Shown one piece after another: positions 1-64,000 of a stretch of DNA of 64,000 nt; position 1 is the stretch's first letter, and each line of letters begins with the position of its first letter. A model generated the notes under the pieces. It worked only from the letters and a program-made list of their open reading frames with translations, was not told where the DNA came from and ran no database searches. Origin of the DNA: Lycium barbarum (lineage: Eukaryota > Streptophyta > Magnoliopsida > Solanales > Solanaceae). Made by a program: the position numbers and the translations under genes. The stretch spans positions 47,220,938 to 47,284,937 of the forward strand of contig NC_083337.1 in assembly GCF_019175385.1 (NCBI RefSeq). Direction: 5' to 3'.

Positions 1-278
1 GTTGGACATAAAGGATAGTATAGGGAGTAAATATGGAAGACACATGGGGAGGTCAACAAATATAAAAAGAGCAGTCCGAAACGACGCCATATGAGGCTCT
101 ACATGCCAGAAAGTGCAAGTCACAGATCGGTTGGGTTGATACTGTCGGAACTAAGTTAATTAGCAGATATGATTCAGCAGGCAGTCGATAAAGTGAAACC
201 CACACGGGGATGGTATGTGATAAAAAGGAGATTCCCCCCCCCCCCCCGAAGTGTTATAAGACCCCACAAGGCTAGCTT
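1..278 (+). pseudogene. Degenerate Ty3/gypsy integrase C-terminal remnant
   Basis: From about 88 to 212 the translation, with frame changes, follows the end of the integrase core of element D (59960-60090): an APYEAL-like stretch, then an IGW motif, then [10 protein letters not shown] near 169-198. After about 212 the similarity to pol stops, and a C-run (231-247) leads into the PPT-side hairpin. Positions 1-87 show nothing I can assign. It is the 3' end of the internal region of an element whose body lies left of the window. No functional product is expected. Confidence 0.6.
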
Positions 279-298
279 AACATTCGAGGACGAATGTT
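279..298 (+). promoter_or_regulatory. Perfect hairpin next to polypurine tract
   Basis: AACATTCG and CGAATGTT form an 8-bp perfect stem around an AGGA loop. The same 20 bases lie beside the PPT of elements B and D and in every internal domain of the tandem array (reverse complement). It is outside coding sequence. A role in plus-strand priming or RNA handling is inference. Confidence 0.7.
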
Positions 299-323
299 TT
301 AAAGAGGGGGGGGGGGGGGAGGA
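299..323 (+). other. Polypurine tract upstream of LTR A
   Basis: A purine run AAAGAG(G)nAGGA, expanded in G compared with the copies at 49026 and 60724, ends immediately before the TG of the LTR at 324. In LTR retrotransposons this primes plus-strand DNA synthesis. The G expansion looks like slippage. Confidence 0.75.
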
Positions 324-1714
324 TGTCATATCCCCTATTTCGCACCTTCGGATAATTTGAGATAATTGTGATTAATCAGAGATAAGGCAATATTTTTGAT
401 TTAATTTAATACATAAGTTGTTCATGAAAATATTGATGCGGAAATACTGAGGAAGGCTAAGGGCAAAATTGAAAATTTGCAAAATAGTTTCATGAATTAC
501 AAAAAAATTTGTCATGGATGATTGGGCTTGGAAAAAAAAAAGGGGACAAAGCCCAAGTGTGGCCGGCCAAGGCATGGGTCAAGCCCACTTGGGAATTTTG
601 ATCTAAATGAATAAAAGGGATAAATCCCCCATAAATTGTCATTTTCCTTCAAGAACCTTCAAGAAAAGAAAAACTTGAGAGCCAAAAATAGGCCATTCGG
701 CCAAGTGGAGAAAAGAAGAAGAAAATTTTGAAACTTCAACTTTGATCCAAAAATTTATTTCTCCTAGTATTTCCACTAATTCAAAGGTCCTCTTCAACGT
801 GGTATAATTGTTGAAGCAAGAAAACTATTTTGGTGGCAAGTTCAAAATTCTAGTCAAGTGAAAAATTAAGGAAAAAGGTAAGAATTCATATTCTTTTATA
901 TGTTATGCAAGGTTTATATATGTTGTAGTAAGTAGAATTGAATGAAAAATCATGGAAATATTATGTGTTGTGTGTGGGCCGTGTGGGTGTGTGTGTATAA
1001 TTGTGGCGTGTGGTTGTTGAATGGTGGAGGAGTGGTGAATTAATTTTATTTAATATGTTAGTTGTGTTGTTGTGGACTCTATGATGCCAATGAAAGACTA
1101 ATGGTTCAAGTTGGCATGGAAATTGGTTGTAGGTTGTTGTAGGAAATTATGCGATTTTAATATGGTTTTATGTAGTTGTGAGAATGAAGTTGCTAAAGTA
1201 TGAATTGTTGTTGTAGTTTATGAATTTGAAAGAAGAAAATGTGTTGTTGTAGCTTTTGTTGCATTTGTAGAGTTTCGGGTGGAATGGAGTTTGGTTGGAT
1301 CGTTTTGAATGTTGTTCGGGTTACTAATGTTAAAATATGTTCCAAAATGATTGTTGGTATGGTTGTTGATGAATTTGGCCGAGTTAAATTCTCGGGGTTG
1401 TTGTATTTACAGGGGAGATGCTGCCGAAATTTCTGTAGACAAGTACTAGTTAGAATTGAATTTCTAAGTACTTGTAGCTAACGTTTGGCAATTAATGACG
1501 TTACTGTAGATCTTGGGGAGCCCGAGACTTGAGTTGGGATTAGCTTAGGAGGCGAGTGAGGTATGTAAGGCCTACCCTTTTCTTCTTTGGCATGATCCTT
1601 ATGAAATAAGTATATGACGTATTTGTATGACTTTAGAAAGATTCTTATTCTTAGAGCCATTAGGATGGCTACCGTTCTTGATTTCCCATAAGCTGTTCTG
1701 TATGGTTTTGCTAT

Positions 1715-1777
1715 GTATCTATGATGTCCGATGATGTGTATCTATGATGTCCGATGATGTGTATCTATGATGTCCGA
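1715..1777 (+). repeat. Short tandem repeat, 23 bp x 2.7
   Basis: The motif GTATCTATGATGTCCGATGAT recurs almost perfectly, the third copy diverging after GTCCGAAG. It lies in the U3 part of the LTR; no function is suggested. Confidence 0.85.
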
Positions 1778-2334
1778 AGTTGGCCAATATGTTTCCGAAT
1801 GGCATTTGAGAAACAAATGATATGACTATAGTTTTGACCTTCCAAATGTTAACACATTCGATTATTCCATCAAGCCTCTGATATGTTTTGATACGTACAT
1901 ACAGTTCCAAAAGCTCTATTTGATTCGATTCATAACGATATCTGAAGGCAGTTGACATTATTATAGCTCTAATTTCCCAAAAATGGCTCCTGAAATGCTT
2001 ATAGAGCATTCTGTACTTCAAACACTCGTAACTTTTTTATTCTAAGTCGGATTGACCCGAAACTTGTTTCTGAGCCTTCAGGGGTCGGTGAGCATACTTG
2101 TCCATCGAGTCTTAGAATTTATCTATATACATATGGTTCTCGACAATCCGCTCGTGCGTGCAACTACTATACCTTCCGCCGAGCCTCGGGTCGGTTATAT
2201 CATTGTGTGCACTATGTTATACTCGCCGCTAACATGTTATGTTATATATGGATCGGAGCCGACGCCTCGGCAGCATGATATGTTCTGTTTTCTGTACATA
2301 TAAGAGTAAGATATGTTTTTCAAAGGAAGTATTA

Positions 2335-2755
2335 TTATGGATAAGTATATATTATATTGATGGATCGGGCTGCACGATCCGCAACAGTAAAATATATCTA
2401 TGGATCGGGCTGCACGTTCCGCAGCAGTATATATATTATATTGATGGATCGGGCTGCACGTTCCGCAGCAGTATATATTATATTTATGGATCGGGCCGAA
2501 CGTTCCTTGGCAGTATATGTTATATGTATATATGGATCGGGCCGAACGTTCCTCGGCAGTATATGTTATATTTATGGATCGGGCCGAACGTTCCTCGGCA
2601 GTATATGTTATATGTATATATGGATCGGGCCGAACGTTCCTCGGCAGTATATGTTATATGTATATATGGATCGGGCCGTACGTTCCTCAGTACTAATATG
2701 TTATATATGGATCGGGCCGTACGTTCCTCGGCACCATCACATTACGTATGGATCG
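2335..2755 (+). repeat. LTR minisatellite, units of about 35-50 bp
   Basis: About ten tandem units built on ATGGATCGGGC, then GCACGTTCC or GAACGTTCC, then a GGCAGTATATGTTATA-type tail. Unit length varies through the AT-rich spacer. The first units have the GCTGCACG version and later ones GCCGAACG or GCCGTACG, so the array grew in blocks. All three frames stay open through it, which explains the repetitive ORFs. A homologous array of different copy number lies at 5750-6245. Confidence 0.9.
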
Positions 2756-2994
2756 GTTATATGTATAAGTATATGGTGGCGTACGATGTCGGCACGTATG
2801 ATCTGTGCTTTGAAAGTAAGTATTTTGGTACTTTGGATATTTTACCCATTTTCGGTACTTTTCTAACATATGATATCGGTAAGTATGAATTACGTTCGTT
2901 AAATAAACGCCTTGGCATTCTGACTAACGCACTTACTTTTTGTACCGTTGTTCCAGTTATGTTTCTGTTTTCTGTATTCCATGCCTTACATACT

Positions 2995-3031
2995 CGGTAC
3001 ATATTCCGTACTGACCCCCTTTCTTCGGGGG
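2995..3031 (+). promoter_or_regulatory. Conserved LTR double hairpin
   Basis: First stem: CGGTAC (2995-3000) with GTACTG (3008-3013), one G:U pair. Second stem: CCCCC (3015-3019) with GGGGG (3027-3031) around TTTCTTC. It is followed by GCTGCGTTTCATGC. The block recurs in nearly every LTR of the window, about 500-580 bp before the LTR end. Confidence 0.7.
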
Positions 3032-3578
3032 CTGCGTTTCATGCCCGCAGGTACAGACGCGTGCGTGAGTGGTCCGTCAGCTTAGGTCATCCATTCTGCT
3101 GTGTTGGAGTGCTCCCTCGTTCCGGAGCCTACACTTTTGGTACAGATCTTTCTGTTGTTCATATTCATGTATATATGACTATGTTAGGGGTACGGCGGGG
3201 CCCTGTCCCGTCATATGATTCTGTTATGTTTGTTAGAGGCCTGTAGACATGTATGTGGGTCATGGGTCATTGTTGTTCGGTTATGTTTGTTTGATATGCG
3301 CCCTAAGAGATTCCAGTTGCTATGATAGCCTTAACGGCTTGTGCGTATGTATATGTATGTATATGTTTTTGGGCGATATGTCTTTCGACAGCCTTGGTGG
3401 CTTCCGTATGATATTGTTACAGGTAACCGCTTAAGACGACGTCTGTTCTCAGTATCTGTATGAATTAAAATATGTTGGATACGGATAAGTTACTGATATG
3501 TCAAATTGGTGAGCAGGTGTGTATGGGTGTCCAGCTCGGGCACCTGTCACGGACCACAGGGTTGGGTCGTGACAAAAG

Positions 3579-3590
3579 TGGTATCAGGGC
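3579..3590 (+). other. Primer-binding site, initiator tRNA-Met type
   Basis: TGGTATCAGGGC starts 5 bases after the LTR end. It matches the plant initiator tRNA-Met complement TGGTATCAGAGC except for one A-to-G change. The leader 3591-3778 contains the family-conserved GTGCGATAGAGCTGTGTTA block and no ORF. Confidence 0.85.
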
Positions 3591-3778
3591 GGTTTGTCCT
3601 CGGAATGTCTACAGGCCGTGTCTAGTAGTGTCTTGTTTATCGGTGTGTGGTGCACCACATCTATAAACAGAAAGCTACAGGACATTTAGGGTGTTACCTT
3701 TTCTTTCGATCTTAGATTGTGCGATAGAGCTGTGTTATTAGGATGGTTCTTTTCTGACGAAATGTTATGTTTTCAGCG

Positions 3779-5277
3779 ATGCCTCCGAGGAAAGAAACAG
3801 CTGCCCAGAAGGGCAAGTCAGTAGCAGTTGGAGAGACTAGCCAGAGCCAGAGAGTTACCAGGGCCCGTGCCCAGACTATGCCCGAGGTTATGCCCCATTC
3901 AGTGGGCTCTGCTACGCCACCATTACCAGAGGAGCCTAGAGCAGCAGCCGCTGCCACTATGGATCAGGAGGCGGCTCCACCATTAGCTCCAGAGGCCCCA
4001 GCGCCCGTGCCTCCAGCTCCACAGCCAGGGGCGGAGGACAGGGCGATGAGAGAGGCAGTACAGTGGTTGACTAGACTAGTAGCAGGGCAGTCTCGCAGAC
4101 GCGAGCTAGGGGGTGATGATGTGAATAGGTATGACAGCTTGAGAGTTCGTGACTTTTTGACCTGTAATCCCCCAGAGTTCTACGGGTCAAAGCCCGAGGA
4201 GGATCCCCAAGACTTTATTCGACAGATGCAGCGTACGCTGAGATTAGTCAGAGCTTCTGAGACTGACTCTGTCGAACTGGTTTCATATAGATTGCGTGAT
4301 GTAGCGGTTAATTGGTATGAGTCCTGGGAGCTATCTAGAGGCGAGGATGCTCCTCCAGATGTTTTGGACGAGTTTACAGCAGCCTTTCTCGGCCATTTTC
4401 TGCCGCCCGAGAGGCGACGAGCGAGGGTTGACAGATTTTTACAGCTGAGACAGAGGGGCAGGAGTGTTCGAGAGTACAGCCTAGAGTTTGACTCCCTAGC
4501 CAGATATGCGCCCACTATCGTGGCTGATATGACTGACAGGATGCACCGATATGTGATAGGGTTGGATGACTACTTGATTGATAGTTGTATGGCGATGGCA
4601 TTTCAGTCCAGGATGGATATTGCACGGCTGCAGGCATACGCACAAGGAATGGAGGATCCACATAGAGGGTGTCAGCCCGATAGAGATCGTGATAGGAGGC
4701 AGCACAAGAGGGCTAGATCAGCTGGATATTTTGGGGAGTCTCGAGGTGGCTAGCCTCAGCAGCAGTATAGCAGATACCCTCCCCAGTCAGCACGGAGCAC
4801 ACCCCCACAGTCTACGGGCAGGACACCAGATAGTGCAGGGCATTCAGGAGCATGTCAGAGCTCCGGGGCTTCGAGCTCTACGGGTTCTTGTTTTACTTGT
4901 CGTCGTCAGGGCCATTTTATGAGGGATTGTCCGCTTAGGAGGGGTTTAGCTAGTGCAGCTCAGCCTACCGGGTCAGTTGCTGGTTTATCTTCCCCTTCTG
5001 TAGCTATGCGGCCGACACCGGCAGGTCGCGGTAGAGGTCGAGGCGGAGCTCCCGGTTCTAGCGGTCCTTCGAACAGCTTATATGCTTTGGCCGGCCGACA
5101 GGACCAGGAGGCATCACCAGACGTGGTTACAGGTATACTGTTGACCTTTTTCTGAAATGTGTATGCATTGATAGACCCAGACTCTATTTTACTATATATA
5201 TGTCTCTCCCCCCGATTGCTAGTAAAACTGGGGTAAGAACCCGAAACTGATAGGACCGTTTGAGGTAGTTATTCATA
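3779..5277 (+). pseudogene. gag: Tekay-like gag-protease, broken (element A)
   Basis: Gag coats the retrotransposon RNA in cytoplasmic particles. I start at 3779 (MPPRKET), matching the starts in elements B and D, rather than the upstream ATG at 3767. The first 120 residues are Pro/Ala-rich. The retrotransposon gag domain (PPEFYGSKPEEDP to YAPTIVADM) covers roughly 120-245. A CX2CX4HX4C zinc knuckle begins at residue 371 (nt 4889), followed by an RGRGRGG tail. The frame is interrupted only by TAG at 4751-4753, where relatives have Gln (CAG), and by TGA at 5153-5155, after which the protease start (ALIDPDS) continues in frame to about 5225 before frame is lost. Protease keeps the Asp, but the usual DPGS reads DPDS. 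RT, RNase H and integrase are absent. Confidence 0.85.
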
Positions 5278-5356
5278 CAGATAAAAAGTGAAAGTTGAGA
5301 ATTTAAAAGGCTAACTCGGTAATTACATAATCAGAAAAATAAAAGACCCTCTCATG
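5278..5356. other. Deletion junction of element A
   Basis: About 80 bases between the last recognisable protease sequence and the point where LTR similarity begins. The rest of pol and the first 1.6 kb of the 3' LTR are missing here. I see no ORF. Confidence 0.55.
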
Positions 5357-5749
5357 ATTATGGCTCTAATTTCGCAAAAATGGCTCCTGAAATGCTTATA
5401 GAGCGTTCTGTACATCAAACGCTCGTAACTTTCTTATTCTAAGTCGGATTGACCCGAAAATTGTTTCTGAGCCTTCAGGGGTCGGTGACCATACTTGTCC
5501 ATCAAGTCATAGAATTTATCTATATACATATGGTTCTCGACACTCCGCTCGTGCGTGCAACTACTATACCGTCCGCCGAGCCTCGGGCCGGTTATATCAT
5601 TGTGTGCACTATGTTATACTCGCCGCTAACATGTTATGTTATATATGGATCGGAGCCGACGCCTCGGCAACATGATATGTTCTGTTTTCTGTACATATAT
5701 GAACAAGATATGTTTTTCAAAGGAAGTATTATTATGGATAAGTATATAT

Positions 5750-6245
5750 TATATTGATGGATCGGGCTGCACGTTCCGCAGCAGTAAAATTTATGTATGG
5801 ATCGGGCTGCACGTTCCGTAGCAGTATATATTATATTGATGGATCGGGCTGCACGTTCCGCAGCAGTATATATTATATTTATGGATCGGGCCGACCGGTC
5901 CTCGGCAGTATATGTTATATGTATATATAGATCGGGCCGAACGTTCCTCGGCAGTATATGTTACATTTATGGATCGGGCCGAACGTTCCTCGGAAGTATA
6001 TGTTATATGTATATATGGATCGGGCCGAACGTTCCTCGGCAGTATATGTTATATTTATGGATCGGGCCGAACGTTCCTCGACAGTATATGTTATATATAT
6101 ATATATATATATATGGATCGGACCGAACGTTCCTCGGCAGTATATGTTATATGTATATATGGATCGGGCCGTACGTTCCTCGGCACTAATATGTTATATA
6201 TGGATCGGGCCGTACGTTCCTCGGCACCATCACATTACGTATGGA
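5750..6245 (+). repeat. LTR minisatellite, second copy
   Basis: Units with the same core (ATGGATCGGGC, then ACGTTCC, then AGTATAT) as 2335-2755, but a different copy number and an added (TA)n run near 6090-6113. The difference accounts for most of the length change between the two LTRs. Confidence 0.9.
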
Positions 6246-6487
6246 TCGGTTATATGTATATGTATATGGTGGCGTACGATGTCGGCACGTATGATCTGTG
6301 CTTGGAAAGTAAGTATTTTGGTACTTTGGATGTTTTACCCATTTTCGGTACTTTTCTAACATATGATATCGGTAAGTATGAATTACGTTCGGAAAATAAA
6401 CGCCTTGGCATTCTGACTAACACACTTACTTTTTGTACCGTTGTTCCAGTTATGTTTCTGTTTTCTGTATTCCAAGCCTTACATACT

Positions 6488-6524
6488 CGATACATATTCC
6501 GTACTGACCCCCTTTCTTCGGGGG
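6488..6524 (+). promoter_or_regulatory. Conserved LTR double hairpin
   Basis: The first stem is CGATAC with GTACTG (one mismatch and one G:U). The second stem is CCCCC (6508-6512) with GGGGG (6520-6524). The weaker first stem suggests this copy is decaying. Confidence 0.6.
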
Positions 6525-7067
6525 CTGCGTTTCATGCCCGCAGGTACAGACGCGCACATGAGTGGTCCGTCAGCTTAGTCCATCCATTATGCTGTGTTGA
6601 AGTGCTCCTTCGTTCCGGAGCCTACACTTTTGGTACAGATCGTTCTGTTGTACATATTCATGTATATATGACTATGTTAGGGGTACGGCGGGGCCCTGTC
6701 CCGTCATATGATTCTGTTATGTTTGTTAGAGTCCTGTAGACATGTATGTGGGTCATGGGTCATTGTTGTTCGGTTATGTTTGTGTGATATGCACCCTAAG
6801 AGATTCCAGTTGCTATGATAGCCTTAACGGCTTGTGCGTATGTATATGTATGTATATGTTTTTGGGCGATATGTCTTTCGACAGCCTTGGTGGCTTCCGT
6901 ATGATATTGTTACAGGTGACCGCTTAAGACGACGTCTGTTCTTAGTATCTATATGAATTAAAATATGTTGGATACGGATAAGTTACTGATATGTCAAATT
7001 GGTGAGCAGGTGTGTACGGGTGTCCAGCTCGGGCACCAGTCACGGCCCACGGGGTTGGGTCGTGACA

Positions 7068-7772
7068 GGTAACCAATATACCTTCGTCGCCGTTACTTGT
7101 AAGTACTCGGGTATCAGTCTCTTCGGATTCCCACTCACCGTTCTTGTATACCAATCTACAGCAAAACTGATCGTCAACTTTCCCTGAATCCTCTAACAGG
7201 CCTTGTTCCTACTAAACCTCGAATGTTATCAATTTTAATCCTCTGGACTGCTAATCGTCTTTCTCGCTGTTATTCTTCATGTCATACCAAATCCATAACC
7301 TTTCTGAAACAACTCATCCCACTTATCCTCTGGTTACGATATTTCCTTTCCACGCTTCCTTCTGTTAGGCATACCCAACAATTCTGGCAGAATCTCCTTT
7401 ACCATTCTTACTATTCAAAATTTGTACGTAGCAAATATCGACAATACCTCACGGAACATACGGCTATATGACACATTCCAGCCATCCGGTGCTTCTAGTT
7501 TCAAGTAACAGAACAAATATATCAAGACTTACCTCTATGACTTGCCATATCGTCACCCACCTTCTTCCGTCATATGTAAGGCTTTATTTAAGGAATCTCA
7601 TTTCCTATGACTTGGCTCTATCGCACGATCTAAGACAAAAAGAAGGTCAATGATTCCTAAATGCCCTGCAGGCTCCTGTTTATAAATGTGACCGGCTTCA
7701 CACCCATAAACAGGACTCTACCGGACACGACTTTGCAGACAACCCCTAGGACAACCTGCTCTGATACCACTT
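7068..7772 (-). mobile_element. Internal fragment of antisense non-coding element
   Basis: Read on the minus strand, it starts with a PBS and continues with a leader closely related to the internal domains of the tandem array (blocks such as CGCAGCAAATA, CATCCGGTGCTTC and GTCATATGTAAGGC on the plus strand). No gag is present. It differs from the array in its distal part and shows no 5S-like segment at the corresponding distance. The left end is cut by element A at 7067/7068. Confidence 0.65.
7758..7769 (-). other. Primer-binding site, initiator tRNA-Met type
   Basis: GCTCTGATACCA on the plus strand is the exact reverse complement of TGGTATCAGAGC. Three bases separate it from the LTR boundary at 7773. 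It sets the orientation of this element as minus. Confidence 0.9.
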
Positions 7773-8195
7773 TGTCACACCCCGATCTTACTAGGGTATG
7801 ATGGGTACCCGACCCCATATTCGGATCCGAGCGAACCCGCTGACTCTTATTACATACATAACCTCTTTGGACTTCTAACTTAAATTAAATGAAATACACA
7901 ATGAGAGCTTTCAGAAATATTCTTTTTCTTGTTCCCAAATCAAAAAAAAAATCTTTAATCATTTGGAACTTATCACATACACAGAATGACACATCGGCTG
8001 ATGGAGCCGCTTACATGACCGACATCCTACACCCACGACTCTGTCTGCAAAGTCTCTAACATCAACCAAGACATCATGGAATAATACTCTGACCCGGCAA
8101 CTCTCCAGGGGAAAATGGAGCTTTCCAACTTCGCTGGAACATCTCCTATAATGGCTTCTACTCATCTGGGTGTACCTGCGCGGCATGAAACGCAG

Positions 8196-8233
8196 CCCCC
8201 GGAAGAAAGGGGGTCAGTACGAGTAATGTACTG
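8196..8233 (-). promoter_or_regulatory. Conserved LTR double hairpin
   Basis: CCCCC (8196-8200) pairs with GGGGG (8209-8213); CAGTAC (8215-8220) pairs perfectly with GTACTG (8228-8233). Same arrangement as the plus-strand LTRs, reverse-complemented. Confidence 0.65.
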
Positions 8234-8488
8234 AGTATCTAAGGCATGAGTAGTAACATAGTAAGAGATGTAATTATGAATAATAACAGAATTGAGATAT
8301 AGAGCATATCATGGGGTAAAAGAGTAACTTGTACATCTGAGTGCCCTTTTAGGCGGATACCATGCATTCTTAGCTTTCTTTGAAAAACATTTCTTTTTCA
8401 TATATATGGAAAATAGAACATATCATATTGCCGAGGCGTCGGCTCCGATCCATTTAACCACATATATCCCGCGTTCGGGACGATATTA

Positions 8489-8571
8489 ACCGATGTGGGA
8501 TTTGCCTGAACCAATGTGGGATTTGCCTAAATCAATGTGGGATTCGCCTAAACCAATGTGGGATTCGCCTA
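8489..8571 (-). repeat. LTR minisatellite, 21 bp x 4
   Basis: Four units of ACCAATGTGGGATTCGCCTAA with small variations. It is unrelated in sequence to the minisatellites of the other LTRs but lies in a similar place, sense-upstream of the double hairpin. Confidence 0.85.
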
Positions 8572-10878
8572 AGGCAAGCCTTACTCACCCCCCTTTGGGA
8601 CTCAGCGTTCTTGCTGAGGTTTGCCCCACCATTGGGTTTGCCCCACCACCGGCTCCGATACCAACTGATCAGGTGGCAATGCGTCTATAGCGCCTCACCT
8701 TTTCCCTTGCCCCATATACTTATACATATATCATGTTCATCTATCATATACACATATCATATACATATATCATGTAAGCAGCATGCAAGAGAGCCCAAAG
8801 AATGTTATGTCTCTATCGGAGTGACGTAAGGTCGGTAACCTCCAAATATATTATGGAATAATCATCATGGCTTTGTCTCACCTTGAAGGAACAATTATTA
8901 TAAGGTGAGACTAGCAACGAATAACAGCGTTAAGAGAACATAGAATAAGATCATAAATCTCATAAGGCGTCGCTTCATATACATATGCACATAGAACAAT
9001 ATTTCTTTTTAAAACTCGATGGGTACGTACATAAATCGACACTTGAGAGTCATAAGCACGTTTCAAGTCAATCCGAGTTAGTATGAAAACGTTATGGACG
9101 TTTTAGTACAGAACCTTCTATAAACGTTTCAGAAGATATTTTTGGAAAATCAAAGCAATAATCATATCAAGTACTTTTCGAATATCGCTTTGGATCAAAT
9201 CAACATAGAACTCTTGGAACCACACACCCGTACCAAACATAGCAAAATCATTCTTCGAAAGTCAAGAACATTAGCCATCCTAGTGGCTCTAAGAATAGGA
9301 GGTTCTTTGAAATCATACACATACTTTGTCTGTTTGTTTCACAAAGATCATGCCAAACGAAGAAAGGGTAAGCCTTACATACCTGCTCCACGTCCTATTA
9401 GCTACGCTTAATTGTCCAAGCTCGTTATCGCTAGTCTACATTCAAGAAGATTTACATAATCATTAGATTCATTGTCACATACATTTGCCTTAGTCTTTTA
9501 AATAAAATCACTTATGATCTGCCGAAATTTCGGCAGCATCTCCCCTGTAAATACACCATCATCGAGAATCTAACTCGGCCAAGTCATCAATCAACAATCC
9601 GAGAATTCAACTCGGCCAAACTATCAACAACAATACCAACAATCATGCCAACAACATCAATATTCAACTCAAGACGCATTCTAACATTAACAACCTTTGT
9701 CATACAATTCAACGACATTTCATTTATATTCAATTCAATTCACATAATATTCAAACAACCCAATCAACATATTACTTCACCCGAAACCTTCCAAATTCAA
9801 CAAGAACAATAACAACCTATTTTTTTCTTCCAAATTCAACCACAACAACCCAACTTACAATCTTCCAAACACATGTCTCACTTCCAAATTCATGAATTAT
9901 ATTTACAACCTATACATTAACATTATCATTCATACAATATAAGAAACCATACTAATGTCACACTAACTTCTTCCATAATCCACAAACGATCACAACTTCA
10001 TTTCCAACCATTAAATTCTCATTTTACATCATAGAATCCACAACTACAACAATCAAATTACTAAATAAAATCAATTCATCATATCTACACAACATAACCT
10101 TCATTCGGCCATCACTCCAACATACCTATTTTCATGTATTTCATCCATTTCTACATGCTACAACATACACAAATCATCCATAACATGTAAAAGAAGATTG
10201 AACCTTACCTTTCTCCACTTGTCTTCTTACTTAGCTAGGGTTTGTAAATCACCCAAATAAATGCTTGGCTTGTTCCAACAACTCCTTCATGTTAATGAGG
10301 ACCTTCCATTTGGTGGAAATACTAGAAGAAAATTATTTTTCTTGATCAATTTCTATGACCTCATTTCTCCTAGCCATGGCCGAATGGCCTTATTTTTTCC
10401 TCTCCAAGTTTTCTTCTTGAAATTTCATGAATAATTTGTCTTGCCTTAGTCATCTCTCTACATATATATATATATATAGCTCCTTCCAATACCAAGTGGA
10501 CACATGCCCTCTTTCTTGAAGTTTCTTAAATTAAACAAATATGACCACTTGTCTTGCTATATAAGCTTGGTCCATATATATTTATATAATTAGCCCCCAT
10601 TAAATAAAAATGTGGACATATGCTTATATGCCACACGGCCAACATGGCCCCTTCAAGAACCTTCTTGAATATTTTGTGAAATTCCCATTTTGCCCCTAGC
10701 CTTCCACAATATTACCATGAACCACTTTATGAATTTCCCTTTTTACCCTTAGCCTTTCTCAATATTTCCATACTAATGAATAACTTGTTTACTAAAAAAA
10801 TTTTTGGAAAATAGTCTTGCCTTTGACTTCTCGCAATTATCTCGAATTATCCGAATGTACAAAATATGGGATATAACA

Positions 10879-11230
10879 GGTTTAACCCCTCATTTTCATT
10901 CCAAACACCCCTACAACTATCCCAACTCCTCTGGAATGGTCCCTAACTTCCATCCATTAAATCTTACCGAAAGTTAAGTGGAATCTCCAGGTTTAGGCCC
11001 GGATAGCGACTAGTGTGATTATAGTATCATTTTGCGGTGGATATTGAAGATATTATTGTTCTGACAAGGACAAGGTATGAATCTCTCCTTATTGATATTA
11101 TATTCATAGTTGGCCTTCTTGGCCTTATTTTGCCATTTGAGACATAGAGGATGCGAGTTATCAGTTGGTTCACTCGGTTTCCGTAAGGTGTCGGGTGCCA
11201 ATCACGCCTCAGCAAGGTTAGGCCGTGACA
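10879..11230 (+). repeat. 3' end of an unrelated LTR
   Basis: It ends AGGTTAGGCCGTGACA at 11230, the TG..CA style of a gypsy LTR terminus with a GGTGTCGGGTGCCAATCACG stretch before it, but no PBS follows. Its 5' part is lost or displaced by the antisense element ending at 10878. Family unknown. Confidence 0.4.
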
Positions 11231-13480
11231 TTTTGGATATAAACCCTAACTCTTAAATTCAAGAATTCATCACTAATAATGGAAGGTAAATGATTAACAA
11301 CCATAGATACATCATAATCTAGCATAAACCCAATCAATTTTATCACTTAAAGAAATTTAGGAAGTCTAACCAATTTTATGAACTTCTCAAGAAAGACCCA
11401 TTAAACCTCCTTTCATGTAAAACCTCAATTTCCTACTTTAGAAATCATAGATTAAAGCTTAAACCAAGGGAATGAATCAAAGGGAAATACTTAGATTATC
11501 ACTCTATTTGACCTTGTAATGAAGGAGATATGTTGGTTTCAATATTTGGAATAGTACAGATTTGTAAATACGAATTCTATGGCAATTTCGTAATTAATCT
11601 GAAAAATCTGGCAACCCAATTCTTAGTAAAATGACCATAATCCCCTCATACGATGTCGAAACTTGATGATTTCAGTTTCCATGGTTCCAAAATTATGATA
11701 CGGATATAATGGTTCAGTCGAAACACGAATCAAAGGCTGTTTGCTCAATATAGTACCCTTTATGCTCAAATCGACGTCGAAACCGAAAACAATCACCATA
11801 CAACCCAAACTTATCCAAAACTCATCGGAATCTAACCAAACTTCGTGACATGTCCAAAATCATCATACAAACTTGTTGGAACTTTCAAACCATCGACATG
11901 GGATCATCTTGACCTGATGTTGACCATGTTTCACTCCAATTCTAACTTAACCAGTTTCTCAACCAATGGCCCAAATCACACTCGAACCCTTCGGGAACCA
12001 AACCAATGACACCATTAAGTCCTAAATCACCCTCTGGACCTAATGGAACTATCGGAATTCGATTACGGACACGTTTACCCAAAAGTCAACTTCGAGTCAA
12101 ACAAATTTTGCTTTAAGACTAAATTTTCTAAAAGTCATTCCAAAACCCAAAATGATGCCTAGGGAACTGTGCCACCGGTCCCTGCGGGTCCAAATAGTAC
12201 TAACAAGGCTCGGGGACAAGTCAATAGGGGTAGAAACGGTAAAAATGCAATAATGACCCATTCAAATGGGTCATTACAACCGCTGCCACTGTACTGGTGC
12301 CGCTGCGGCAGACACCGGTCACCATAAAGTTACACAACTCCACAAGTCTCAACCCGAAATCCGACTATCACCCGAGGCCCCACAGACAAAAAGCAAACAT
12401 GCATACACACATAAACACGTGCTACAAACTCACCCACGGCCTCAAATTTCCCAACGGGGGTCTCGTTGACCAAGTCAACCCCCAATACCCCAAAACCAAC
12501 TTTCCAACCCAAGTCCTAAAATATTCTCTAATGCATTGGGAAATGAACCGAACATACCTGCAAGTCATAAATGACCATCCGGACCTCTCAGAATTGACAA
12601 ATTTTTGGAAAAGGTCGGTTTACTGAAAAGTCAACTTTAGATCTAACATTTTTTGCTTTAAGTCTTATTATCATAGAAACCAATCTAATATTCATCTGAT
12701 GACGTCGAAAATCTTACCACCCATTCCCATAAGTCTAATATAAGTTAAAGAAGCTCGAAAAAAGGCCAACAAGGTCAAAAGTACCGTAATGGCCAAACGG
12801 TCCTTTACAACCACTCTTTGCGAAGCCAAAGGACGGCGAGCAACTTTTGCTATACTTAGTTGTAGCTATGAAGATGAAACAAGGTTGACTTCAACTAAAT
12901 TCAGTAGGTATGAAAAAAGAAGCAGTCAAGGATGGTTGAGTGAGGGAAACACATGATCTTACAAGGTTGAGAGTACACCAAAAATGGGGATATATGTACT
13001 CACCTTAAAATACATAGGGACCTACTTAAGCAAATTGAGATTAAACAAAGAAAATGGTTCCTATCCCCTCACAATCAATACCAAATAAAAATTCTACCAA
13101 ATACCAACTTGATTTCCATATCTTTCCTGACAGTATTAGATTCATATGTAGAAATCCTTTGGTTTGGGTCCTACGACTTAATGTGGTGTACGCAGAAATT
13201 CCTCCTTAGGGTGAAAAAAATATTGTCAAGGCTCTTGTTTTAGGTTCATGACAGTGTAGTCCGAGTGGCCATGAGTTTGATATTGATGGAATGCACTTCA
13301 TCTTGTTAATACACTTGTTTTTTTTTATGTTTTCAAAAGAGGGAAGGTTCCGTTCATATACATAAAGTTCATGTTCCACATTAGATATATCAGGCGTAGA
13401 CACTAGATGACCACATGACATGTTAAAGGTGGTCCAATATGTAAGAAGATTGAAAGCTACACTGCACACATTTCTAGCTG
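11231..13480. other. Old AC-rich repeat debris, no gene
   Basis: No ORF with recognisable similarity. Two diverged, directly repeated blocks are visible: about 12060-12290 and 12580-12820, sharing AAAAGTCAACTT, TTTTGCTTTAAG, GGTC-rich and TTACAACC motifs in the same order. This suggests two decayed copies of one repeat, probably antisense LTR or internal sequence. A 12-bp perfect palindrome lies at 12251-12276. 12830-13480 shows nothing I can assign. Confidence 0.4.
12251..12276. repeat. 12-bp perfect inverted repeat
   Basis: TAATGACCCATT and AATGGGTCATTA are exact reverse complements separated by CA. It ends at GGTCATTACA, which resembles an LTR terminus. Confidence 0.85.
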
Positions 13481-15060
13481 CCACTTAGGATGCATTATAA
13501 AGGAACTTGTTCTTATTTATAAAAGAACTTAGTCTAATTTAGAAGGCACTTAAGAGAGACATAAGGAGAAGAAAAAGTTAACCTATATAAAAGATTGAAG
13601 GAACCTGGTCCTTACACATATCACTGAAGAAATGCTATTTGAAAAGGTTATACAGGAGAATGTTCTTGAAGAAAGCATATTGGATATAATTAGATTGTAC
13701 ACAACCTAGCCATCTATAGGGTTGCAAGCAGTGGAAAGTTAGTCCCTAAGCAAGATTAAGCAGGCTATCAAAACTTCCTTGGTCTTGCAACCTAGCCATC
13801 TAGTGGCTGGAATGAATTGAAAGTTAAGTTCTAGCACCCGACTCAGTGTGCTTTCAAACCTTGCTGAGATCGAGGGTGAACTACTGCAATCTTACAAACC
13901 TTGTGTAGTGAGCCTTAGTTGTATCAACACGAAGCTATAATGATAGAACAATAATGAAGATGGTTCAAAGGGAGAAGATTTTCAATATAGGAGTTGTGCC
14001 CGGGGGGTAGATTTGATCAAGAGCTGAAGAAGATTCAAAAAGTTGATCAAGGGCACATGATATGAAGTTGTTATGTGTTTGTCATCATAAAAAATGGAAA
14101 ATTGTTAAGTAGTTGCTGACTCAATAATGTTGTTGAGCTTAAAATGATATTTTGATGATTTGACAAATAATATATCCAAAAGACAATCAAGAACAAGGGA
14201 GACACACGAAAAGAATTGAAGAACTAGATCTCCAAAGAACTCAGTGAACACGACATATCATTAGAGGAACTGGTCCTTATTGAAGTACACTGAAGACTAT
14301 GAAAGACCTTATTTCATACCAACTGGAAGAATTGGAATATTGACTCATTCTTATTCGATGAAAGGTTTAATTTTTAACTATGGAAATATTAATATAAACT
14401 CAACACACGGAATTAGCATTGAAGTAGCAAAAGAAGAAGCCAACACGTATACATGGTAAGAAGGAGATCCAAGTCAAACAATGATTGATTTTAGAGTACA
14501 ATTACGAAACCAATAATTGGTTGGATTCGAACAACTTCTACATGAACACAGCGCGTTGGAGATTAACCACAATTATATTTACAACATTCCAACATAAGGC
14601 ATCAAGAGTGAGCGGAGTCAACACCTGAGTCTCTAGAAGAACCAACTACAAAGAACTCGAGCTTATCGAGATTTGTCTTTCAGTTTTTTATTGTAATAGT
14701 TAGGTTCGAGTTGTGTTCCATATATTTACCTTTTCTTTGTGTAATAGATATTTTTTATCGAGTTGTAAGGAACTTTCTTGACTGGGTAGAGTCATTGAAG
14801 TAGAGCTAGCAATTTGAACAGGTTGAGCATTAAGAGGGTACGTAGAGGCGAGATTGTTTGGAACAGTACCTTTGGTTTTGCAAGGGAGATTGTAAATCAT
14901 AAATTTGTGGCCTCGTTTAGTGAAGTGCTTGGGAAAATTCCTACTGGGTAGGTCATGTTTTTTCCTCCCTTGATCAAGGAGTGTTTCTATGCTAGAATAC
15001 TTGTGTTGATTTATTTTTCCGCAATTTACCTTCATGCATAGTTTCTACGCTAAAAGAAGT
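13481..15060 (+). mobile_element. Copia-like LTR fragments
   Basis: At 14040-14105 a stretch reading GTTTGTCATCATAAAA...ATTGTTAAG resembles the junction between a Copia pol end, purine tract and LTR start (TGTTAAG). Downstream 14640-15030 has a TTTTTTATTGTAATAG segment and a TTATTTTTCCGCAA motif of the kind seen near Copia LTR ends. 13690-13835 contains a direct repeat of a CCTAGCCATCT...GAAAGTTAGT block. No coding sequence survives. The assignment rests on general style only. Confidence 0.35.
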
Positions 15061-15411
15061 TCATACTCCCCATGGATTTTCATTATGTTAGACTTCGTGG
15101 CGGACTAAAAGATTCTTATGATTTTGGGACGTCCATTCTTGGATACTGGAGGTGCAGTGATAGATGTTCGAGAGGGAAAATTGAAGATGAGAGTTGAAGA
15201 CGACGAATCTACTTTCAATGTCTATAAGCCTGATAAGCTTCAAGCTCTTATTGAGAATGTATCTAAAGTTACAATTGTTAAGAGAGGTGAGCATGAGAGT
15301 TGTAAGGTTGTTATTACAGTGAGACATAAATGTATTGAGCACGAGGTAAAATTAAGTGCTAAGAGTTGTGAGATTGAGGTAAAGCGAGTGTTATGTGTCA
15401 TGAGCTTATGA
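15061..15411 (+). pseudogene. Athila/Tat-like protease C-terminal remnant
   Basis: The frame from 15118 begins MILGRPFLDTGG, then AVIDVREGKLKMRV, the hallmark end of the retroviral-type protease in plant Athila/Tat gypsy elements (LGRPFLATGxAxIDV, then a beta strand). The catalytic Asp region upstream is not recognisable. The ORF stays open to 15411, where family members would continue into a spacer and RT. RT, RNase H and integrase are missing. Confidence 0.65.
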
Positions 15412-16571
15412 GAGTATTAGATGATGTAATAGATGAGCAACATGGTTTAATGAGTGAAGTAAAGGTGAGGAATAAGGATGTCGATAAAAATCATCCATCT
15501 GAGGGACAAGTGAGGTCATGCTCAAAGCTTGAACCACTTGTATTGTGACGCGATATTAAATCAAGCTCTTGTTGGGGGCAACCCAATTTTCCTACTTTCG
15601 TAGTGTAGCTTCTTTGTTTTTCTTAGTTTTGGGATACGATAATTTCTTCATTGCTTTGTATGTTTTAGGATCAGGTACTACATGGAAATAATTTGAAAAT
15701 ACGATATTGGGTTCAGAAACGATAGAGTTAGTGAAAAACGTCAAAAAAGGGATGTTGCCAAAATTGCATTGATGTGCTGCCCCAGGAACCAAACTAGTGC
15801 CCGGCACCAATGAAAAAAAAATAGAATTTCGGAAAGTTCAAACTCTTTGAGAGTTGAACACTCTGAAAATTTGTGTTGGTGTGACACACCGCTTAGCTGG
15901 GGGGTTGTGGCGCACAAATGGAATTTTTGGGCAGGAAATTTTGAAATTTCACTTCTTTTTTTTTGAAAAAAATGAAAAGGGGGGAATCCAAAATTTCCCT
16001 ATCAAAAGTAGTTTTCCCTTCTCTTCAACCCTACTCGTCTCTTTCCCTTCTCTCTATAAATAGACTCACTTTCCATTGCATCTACACACACAAATATGTT
16101 TGTGAATATGCTCGAGTAGTCTTTATGAGGCCAAATTGTTAGAATTGAGCTATGTTTTCAAACTTGTTGATTTGTATGCTAAAGTTAGAGTGTGGGGTGA
16201 CCCAATACATGGTTGGAATTGTGAAATATATAGTTGAAATTGGTTTGCATCTCAATTGACTATGTTTATGACATAGTTACTTGACATACCATGCCTTGTA
16301 ATTGTATAGTTATTAGTTAGCTTCTTATTTTTCCTTTTTTGTTAGTATATTATTGTTGTATAATATTGTCGAGTCCTCAAAGTATGTGTTAGATTGAGAT
16401 ACTACCTTATGGTTGAATGCATGAGCGAGGGTGTATAAAGGGGTAATCTGAGTTCCTAACGTCGTACCTATGAGAATGCTATAAATGTAAGAGTGACGTC
16501 AACCCAGCCTTATATGAGCTTGTATTTCTTATCTTGAATGTCTTAGCTAAATGTTCGTCTTGTGTAGAAAT
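15412..16571 (+). other. Athila/Tat-like non-coding internal region
   Basis: About 15555-15590 contains TTGTTGGGGGCAACCCAATT, a motif I associate with the segment after pol in plant Athila/Tat-type elements (relatives read TTGGGAGGCAACCCAA). A CTATAAATAG box occurs near 16055. A motif with GTGTTGGTGTGACACACCGC (about 15871-15950) is echoed at 17004-17080. No ORF is supported. Confidence 0.4.
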
Positions 16572-16829
16572 ATGTCACCTAGGAAGAGAACTAGGGTGAA
16601 CATTGAGGGTACTAGCAGCCATAGGGGTACTAGGGCGCCTAGGAGCACTATTGTCTCCTATGAAGAGAAGGTAGCGCGCACCTCCTCTACACACCACAGG
16701 CACCCACACCTCTTGCAATTTATGAGTACCCCATCAATCGCTTTGGGCTTGGAGTTGTGTGTACATGGGGGCAGTATTTCTTCCTTTTTTGGTAGCCATA
16801 CTATATCCCAGATGCTGAGCTTCAAATAA
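16572..16829 (+). CDS. Short basic ORF, unknown, possibly a decayed element ORF
   Basis: I start at the ATG of MSPRKRTRV. The 86-residue product is rich in Arg, Ser and Thr for its first half (RKRTR, GTSSHRGTRAPRST), then turns into low-information sequence and stops. Its position after a post-pol motif of an Athila/Tat-like remnant would fit the 5' end of a third element ORF, but I recognise no domain. It may be a chance ORF. Confidence 0.25.
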   Translation: MSPRKRTRVNIEGTSSHRGTRAPRSTIVSYEEKVARTSSTHHRHPHLLQFMSTPSIALGLELCVHGGSISSFFGSHTISQMLSFK

Positions 16830-17599
16830 ATAACACAAGCTTGCGGATAAAGTTTCTGATATTATGGCGCAACTTGAAAGGATTGGGATAACGATCTTTA
16901 TGGTTACAGAGTTCTATGTGAACTGATTTCCTTGTCCCGATCTTGACAAGACGTATTTGTTCCCTGTATGTCATTGGCAATTCTGGGTTGCAGAGATTCT
17001 CCACAAAAGTGTGTTGGTGCAACACACTACATAGCTTGGGGGTGCGGTGCACCAATGGTTTTCTAGGCCAATCCAAATCAGTTTTGAACTCTGTAGATAG
17101 ATTCGACCTATGGTCAAATTTTAACACTATAATACATGGTTTACACGTTTTATAGAGGGATTCAAACCTTGGAGAGGTAAATAACGCAAGGACGGTCAAA
17201 TATGGAGCGATGATTAACATAGTTTATCATATCTTTCTTCTATTCCTTTAGTTGAATGGCTATAGATTATGTAATCGCCATATTATGAGTGGCTAGTTTC
17301 TTATTATTTTAGGATTGCGTGATTATTCTTGATTGTTGTTAATTGAAACTTGATGTTAACAAAAATTTGATTATCATCAATATTATATTAATTTAATTAG
17401 TTTACTTATGTTTTCCTGCGCTTAATTATTCAATTTCCTGATCAACAGTTGAGTACTATCTATGCATCTAAATAATGCACTCGGGGGAGGGGATTTAGAT
17501 AGCATTATAGGAGAAGGTAGGGTTTGTTTGGTGATCTGGCGGTTCGTCCGGCATTGATTAGCGGTTGTAAATAACTTATAACTAGCAAGCGATGTGCTA
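16830..17599 (+). repeat. Athila/Tat-like LTR, left part (boundary unclear)
   Basis: From about 17230 the sequence (ATGAGTGGCTAGTTTCTTATT, CCTGCGCTTAATTATTCAATT, then GGTGATCTGGCGGTTCG) has the style of an Athila/Tat-type LTR. It continues beyond the solo LTR at 20829. Before 17230 I cannot place the LTR start; 16830-17230 has no supported gene. Confidence 0.4.
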
Positions 17600-18082
17600 G
17601 TTGTTATCACGACCCAACCCCGTGGGCCGCGACTGGCACCCTAACTGGGTACCCATACGTACCTACCTGACAGAATCGGCTTACGAGACAAAACATTTCA
17701 AATAGGTGTTTACAGATTCAAGCCAATACAGATACGGCGCGCGCGAAAATATATATACATAGGCATACTGAAACTTTTGCATAAGCCGATGAGGCTAACA
17801 TAACAGACAGAGTCACAAAATCGTACGCACCTACCTGAACAGATGTAACCCGTAACCCACATACATATCTACAGGCCTCTAACAGACATACAGAGTCATA
17901 TGACGGGATAGGGTCCCGCCGTACCCAGAGTTACCATACGTACAGAATATACAGATGTCAAAAGATATATATACCAAAAGAACACGCTCCGGATCAAAGG
18001 AGCTCTCCAAAATAGCAGAATCTGTGCCCTAGACTGGCGGCGTATCACCGGGTGCGTCTGTACCTGCGGGCATGTAACGCAG

Positions 18083-18120
18083 CCCCCGAAGAACCGGGGG
18101 TCAGTACGAAAAATGTACCG
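18083..18120 (-). promoter_or_regulatory. Conserved LTR double hairpin
   Basis: CCCCCG pairs with CGGGGG (18083-18088 and 18095-18100), a 6-bp stem. CAGTAC (18102-18107) pairs with GTACCG (18115-18120). Confidence 0.65.
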
Positions 18121-18179
18121 AGTATGTAAAGCGAAAATATAACAAACATAATCATAGTTTGAATCAGAAGCACGGAAGT

Positions 18180-18460
18180 ATAGCCAACAGAATCATAATC
18201 CAACGAACAGACAGAGGTATACCAGACTGAGTCGTAATTGAGACAGACAGGCGGAAGAATACCGGACAGAATCATAATCCGAACGGATAGACAGAAATGT
18301 ACCGGACATAATCACAACCCAGACGGACAGACAGAATCATAGTCCAGACGGACAGATAGAATCATAGTCCAGGCGAACAGACAGAATCATAATTCATACG
18401 GACAGACAGAAGTATGATCCAAACGGACGGACAGAATTATGCATGCAGAGTCATACAGAG
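18180..18460 (-). repeat. LTR minisatellite, about 25-40 bp units
   Basis: Around ten diverged units on the theme GACAGACAGAATCATAATCC with short spacers. Unrelated to the minisatellites of the other LTRs. Confidence 0.8.
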
Positions 18461-20828
18461 TCATATGCTTATACAGATACAGATAGCATATACATACATA
18501 CATACATACAGATCCCGGCCCTCTCATGAGAGACGCGGTAACAGAACCCGGCCCTCTTAGTACGGGATGCGGTGGACAGACAGAATCAGATCATATGCCA
18601 TCCTGACCGCCATCCCCATACACAAATCATAATATCATACAGATATAAACAGATCCCGGCCCGCACACCGAGGGACGCGGTGAACAATGCAGAGGAGTAT
18701 GCACGATAACAGAACCTGGCCCGGGCGCAGTGAAGGAAGCATTGAGACATCCACGAACAGATTAATGAGAAACCACATACATACAGATCATTATACAGAC
18801 TCAATCAAACTGAAGTATGCCAAACGGCGAGTCAAATCAGAGTAATCGGATAGTGTTCATAATACGCGCCTATATCCTACTTGGGAAGGCACGACAGATT
18901 ATTACCAGAGTAAGACTTTCAGATGTCAAAATCATTTTGTAAGATTTATAGAAAAATATCGTCATATCATGATTAGAATGTTAATCCAGATGTTCTCTGA
19001 GAAAGGCGGACAGAAACAAAGTAGTTAAAGTTATACAGAAAGTATTGGGCCTTGTGGGCCCCCCTCGGACCAACCCGAGGAGGCGTACGTAAATTACAGA
19101 TAGTAGACCTTATGAGGTCGTCCAGAATGATTTGGAAGTATTCCGACTCCGTTTAGGAAGGTTGCATACTTAAGGTTCACTTTGAAGACAAGTTATAAGG
19201 AAATGGATTCAATCTTACTGAAGGAATTGGAGCGGATTTCCATCTTGAATTCCGAGGAACGGAGTCGTATTTAAGGCTCGTGGCCGAGCCTATTATGTTC
19301 AGAACATGCCTAAGAATGAAGGGGTAGGCTTTACATACCTCGATTGCGTCTTACGCTCGCTTGGCTTCGATTCCAATTTCGTCCAGAATCTACAAATGGT
19401 CATGTTTACCAATTGTCAAATTCAAGCCTTTAAGAATCCAAATTTTATCACATACTTGCCTACCGAAATTTCGGCAACATTTCCCCTATATATATAACAT
19501 CCCCGAGACTTAGCTCTGCTTAATCTATCAACACAGCAACCCAAAAACAACATCAATAACAACAACAAGCATTACAAGACACCTAATATGGCATAACTAG
19601 CCATCTTTCCGGCATAACATAACATTTCCATTCCGACCTTACACTTTCAAACCAATCTTACCATTTTCATATTCATCACTCATCAAGATCATTACAACAT
19701 GAATCGGAGGCATATCATATCGTTTTTACCAAATACACATAAGATATACGCAATATACAAGTTTTCTACTAAGGGCATATTTCACCCGCAACCTCCAATC
19801 TTTAGCATAAACATCCATAGCATATTCTTATAATTTCATTCCCATAATCACATAAACTATACTAAAATCATCTACTTTCCGACAACCAATTAACAACACT
19901 TTTTCTCATTTTCATCACAAGATTACCACACAATTAACATACAAATTATAACAAATCCATGTTCTCTCCAACATATAGCACTACACGGCCACACACACAT
20001 ATTTATACATCCACACGGCCATGCACTAAAATTTCCAACATTCATTAATACATTCAACTTTCATTTCCAATACAAATTCCATAATCACCACAACTAGATT
20101 ATAACATAAATTCAACTCATCATAAGTATACAACACACACACACACACGGTCAAAACCTCCCACACGGCCAACACATATTCATACACAGAACAAACAAGT
20201 TTCATACTCCTTACTCAATTCCACACTCTACAACATGCATACACCTTCCATAACATAACAAAGGCATGAAATTCTTACCTTTTCTTCAAATTCTTCACTT
20301 GCCACTAGAGTTGTCCTCTTTCCAAAATAATTATACCAAGTTGTAGAGAATCTTGAGCTTGGTAATAATCCCACAAGAAATGAATTTTTGAACCCAAGAT
20401 TAGGCTCCAAGAATTTTATCTTTCTCCTTTCTCTTTTTCTCCTCTCTAGCCGTGACCTCTTTTTTTTTTTTTTTTTGTTCTTGATTTTTCTTTGTTTTTC
20501 TTGAAGCTTCTAGCAAGCTTATCCACATATATAATTAATTAACCACATAATAATTTGTGGGTTTGGGCCAACCTATGGCCGGTTGGGCTTCCCCTTGTTG
20601 GGCCTGATTTCTCTTATATTTTTTTGAGTCCAAATGGTTACATTTTGTAATTCATGAAGCAAATTTTTAAAATTCCAATTTTTGCCCTTGGCCTCCTTTC
20701 GTTATTCCACACCAATATATATTCATAGCCGACACATTCATACCAAGTAAGGTCCAAATATGGCCTTATTCATTACAAGTCAAGTTATCTCAATTTTTTT
20801 CGAACATGCAAAAATGCCGGATGTAACA

Positions 20829-21256
20829 GTTGTAGACCTTTACTTGGTGTGTGTTGCTTAGACAAATACAAGAGATACAATTGCATCCTTATCATTAGAG
20901 ACGATCATGGAGACATAGATGTTTCAGTGGTTTGGGTAGGAGTTAGTTTATGATAGGTCCACTCTGAAGTAAAATCAATCATGTGGCTAGGAAACAAGTT
21001 TTCAATGGACTAACTCAAGTGGATACACAATATAATGGAATAAATAGTCGCGTAACTCTAGGATATTTCTCTATTCTGAATTCTCAAAATCACCTTCTGC
21101 TTTTGTTCTTACTTGCGTTACAATTAGAGTATTAATATAATAAAATTGGTCTGGCTATTTGATATAGTCAGAAAGTTAACACTAAATCCTCGTTGGCAAT
21201 AATACTCTACTTCATTCTATATTACTTATCGACCATGTGTGCTTGCGAGTACTGCA
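20829..21256 (+). repeat. Athila/Tat-like LTR, right part
   Basis: Continuation of the LTR interrupted by the solo LTR. The terminal part (TTACTTATCGACCATGTGTG, then CTTGCGAGTACTGCATTTGCA) resembles the end of Athila/Tat-type LTRs and ends in CA near 21256, directly against the integrase remnant. This implies insertion into that gene. Confidence 0.45.
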
Positions 21257-21331
21257 TTTGCATCGGTCATACAGACGGAGTGGGTCCATACTTTATGAGA
21301 GTGTTACTTGAGGCATTATGTGAGTGCACAT
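21257..21331 (+). pseudogene. Old gypsy integrase, left half
   Basis: With small lesions the translation reads QTEWVH, a stop, then ECYLRHYVSAH, matching the region after the catalytic Glu of a gypsy integrase core (family members: QTERVN...LRHYVS). The last eight bases are the hAT target duplication. The gene resumes at 52350. Confidence 0.7.
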
Positions 21332-21452
21332 TAAAGGTGGCAACTGGTTCGGGTTAACCGGTTCCGGTTAACCGTGTAATAGTTTACCGGTCCGGTTCCT
21401 ATATTTTGGAAACTGGAACCGGACCGGTTAAACCGGTTTAACCGGTGAAAAT

Positions 21453-22064
21453 TAAAAAAAAATATATATATATATATATAAGTTATATAGTATACTTAAA
21501 CATATATAAGTATATATAGTATATATAGTATATAAATATATATAGTATATATATTAAGTATATATAGTATATAGTATATAAGTATATATAGTATATATAG
21601 TATTAAGTATATATAGTATATATATTAAGTTATACATATATATAAGTTATATAGTATACTTAAACATATATAAGTATATATAGTATATATGTAAGTATAT
21701 ATAGTATATAAATATATATAGTATATATATTAAGTATATATAGTATATATATTAAGTTATACATAAATATAAGTATATATAGTATATAAGTATATATAGT
21801 ATATATATTAAGTTATACATATATATAAGTATATATAGTATATATGTATATATAGTATATATATTAAGTTATACCTATATATAAGTATATAGTACATATA
21901 TATACATATATATAGTATATATATTAAGTTATACATATATATGTATACGAAAAGCACTATTCTGTATTGCTGACTTGCTATTAGCCTGTTAGTCAGTAAA
22001 TATTTAAACTTTAATTATAAAGTTGTATAACATATGTAAATATAGCTACAATATACTAATAAAT

Positions 22065-22133
<69 letters not shown>
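21453..22133. repeat. AT-rich low-complexity core of the MITE
   Basis: Recurrent TATATAGTATATA, AAGTATATATAG and TTAAGTTATACATA units of about 25-50 bp, ending with a pure (TA)n run at about 22069-22130. Only spurious ORFs. Confidence 0.9.
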
Positions 22134-22134
<1 letters not shown>

Positions 22135-22207
22135 CAAAAAACAAAAAACAAAAAGGGTTTCACCACTTAAAACCGGACCGGTTCCGGTTTTTTAACCGGA
22201 ACCGGGC

Positions 22208-22744
22208 TGTTATATCCCGCATTTTGTATAATCGAATAATTTGAGACAATCGCGGGAAGACGACAAGCAAGGCCATATTTGGCATATGAGTTGCTTATGA
22301 AAAATTTAGAAGTGGAAATAATGAGGAAGGTCAAGGGCATAAAGGGAAATTTGCAATATGACTCGTGGAAGTACGAAGGAAGACGAAGGGCAAATTTGGA
22401 ATTGAAAAAATTAAAAACTCGCCATGAAGTGAAAAAAAAAAGATGGGCTTGAGTTGATTGGGCCAAAGTGGCCGGTCCATGGGGTGGGCTTAAGCCCACC
22501 AAGGTGACTTATTGCTCAAGCTTAAAAGATGACCAAGTCATCTTTGTGGTCATATTAAACTCTAGAAACTACAAGAAGATAAGAGCAAAAAGAAGAAGGA
22601 GAACCATCTAGGGACCATTTCGGCCAAGATCAAAACCAACAAGAAAATTTACAAAAATTCCTTCAAAAATTGTTTTCCACTAATTAAAGGGTCCTTAACA
22701 AGGTGGAGTTGTTGTGGAAGCAAGAAAAATTCATAATCATACAA
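22208..22744 (+). repeat. Element B 5' LTR, left piece
   Basis: Aligns with 49040-49586 of the 3' LTR, differing by a few small indels (one of about 10 bp near 22275). At 22744/22745 it jumps, after CATAATCATACAA, into antisense array sequence. Confidence 0.85.
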
Positions 22745-23636
22745 CTATATGCATACAAGCAATAATACTCTAGTCACATAGGCTTCCATGACTACTCTCC
22801 AACACTTGTAACTTCAACTAAAACCATCACACTTTCATTATCAACATAGAACCCACAACAACAACAACTAAAACACTAAATAAACAATTCAATCATTGTT
22901 CTTGCAAACCACCCATACACACGGCCATATACACCTAACACACATTATCTTTCATGATTATCATGCATTTCTACACACCACAACATTCCCAAGCATCCAT
23001 AACATAGAAAGGAAGGTTAAATTCTTACCTTATTCCTTCAACTTCCCTCTTGGCTAAGGTTGCTAAATTGATGAAACGAACGTCTTATCTTTCGAAATAA
23101 CTACACCACGTTGTAGAGGGCCCTTGAATTAGTAGAAATACAACAAGAAAATAATTTTTGGGGCATGATTTCATGGGGGAAAAATCCCCCTACCTTGACC
23201 GAAATATGCTTGTTTTTTTTTTTTGTTCTTCATCTTCTTTCTCTTTCTTTCTTTCTCCCACTTTCTTGAATGTTCCAAATGGCCATGTGATGAATTTTCA
23301 TCCATGTGCCATATATTAAAAGATGAAATGGGACATGGCCCACACCCATGTGCATGGCACATGCCCCTTAGTTTTTCATTTCCTTTCTTTCTTTTTTTTT
23401 CATGAACAAATAATTCGCCAATTCCAATTTTGCCCTTGGCCTTTCACAATATTTCCTTGAGCCACTTTGTGAATTTCCTTTTTTTTTTTTTTTTACCCCT
23501 AACCTTTTCTCATATTTCCACATCCAAAATTTTCATAAACAATTTATGTATCAAACAAGATCAAAACGCAGCCTTGTCTTTAACTTGTCACAATTATTTC
23601 AAATTTTCCGAATACACAAAAATACGGGATATAACA
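22745..23636 (-). repeat. Array LTR L0 (truncated)
   Basis: The 892 bp nearest the sense start of the LTR, aligned with 27163-28059. It shares diagnostic variants with L3 (CTTACCTTATTCC, CCGAATACACAAA). The remainder was lost at the junction with element B's LTR. Confidence 0.88.
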
Positions 23637-24776
23637 TCCTCCCCCCCTTTAGAACATTCGTCCTCGAATGTTCAACTGACCTTATGGGGTGTCATAATAC
23701 TTCGGGAGGGTTCCTTCGCATAGTTGTCCTTTTCTTCATGCTCATCCCGGTTAAATCCGATATAATATGTTCTCCCCCCCCCCCCCCCCCTTTTAAGGGG
23801 CTCCTTATACGCCCACAGTCTCCGAGTACCCTTTACTTGATTGAGGCCTTCTTGACCGTAGCACCGGTTATTGGGTCTCACATGTTCACTGATACAATCA
23901 TAGATGCGATATCACATGCATTCATATGCATATATATATATATATATATAATTGCTATCAACTAGCCCACAAAAATACTCCCAAACTTTATTCAGGCCTA
24001 TCGAAATTCCAAAGCTGCGACGTACTTTCTGTCTCTTCTCTAGTCTGGCCTGTCGCGTGCTACATGGCCTTTTATGGTCTCCAACCGTCTCGTATATTCT
24101 AATTTCACTTAGGCTATTCTGGTTTTTCATTTGTCTTTAGACAGCTAAGTCTTTGGAATTTCTTGCATACTTCCCAGGGGGTCACCCATCCTGAAATTGC
24201 TCCCGCCTGAGCACGCTTAACCGTAAAACTACGATGGAATCCGGTGCCTTAATGCTGATATAATCGCGTCCGCTTTCTCGTATGTCCCTTATCACATACT
24301 CTGGAGCCAGGCAAAGTTTTACAAATTTCGAGACATGTTCGTAACACGTCCTTTTTGTATAATTACTATTTTACCCCTTTTGATTCTCAATAGTCACCTT
24401 TACAGATTCTTATCATTCAAGATCTGTACGCAGCAAATACCAACAATACCTTACAGTGCATGCAGCTACATATCACATCCTGGCCATCCAGAACTTTCTG
24501 TTTCCAGTAAAAGAACAAATATTTCCAAACTTGCCCTTGTGACCTTTCCATATCGTTACTTACCTTCTTTCGTCGTATGTAAGGCTTACATATGGAATTT
24601 CATTTTCCTATGACTTAGCTCAATCGCACGATCTTATGATAGAAAGAAGGTCAACAATCCCTAGATGTCCCGTAGCCTCCTGTTTATAAATGTGGCGCGC
24701 TTCACACCATAAAGTGAACTCTACCGGACACGACTTTGCAGACAACCCCTAGGACAGACCTGCTCTGATACCACTT
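23637..24776 (-). mobile_element. Array internal domain I1
   Basis: Plus-strand order: PPT complement (23637-23650), hairpin (23653-23672), a long C-run (about 23776-23791), an AT run (about 23929-23949), 5S-derived segment (24169-24271), leader, PBS complement (24762-24773). No coding sequence. Resembles I4 in the long C-run and in CATTTTCCTATG. Confidence 0.85.
24169..24271 (-). pseudogene. 5S rRNA-derived segment in I1
   Basis: On the minus strand the segment follows plant 5S rRNA from about nucleotide 1 (GGACGCGAT) to the CTGGGAAGT stretch, with the final part of the gene missing. By eye about three quarters of positions match. The pol III internal control boxes are best kept: box A GTTAAGCGTGCT and box C GGATGGGTGACC match the plant sequence as I know it; the intermediate element reads GCGGGAGC. 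The mature 3' end and a nearby T-run terminator are absent. It lies in the same sense as the element. Transcription is not shown. Confidence 0.8.
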
Positions 24777-27700
24777 TGTCACACCCTAATTCCGCTAGGG
24801 TGTGATGGGCACCCGACCCTTACCTTGGGCCGAGCAAACCCTCAGACTCTTGCTGCACATAAAATCACGTCAAACTTTTCAAATCAAATGAGATGAAATA
24901 TATCGTAAATTTTTTTTTTCCAGAAATATTCTTCCACGTAGCTTCCAAGCATAACAAATCTATAATCATACAAAATTCAGTACATAACGCAGACCGACAT
25001 TTCGGCTGACGGAGCCGCTTACGGACTGACAACCAATACCCACGACGCTGTCTGCAAAGTCTCTAACGTAATCCAGAGAGCATAACATACCAACTCTGAC
25101 TCGGCAGCACTCCGGGAACAAATGGAGCTTGTCATCTGCACTGGAACATCTTCTATACTGTCTTCAACTCACCTGGGAGTACCTGCGCGGCATGAAACGC
25201 AGCCCCCGAAGAAAGGGGGTCAGTACGAAATATGTACTGAGTATGCAAAGCATGAAGCACAGAAAACGAAGTCATAATCGAAGTAAAATGTACAGAAGGT
25301 GAGCACAATAACCAGAATACCAAAGTGTTTAATTTGACGTACAAATCATACATAGGAGGTTCCGGAAGAAAAATACGGCAATCAAAATGCCAAAATGCTT
25401 GCTTTCCTTTGAAAAACATTTCCGTCTCATACACGCAGAAAACTAGACACACAATTACCGCGACCAAAAGTCCAGCGATCACTGTCACATAGTGCGGCAT
25501 ACCGCGGTCAGGAGTCCAGCGGTCAATGTCGCACACACCGCGGTCAAGAATCCAGCGGTCAACATCACAAATGCGGCATACCGCGGTCAAGAATCCAGCG
25601 GCCAATGTCGCACACACCGCGGTCAAGAATCCAGTGGTCAATAACCAAATTTATTACTTTCCAAGCATAAATCACATATGTCAGAATCAGGCATTACACA
25701 TACATACAACGTGCCCCGGCCCTCGGTGAGGGACTCGGTGATTAGATTCATGTATGCCAAAATCGTATATCAGAAAAATACAGAAGGTAAGTAGCTTATC
25801 CAGAACATCAGAACACTTACTTTTCAATCACAAAGGATACATATCAAAGTCATGCAAAGGGCACAGGAACATGGTCGTCACTCCCGTCTCTGGCGCCATA
25901 ACACACCATACTCCAGAAGATTCCATAAAATGTACACGGTATCTCGGGAACCGGACATATAACACGAGAACCCGGGAACCAGTCAGATCATAATCCATAT
26001 ACACAGTAACTGGGGACGGACATATACCACAGTACCCAGAGCCGGATACATCATAGTTCGAAAATTACATACATGGAACCCGACTCCTAGACAAGGTACT
26101 CGGCGAACCATACGCACGATACATACCGGCCCGGAACTCGGTGAAAGGGATCATAGCATATATACGAGCGGAGTAGTAAGAAATTAGGTGCACATAAATC
26201 AAAACCCGGTAAAAGAATCGAATGTAGTATCAGGATATTCACATTAAGAAGCTTTCCAATGACTTATGGAACGAATCAAACGGAGTCTTAGATTCATAGA
26301 CGAAAGTCTTACTTTCATATCATACAAGGATAGCTCAAGTGAGACAAACGAAGGAAGTTTCGGAACTTGTGGGCCCACCTCGGGTCAAGTCGAGGTGGCG
26401 GATATAAATTACAAACATTGGACTCTATGGAGTCATCCAAGAAAGTTTCAAAGCAATCCGAATACGCTTGTGGAAGTTATGGATGTTTAGACACCTTTCC
26501 AACAAAACATAAGAATTATAGTTCAATTACATTGAACGAATAGTATTCAAAATCAAACTCGGGTTTCGATGGACAGAATTGTTCCCGAGGCTCAAGTCTT
26601 GAACTAGTATACATAGGACATGCCAAAAGAAGGAAATGGTGAGCTTTACATACCTCACTTGCGCCTTACGCTCGTCCGAACTCAATCCCCGTTTCGTCCA
26701 AAATCTACAATTTGTCATAGTTGCCAAATGTAAGTTTCAAGCTTAAATTCATATTGTCTACCGAAATTTCGGCAGCATTTCCCCAGTAAATTCAACATCC
26801 CCGAGAATCATCTCGGCCCAAAATATCAACAACAACAACCCAACAACAATACCAATAACATCAACGATCGAATTGAAACACATTCTAACATATGTTGTCT
26901 TCTTTTCTACATAACATATCAACTTCCAATCCGACTTCACACTTTCAAATCGATATCAACATTTTTGCATTCATACACTAATTTAAGATTATTCAAACAT
27001 AGGCCAAGAACATTTCAAGCAATCCATTCAATATTCAACAATTCCATCCCATATGCTATGCCACCCGAATTCTTCCAAATGGAATCACAACAACAACAAC
27101 ATATTTTCTTTCTCCAAGTTCATGAATTATTCTAACAATTCATACCTTAACAACATTATTTTCTATATGCATACAAGCAATAATACTCTAGTCACATAGG
27201 CTTCCATGACTACTCTCCAACACTTGTAACTTCAACTAAAACCATCACACTTTCATTATAAACATAGAACCCACAACAACAACAACTAAAACACTAAATA
27301 AACAATTCAATCATTGTTCTTGCAAACCACCCATACACACGGCCATATACACCTAACACACATTATCTTTCATGATTATCATGCATTTGTACACACCACA
27401 ACATTCCCAAGCATCCATAACATAGAAAGGAAGGTTAAATTCTTACCTTTTTCCTTCAACTTCCCTCTTGGCTAAGGTTGCTAAATTGATGAAACGAACG
27501 TCTTATCTTTCGAAATAACTACACCACGTTGTAGAGGGCCCTTGAATTAGTAGAAATACAACAAGAAAATAATTTTTGGGGCATGATTTCATGGGGGAAA
27601 AATCCCCCTACCTTGACCGAAATATGTTTTTTTTTTTTTTTGTTCTTCATCTTCTTTCTCTTTCTTTCTTTCTCCCACTTTCTTGAATGTTCCAAATGGC

Positions 27701-28059
27701 CATGTGATGAATTTTCATCCATGTGCCATATATTAAAAGATGAAATGGGACATGGCCCACACCCATGTGCATGGCACATGCCCCTTAGTTTTTCATTTCC
27801 TTTCTTTCTTTTTTTTTCATGAACAAATAATTCGCCAATTCCAATTTTGCCCTTGGCCTTTCACAATATTTCCTTGAGCCACTTTGTGAATTTCCTTTTT
27901 TTTTTTTTTTTTTTTTTACCCCTAACCTTTTCTCATATTTCCACATCCAAAATTTTCATAAACAATTTATGTATCAAACAAGATCAAAACGCAGCCTTGT
28001 CTTTAACTTGTCACAATTATTTCAAATTTTCCGAATACGCAAAAATACGGGATATAACA
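24777..28059 (-). repeat. Array LTR L1
   Basis: 3283 bp, plus-strand ends TGTCACACCC and GATATAACA. Double hairpin at 25203-25239 (CCCCC/GGGGG and CAGTAC/GTACTG). Minisatellite at 25457-25640 with CCGCGGTCAAGAATCCAGCG units of about 30-45 bp. Its first kilobase carries variants shared with L4 (CTTACGGACTG, CACCTGGGAG). Confidence 0.9.
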
Positions 28060-28339
28060 TCCTCCCCCCCTTTAGAACATTCGTCCTCGAATGTTCAACT
28101 GACCTTATGGGGTGTCATAATACTTCGGGAGGGTTCCTTCGCATAGTTGTCCTTTTCTTCATGCTCATCCCGGTTAAATCCGATATAATATGTTCTCCCC
28201 CCCTTTTAAGGGGCTCCTTATACGCCCACAGTCTCCGAGTACCCTTTACTTGATTGAGGCCTTCTTGACCGTAGCACCGGTTATTGGGTCTCACATGTTC
28301 ACTGATACAATCATAGATGCGATATCACATGCATTCATA

Positions 28340-28404
<65 letters not shown>

Positions 28405-29231
28405 AATTGCTATCAACTAGCCCACAAAAATACTCCCAAACTTTATTCAGGCCTATCGAAATTCCAAAGCTGCGACGTACTTTCTGTCTCTTCTCTAGTC
28501 TGGCCTGTCGCGTGCTCCATGGCCTTTTATGGTCTCCAACCATCTCGTATATTCTAATTTTACTTAGGCTATTCTGGTTTTTCATTTGTCTTTAGACAGC
28601 TAAGTCTTTGGAATTTCTTGCATACTTCCCAGGGGGTCACCCATCCTGAAATTGCTCCCGCCTGAGCACGCTTAACCGTAAAACTTCGATGGAATCCGGT
28701 GCCTTAATGCTGATATAATCGCGTCCGCTTTCTCGTATGTCCCTTATCACATACTCTGGAGCCAGTCAAAGTTTTACAAATTTCGAGACATGTTTGTAAC
28801 ACGTCCTTTTTGTATAATTACTATTTTACCCCTTTTGATTCTCAATAGTCACCTTTACAGATTCTTATCATTCAAGATCTGTACGCAGCAAATACCAACA
28901 ATACCTTACAGTGCATGCAGCTACATATCACATCCTGGCCATCCAGAACTTTCTGTTTCCAGTAAAAGAACAAATATTTCCAAACTTGCCCTTGTGACCT
29001 TTCCATATCGTTACTTACCTTCTTTCGTCGTATGTAAGGCTTACATATGGAATTTCATTTTTCTATGACTTAGCTCTATCGCACGATCTTATGATAGAAA
29101 GAAGGTCAACAATCCCTAGATGTCCCGTAGCCTCCTGTTTATAAATGTGGCGCGCTTCACACCATAAAGTGGACTCTACCGGACACGACTTTGCAGACAA
29201 CCCCTAGGACAGACCTGCTCTGATACCACTT
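28060..29231 (-). mobile_element. Array internal domain I2
   Basis: Same order as I1: PPT complement, hairpin (28076-28095), short C-run, long AT run (about 28342-28402), 5S-derived segment, PBS complement just before 29232. Shares GTGCTCCATGG and CATGTTTGTAAC with I3. Confidence 0.85.
28624..28726 (-). pseudogene. 5S rRNA-derived segment in I2
   Basis: As in I1, with one change (AACTTCGATGG instead of AACTACGATGG on the plus strand). Box A and box C are unchanged. Confidence 0.8.
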
Positions 29232-32200
29232 TGTCACACCCTAATTCCGCTAGGGTGTGATGGGCACCCGACCCTTACCTTGGGCCGAGCGAACCCTCAG
29301 ACTCTTGCTGCACATAAAATCACGTCAAACTTTTCAAATCAAATGAGATGAAATATATCGTAATTTTTTTTTTCCAGAAATATTCTTCCACGTAGCTTCC
29401 AAGCATAACAAATCTATAATCATACAAAATTCAGTACATAACGCAGACCGACATTTCGGCTGACGGAGCCGCTTACAGACTGACAACCAATACCCACGAC
29501 GCTGTCTGCAAAGTCTCTAACGTAATCCAGAGAGCATAACATACCAACTCTGACTCGGCAGCACTCCGGGAACAAATGGAGCTTGCCATCTGCACTGGAA
29601 CATCTTCTATACTGTCTTCAACTCACCTTGGAGTACCTGCGCGGCATGAAACGCAGCCCCCGAAGAAAGGGGGTCAGTACGAAATATGTACTGAGTATGC
29701 AAAGCATGAAGTACAGAAAACGAAGTCATAATCGAAGTAAAATGTACAGAAGGTGAGCACAATAACCAGAATACCAAAGTGTTGCATTTGACGTACAAAT
29801 CATACATAGGAGGTTCCGGAAGAAAAATACGGCAATCAAAATGCCAAAATGCTTGCTTTCCTTTGAAAAACATTTCCGTCTCATACACGCAGAAAACTAG
29901 ACACACAATTACCGCGACCAAAAGTCCAGTGATCACTGTCACATAGTGCGGCATACCGCGGTCAGGAGTCCAGCGGTCAATGTCGCACACACCGCGGTTA
30001 AGAATCCAGCGGTCAACATCACAAATGCGGCATACCGCGGTCAAGAATCCAGCGGCCAATGTCGCACACACCGCGGTCAAGAATCCAGTGGTCAATAACC
30101 AAATTTATTACTTTCCAAACATAAATCACATATGTCAGAATCAGGCATTACACATACATACAACATGCCCCGGACCTCGGTGAGGAACTCGGTGATTAGA
30201 TTCATGTATGCCAAAATCGTATATCAGAAAAATACAGAAGGTAAGTAGCTTATCCAGAACATCAGAACACTTACTTTTCAATCACAAAGGATACATATCA
30301 AAGTCATGCAAAGGGCACAGGAACATGGTCGTCACTCCCGTCTCTGGCGCCATAACACACCATACTCCAGAAGATTCCATAAAATGTACACGGTATCTTG
30401 GGTACCGGACATATAACACGAGAACCCGGGAACCAGTCACATCATAATCCATATACACAGTAACTGGGGACGGACATATACCACAGTACCCCAGAGCCGG
30501 ATACATCATAGTTCGAAAATTACATACATGGAACCCGACTCCTAGACAAGGTACTCGGCGAACCATACGCACGATACATACCGGCCCGGAACTCGGTGAA
30601 AGGGATCATAGCATATATACAAGCGGAGTAGTAAGAAATTAGGTGCACATAAATCAAAACCCGGTAAAAGAATCGAATGTAGTATCAGGATATTCACATT
30701 AAGGAGCTTTCCAATCACTTATGGAACGAATCAAACGGAGTCTTAGATTCATAGACGAAAGTCTTACTTTCATATCATACAAGGATAGCTCAAGTGAGAC
30801 AAACGAAGGAAGTTTCGGAACTTGTGGGCCCACCTCGGGTCAAGTCGAGGTGGCGGATATAAATTACAAACATTGGACTCTATGGAGTCATCCAAGAAAG
30901 TTTCAAAGCAATCCGAATACGCTTGTGGAAGTTATGGATGTTTAGACACCTTTCCAACAAAACATAAGAATTATAGTTCAATTACATTGAACGAATAGTA
31001 TTCAAAATCAAACTCGGGTTTCGATGGACAGAATTGTTCCCGAGGCTCAAGTCTTGAACTAGTATACATAGGACATGCCAAAAGAAGGAAATGGTGAGCT
31101 TTACATACCTCACTTGCGCCTTACGCTCGTCCGAACTCAATCCCCGTTTCGTCCAAAATCTACAATTTGTCATAGTTGCCAAATGTAAGTTTCAAGCTTA
31201 AATTCATATTGTCTACCGAAATTTCGGCAGCATTTCCCCAGTAAATTCAACATCCCCGAGAATCATCTCGGCCCAAAATATCAACAACAACAACCCAACA
31301 ACAATACCAATAACATCAACGATCGAATTGAAACACATTCTAACATATGTTGTCTTCTTTTCTACATAACATATCAACTTCCAATCCGACTTCACACTTT
31401 CAAATCGATATCAACATTTTTGCATTCATACACTAATTTAAGATTATTCAAACATAGGCCAAGAACATTTCAACCAATCCATTCAATATTCAACAATTCC
31501 ATCCCATATGCTATGCCACCCGAATTCTTCCAAATGGAATCACAACAACAACAACATATTTTCTTTCTCCAAGTTCATGAATTATGCTAACAATTCATAC
31601 CTTAACAACATTATTTTCTATATGCATACAAGCAATAATACTCTAGTCACATAGGCTTCCATGACTACTCTCCAACACTTGTAACTTCAACTAAAACCAT
31701 CACACTTTCATTATCAACATAGAACCCACAACAACAACAACTAAATCACTAAATAAACAATTCAATCATTGTTCTTGCAAACCACCCATACACACGGCCA
31801 TATACACCTAACACACATTATCTTTCATGATTATCATGCATTTCTACACACCACAACATTCCCAAGCATCCATAACATAGAAAGGAAGGTTAAATTCTTA
31901 CCTTTTTCCTTCAACTTCCCTCTTGGCTAAGGTTGCTAAATTGATGAAACGAACGTCTTATCTTTCGAAATAACTACACCACGTTGTAGAGGGCCCTTGA
32001 ATTAGTAGAAATACAACAAGAAAATAATTTTTGGGGCATGATTGCATGGGGGAAAATCCCCCTACCTTGACCGAAATATGCTTGTTTTGTTTTTTTTAGT
32101 TCTTCATCTTCTTTCTCTTGCTTTCTTTCTCCCACTTTCTTGAATGTTCCAAATGGCCATGTGATGAATTTTCATCCATGTGCCATATATTAAAAGATGA

Positions 32201-32503
32201 AATGGGACATGGCCCACACCCATGTGCATGGCACATGCCCCTTAGTTTTTCATTTCCTTTTTTTTTTTCATGAACAAATAATTCGCCAATTCCAATTTTG
32301 CACTTGGCCTTTCACAATATTTCCTTGAGCCACTTTGTGAATTTCCTTTTTTTTTTTTTTTACCCCTAACCTTTTCTCATATTTCCACATCCAAAATTTT
32401 CATAAACAATTTATGTATCAAACAAGATCAAAACGCAGCCTTGTCTTTAACTTGTCACAATTATTTCAAATTTTTCGAATACGCAAAAATACGGGATATA
32501 ACA
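29232..32503 (-). repeat. Array LTR L2
   Basis: 3272 bp. Double hairpin 29657-29693; minisatellite 29911-30094. Start variants (CTTACAGACTG, CACCTTGGAG) are shared with L3; its far end (CATGATTGCATGG, TTTTTCGAATACG) is shared with L4. Confidence 0.9.
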
Positions 32504-32783
32504 TCCTCCCCCCCTTTAGAACATTCGTCCTCGAATGTTCAACTGACCTTATGGGGTGTCATAATACTTCGGGAGGGTTCCTTCGCATAGTTGTCCTTTT
32601 CTTCATGCTCATCCCGGTTAAATACGATATAATATGTTCTCCCCCCCTTTTAAGGGGATCCTTATACGCCCACAGTCTCCGAGTACCCTTTACTTGATTG
32701 AGGCCTTCTTGACCGTAGCACCGGTTATTGGGTCTCACATGTTCACTGATACAATCATAGATGCGATATCACATGCATTCATA

Positions 32784-32852
<69 letters not shown>

Positions 32853-33679
32853 AATTGCTATCAACTAGCCCACAAAAATACTCCCAAACTTTATTCAGGC
32901 CTATCGAAATTCCAAAGCTGCGACGTACTTTCTGTCTCTTCTCTAGTCTGGCCTGTCGCGTGCTCCATGGCCTTTTATGGTCTCCAACCATCTCGTATAT
33001 TCTAATTTCACTTAGGCTATTCTGGTTTTTCATTTGTCTTTAGACAGCTAAGTCTTTGGAATTTCTTGCATACTTCCCAGGGGGTCACCCATCCTGAAAT
33101 TGCTCCCGCCTGAGCACGCTTAACCGTAAAACTTCGATGGAATCCGGTGCCTTAATGCTGATATAATCGCGTCCGCTTTCTCGTATGTCCCTTATCACAT
33201 ACTCTGGAGCCAGTCAAAGTTTTACAAATTTCGAGACATGTTTGTAACACGTCCTTTTTGTATAATTACTATTTTACCCCTTTTGATTCTCAATAGTCAC
33301 CTTTACAGATTCTTATCATTCAAGATCTGTACGCAGCAAATACCAACAATACCTTACAGTGCATGCAGCTACATATCACATCCTGGCCATCCAGAACTTT
33401 CTGTTTCCAGTAAAAGAACAAATATTTCCAAACTTGCCCTTGTGACCTTTCCATATCGTTACTTACCTTCTTTCGTCGTATGTAAGGCTTACATATGGAA
33501 TTTCATTTTTCTATGACTTAGCTCTATCGCACGATCTTATGATAGAAAGAAGGTCAACAATCCCTAGATGTCCCGTAGCCTCCTGTTTATAAATGTGGCG
33601 CGCTTCACACCATAAAGTGGACTCTACCGGACACGACTTTGCAGACAACCCCTAGGACAGACCTGCTCTGATACCACTT
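32504..33679 (-). mobile_element. Array internal domain I3
   Basis: Hairpin at 32520-32539, AT run about 32786-32850 (the longest in the array), 5S-derived segment, PBS complement before 33680. Shares AAATACGATATAAT with I5 only. Confidence 0.85.
33072..33174 (-). pseudogene. 5S rRNA-derived segment in I3
   Basis: Same sequence as the I2 copy by eye, control boxes unchanged. Confidence 0.8.
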
Positions 33680-36600
33680 TGTCACACCCTAATTCCGCTA
33701 GGGTGTGATGGGCACCCGACCCTTACCTTGGGCCGAGCGAACCCTCAGACTCTTGCTGCACATAAAATCACGTCAAACTTTTCAAATCAAATGAGATGAA
33801 ATATATCGTAATTTTTTTTTTCCAGAAATATTCTTCCACGTAGCTTCCAAGCATAACAAATCTATAATCATACAAAATTCAGTACATAACGCAGACCGAC
33901 ATTTCGGCTGACGGAGCCGCTTACAGACTGACAACCAATACCCACGACGCTGTCTACAAAGTCTCTAACGTAATCCAGAGAGCATAACATACCAACTCTG
34001 ACTCGGCAGCACTCCGGGAACAAATGGAGCTTGCCATCTGCACTGGAACATCTTCTATACTGTCTTCAACTCACCTTGGAGTACCTGCGCGGCATGAAAC
34101 GCAGCCCCCGAAGAAAGGGGGTCAGTACGAAATATGTACTGAGTATGCTAAAGCATGAAGTACAGAAAACGAAGTCATAATCGAAGTAAAATGTACAGAA
34201 GGTGAGCACAATAACCAGAATACCAAAGTGTTGCATTTGACGTACAAATCATACATAGGAGGTTCCGGAAGAAAAATACGGCAATCAAAATGCCAAAATG
34301 CTTGCTTTCCTTTGAAAAACATTTCCGTCTCATACACGCAGAAAACTAGACACACAATTACCGCGACCAAAAGTCCAGTGATCACTGTCACATAGTGCGG
34401 CATACCGCGGTCAGGAGTCCAGCGGTCAATGTCGCACACACCGCGGTCAAGAATCCAGCGGTCAACATCACAAATGCGGCATACCGCGATCAAGAATCCG
34501 GCGGCCAATGTCGCACACACCGCGGTCAAGAATCCAGTGGTCAATAACCAAATTTATTACTTTCCAAACATAAATCACATATGTCAGAATCAGGCATTAC
34601 ACATACATACAACGTGCCCCGGACCTCGGTGAGGAACTCGGTGATTAGATTCATGTATGCCAAAATAGTATATCAGAAAAATACAGAAGGTAAGTAGCTT
34701 ATCCAGAACATCAGAACACTTACTTTTCAATCACAAAGGATACATATCAAAGTCATGCAAAGGGCACAGGAACATGGTCGTCACTCTCGTCTCTGGCGCC
34801 ATAACACACCATACTCCAGAAGATTCCATAAAATGTATACGGTATCTCGGGAACCGGACATATAACACGAGAACCCGGGAACCAGTCACATCATAATCCG
34901 TATACATAGTAACTGGGGACGGACATATACCACAGTACCCCAGAGCCGGATACATCATAGTTCGAAAATTACATACACGGAACCCGACTCCTAGACAAGG
35001 TACTCGGCGAACCTTACGCACGATACATACCGGCCCGGAACTCGGTGAAAGGGATCATAGCATATATACGAGCGGAGTAGTAAGAAATTAGGTGCACATA
35101 AATCAAAACCCGGTAAAAGAATCGAATGTATTATCAGGATATTCACATTAAGGAGCTTTCCAATGACTTATGGAACGAATCAAACGTAGTCTTAGATTCA
35201 TAGACGAAAGTCTTACTTTCATATCATACAAGGATAGCTCAAGTGAGACAAACGAAGGAAGTTTCGAAACTTGTGGGCCTACCTCGGGTCAAGTCGAGGT
35301 GGCGGATATAAATTACAAACATTGGACTCTATGGAGTCATCCAAGAAAGTTTCAAAGCAATCCGAATACGCTTGTGGAAGTTATGGATGTTTAGACACCT
35401 TTCCAACAAAACATAAGAATTATAGTTCAATTACATTGAACGAATAGTATTCAAAATCAAACTCGGGTTTCGATGGACAGAATTGTTCCCGAGGCTCAAG
35501 TCTTGAACTAGTATACATAGGACATGCCAAAAGAAGGAAATGGTGAGCTTTACATACCTCACTTGCGCCTTACGCTCGTCCGAACTCAATCCCCGTTTCG
35601 TCAAAAATCTACAATTGGTCATAGTTGCCAAATGTAAGTTTCAAGCTTAAATTCATATTGTCTACCGAAATTTCGGCAGCATTTCCCCTGTAAATTCAAC
35701 GTCCCCGAGAATCATCTCGGCCCAAAATATCAACAACAACAACCCAACAACAATACCAATAACATCAACGATCGAATTGAAACACATTCTAACATATGTT
35801 GTCTTCTTTTCTACATAACATATCAACTTCCAATCCGACTTCACACTTTCAAATCGATATCAACATTTTTGCATTCATACACTAATTTAAGATTATTCAA
35901 ACATAGGCCAAGAACATTTCAAGCAATCCATTCAATATTCAACAATTCCATCCCATATGCTATGCCACCCGAATTCTTCCAAATTGAATCACAACAACAA
36001 CAACATATTTTCTTTCTTCAAGTTCATGAATTATGCTAACAATTCATACCTTAAAAGCATTATTTTCTATATGCATACAAGCAATAATACTCTAGTCACA
36101 TAGGCTTCCATGACTACTCTCCAACACTTGTAACTTCAACTAAAACCATCACACTTTCATTATCAACATAGAACCCACAACAACAACAACTAAAACACTA
36201 AATAAACAATTCAATCATTGTTCTTGCAAACCACCCATACACACGGCCATATACACCTAACACACATTATCTTTCATGATTATCATGCATTTCTACACAC
36301 CACAACATTCCCAAGCATCCATAACATAGAAAGGAAGGTTAAATTCTTACCTTATTCCTTCAACTTCCCTCTTGGCTAAGGTTGCTAAATTGATGAAACG
36401 AACGTCTTATCTTTCGAAATAACTACACCACGTTGTAGAGGGCCCTTGAATTAGTAGAAATACAACAAGAAAATAATTTTTGGGGCATGATTTCATGGGG
36501 GAAAAATCCCCCTACCTTGACCGAAATATGCTTGTTTTTTTTTTTTAGTTCTTCATCTTCTTTCTCTTTCTTTCTTTCTCCCACTTTCTTGAATGTTCCA

Positions 36601-36958
36601 AATGGCCATGTGATGAATTTTCATCCATGTGCCATATATTAAAAGATGAAATGGGACATGGCCCACACCCATGTGCATGGCACATGCCCCTTAGTTTTTC
36701 ATTTCCTTTCTTTCTTTTTTTTCATGAACAAATAATTCGCCAATTCCAATTTTGCCCTTGGCCTTTCACAATATTTCCTTGAGCCACTTTGTGAATTTCC
36801 TTTTTTTTTTTTTTTTACCCCTAACCTTTTCTCATATTTCCACATCCAAAATTTTCATAAACAATTTATGTATCAAACAAGATCAAAACGCAGCCTTGTC
36901 TTTAACTTGTCACAATTATTTCAAATTTTCCGAATACACAAAAATACGGGATATAACA
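33680..36958 (-). repeat. Array LTR L3
   Basis: 3279 bp. Double hairpin 34105-34141; minisatellite 34360-34543. The start resembles L2 and the far end resembles L0, so it looks recombinant between unit types. Confidence 0.9.
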
Positions 36959-37246
36959 TCCTCCCCCCCTTTAGAACATTCGTCCTCGAATGTTCAACTG
37001 ACCTTATGGGGTGTCATAATACTTCGGGAGGGTTCCTTCGCATAGTTGTCCTTTTCTTCATGCTCATCCCGGTTAAATCCGATATAATATGTTCTCCCCC
37101 CCCCCCCCCCTTTTAAGGGGCTCCTTATACGCCCACAGTCTCCGAGTACCCTTTACTTGATTGAGGCCTTCTTGACCGTAGCACCGGTTATTGGGTCTCA
37201 CATGTTCACTGATACAATCATAGATGCGATATCACATGCATTCATA

Positions 37247-37289
<43 letters not shown>

Positions 37290-38116
37290 AATTGCTATCA
37301 ACTAGCCCACAAAAATACTCCCAAACTTTATTCAGGCCTATCGAAATTCCAAAGCTGCGACGTACTTTCTGTCTCTTCTCTAGTCTGGCCTGTCGCGTGC
37401 TACATGGCCTTTTATGGTCTCCAACCATCTCGTATATTCTAATTTCACTTAGGCTATTCTGGTTTTTCATTTGTCTTTAGACAGCTAAGTCTTTGGAATT
37501 TCTTGCATACTTCCCAGGGGGTCACCCATCCTGAAATTGCTCCCGCCTGAGCACGCTTAACCGTAAAACTTCGATGGAATCCGGTGCCTTAATGCTGATA
37601 TAATCGCGTCCGCTTTCTCGTATGTCCCTTATCACATACTCTGGAGCCAGTCAAAGTTTTACAAATTTCGAGATATGTTCGTAACACGTCCTTTTTGTAT
37701 AATTACTATTTTACCCCTTTTGATTCTCAATAGTCACCTTTACAGATTCTTATCATTCAAGATCTGTACGCAGCAAATACCAACAATACCTTACAGTGCA
37801 TGCAGCTACATATCACATCCTGGCCATCCAGAACTTTCTGTTTCCAGTAAAAGAACAAATATTTCCAAACTTGCCCTTGTGACCTTTCCATATCGTTACT
37901 TACCTTCTTTCGTCGTATGTAAGGCTTACATATGGAATTTCATTTTCCTATGACTTAGCTCTATCGCACGATCTTATGATAGAAAGAAGGTCAACAATCC
38001 CTAGATGTCCCGTAGCCTCCTGTTTATAAATGTGGCGCGCTTCACACCATAAAGTGGACTCTACCGGACAGGACTTTGCAGACAACCCCTAGGACAGACC
38101 TGCTCTGATACCACTT
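36959..38116 (-). mobile_element. Array internal domain I4
   Basis: Hairpin 36975-36994, long C-run (about 37097-37110), AT run about 37248-37287, 5S-derived segment, PBS complement before 38117. Shares the long C-run and CATTTTCCTATG with I1. Confidence 0.85.
37509..37611 (-). pseudogene. 5S rRNA-derived segment in I4
   Basis: Same as the I2 and I3 copies by eye; control boxes unchanged. Confidence 0.8.
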
Positions 38117-41100
38117 TGTCACACCCTAATTCCGCTAGGGTGTGATGGGCACCCGACCCTTACCTTGGGCCGAGCGAACCCTCAGACTCTTGCTGCACAT
38201 AAAATCACGTCAAACTTTTCAAATCAAATGAGATGAAATATATCGTAAATTTTTTTTTTCCAGAAATATTCTTCCACGTAGCTTCCAAGCATAACAAATC
38301 TATAATCATACAAAATTCAGTACATAACGCAGACCGACATTTCGGCTGACGGAGCCGCTTACGGACTGACAACCAATACCCACGACGCTGTCTGCAAAGT
38401 CTCTAACGTAATCCAGAGAGCATAACATACCAACTCTGACTCGGCAGCACTCCGGGAACAAATGGAGCTTGTCATCTGCACTGGAACATCTTCTATACTG
38501 TCTTCAACTCACCTGGGAGTACCTGCGCGGCATGAAACGCAGCCCCCGAAGAAAGGGGGTCAGTACGAAATATGTACTGAGTATGCAAAGCATGAAGTAC
38601 AGAAAACGAAGTCATAATCGAAGTAAAATGTACAGAAGGTGAGCACAATAACCAGAATACCAAAGTGTTTCATTTGACGTACAAATCATACATAGGAGGT
38701 TCCGGAAGAAAAATACGGCAATCAAAATGCCAAAATGCTTGCTTTCCTTTGAAAAACATTTCCGTCTCATACACGCAGAAAACTAGACACACAATTACCG
38801 CGACCAAAAGTCCAGCGATCACTGTCACATAGTGCGGCATACCGCGGTCAGGAGTCCAGCGGTCAATGTCGCACACACCGCGGTCAAGAATCCAGCGGTC
38901 AACATCACAAATGCGGCATACCGCGGTCAAGAATCCAGCGGCCAATGTCGCACAAACCGCGGTCAAGAATCCAGTGGTCAATAACCAAATTTATTACTTT
39001 CCAAACATAAATCACATATGTCAGAATCAGGCATTACACATACATACAACGTGCCCCGGCCCTCGGTGAGGGACTCGGTGATTAGATTCATGTATGCCAA
39101 AATCGTATATCAGAAAAATACAGAAGGTAAGTAGCTTATCCAGAACATCAGAACACTTACTTTTCAATCACAAAGGATACATATCAAAGTCATGCAAAGG
39201 GCACAGGAACATGGTCGTCACTCCCGTCTCTGGCGCCATAACACACCATACTCCAGAAGATTCCATAAAATGTACACGGTATCTCGGGAACCGGACATAT
39301 AACACGAGAACCCGGGAACCAGTCACATCATAATCCATATACACAGTAACTGGGGACGGACATATACCACAGTACCCCAGAGCCGGCTACATCATAGTTC
39401 GAAAATTACATACATGGAACCCGACTCCTAGACAAGGTACTCGGCGAACCATACGCACGATACATACCGGCCCGGAACTCGGTGAAAGGGATCATAGCAT
39501 ATATACAAGCGGAGTAGTAAGAAATTAGGTGCACATAAATCATAACCCGGTAAAAGAATCGAATGTAGTATCAGGATATTCACATTAAGGAGCTTTCCAA
39601 TGACTTATGGAACGAATCAAACGGAGTCTTAGATTCATAGACGAAAGTCTTACTTTCATATCATACAAGGATAGCTCAAGTGAGACAAACGAAGGAAGTT
39701 TCGGAACTTGTGGGCCCACCTCGGGTCAAGTCGAGGTGGCGGATATAAATTACAAACATTGGACTCTATGGAGTCATCCAAGAAAGTTTCAAAGCAATCC
39801 GAATACGCTTGTGGAAGTTATGGATGTTTAGACACCTTTCCAACAAAACATAAGAATTATAGTTCAATTACATTGAACGAATAGTATTCAAAATCAAACT
39901 CGGGTTTCGATGGACAGAATTGTTCCCGAGGCTCAAGTCTTGAACTAGTATTCATAGGACATGCCAAAAGAAGGAAATGGTGAGCTTTACATACCTCACT
40001 TGCGCCTTACGCTCGTCCGAACTCAATCCCCGTTTCGTCCAAAATCTACAATTTGTCATAGTTGCCAAATGTAAGTTTCAAGCTTAAATTCATATTGTCT
40101 ACCGAAATTTCGGCAGCATTTCCCCAGTAAATTCAACATCCCCGAGAATCATCTCGGCCCAAAATATCAACAACAACAACCCAACAACAATACCAATAAC
40201 ATCAACGATCGAATTGAAACACATTCTAACATATGTTGTCTTCTTTTCTACATAACATATCAACTTCCAATCCGACTTCACACTTTCAAATCGATATCAA
40301 CATTTTTGCATTCATACACTAATTTAAGATTATTCAAACATAGGCCAAGAACATTTCAAGCAATCCATTCAATATTCAACAATTCCATCCCATATGCTAT
40401 GCCACCCGAATTCTTCCAAATGGAATCACAACAACAACAACATATTTTCTTTCTCCAAGTTCATGAATTATGCTAACAATTCATACCTTAACAACATTAT
40501 TTTCTATATGCATACAAGCAATAATACTCTAGTCACATAGGCTTCCATGACTACTCTCCAACACTTGTAACTTCAACTAAAACCATCACACTTTCATTAT
40601 CAACATAGAACCCACAACAACAACAACTAAATCACTAAATAAACAATTCAATCATTGTTCTTGCAAACCACCCATACACACGGCCATATACACCTAACAC
40701 ACATTATCTTTCATGATTATCATGCATTTCTACACACCACAACATTCCCAAGCATCCATAACATAGAAAGGAAGGTTAAATTCTTACCTTTTTCCTTCAA
40801 CTTCCCTCTTGGCTAAGGTTGCTAAATTGATGAAACGAACGTCTTATCTTTCGAAATAACTACACCACATTGTAGAGGGCCCTTGAATTAGTAGAAATAC
40901 AACAAGAAAATAATTTTTGGGGCATGATTGCATGGGGGAAAATCCCCCTACCTTGACCGAAATATGCTTGTTTTTTTTTTTTTAGTTCTTCATCTTCTTT
41001 CTCTTGCTTTCTTTCTCCCACTTTCTTGAATGTTCCAAACGGCCATGTGATGAATTTTCATCCATGTGCCATATATTAAAAGATGAAATGGGACATGGCC

Positions 41101-41390
41101 CACACCCATGTGCATGGCACATGCCCCTTAGTTTTTCATTTCCTTTTTTTTTTCATGAACAAATAATTCGCCAATTCCAATTTTGCACTTGGCCTTTCAC
41201 AATATTTCCTTGAGCCACTTTGTGAATTTCCTTTTTTTTTTTTTTTTTACCCCTAACCTTTTCTCATATTTCCACATCCAAAATTTTCATAAACAATTTA
41301 TGTATCAAACAAGATCAAAACGCAGCCTTGTCTTTAACTTGTCACAATTATTTCAAATTTTTCGAATACGCAAAAATACGGGATATAACA
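38117..41390 (-). repeat. Array LTR L4
   Basis: 3274 bp. Double hairpin 38543-38579; minisatellite 38797-38980. Start variants as in L1, far end as in L2. Confidence 0.9.
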
Positions 41391-42515
41391 TCCTCCCCCC
41401 CTTTAGAACATTCGTCCTCGAATGTTCAACTGACCTTATGGGGTGTCATAATACTTCGGGAGGGTTCCTTCGCATAGTTGTCCTTTTCTTCATGCTCATC
41501 CCGGTTAAATACGATATAATATGTTCTCCCCACCCCCTTTTAAGGGGCTCCTTATACGCCCACAGTCTCCGAGTACCCTTTACTTGATTGAGGCCTTCTT
41601 GACCGTAGCACCGGTTATTGGGTCTCACATGTTCACTGATACAATCATAGATGCGATATCACATGCATTCATATGCATATATATATCTAATTGCTATCAA
41701 CTAGCCCACAAAAATACTCCCAAACTTTATTCAGGCCTATCGAAATTCCAAAGCTGCGACGTACTTTCTGTCTCTTCTCTAGTCTGGCCTGTAGCGTGCT
41801 ACATGGCCTTTTATGGTCTCCAACCATCTCGTATATTCTAATTTCACTTAGGCTATTCTGGTTTTTCATTTGTCTTTAGACAGCTATGTCTTTGGAATTT
41901 CTTGCATACTTCCCAGGGGGTCACCCATCCTGAAATTGCTCCCGCCTGAGCACGCTTAACCGTAAAACTTCGATGGAATCCGGTGCCTTAATGCTGATAT
42001 AATCGCGTCCGCTTTCTCGTATGTCCCTTATCACATACTCTGGAGCCAGTCAAAGTTTTACAAATTTCGAGACATGTTCGTAACACGTCCTTTTTGTATA
42101 ATTACTATTTTACCCCTTTTGATTCTCAATAGTCACCTTTACATATTCTTATCATTCAAGATCTGTACGCAGCAAATATCAACAATACCTTACAGTGCAT
42201 GCAGCTACATATCACATCCTGGCCATCCAGAACTTTCTGTTTCCAGTTAAAGAACAAATATTTCCAAACTTGCCCTTGTGACCTTTCCATATCGTTACTT
42301 ACCTTCTTTCGTCGTATGTAAGGCTTACATATGGAATTTCATTTTTCTATGACTTAGCTCTATCGCACGATCTTATGATAGAAAGAAGGTCAACAATCCC
42401 TAGATGTCCCGTAGCCTCCTGTTTATAAATGTGGCGCGCTTCACACCATAAAGTGGACTCTACCGGACACGACTTTGCAGACAACCCCTAGGACAGACCT
42501 GCTCTGATACCACTT
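41391..42515 (-). mobile_element. Array internal domain I5
   Basis: Hairpin 41407-41426, C-run interrupted by A (CCCCACCCCC near 41527), AT run shrunk to about 10 bp near 41678, 5S-derived segment, PBS complement before 42516. Shares AAATACGATATAAT with I3. Confidence 0.85.
41908..42010 (-). pseudogene. 5S rRNA-derived segment in I5
   Basis: Same as the I2-I4 copies by eye; control boxes unchanged. Confidence 0.8.
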
Positions 42516-45389
42516 TGTCACACCCTAATTCCGCTAGGGTGTGATGGGCACCCGACCCTTACCTTGGGCCGAGCGAACCCTCAGACTCTTGCTGCACATA
42601 AAATCAAGTCAAACTTTTCAAATCAAATGAGATGAAATACATCGTAGCTTCCAAGCATAACAAATCTATAATCATACAAAATTCAGTACATAATGCAGAC
42701 CGACATTTCGGCTGACGGAGCCGCTTACAGACTGACAACCAATACCCACGACGTTGTCTGCAAAGTCTCTAACGTAATCCAGAAAGCATAACATACCAAC
42801 TCTGACTCGGCAGCACTCCGGGAACAAATGGAGCTTGCCATCTGCACTGGAACATCTTCTATACTGTCTTCAACTCACCTGGGTCAAGAATCCAGCGGTC
42901 AACATCACAAATGCGGCATACCGCGGTCAAGAATCCAGCGGCCAATGTCGCACACACCGCGGTCAAGAATCCAGCCGTCAATAACCAAATTTATTACTTT
43001 CCAAACATAAATCACATATGTCAGAATCAGGCATTACACATACATACAACGTGCCCCTGCCCTCGGTGAGGGACTCGGTGATTAGATTCATGTATGCCAA
43101 AATCGTATATCAGAAAAATACAGAAGGTAAGTAGCTTATCCAGAACATCAGAACACTTACTTTTCAATCACAAAGGATACATATCAAAGTCATGCAAAGG
43201 GCACAGGAACATGGTCGTCACTCCCGTCTCTGGCGCCATAACACACCATACTCCAGAAGATTCCATAAAATGTACACGGTATCTCGGGAACCGGACATAT
43301 AACACGAGAACCCGGGAACCAGTCACATCATAATCCATATACACAGTAACTGGGGACGGACATATACCACAGTACCCCAGAGCCGGCTACATCATAGTTC
43401 GAAAATTACATACATGGAACCCGACTCCTAGACAAGGTACTCGGCGAACCATACGCACGATACATACCGGCCCGGAACTCGGTGAAAGGGATCATAGCAT
43501 ATATACAAGCGGAGTAGTAAGAAATTAGGTGCACATAAATCATAACCCGGTAAAAGAATCGAATGTAGTATCAGGATATTCACATTAAGGAGCTTTCCAA
43601 TGACTTATGGAACGAATCAAACGGAGTCTTAGATTCATAGACGAAAGTCTTACTTTCATATCATACAAGGATAGCTCAAGTGAGACAAACGAAGGAAGTT
43701 TCGGAACTTGTGGGCCCACCTCGGGTCAAGTCGAGGTGGCGGATATAAATTACAAACATTGGACTCTATGGAGTCATCCAAGAAAGTTTCAAAGCAATCC
43801 GAATACGCTTGTGGAAGTTATGGATGTTTAGACACCTTTCCAACAAAACATAAGAATTATAGTTCAATTACATTGAACGAATAGTATTCAAAATCAAACT
43901 CGGGTTTCGATGGACAGAATTGTTCCCGAGGCTCAAGTCTTGAACTAGTATACATAGGACATGCCAAAAGAAGGAAATGGTGAGCTTTACATACCTCACT
44001 TGCGCCTTACGCTCGTCCGAACTCAATCCCCGTTTCGTCCAAAATCTACAATTGGTCATAGTTGCCACATGTAAGTTTCAAGCTTAAATTCATATTGTCT
44101 ACCGAAATTTCGGCAGCATTTCCCCTGTAAATTCAACATCCCCGAGAATCATCTCGGCCCAAAATATCAACAACAACAACCCAACAACAATACCAATAAC
44201 ATCAACGATCGAATTGAAACACATTCTAACATATGTTGTCTTCTTTTCTACATAACATATCAACTTCCAATCCGACTTCACACTTTCAAATCGATATCAA
44301 CATTTTTGCATTCATACACTAATTTAAGATTATTCAAACATAGGCCAAGAACATTTCAAGCAATCCATTCAATATTCAACAATTCCATCCCATATGCTAT
44401 GCCACCCGAATTCTTCCAAATGGAATCACAACAACAACATATTTTCTTTCTCCAAGTTTATGAATTATGCTAACAATTCATACCTTAACAACATTATTTT
44501 CTATATGCATACAAGTAATAATACTCTAGTCACATAGGCTTCCATGACTACTCTCCAACACTTGTAACTTCAACTAAAACCATCACACTTTCATTATCAA
44601 CATAGAACCCACAACAACAACAACTAAATCACTAAATAAACAATTCAATCATTGTTCTTGCAAACCACCCATACACACGGCCATATACACCTAACACACA
44701 TTATCTTTCATGATTATCATGCATTTCTACACACCACAACATTCCCAAGCATCCATAACATAGAAAGGAAGGTTAAATTCTTACCTTTTTCCTTCAACTT
44801 CCCTCTTGGCTAAGGTTGCTAAATTGATGAAACGAACGTCTTATCTTTCGAAATAACTACACCACGTTGTAGAGGGCCCTTGAATTAGTTGAAATACAAC
44901 AAGAAAATAATTTTTGGGGCATGATTTCATGGGGGAAAATCCCCCTACCTTGACCGAAATATGCTTGTTTATTTTTTTTTAGTTCTTCATCTTCTTTCTC
45001 TTGCTTTCTTTCTCCCACTTTCTTGAATGTTCCAAATGGCCATGTGATGAATTTTCATCCATGTGCCATATATTAAAAGATGAAATGGGACATGGCCCAC
45101 ACCCATGTGCATGGCACATGCCCCTTAGTTTTTCATTTCCTTTTTTTTTTTCATGAACAAATAATTCGCCAATTCCAATTTTGCCCTTGGCCTTTCACAA
45201 TATATCCTTGAGCCACTTTGTGAATTTCCTTTTTTTTTTTTTTTTTACCCCTAACCTTTTCTCATATTTCCACATCCAAAATTTTGATAAACAATTTATG
45301 TATCAAACAAGATCAAAACGCAGCCTTGTCTTTAACTTGTCACAATTATTTCAAATTTTTTCGAATACGCAAAAATACGGGATATAACA
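42516..45389 (-). repeat. Array LTR L5, internally deleted
   Basis: 2874 bp, about 400 bp shorter than its siblings. A deletion of about 33 bp near 42653 joins two CGTA copies. One of about 370 bp at about 42882 removes the double hairpin and part of the minisatellite (remaining 42882-42980). Its terminus at 45389 abuts ACCGG of element B's LTR. Confidence 0.88.
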
Positions 45390-45799
45390 ACCGGAACGAT
45401 TCTACGGCTAAGAATTCTAAGCTAAGGATTCAATGCGAGTATGGAAGTAATAAACTAGTTCTTGAACCTTATTTCCACCTCCTAGCTATGATGCTATTTC
45501 CTAAGGAATCCAAAGCCTATGAGTTGACGTCCATGATGCCATGATTCCATCTATGTTTACTGTTGACACTATTCTCCGTTGGTAGTCTCGCCTTAAAATA
45601 CTTGTTCCTTCAAGGAGAGACAAAGCGACCACGATTGTTCCATAATATAATCGGAGGTCACCGACCTTACGTCACTCCAATGACTACATGATTCTTCTTT
45701 GGGCTCTCCTGCATGCCTATGTGACATATGTATATAAGATATGTAAATGCATATAAGACATGTAAATGTTTGTAAGATATGTGTATATATATTTATAAA

Positions 45800-45990
45800 A
45801 TATGTACATGTCATATGTATATGTATATGATAAAAGATCCAGAGCGCTATAGACGCTGATATATGCACATGATACACGTATATGTATATGATGAAAGAGC
45901 CAGAGCGCTATAGATGCTGATATACGTACATGATATATGCATATGTATACGGGGAAGATGGAGATAAAGGCAGAGCGTTATATACGCATA
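45800..45990 (+). repeat. LTR minisatellite, about 64 bp x 2.5-3
   Basis: Units built on TATGTATATGATGAAAGA, then CCAGAGCGCTATAGACGCTGATAT-like sequence. The counterpart in the 3' LTR is about 51325-51515. Confidence 0.75.
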
Positions 45991-46283
45991 TCCACCTGAT
46001 CAGTTGGCATTACATGACATGATATCGTCCCGGACGTGGGATGTGTATAATTATGGTTAAATGGATCGGCTGCCGACGCCTTGACAACATGACATGTTCT
46101 ACTTTTATAGATATATATGAACAAGAAAATATTTTCAAAGGAAAGCTAAGCATGCATGGCATCTGCCCAAGGGCACTTATATATACAGGTTATGTTTCCA
46201 CCTCAGGGCATGTGTTATAACTCTTTTATGTCATTATCCCTATTTTATATTTTCCGTATATTACTATTCATGCCTTACATACT

Positions 46284-46321
46284 CGGTACACTATTCGTAC
46301 TGACGTCCCTTCTTGTGGACG
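46284..46321 (+). promoter_or_regulatory. Conserved LTR double hairpin, covarying stem
   Basis: CGGTAC (46284-46289) pairs with GTACTG (46297-46302). The second stem is CGTCC (46304-46308) with GGACG (46317-46321), where most other LTRs have CCCCC with GGGGG. Two base pairs have changed on both sides. The 3' LTR keeps CGTCC/GGACG (51836-51853) but has lost GTAC of the first stem. Confidence 0.7.
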
Positions 46322-46692
46322 CTGCGTTTCATGCCGCGCAGGTCAGCAGACAGGCGGGTTTGGTTCTTAGGAGCTCTACCAGCAGCACTTGACAGCGCTC
46401 CAGTTGTTCCGGAGCCTCACTTCCTTGGGACTATTTTGTGTATATATATATTCGGGCACGGCAGTACTCAGCCCTTTCTATGTATATGTGTACTATGTCT
46501 AGAGGCTCGTAGGCAGATATGTACAGGTAGAGGTCTTGTATTTTGAATTGTTCGCGTCTCTGTATAATGTGACAGCAAGTTTAGCACAGTTCATACTGCC
46601 TGCTGAGAAGTAAAGGTAAAAATGATAGATAAGGGGTGCTCGGTTAAAGTATCGGGTACTCGTCACGGCCCCTAGTCTGGTCGTGACAGAAG

Positions 46693-46704
46693 TGGTATCA
46701 GAGC
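46693..46704 (+). other. Primer-binding site, initiator tRNA-Met type
   Basis: TGGTATCAGAGC, four bases after the LTR end. The leader to 46900 contains the conserved GATCGTGCGATAGAGCTATGTTA block. Confidence 0.92.
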
Positions 46705-46900
46705 AGTTCGGTCCTAGGGGTTTGTCTACGAGCCGTGTCCAGTAGAGTCTTGTTTATGGGTGTGTAGTGCGCCACACTTATAAACAGGAGGCTGCAGGGC
46801 ATTTAGGAAATATGACTTTCTTTGTCTTCTAGATCGTGCGATAGAGCTATGTTACCAGGCTTCCTTGTTCTTTTCTTAATTCTATGTTACAATTTCAGTA

Positions 46901-48415
46901 ATGCCGAAGAAGAGGAAGACTACGGCGGCCCAGAAGGGCAAGTTGACGGCTGGAAGCAGAGTTGAACAGGAGCCAGAAGAAGATGAGTCCTATACTGAAG
47001 CTCCCCCTCAGACTCCTCCTGCTTCCCCTGCACCAGCAGAGCAGGAAAGAGTTCCAGCTCCAGCCCCCGCACCTCCAGTTCAACCACCAGCAGCTCCGGG
47101 CCAGCAGATGGCAGAGGCCATCCAGTTATTGACCCAGTTAGTTGCCGCACAGGCTTAGCGGCAAGATGTAGACCTAGGAGACAGGGCGGTAAGTGCAAGG
47201 GCCCGCGACTTTATCACCCTGAGGCCTCCAGAGTTCTATGGATCAAAACCAGAGGAAGACCCGCAGAATTTTATAGATGTGATGCTGAGGACTCTAAGGA
47301 TCATACATGCTTCGGATACGGAGTCTGTAGAGTTGGCTTCATACAGGCTGCGGGATGTAGCAGTTCTGTGGTACAGTAGCTGGATATCTTCGAGGGGAGC
47401 AAATGCGCCCCCTCCGGTTTGGCAGGAGTTTACTGAGGCATTTCTACGGCATTTCTTACCGCCAGAGGTTCGACGAGCTCGAGCCGATATGTTCTTGAAC
47501 CTTAGGCAGGGAAATATGAGTGTTCGAGAATACAGTCTTCGTTTTAACTCGTTGGCCAGGTATGCCCCAGCCATGAAAGCTGATAGGGGAGATCATGTGC
47601 ACCGATTTGTGAATGGGCTAGGGCCATATTTGGTTAAGGAGTGCTTGACGGCTTCACTCCAGGAGGGGATGACTATTACTCGAATCCAGGCCCATGCCCA
47701 AAATCTGGAGGAGCAGTACCAGTCACAGAGAGGGGAGCGGTATCCAGATAGGGGTTCCAGAAAAAGGGGCAGATTTTCCAGGGCTAGAAGCGAGTATAGA
47801 GGGGGACAGGCACAGGAGCAATTTAGGTATTCAGACAAATCGACGGCCAGTGCACCTCCTCGATTTGCGGATAGGGGGTTTGACCGTTCTACTCACTCGA
47901 GACCAGATCAGGGTACTAGAGCTTCAGGATCCCAGTATAGAACTGATTCTAGCAAGATGATGCCACCCCCGCCACGTTGTGCGCGATGTGGTAGGCCACA
48001 CTCTGGAGAGTGTCGCGCAGGTACAGGTGCTTGTTATACTTGTGGGCGGGTTGGCCATTTGATGCGTGATTGCCCACTGAGGTATGAGGGAGACCAAGCC
48101 CAGCCCGCCGGGTCCGCGGTTGGCTCATCGTCGACCGTACGCCCTCTTGGACAGACTTCCCAAGCTCCAGCGGGCCGCGGCCGAGGTAGAGGAGGGGCAC
48201 CTAGTTCAGCTGGTCCTCCACACCGCCTATATGCCTTGACAGGACGACAGGACCCTGAGCCTTCCGCAGACGCGGCCACATGTACTTTTTCGGCACCTTC
48301 TATGATATGCGTGTTAATTGATTTGGATTCTATCTTATCCTACGTTGCCCTTTGTATTGCTGAACATATTAAGAATTCGGAAATTAGGATGAAAAGTAGC
48401 CATACGCACAGGTAA
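46901..48415 (+). pseudogene. gag: Tekay-like gag with one internal stop (element B)
   Basis: It starts MPKKRKTTAAQK after the leader, equivalent to the starts in A and D. A Pro/Ala/Glu-rich N-terminus is followed by the gag domain (RPPEFYGSKPEEDP through FNSLARYAPAM, about residues 105-230), an Arg-rich basic region, then two zinc knuckles: a CX2CX3HX4C variant at about residue 360 and CX2CX4HX4C at about 378. An RGRGRGG tail and the first residues of protease (VLIDLDSILSYV) follow before a stop. A single in-frame TAG at 47156-47158 lies at a CAG-like position. Apart from that codon the frame is open for about 500 residues, long for a dead element, so it decayed recently. Pol is absent. Confidence 0.88.
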
Positions 48416-49003
48416 AAAGACGAATACCAGAGATTGCCGAGGTTAGAACTGTAACTAAAAGAAAAGACATGTTACGCGGGCGTTTCGAAAACTGCTAAGA
48501 CCCCAACTCGTTCCATATTATGTGATATAAGTAGTGCGAGGGAGTGGAGGCGAAAATACTATCGCCGAGACGCTGTAATGCATTAAAGTTTCAAGGTTAA
48601 GCGTGCTAGGGTGAGAGCAATTTCACGATGGGTGACCCCCTGGGAAATATGCTGAAAATTTCACAAATGTGGGAACAAGAGACGAATGTGAGATTAGGTA
48701 GCCTAAAGTAAACTGAAGTGTGTGAAGTGGTTATAAACCCTGTAGAAGCCGTATAGGCGGAGATGGACTAGACAAGCAGAAAAAGGAGAAAGCCTGACAG
48801 AGCATGTTAGATCTAAAATAGACGATGACGATTCAAAATCCAATAAAGGGGACTTATTAACACAGGGCCAGTGTTCGGAGCTAACACAATTAGCCTACGA
48901 CATAAAGGCAACCTAAGCTCCAAAAATGGATATGTTAAGTGACGTATGAGATAGCTACAGGGAGACCTCCCCGAACCATCATACTACACTATGAGACCAG
49001 TTT
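48416..49003 (+). other. Non-coding 3' internal region of element B
   Basis: It replaces pol. No ORF is supported. It contains a decayed 5S-like segment (48574-48648) and ends at the PPT-side hairpin. Parts resemble the array internal domains in order and content, suggesting a common ancestor of gag-only and non-coding forms. Confidence 0.6.
48574..48648 (+). pseudogene. 5S rRNA-derived segment in element B, more decayed
   Basis: TAATGCA, then a deletion relative to 5S, then GGTTAAGCGTGCTAGGGTG (box A region), GAGAGC, CGATGGGTGACC (box C with one change) and CTGGGAA. Same sense as element B. The 5' third of 5S is not recognisable. The control boxes outlast the flanks here as in the array. 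Confidence 0.72.
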
Positions 49004-49039
49004 AACATTCGAGGACGAATGTTCTAAAGGGGGGGAGGA
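49004..49039 (+). promoter_or_regulatory. PPT-side hairpin and polypurine tract of element B
   Basis: Perfect 8-bp stem AACATTCG/CGAATGTT (49004-49023), then AAAGGGGGGGAGGA-type PPT (49026-49039) ending at the LTR TG. Confidence 0.85.
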
Positions 49040-52000
49040 TGTTATATCCCGCATTTTGTATAATCGAATAATTCGAGACAATAGCGGGAAGACGACAAGC
49101 AAGGCCATAATTTATTTTGTTTGGCATATGAGTTGCTTATGAAAAATTTAGAAGTGGAAATAATGAGGAAGGTCAAGGGCATAAAGGGAAATTTGCAATA
49201 TGACTCGTGGAAGTACGAAGGAAGACGAAGGGCAAATTTGGAAATTGGAAAAATTAAAAACTCGCCATGAAGTGAAAAAAAAAAGATGGGCTTGAGTTGA
49301 TTGGGCCAAAGTGGCCGGTCCATGGGGTGGGCTTAAGCCCACCAAGGTGACTTATTGGTCAAGCTTAAAAGATGACCAAGTCATCTTTGTGGTCATATTA
49401 ATCTCTAGAAACTACAAGAAGATAAGAACAAAAAGAAGAAGGAGAACCATCAAGGGACCATTTCGGCCAAGATCAAAACCAACAAGAAAATTTACAAAAA
49501 TTCCTTCAAAAATTGTTTTCCACTAATTAAAGGGTCCTTAACAAGGTGGAGTTGTTGTGGAAGCAAGAAAATTCATAATCATACAAGTTGCCAAGTTGTA
49601 GTCAAGTGAGAAGTTGAAGAAGAAAGGTGAGTTTTAATCTTGTTTTATGTGTTATGAATGGTTTATATGTGTTGTAGTATGCTAAAATGGATGAAATTCA
49701 TGAAGGAAAGGAATATGGTATGTGGTCGTGCACATGTATGCATGTGTAGGAAGCATGTTTCAATTATTTTATTTAGTGTTTGGTTGTTATTGTTGTGAAT
49801 GTTATGTGGAAAATGGAAGTTGAATGAGTTTGGAGAGATTGTAGTTGTGAATGCACGTGAAGCCGTGTAGAGTGTGGTGTGTATATAGCCGTATATGTGT
49901 GATGTATGGTGAATGGATAGCGGGGAAGTTTTATTTAGTATGTTGGTCGTTGTGTTGTGGAGCTCATATTACAAATGAAAGCCTAATGAGCTTAGAGAAA
50001 TATTAGTAGGGGAAAGCTTGTTTTGGAAAATTATGTAAATTGAATGTTATGTTCTTACATGTATGAAATATAATGATACTAGAATAGTGTTGTTGGAATA
50101 TGTTATAAGATTGTAATTGTGTTCATTGGAGTCGGAAGGTTTTGAAGAAAGTAGTAAATTGATATCATGTATCTTGAATTGAATATGTGAATCGCTAGTG
50201 TGGTTGTGGAGTTTACATTGATAGTTGGTCGGGTTCGAATTCCCGGATTGTGATTGATCAAAATTTGGCTAGGTTGAATGTTGAGGATGGTATATTTACA
50301 TAGGAAGTGCTGCCGAAGTTTCGGTAGCCAAGTGTTACCTTAAGATTCCAACTCTAAGTACCCTAATGAAAGTTTGGGTAAATGTGACCAAATTGCAGAT
50401 TTTGGCGGATTTGCAGCTTGAATTCGGAATAGCAAAAGGAGCGGAAAGAGGTATGTAAGGCTTCACCCGTCTTTCTATGGCATGTCTTAGACGTAATAAG
50501 TTGGGTACGAGCCCCGGGGACAACTCTATTCCCCGGAATCCGCATCCAAAGTTTCCCCTTTTCCATTGAGTACAATTGAACTAGAAAGTGCGCGAAATGT
50601 TGGAAAGACCTCCTAAACCCCTAGAACTTGTATAAATGGGACCCGACTACCATAAAACCCCCACAAGTAACGCCATGACATGTAACATATGCAAATCGTA
50701 TCCGCTACCTCATTCGGGCTGAGGTGGGCCCGTTGCTCTCGGGTTTTCCTTATAGTTCTGTTTGACTTACTTGAAGTTGAATCCAAAGGGGGCCTTTGAT
50801 CCCGATTTCGTTACTAAATGATAAGTACTATGACTACTCTACCGAGGATACTTTTATGATGATAATGATAATGACGATGTTAGACGAGAGAATATGCCTA
50901 TGATAAGTACGACCGGAACGATTCTACGGCTAAGAATTCTAAGCTAAGGATTCAATGCGAGTATGGAAGTAATAAACTAGTTCTTGAACCTTATTTCCAC
51001 CTCCTAGATATGATGCTATTTCCTAAGGAATCCAAAGCCTATGAGTTGACGTCCATGATGCCATGATTCCATCTATGTTTACTGTTGACACTATTCTCCG
51101 TTGGTAGTCTCGCCTTAAAATACTTGTTCCTTCAAGGTGAGACAAAGCGACCACGATTGTTCCATAATATAATCGGAGGTCACCGACCTTACGTCACTCC
51201 GATGACTACATGATTCTTCTTTGGGCTCTCCTGCGTGCCTATGTGACATATGTATATAAGATATGTAAATCAATATAAGACATGTAAATGTATGTAAGAT
51301 ATGTGTATATATATTTATAAAATATGTACATGACACATGTATATGTATATGATAAAAGATCCAGAGCGCTATAGACGCTGATATATGCACATGATACACG
51401 TATATGTATATGATGAAAGAGCCAGAGAGCTATAGACGCTGATATACGTACATGATATATGCATATGTATACGGGGAAGATGGAGATAAAGGAAGAGCGT
51501 TATATACGCATATCCACCTGATCAGTTGGCATTACATGACATGATATTGTCCCGGACGCGGGATGCCCGGACGCGGGATGTGTATAATTATGGTTAAATG
51601 GATCGGCTGCCGACGCCTCGGCAACATGACATGTTCTACTTTTATAGATATATATGAACAAGAAAATATTTTCAAAGGAAAGCTAAGCATGCATGGCATC
51701 AGCCCAAGGGCACTTATATGTACATGTTATGTTTCCACCTCAGGGCATGTGTTATAACTCTTTTATGTCATTATCCCTGTTTTATATTTTCCGTATATTA
51801 CTATTCATGCCTTACATACTCGGTACACTATCTGACGTCCCTTCTTGTGGACGCTGCGTTTCATGCCGCGCAGGTCAGCAGACAGGCGGGTTTGGTTCTT
51901 AGGAGCTCTACCAGCAGCACTTGACAGTGCTCCAGTTGTTCCGGAGCCTCACTTCCTTGGGACTATTTTGTGTATATATATATTCGGGCACGGCAGTACT

Positions 52001-52282
52001 CGGCCCTTTCTATGTATATGTGTACTATGTCTAGAGGCTCGTAGGCAGACATCTACAGGTAGAGGTCTTGTATTTTGAATTGTTCGCGTCTCTGTATAAT
52101 GTGACAGCAACGCTTACTAGTCTATGTTTATGATGACGCGCCTAATGTTAAAGCTCAGCAATGAAAAAAAATGTATAGCACAGTTCCTACGGCCCGCTGA
52201 GAAGTAAAGGTAAAAATGATAGATAAGGGGTGCTCGGTACAAGTATCGGGTACTCGTCACGGCCCCTAGTCGGGTCATGACA
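49040..52282 (+). repeat. Element B 3' LTR, intact
   Basis: 3243 bp, TGTTATATCC...GGTCATGACA, followed by CGGGC, the duplicate of 22203-22207. It provides the reference for the interrupted 5' LTR. Near 51549-51577 a 14-bp CCCGGACGCGGGATG-type unit is tandemly doubled. Confidence 0.88.
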
Positions 52283-52349
52283 CGGGCGGTTTCCTAACCG
52301 GTTACCGGTCCGGTTCCGGTTGGAACCGGTTGCCACCTGTAGTGCACAT

Positions 52350-52755
52350 CAAATAATTGGGCAAAGCTCTTTGACATATCCCAATTTTCTTATAAGTTGC
52401 AGTGGAGTGAATCCATGGGGCGTACGCCATTTAAGCTAGCCACAGGCCAATAGCTATAAACTCCATATTGACTATCAGCAGCATTCGAGGAGAAAAGCTC
52501 AGGGGTTGGCCAAAGGATGGGAGGAGCAACTTGACGCTGCTAAGTCTTACTTGGAAAAGGCAGCTAAGCGGGATGAAAAAATTTACGGACCACAAGAGGT
52601 GCCCTACGAACTATAGGACAGGGGACAAAATTATGGTGAAGTTTAACCAGAGACAGTTCAAAGTACTAGGGCATGCAACAAAATTTGATTCGCAAGTATG
52701 AGGGGTCATTTAGGATCCTTACCGAGGTGGGTAAGATCTCATACAAGGTTGACAT
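52350..52755 (+). pseudogene. Old gypsy integrase, right half
   Basis: Continues the gene broken at 21331. With several frameshifts and stops it shows WAKLFDISQFSY, PFKLATGQ, a KGW-like helix, AAKRxMKKFTDHKR and finally YEGSFRILTEVGKISYKVD, the GPY/F module at the integrase C-terminus of chromovirus-type gypsy elements. It ends where an antisense LTR inserted at 52756. It differs in sequence from Tekay integrase of element D, so it is a separate, older element. Confidence 0.7.
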
Positions 52756-53219
52756 TGTCACGACCCAACCGGAGGGCCGCGACGGGCACCCAGTGCTAGC
52801 CCACCCGGGCACCTCTTAACATACCTTTACATTCACATCTAGGTGAGCCACATATTAAATCATACATTTCTATTCATAAATCATATGAATCCCATTGGGC
52901 AACAATACCTTTATATCAACATTATCAACTAAGCCCATATCAATGTGCATAAGCCGACGAGGCTAACAAAATGATATCCAAAATATTGGCCGACAAGGCC
53001 AAACACATCAAACCATATACACATGTCTACGAGCCTCTAAGGAGTGTATGTCATATCATACAGGCAGGACAGGACCCCGCTATGCCCATAAATATATACA
53101 CAAAAGAATAAGTACCAAAAGCTTTAGCTCCGAAAGAAATGGAGCTCCGCTATGTAGTCCCTGAGTAATGTAGCTATGAATCAAGTGTGTCTCCCTGGCC
53201 ACCTGCGGGCATGACGCAG

Positions 53220-53259
53220 CGTCCACAAACAAAAGGACGTCAGTACGAAGAATGTACTG
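53220..53259 (-). promoter_or_regulatory. Conserved LTR double hairpin, covarying stem
   Basis: CGTCC (53220-53224) pairs with GGACG (53235-53239); CAGTAC (53241-53246) pairs with GTACTG (53254-53259). This LTR and element B share the alternative stem. Confidence 0.7.
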
Positions 53260-53624
53260 AGTATGTAAAGCATGATCAATATTGATATAGATGCATAATA
53301 AACAACACAAATAATAGCACAAGATTGGAGATAGTAGAATCATCGTCATAAGCATTTACTTGCTTTTCACAGGGACTTTCCATTTCTAATACGAGATTGT
53401 ATACATATCTCCATATTCGTATCCGTACTCATATCCGTACTCACTTACATTTTGTATCCATAATCGTATTCATATGCCTATTCTTATTCATATTCGTATC
53501 ATGTCTGTATTTGTACTCATATCTATATCATATACATATCCATATCATGTACATATCCATATCATATACGTATTTATATCATATACATATTGGTATCATA
53601 TACATTTATATCATATACATACCT

Positions 53625-53742
53625 GGCCAACTAAGGCTTCAGGGTTTCACATACCTATCCTAACCAAGGCTTCAGGGTTACACATACCTGGACCTACCAA
53701 GGCTTCAGGGTTACACATACCTGGGCCTACCAAGGCTTCAGG
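53625..53742 (-). repeat. LTR minisatellite, 33 bp x 3-4
   Basis: Units of CCAAGGCTTCAGGGTTACAC, then ATACCTGGGCCTA. After element D, 63823-63862 continues the same pattern (TTAGGGATACAAATACCTGG, then CCCTACCAAGGCCTCAGG). Confidence 0.85.
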
Positions 53743-56700
53743 TGTTATATCCAGTGTTTTCACACCTTTGGAAAATTTGGAAATAATCTTGTCTTGTAAG
53801 AAATAAGGCCATAACTAACTTTTATTTGACATAGGAGTTGTGTATGAAAGAATATTAATGTGAAAGTGTCGAATGAGGCCAAGGACAAATTTGGAATTTT
53901 GGAAATTAGTTTCGGGAATTACAAAATATGGTTCACAAGTTATTGGGCTTGTAAAATAAGAAGCAAAATGAGGCCCAAAAAAAAATTTAGGGGGTGGCCG
54001 GCCATAATGGCCTTGGCCCAAACCCAATTAAGTAGTCATGTGCTTGGTCATGTGACCAAGCACTTCAATTATATATCTAGAAGATGAACACTTAGGATAA
54101 GATAGAGCAAAACAAAGAAGAGCAAGAAGAGCTAAGGGGTTTCGGGTTTGAGGAGGAAAACCAACTACCAAAAATCTTGCTTCAAAAATTAATTTCTTGT
54201 TGAATTCCTACTAATTCAAGGTCCCTTTGTAACTTGGTGTAGTTGGTTTGGAGAAAGGAGGCCTTATTTCACCAAAGCGAGCACAAGTTCAAGTGAAGAA
54301 GACTTGAGGAAAAGGTGAGAATTTACCCCTTATCTTTGTGTTAGTAAGTCTTGTTTGTGTTGTAGTATGTAGAAATGTGTTGATTGTATGAAGAAATAGA
54401 AGTTTGCAAAGTGGGTTTGGAAAATGGCTTGTAGCCGTGAGCATGTGTGTATGGTGTGGTTATAATGTGTTGAATTCATGTTATATTCTAGTTGTGATTG
54501 TGATGAAATGCATATGGGAATTGAAAGTTGGATGAATTTAGTTGATATTGATAAAATGGGCATGTTGGCCGTAGGGTGTGTTTGGCTTGGGATAGAAAGG
54601 AATTAAGTTGTTTAGTGTGTTATTGTGATGTTTGCAATGTAAATGAAGTTAGAATGATATAAGTTTGTATTGAATTGGAATGTAGAAACTTATGTCGTTT
54701 TAGTATGATTTTCCGACATTAAGAAAACGAAGTTGTTTGGTCGTTAATTGTAATGATCATTGATGAATTCGGAAGTTGGAAACATGTTATGAAGTTGTAT
54801 GCCAAAGGTTTGATGTTTTGCATAAGTTATGACTTTGACGGAAAGTTGTATATTATGTATATCGAGTGTATAACTTAAGGAATATGATATGAAATATTTC
54901 TAAATCCATATTGTGATGATCTTGAGTGATAATGAATGTGAAATCATTGATATTAGTTTGAAAGTTTGGGTTGGAATGAAGGTTATGTCAACTTGTTAGA
55001 AAGATGACTAGTTGAAGGATATTGTGTCTTTAATGGTTGTTGTTGATGTTGATGTTGTTGTTTGGGTTGTTGTTGATGGTTTCTAGCCGAGTTGAATTCT
55101 CGGGGGTGCTATATGTATAGGGGAAGTGCTGCCGAAATTTCGGTAGACAAATATGCATTAAGTTGAAATCATGGCATCCATAACTCACAATTGGTAAATG
55201 TGACCATTTGCAGATTTTTGACGAAACGGGAAGTGAGCTTGGATAGACTTAAAAAGCTCAAGAGGTATGTAAAGCAACCCCAATTCTTCCCTTGGCATGT
55301 CCTTAGTGCGTTAGGGTCGGATCCGGGCCTCGAAAGACTTCTCGGGCCTCGGAATCCGCAAGACAAAATTTCAGTTTTTCCTTCAGTACGCTTTGCATGA
55401 AATAATGCAACTTTGCTCTAAATTACTTGGAAAGTCATAGAATGTTTGTAGAACCTTTTTAGGTGACCCCATAAGCTTAGAGGGCACAATTTGAGCCCGC
55501 CGCCTTGTTTGTCCCGAGGCGGGCCCACTATTCCCGGTTTTGCCCTTAATGTACTAAAGCTTTCGTTTTAGGCGATTTTTGAAAGAAACGTTTGACTACC
55601 CTTTTTAATTACCTAACGAATATGGTTTTAAATATCCTATTAAGTCTTGTAAATTATTTTGACACCCGGAACGACTTCAGGAAGGTTATACTTCTGAAAT
55701 TTATTATGATATCCGAAATGCATCTATTATGATCCCGTCCAACTCCATTGGATTTGTTTGGCTTTGATACGCTTCACCGAGTCTTTGAAAACATTTATGA
55801 TATTTTTAAATTGCATTAGTCTCTCACTACTCCATTCGTGGATGCCCCAATGTTTCCCACACTGAGCCCGAGCCAGGATATGTTGTCAAGCGTGATCCTT
55901 TGCATTGTTCGTCGTGCCTCGATGTGAGGGGGCAGGTATACATGTACATGGGTTTGTGGAGTATGTTGTGCCATGTACGCTTGTTCTGATATGATTTGCT
56001 ATGGCCATCTGATATGATATATTATGTGACGGGGTTATGCCCCATTCTGATTCTTCTGTGTTGTGGCACCAGCGTCGGGAGGGTGGCCACGTTCTGTCTA
56101 CCGAGTCCCTTGGCAGGGGCCGGATTTGATATGACATATGTTTCTGTACACACTCTGCATGTTTTGAAATTATGTATCTGATACTTTGGATTTTCTGTTT
56201 ATTTTCTGTATGTTCTGCACCAGTTATGATTTTGTCTCCGTACTTCAGGCTTTACATATTCAGTACATATTTCGTACTGACCCCCTTTCTTCGGGGGCTG
56301 CGTTTGCATGCCGCGCAGGTACCGACGACAGGTTTGCTGATCCGTCCGCTTAGGATCTTATTCTGCCATTTGGAGTGCTCTCTTATTCAGAGCCATCTTT
56401 TGGTATAGTCTGTCACTCCTACATATGTATATTCTCGTTCATGGGTATGGCGGGGCCCTGTCCCGTCATATGCTTTTGTCGGTCTGTTTAGAGGTCTGTG
56501 GACATGGTTGTGGGTTGGGATCTTTCTGTACAGCTGTGTGTATATGTTGTGTTTGGGCGATCCCATTCGCCGCGGCGGCCGGTCCGCATATATTTAAATG
56601 TTACTCTGTTGGCCCTGTGTGGCCTTTGTTGGTATTTTCTGCGTGCAGGGTATATGGAATAGTTCGTAAAACAAAGGAAACTCTGCCAAAAATTTTCTGG

Positions 56701-56809
56701 AAATTATCTAAATTGGAAATAAAGCCTTGTCGGCTTCTGCTATATACTAGAATGTGTTTGAGTGCCCAGATCGGGCACTAGTCACGGCCTACGGGGTTGG
56801 GTCGTGACA
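53743..56809 (+). repeat. Element D 5' LTR
   Basis: TGTTATATCC...GGTCGTGACA, 3067 bp. Double hairpin at 56261-56297. It contains no obvious minisatellite, unlike the other lineages here. Confidence 0.92.
56261..56297 (+). promoter_or_regulatory. Conserved LTR double hairpin
   Basis: CAGTAC (56261-56266) pairs perfectly with GTACTG (56274-56279); CCCCC (56281-56285) with GGGGG (56293-56297). In the 3' LTR it lies at 63274-63310. Confidence 0.7.
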
Positions 56810-56813
56810 AAAG

Positions 56814-56825
56814 TGGTATCAGAGC
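56814..56825 (+). other. Primer-binding site, initiator tRNA-Met type
   Basis: TGGTATCAGAGC four bases after the LTR end. The leader 56826-57012 has the GATCGTGCGATAGAGCTGTGTTA-type block. Confidence 0.93.
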
Positions 56826-57012
56826 GGTTCGTCCTCGGAATGTCTACAGACCATGTCTAGTTGAGTCTTTTTTATCGGTGTGTCGTGCACCACACCTATA
56901 AACAGGAGGCTACAGGGCATTTAGGATACTACCCTTCTTTCTGTCTTAGATCGTGCGATAGAGCTGTGTTATCAGGATGATTCCTCCCTAACGAATTGTT
57001 ACATTTGCAGTT

Positions 57013-57594
57013 ATGCCTCCAAAAAAGGCGACAACGGCCCAAAAGGCCAAAACAGCAACTGTGGGAGAGACTAGTCGGGCCCAGAGGGTTACCAGGGCCC
57101 ATGCACATATTGCTCCTGATATTTTGCCCCCGGCAGAGGGCTCTTCCACACCGCCACATGTAGAGGAGATTGGAGCAGCAGCAGCTGCAGGTCGGGGGGC
57201 GGCTCCACCGCCAGCTCCCGAGATTCCAGTACCTGAGCCCCCAGCTCCACGTCCAGGCACTGAGGATCAGTCCATGAGAGAGGCAGTCCAGCTATTGACC
57301 AGACTTGTGGCAGGACAGGTTCAGGGGCACGGACTGGGAGGTGACCGGGCTTACAGGCGTGACAGTTCGAGAGCCCGTGAGTTCTTGACTTATGGTCCTC
57401 CAGAGTTATTCGGGACTAAGCCCGAGGAGGATCCTGAGGAGTTTATCAGGAAGATGCGGCGCACTTTACAGCTGATTAATGCTTCCGAGACAGAGTCAGT
57501 TGCGTTGGCCTCGTACCAGTTGTATGATGTGGCGGCTAATTGGTACGAGTCATGGGAGTTATCTAGGGGTGTCGGCGCTCCCCCAGCAGTTTAA
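57013..57594 (+). pseudogene. gag: Tekay gag, C-terminally deleted (element D)
   Basis: Starts MPPKKATTAQK. A Pro/Ala-rich N-terminus is followed by the first half of the gag domain (PPELFGTKPEEDPEEF through NWYESWELSRG). It stops at TAA within the domain. The rest of gag, the zinc knuckle and the protease catalytic region are deleted; sequence resumes near the protease C-terminus at about 57611. At the junction a 16-base copy of 57524-57539 is inserted at 57595-57610. Confidence 0.88.
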
Positions 57595-57610
57595 ATGATG
57601 TGGCGGCTAA

Positions 57611-60591
57611 ATGATCAGAAAGGGTTATTTTTATCATCTGGTTCGGGTACAAGACTTGACAGCAGAAACGCCGACTCTTCAGTCAGTTCCCGTGGTTAAT
57701 GAATTTCCGGATGTATTCCCAGATGAGCTTCCAGGCCTTCCTCCATAGCGGGAGATAGATTTTACTATTGATTTGCTTCCAGATACTCAGCCGATATCTA
57801 TTCCCCCGCACAGAATGGCACCGGCAGAATTGAAAGAGCAGTTGAAGGATCTGTTAGAAAAAGGCTTTATCAGGCCAGTACTTCGCCTTGGGGAGCCCCG
57901 GTATTATTTGTGCGTAAGAAAGACGGGTCGCTGCGTATGTGTATTGATTATCGACAGCTGAATAAGGTAACTATAAAGAATAAATACCCCCTCCCCAGAA
58001 TTGATGACTTGTTTGATCAGTTGCAGGGCGCCAAATATTTTTCGAAGATAGATCTTCGGTCAGGCTATCATCAGGTACGGGTACGAGAGGCTGATATTCC
58101 TAAGACAGCATTCCGGACCAGATATGGGCATTTTGAATTCAGAGTTATGTGTTTTGGGCTGACTAATGCTCCTGCGGTATTCATGGATTTAATGAACCGG
58201 GTATTCAGGCCGTTCTTAGACATGTTCGTAATTGTATTTATCGATGATATCCTGGTTTATTCTCGATCCGAGGCAGAGCACGCAGATCATCTGAGAGCGG
58301 TACTTGGGGTACTTCGGCATCGGAAATTATATGCAAAATTTTCTAAATGTGAATTCTGGCTGGCTTCAGTGGCATTTCTAGGGCATATTATTGCAGCTGA
58401 TGGTGTCCGGGTGGATACACAGAAGATTGAGGCCGTGAAAAATTGGCCTAGACCCACGACGCCCACAGAGGTATGTAGTTTCCTGGAGTTAGCAGGCTAT
58501 TACAGAAGATTTGTGGAAAAGTTTGCTTCGATTTCAACGCCTTTGACAAGGCTAACTCAGAAGGGAGCCAAGTTCCAGTGGACTGATGCTTGTGAACGAA
58601 GCTTCCAGTTGCTGAAAGAGAAGCTGACTACAGCCCCAGTCCTGACTCTTCCAGAGGGAGCCGATGGATATGTTATTTATTATGACGCTTCTGGCGTGGG
58701 ATTAGGCTGTGTATTGATGCAGCACGGCAGAGTTATAGCTTATGCTTCCCGGCAGCTCAAAAAGCATGAAAAGAATTATCCTACCCACGATCTGGAGCTT
58801 TCAGCGGTAATCCATGCTCTGAAGATATGGAGACACTACTTATATGGTGTTCATGTTGATATTTACACAGATCATAAGAGTCTCCAGTATATTTTTAAGC
58901 AGAAAGAGCTTAATTTGCGGCAGCGGTGGTGGCTGGAGCTATTAAAGGACTATGATGTGGATATTCTGTATCATCCGGGCAAGGCTAATGTTGTTGCAGA
59001 TGCACTTAGCAGGAAATCTATGGGCAGCTTAGCAGATTTACAGCCAGACAAGAGAGAGATAGTACGTGATATTCACCAGTTGGCTAATCTTGGGGTTCGT
59101 CTGGCCGATTCTGGAGGTACACGGATTTCTGTCCAAGGGGTTTCTGAATCATCTATTAAGGAAGATATCAAGCGGCATCAATACGAAGATCCTGTTTTAG
59201 CTCGATACAGAGACACATCCCGTCAAAAGGAGAAGACTCTGTTCGAGTTTGCACTAGACGGGACCTTCCTATACAGAGGCAGATTGTGTGTACCTGATAT
59301 TGCAGGGCTTCGGCAGCAGGTTATGGGCGAGGCACACTATGCTCGCTATTCTGTTCATCCTGGATCTACGAAGATGTACCATGATCTTAGATGCCTATAC
59401 TGGTGGGATGGTATGAAACGGGATATCGCAGAGTTCGTCGCTCAGTGCCCAAATTGTCAGCAGGTCAAGATTGAACATCAGAAACCGGGTGGGCTGTTGC
59501 AGGAAATGGAAATTCCGACGTGGAAGTGGGAGATCATTAATATGGACTTCATTACAGGTTTGCCTCGCACTCCACGGAAGTATGATTCCATCTGGGTTAT
59601 TGTTGATAGGCTGACAAAATCAGCCCATTTTCTCCCCGTCAGAACTACTTATTCCACCGAGGATTATGCCAGGCTTTATATTAAAGAAATAGTGAAGCTT
59701 CATGGAGTTCCTATATCTATTATCACTGACAGAGGTGCTCAGTTCACAGCGAACTTCTGGAGATCTTTTCATGAAGGATTAGGGACTCAGCTGAGCCTGA
59801 GCACGGCTTTTCATCCTCAGAGTGACGGACAGGCCGAGCGCACTATCCAGACGCTTGAGGATATGTTGCGGGCCTGTGTTATTGATTTCAGAGGTAGCTG
59901 GGAGGATCACTTGCCATTGATCGAATTTGCTTATAATAACAGTTACCATTCCAGCATCCAGATGGCTCCGTACGAGGCTCTGTATGGCACGCAATGCAGG
60001 TCACTTATCGGCTGGTTTGATATTGGCGAGACAGAATTAATCGGCCCAGATATGATCCAGCAGGCCGTTGATAAGGTGAAACTTATCAGGGAACGACTAT
60101 TGGCAGCCTAGAGTCGACAGAAATCATACGCTGATAAACGGCGTCGTCCTTTGGAATTCCAGGTTGGTGATTGGGTATTTCTGAAGGTATCTCCTATGAA
60201 AGGCGTGATGCAGTTCGGCAGAAAGGGTAAGCTCAGTCCGCGTTATATTGGGCCTTATCAGATTGTTAGAAAGATCGGAAATGTCGCCTATGAGTTAGAT
60301 TTGCCATCTGATTTGGAAGCGGTACATCCGGTATTCCATGTCTCTATGCTCCGCAAATGCATTGGTGATCCCTCCAGAATATTTCCGGCGGATGATATTC
60401 AGGTGACGGAGCAGTTATCTTATGAGGAGTAGCCCGTATCTATTTTGGACCGCCAGGTAAGAAAGCTCCGGAACAAAGAAGTAGCCTCTGTCAAGGTGCT
60501 GTGGCGAAATGATAATAGAGAGGAAATGACTTGGGAGGCCGAAGAGGAGATGAAGAAGAAATACCCTCATTTGTTCCCTATGCCCTCAGGT
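57611..60591 (+). pseudogene. pol: Tekay pol: RT, RNase H, integrase, chromodomain (broken)
   Basis: It copies element RNA to DNA and integrates it. 57611-57878 holds the protease end and the pre-RT linker (FPDVFPDELPGLPP), with TAG at 57747-57749. A 1-nt deletion near 57878 shifts into the frame of the 57910 ORF. Counting residues from 57910: RT with FIDDILVYS at 110-118 (catalytic D112, D113); RNase H from YVIYYDASG to ADALSRK; integrase HHCC finger ending CPNC; catalytic D546, D607 and E643 (D-x35-E). TAG at 60109-60111 (Gln expected) and 60430-60432 interrupt the same frame. The GPY/F module (KLSPRYIGPYQIV) follows, then a chromodomain (SVKVLWRN, MTWEAEEEM), which in Tekay-type elements targets insertion to chromatin. 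No natural stop is seen; the frame runs into the LTR. Confidence 0.9.
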
Positions 60592-60701
60592 AATCTCGAA
60601 TCCTTGCTTAATTCTATTTCCTATAATGAATGTGTGTCGTATGGGTTATCTATAAGCATAAACTCCCCCAAAAGCATTTTTAGACCCTATAGGATTAATT
60701 T

Positions 60702-60737
60702 AACATTCGAGGACGAATGTTCTAAAGGGGGGGAGGA
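60702..60737 (+). promoter_or_regulatory. PPT-side hairpin and polypurine tract of element D
   Basis: AACATTCG/CGAATGTT stem at 60702-60721, then AAAGGGGGGGAGGA (60724-60737) ending at the LTR. Confidence 0.88.
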
Positions 60738-63700
60738 TGTTATATCCCGTGTTTTCACACCTTTGGAAAATTTGGAAATAATCTTGTCTTGTAAGAAATA
60801 AGGCCATAACTAACTTTTATTTGACATAGGAGTTGTGTATGAAAGAATATTAATGTGAAAGTGTCGAATGAGGCCAAGGACAAATTTGGAATTTTGGAAA
60901 TTAGTTTCGGGAATTACAACATATGGTTCACAAGTTATTGGGCTTGTAAAATAAGAAGCAAAATGAGGCCCAAAAAACAATTAGGGGGTGGCCGGCCATA
61001 ATGGCCTTGGCCCAAACCCAATTAAGTAGTCATGTGCTTGGTCATGTGACCAAGCACTTCAATTATATATCTAGAAGATGAACACTTAGGATAAGATAGA
61101 GCAAAACAAAGGAGAGCAAGAAGAGCTAAGGGGTTTCGGGTTTGAGGACGAAAACCAACTACCAAAAACCTTGCTTCAAAAATTAATTTCTTGTTGAATT
61201 CCTACTAATTCAAGGTCCCTTTGTAACTTGGTGTAGTTGGTTTGGAGAAAGGAGGCCTTATTTCACCAAAGCGAGCACAAGTTCAAGTGAAGAAGACTTG
61301 AGGAAAAGGTGAGAAATTACCCCTTATCTTTGTGTTATTAAGTCTTGTTTGTGTTGTAGTATGTAGAAATGTGTTGATTGTATGAAGATATGGAAGTTTG
61401 CAAAGTGGGTTTGGAAAATGGCTTGTAGCCGTGAGCATGTGTGTATGGTGTGGTTATAATGTGTTGAATTCATGTTATATTCTAGTTGTGATTGTGATGA
61501 AATGCATATGGGAATTGAAAGTTGGATGAATTTAGTTGATATTGATAAAATGGGCATGTTGGCCGTAGGGTGTGTTTGGCTTGGGATAGAAAGGAATTAA
61601 GTTGTTTAGTGTGTTATTGTGATGTTTGCAATGTAAATGAAGTTAGAATGATATAAGTTTGTATTGAATTGGAATGTAGAAACTTATGTCGTTTTAGTAT
61701 GATTTTCCGACATTAAGAAAACGAAGTTGTTTGGTCGTTAATTGTAATGATCATTGATGAATTCGGAAGTTGGAAACATGTTATGAAGTTGTATGCCAAA
61801 GGTTTGATGTTTTGCATAAGTTATGACTTTGACGCAAAGTTGTATATTATGTATATCGAGTGTATAACTTAAGGAAAAGGATATGAAATATTTCTAAATC
61901 TATATTGTGATGATCTTGAGTGATAATGAATGTGAAATCATTGATATTAGTTTGAAAGTTTGGGTTGGAATGAAGGTTATGTCAACTTGTTAGAAAGATG
62001 ACTAGTTGAAGGATATTGTGTCTTTAATGGTTGTTGTTGATGTTGATGTTATTGTTTGGGTTGTTGTTGATGGTTTCTAGCCGAGTTGAATTCTCGGGGG
62101 TGCTATATGTATAGGGGAAGTGCTGCCAAAATTTCGGTAGACAAATATGCATTAAGTTGAAATCATGGCATCCATAACTCACAATTGGTAAATGTGACCA
62201 TTTGGAGATTTTTGACGAAACGGGAAGTGAGCTTGGATAGACTTAAAAAGCTCAAGAAGTATGTAAAGCAACCCCAATTATTCCCTTGGCATGTCCTTAA
62301 TGTGTTAGGGTCGGATCCGGGCCTCGAAAGACTTCTCGGCCCTCGGAATCCGCAAGAGAAAATTTCAGTTTTTCCTTCAGTAGAATTGAATCATTTCAGT
62401 ACGCTTTGCATGAAATAATGCAACATTGCTCTAAATTACTTGGAAAGTCATAGAATGTTTGTAGAACCTTTTTAGGTGACCCTATAAGCTTAGAGGGCAC
62501 AATTTGAGCCCACCGCCTTGTTTGTCCTGAGGCGGGCCCACTATTCCCGGTTTTGCCCTTAATGTACTAAAGCTTTCCTTTTAAGCGATTTTTGAAAGAA
62601 ACGTGTTACTACCCTTTTTAATTACCTAACAAATATTGTTTTAAATATCCTATTAAGTCTTGTAAATTATTTTGACACCCGGAACGACTTCAGGAAGGTT
62701 ATACTTCTGAAATTTATTATGATATCCGAAATGCATCTATTATGATCCCGTCCAACTCCATTGGATTTGTTTGGCTTTGATACTCTTCACCGAGTCTTTG
62801 AAAACATTTATGATAATTTTAAATTGCATTAGTCTCTCACTACTCCATTCGTGGATGCCCCAATGTTTCCCACACTGAGCCCGGGCCAGGATATGTTGTC
62901 AAGCGTGATCCTTTGCATTGTTCGTCGTGCCTTGATGTGAGGGTGCAGGTATACGCGTACATGGGTTTGTGGAGTATGTTGTGCCATGTACGCTTGTTCT
63001 GATATGATTTGCTATGGCCATCTGATATGATATATTATGTGACGGGGTTATGCCCCATTCTGATTCTTCTGTGTTGTGGCACCAGCGTCGGGAGGGTGGC
63101 CACGTTCTGTCTACAGAGTCCCTTGGCAGGGGCCGGATTTGATATGACATATGTTTCTGTACACACTCTGCATGTTTTGAAATTATGTATCTAATACTTT
63201 GGATTTTCTGTTTATTTTCTGTATGTCCTGCACCAGTTATGATTTTGTCTCCGTACTTCAGGCTTTACATATTCAGTACATATTTCGTACTGACCCCCTT
63301 TCTTCGGGGGCTGCGTTTTCATGCCGCGCAGGTACAGACGACAGGTTTGCTGATCCGTCCGCTTAGGATCTTATTCTGCCATTTGGAGTGCTCTCTTATT
63401 CAGAGCCATCTTTTGGTATAGTCTGTCACTCCTACATATGTATATTCTCGTTCATGGGTACGGCGGGGCCCTGTCCCGTCATATGATTTTGTCGGTCTGT
63501 TTAGAGGTCTGTGGACATGGTTGTGGGTTGGGATCTTTCTGTACAGCTGTGTGTATATGTTGTGTTTGGGCAATCCCATTCACCGCGGCGGCCGGTCCGG
63601 ATATATTTAAATGTTACTCTGTTGGCCCTGTGTGGCCTTTGTTGGTATTTTCTGCGTGCAGGGTATATGGGATAGTCCGTAAAACAAAGGAAACTCTGCC

Positions 63701-63822
63701 AAAATTTTTCTGGAAATTATCTAAATTGGAAATAAAGCCTTGTCGGCTTCTGCTATATACTAGAATGTGTTTGAGTGCCCAGATCGGGCACTAGTCACGG
63801 CCTACGGGGTTGGGTCGTGACA
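60738..63822 (+). repeat. Element D 3' LTR
   Basis: 3085 bp, TGTTATATCC...GGTCGTGACA, near identical to 53743-56809. Double hairpin at 63274-63310. Confidence 0.92.
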
Positions 63823-64000
63823 TTAGGGATACAAATACCTGGCCCTACCAAGGCCTCAGGTTTATCCGTACCCAACTGTAGAGGTGTACCCGGCCTTATA
63901 AGCTCGGGATTCCATAATAGTCATACATAGACACATATACATAATAGCTCATAAGCATCTTTAGCATTATTATTATTATCATCGTTATCATCATCGTTAT
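63823..64000 (-). repeat. Antisense Tekay-like LTR, right part (cut by window end)
   Basis: Continues the minisatellite and LTR interrupted by element D. A TTATTATTATTATC-type microsatellite lies at the very end. The LTR terminus is outside the window. Confidence 0.75.

What the first reader, a model, noticed from the sequence alone, without database searches (positions are those of the whole stretch)
24169..42010. 5S rRNA-derived segment inside each internal domain, with pol III control boxes preserved
About 100 bases of each internal domain follow plant 5S rRNA in the element's own sense. Box A (GTTAAGCGTGCT) and box C (GGATGGGTGACC) match while the flanks have drifted. Cassandra TRIM elements are known to carry 5S, but in short LTRs; here it lies between PBS and PPT of an element with 3.3-kb LTRs. 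The array thus gives five phased 5S-like promoters at 4.4-kb spacing.
Basis: partly seen in the sequence, partly recalled or inferred. Interest (0 to 1): 0.88.

Follow-up and report, generated by a model that had tools for sequence, protein, structure and literature searches.

The report
Captured 5S promoter inside giant retrotransposons
Many protein-poor jumping genes in this plant carry a captured piece of the 5S ribosomal RNA gene in their middle, and its control boxes have stayed almost unchanged while everything around them drifted, so the boxes are probably used for something.

Summary
Five minus-strand segments match this genome's own 5S rRNA gene over nt 1-103 (79-80% identity, E 8e-20), each between the PBS and PPT of an element with LTRs of about 3.3 kb; boxes A and C are exact in all five. 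The class is genome-wide: 10,755 exactly spaced box pairs (reversed control 0) against 252 exact 5S cores; 7 of the first 8 places examined are copies of this module. Its carriers are pol-less relatives of a chromovirus: of 42 loci picked by the PPT alone, 14 of 23 without pol carry the segment and 0 of 15 with a long pol match do. On a tree from flanks only (31 copies), box columns changed 0.35 times against 3.38 elsewhere (0 of 20,000 permutations), which indicates purifying selection. It is not Cassandra: the 5S is not in the LTR. Best reading: one old capture of 5S nt 1-103, kept as a TFIIIA-binding, pol III-type element; a role in the RNA is the main rival. Transcription could not be tested.

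The parts
24169..24271 (-). 5S-derived segment, unit 1 (box C 24180-24191, box A 24210-24221)
   Evidence: blastn 79% to own 5S nt 1-103; boxes
28624..28726 (-). 5S-derived segment, unit 2 (box C 28635-28646, box A 28665-28676)
33072..33174 (-). 5S-derived segment, unit 3 (box C 33083-33094, box A 33113-33124)
37509..37611 (-). 5S-derived segment, unit 4 (box C 37520-37531, box A 37550-37561)
41908..42010 (-). 5S-derived segment, unit 5 (box C 41919-41930, box A 41949-41960)
48546..48648 (+). sixth 5S-derived segment, in element B (box A 48596-48607; box C region 48626-48637 with one mismatch)
   Evidence: blastn hit 48596-48646; boxes; extent to nt 1-103 by end-to-end fit
23637..24776 (-). 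internal domain of unit 1 (PPT 23637-23665, PBS 24762-24773)
   Evidence: PBS/PPT/LTR edge positions
28060..29231 (-). internal domain of unit 2 (PPT 28060-28088, PBS 29217-29228)
32504..33679 (-). internal domain of unit 3 (PPT 32504-32532, PBS 33665-33676)
36959..38116 (-). internal domain of unit 4 (PPT 36959-36987, PBS 38102-38113)
41391..42515 (-). internal domain of unit 5 (PPT 41391-41419, PBS 42501-42512)
22745..23636 (-). truncated last LTR of the array (892 bp)
24777..28059 (-). shared LTR between units 1 and 2 (3283 bp)
   Evidence: pairwise K2P of the array LTRs 0.006-0.016
29232..32503 (-). shared LTR between units 2 and 3
33680..36958 (-). shared LTR between units 3 and 4
38117..41390 (-). 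shared LTR between units 4 and 5
42516..45389 (-). 5' LTR of the array (2.87 kb, shorter than the others); starts TGTTATATCC, then joins the LTR of element B
46691..49039 (+). internal domain of element B (5' edge approximate): PBS 46693-46704, gag ORF 47159-48415 (PF03732, zf-CCHC), 5S segment, PPT 49011-49039; no pol ORF found
53743..63822 (+). element C, chromovirus with RT, RNase H, integrase and chromodomain matches; same PPT, PBS and LTR start as the array and B, but no 5S segment

Best explanation
The five segments belong to a large class of pol-less derivatives of chromovirus-type (probably Tekay/Del) LTR retrotransposons. SHOWN in this genome: the copies examined share a 5S module (5S nt 1-103, sense strand, plus common flanks) upstream of the PPT; box A and box C, and to a lesser degree the intermediate element, changed about ten times less than the rest, which indicates purifying selection; exactly spaced box pairs number about ten thousand. 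INFERRED: the module came once from a 5S transcript, by template switching during reverse transcription (the homology starts at nt 1 and stops at nt 103). INFERRED: the boxes bind TFIIIA on the integrated DNA and nucleate a TFIIIC/TFIIIB/pol III complex in the internal domain. The full genomic RNA would still be made by pol II from the LTR. The pol III site would add either a short sense RNA starting at the segment's first base or an open, silencing-resistant patch of chromatin that helps these parasites of autonomous elements stay expressed.
For: Homology. Class size: 10,755 exactly spaced box pairs, control 0, against 252 exact 5S cores; 14,062 with at most one mismatch in the 16 box bases, control 2, which by simple arithmetic is about 1.9% change per box base. 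Position and sense: 22 of 66 PPT sites in the first 33.6 Mb of C1 have a box pair upstream on the same strand within 6 kb, 2 of 66 downstream, 0 of 66 on the opposite strand. Link to pol loss: 14 of 23 PPT loci without pol against 0 of 15 with a long pol match (Fisher 1e-4). Selection: in the 14 loci found by PPT and not by boxes, identity to 5S is 164/168 in box A (51-62) and 301/308 in 82-103, but 428/700 in nt 1-50, 45/98 in 63-69 and 61/126 in 73-81, with 38/42 in 70-72; among themselves 0.956 in box columns and 0.667 elsewhere. Spacing is nearly fixed: 10,755 at N19 of 11,335 for N2-19. The least diverged copies examined (L089, L090) are 89-90% identical over nt 1-103 and have the same flanking module.
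Against: No transcript, TFIIIA or pol III data. TTTT inside the would-be transcript in 4 of 16 copies examined, including the array family at +44; no shared terminator (T4-5 near +113 in 5 of 16; none before the PPT in 3 of 16). A subfamily with 9 nt less between the boxes has itself multiplied (6 of about 100 listed matches; L084, L061, L094), so TFIIIA spacing is not absolute. Boxes A and C are also RNA-contact regions of 5S rRNA (recalled), so conservation alone does not separate DNA from RNA function. Of the 31 copies in the tree, 15 were found by probe, pattern or coordinates that depend on the boxes; the 14 PPT copies were not. Only 22 of the 100 box pairs listed on C1 have an exact PPT match within 6 kb downstream, so the element type of the others is inferred from their module letters and from 7 of 8 loci.
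Confidence: 0.55

Rival explanations
1. The segment works in the RNA: in the full-length pol II transcript it is a 5S-like hook that binds TFIIIA or ribosomal protein L5 and helps export, stability or packaging of the genomic RNA.
For: Helix IV pairing is kept (148 of 152 cells) and helix III mostly (207 of 247; 5 of 300 shuffles reach this) (slid partners at most 0.63 for helix III). Pairing in helices I and V, though low, is slightly above shuffles (1 and 0 of 300 reach it). Changes on both sides relative to 5S at pairs 31-46, 34-41 and 29-48. TFIIIA is also an RNA-binding protein (recalled), and its 7ZF form is reported to serve viroid replication by pol II (PMC8909551, abstract in a search listing only). 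A plant 5S mimic in the TFIIIA intron is known (recalled).
Against: Less than half of the cells pair in helices I and V (133/278 and 55/153). Helix II and IV pairing is not above shuffles (22 and 149 of 300 reach it). The 5' partner strands drift while the box strands hardly do, which suits DNA recognition better. By eye, free folds of six copies do not look like 5S. Shuffles do not correct for relatedness, so the small excesses are weak evidence either way.
Confidence: 0.25
2. Relic without function: one founder had drifted flanks and intact boxes by luck, and recent bursts copied that state.
For: The copies in the window are young (array LTR K2P 0.006-0.016; element B pieces 0.015-0.021), so much of the similarity is recent.
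Against: The 31 copies differ from each other by about 29-36% in the flanks and in the non-box parts of the segment, yet by only 2-3% in the boxes, on a tree that did not use the segment; the score distribution of PPT-ascertained loci is two-peaked (14 at 30 or more, 28 at 2 or less) without intermediates.
Confidence: 0.1
3. The elements are Cassandra or another TRIM with a pol III promoter in the LTR, misread because of the array.
For: Same 5S source, same iMet-type PBS motif, and Cassandra also forms shared-LTR arrays (PMC7215508, passages).
Against: The LTRs are 3.3 kb and show no 5S hit; the PBS lies 490 bp upstream of the segment, not within 5-200 bp downstream of it as in the Cassandra search pattern of PMC7215508. 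Element B, L082, L084 and L092 carry gag.
Confidence: 0.03

Closest known systems
Cassandra (TRIM, plants)
   Same: 5S-derived sequence with conserved promoter boxes, iMet-type PBS motif, non-autonomous, shared-LTR tandem arrays (PMC10853983 and PMC7215508, passages)
   Different: In Cassandra the 5S is in the LTRs and the element is 565-860 bp (PMC10886601); here it is single, internal, upstream of the PPT, in elements of about 7.7 kb (two LTRs plus one internal domain) with 3.3-kb LTRs; some relatives have gag
Ajax and Helenus (TRIMp3)
   Same: Small-RNA-gene promoter in a non-autonomous LTR element; in Ajax only the box A-IE-box C part of 5S remains (PMC10886601, parts 1-4 of 6 read)
   Different: Promoter in the LTR, elements about 0.3-1.3 kb, from fungi, animals and one lycophyte; that paper suggests that pol III processivity limits element length, which would not explain elements of this size
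SINE3
   Same: 5S-derived pol III promoter in a retroelement
   Different: SINE3 is a non-LTR element with the 5S-derived promoter in its head (PMC10886601); here the segment is internal to LTR elements with PBS and PPT
LARDs and gag-only derivatives of LTR retrotransposons
   Same: Long LTRs, pol-less internal domain, presumably mobilised in trans
   Different: The passages on LARDs that I read (PMC7215508) mention no 5S module in them
P5SM, the 5S mimic in the plant TFIIIA intron (recalled)
   Same: 5S-derived sequence used outside rDNA in plants
   Different: Acts as RNA in splicing control; a gene part, not mobile

Membership tests
Cassandra | 5S sequence inside the LTRs | tested here: not met
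   Segment lies in the internal domain in all five units and in element B; blastn finds no other 5S hit in the window
Cassandra | TRIM size (under about 1 kb, short LTRs) | tested here: not met
   LTRs 3.27-3.28 kb, internal 1.13-1.18 kb
Cassandra | iMet-type PBS shortly downstream of the 5S | tested here: not met
   PBS motif present but 490 bp upstream of the segment in unit 2
TRIMp3 (pol III-promoted TRIMs) | pol III promoter in the LTR of a miniature element | tested here: not met
Non-autonomous chromovirus derivatives | PPT, PBS and LTR start shared with an autonomous-type chromovirus | tested here: met
   Same PPT block, TGGTATCAGAGC and TGTTATATCC in the array and B as in element C; C has RT, RNase H and H2C2 above cut-off and a below-cut-off integrase core, and PF00385 Chromo
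Non-autonomous chromovirus derivatives | no pol | tested here: met
   tblastn with the gag of B and pol of C finds nothing in L013, which spans the internal domain of unit 1; B has gag and no pol ORF. Class level: 0 of 14 segment-bearing PPT loci match pol in the stretch fetched
Tekay/Del lineage in particular | RT phylogeny | not tested
   Name recalled from the PPT motif and long LTRs; no RT tree was built
Functional 5S gene | 5S_rRNA model at gathering score | tested here: not met
   28.2 bits against 38
Active pol III promoter | transcripts, TFIIIA/TFIIIC occupancy | not testable with these tools
   no RNA or chromatin data

The most novel reading that the evidence does not exclude
Long-LTR, pol II-transcribed retrotransposon parasites have kept, over many family splits, a second promoter-type element outside the LTR: a captured TFIIIA site in the internal domain, multiplied to about ten thousand copies, which is transcribed by pol III or used as an anti-silencing or TFIIIA hook. 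In the papers I could search, no TFIIIA-type module in the body of an LTR retrotransposon is described, so it may be the first.
Probability: 0.5. Interest if true: 0.82.

Novelty: new variant of a known kind. Interest (0 to 1): 0.7.

Why it matters
The 5S-carrying LTR elements in the papers read hold the promoter in short LTRs, and their small size is explained there by the weak reach of pol III. Here the boxes are conserved where a pol III start could not make a replicable genomic RNA, so they should serve something else: a short RNA, chromatin opening, or an RNA hook. About ten thousand near-identical TFIIIA-type sites spread over a plant genome, against 252 exact 5S cores, also raise the question of competition for TFIIIA. 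In addition, such copies may be counted as 5S in repeat surveys. Small-RNA or nascent-RNA data for the species would test it.

Tried and rejected
Rfam at gathering score finds nothing in the window. The idea that the 1.1-kb part might be the LTR and the 3.3-kb part the internal domain (ambiguous in a tandem array) was rejected from the PBS, PPT and LTR edges shared with elements B and C. Search for the segment in element C: none. Base pairing of 5S helices: no clear signal; III, I and V lie slightly above shuffles, II and IV do not. Upstream TATA-like position (-28) and terminators: suggestive at most, not used. One search was meant as a Cassandra-like pattern but was off by one base in spacing; it is used only as a count of shorter spacing (152, control 14). 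A core pattern with GAGNAAT between the boxes in IMG/VR: 0 matches. Literature: the listings (several capped, e.g. 15 of 832) and the papers opened from them showed no description of a 5S segment in the internal domain of a long-LTR element; unlisted papers and subscription journals are not covered. Species: not identified (one search did not settle it).

Selections made: the 16 representatives include one 5S-like copy (L044) that later calls leave out. Searches use all 14 PPT-ascertained copies, the window's unit 2 (A) and B, and 10 or 15 further copies that I chose from loci fetched by probe, pattern or coordinates (L094 left out). Of the places listed, the first 42 were fetched (30 as loci, 12). 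Among these, L050 (cut by the edge of its stretch) and L087 (15-nt match, E 0.009) were not counted as carrying the segment.
Full report
WHAT IS THERE. The genome's own 5S rRNA gene was located with Rfam RF00001 and compared with the window. Boxes GTTAAGCGTGCT and GGATGGGTGACC are exact in the five. As a 5S RNA the segment is degraded: nothing at the Rfam gathering score, 28.2 bits against 38 with the relaxed threshold.

ANATOMY. The array runs from 22745 to 45389 on the minus strand. PBS (TGGTATCAGAGC), PPT (GAGGACGAATGTTCTAAAGGGGGGGAGGA in unit 2) and LTR start (TGTTATATCC) are found for every unit, giving internal domains of 1.13-1.18 kb and four complete LTRs of 3.27-3.28 kb. In unit 2 the segment lies 490 bp after the PBS and 535 bp before the PPT. 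The left LTR is truncated to 892 bp and the right LTR is 2.87 kb. The array lies inside the LTR of a second element, B, on the other strand: 22205-22744 and 45387-46578 match 49037-49586 and 50909-52110 at 96%. B has a gag ORF (PF03732, CCHC), no pol ORF, and the sixth 5S segment between gag and the PPT. A third element, C (53743-63822), has the same PPT, PBS and LTR start and matches RT, RNase H, H2C2, integrase core (below cut-off) and chromodomain models, but has no 5S segment. So the array and B look like non-autonomous relatives of a chromovirus; the name Tekay/Del is recalled from the PPT motif and was not tested by phylogeny. Array LTRs differ from each other by K2P 0.006-0.016 and the LTRs of C by 0.018: these are young copies.

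THE CLASS IS GENOME-WIDE. The spaced pattern AAGCGTGCT-N19-GATGGGT occurs 10,755 times (5456 + 5299; reversed control 0 + 0). An exact 42-nt 5S core occurs 252 times (163 + 89); about 80 of the roughly 100 places listed there lie in one array on C6. Allowing one mismatch in the 16 box bases gives 14,062 (control 2), by simple arithmetic about 1.9% change per box base. The letters between the boxes differ among the listed matches and show several families. Of the first eight places, read with 1.5 kb on each side (L039-L046), seven are copies of this module and one (L044) is a stray 5S-like copy, 93% over nt 1-119. The PPT pattern occurs 8,062 times (control 0). Joining the two lists on C1 up to 33.6 Mb, 22 of 66 PPT sites have a box pair upstream on the same strand within 6 kb, 2 of 66 downstream, and 0 of 66 on the opposite strand. 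Conversely only 22 of the 100 listed box pairs have an exact PPT match downstream, so for the rest the element type is inferred. The distances cluster (about 346, 480, 595, 1345 and 2000-2140 bp, and others), so there are several structural families.

WHO CARRIES IT. To avoid choosing copies by their boxes, 42 loci were taken by the PPT alone (30 with 1.5 kb upstream, and 12 with 2.6 kb). An end-to-end fit of 5S nt 1-103 is two-peaked: 14 of 42 score 30-61, the other 28 score 2 or less, and reversed or complemented controls reach 1. Fifteen of the 42 match at least 200 residues of the pol of C, four more match only short pol or chromodomain pieces, and 23 match neither. All 14 segments are in those 23; none is in the 15 (Fisher 1e-4). 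The stretch examined is limited: five more of the 42 have a box pair further upstream by coordinates (L050, L053, L059, L068, L075); two of these (L053, L059) keep short chromodomain or pol pieces near the PPT, and none is among the 15. gag lies upstream of the segment in B, L082, L084 and L092 and in L039 and L040. Twenty-six loci fetched with a unit-2 probe (L013-L038) showed no gag or pol match within 1.5 kb.

SELECTION ON THE BOXES. In the 14 PPT-ascertained copies, identity to 5S is 164/168 in box A (51-62), 301/308 in 82-103, 38/42 in 70-72 (within the intermediate element), but 428/700 in 1-50, 45/98 in 63-69 and 61/126 in 73-81. Among themselves they agree at 0.956 in box columns and 0.667 elsewhere, 0 of 20,000 permutations reaching this. 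On a tree built only from flanking columns of 31 copies, box A columns changed 0.33 times, columns 82-103 0.36, the three intermediate-element columns 1.0, against 2.9 (nt 1-50), 3.3 (between boxes), 3.7 (upstream) and 3.4 (downstream); 0 of 20,000 permutations. Fifteen of the 31 copies were found by probe, pattern or coordinates that depend on the boxes; the 14 were not. Spacing between the boxes is N19 in 10,755 of 11,335 matches with N2-19. One subfamily with 9 nt less has nevertheless multiplied: 6 of about 100 places listed.

ORIGIN. Two copies of one family (L089, L090) are 89-90% identical to 5S over nt 1-103. The homology starts at nt 1, with no similarity to the rDNA spacer visible upstream (by eye), and ends at nt 103. 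A start at the first base of the transcript fits a 5S RNA copied by template switching in the particle; this is an inference. The flanks align among the copies examined (pairwise identity 0.64-0.66; for example B against L043, 72% over about 330 bp, E 5e-44), which points to one capture.

HOW IT MAY WORK. Conserved box A, intermediate element and box C with fixed spacing are what TFIIIA needs on DNA (established knowledge, recalled). A pol III start here cannot give a complete genomic RNA, so the site would act beside the pol II LTR promoter: a short sense RNA or a patch of open chromatin. Against a plain pol III transcript stand TTTT within the segment in 4 of 16 copies (the array family at +44), no common terminator, and the short-spacing subfamily. 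The RNA model (a TFIIIA or L5 hook in the genomic RNA) has helix IV and part of helix III for it; in helices I and V fewer than half of the cells pair, though slightly more than in shuffles. I put the DNA model at 0.55 and the RNA model at 0.25.

COMPARISON. Cassandra, Ajax and Helenus carry their promoter in short LTRs (PMC10886601, parts 1-4 of 6 read; PMC10853983 and PMC7215508, passages). The Cassandra search pattern of PMC7215508 asks for the PBS 5-200 bp after the 5S; here the PBS is upstream. Membership in Cassandra is therefore rejected, while the working principle (a captured 5S promoter in a non-autonomous LTR element) is the same. The passages on 5S that I saw in PMC7076952 (pepper), PMC4524691 (Solanum repeats), PMC6387171 (Allium) and PMC3095306 (Asteraceae rDNA) do not describe such a structure. 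The literature searches cover an open-access library only, and I saw their listed rows, not every paper counted.

LIMITS. One genome, unnamed; no RNA data; the PPT sample comes from the first part of one contig; the non-PPT copies were chosen by hand.

Noticed in passing
22205-22744, 45387-46578, 49037-52110: The array is nested in the LTR of element B; at its left junction about 1.3 kb of B's LTR and about 2.4 kb of the array's last LTR are missing, as if one deletion spanned the junction.
   Followed up: partly
G000:C1:29426645-29442132: Seven PPT sites in one orientation, five of the six gaps 2071-2073 bp: looks like another shared-LTR tandem array of a shorter element.
   Followed up: no
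G000:C6:25569053-25630225: The 5S rDNA array changes orientation near 25.584 and 25.592 Mb.
   Followed up: no
L084, L061, L094: Subfamily of the 5S module with 9 nt less between box A and box C that has itself amplified.
   Followed up: partly
28343-28402 and L096 2227-2286 (as oriented): An AT-rich tract in the array's internal domain recurs in a distant segment-bearing element; may be chance.
   Followed up: no
-30 to -1 relative to the segment, copies: The bases just upstream of the segment are moderately conserved (about 0.60-0.67 identity; ATGTGA-like block near -27) and by eye do not resemble the 5S rDNA spacer.
   Followed up: partly
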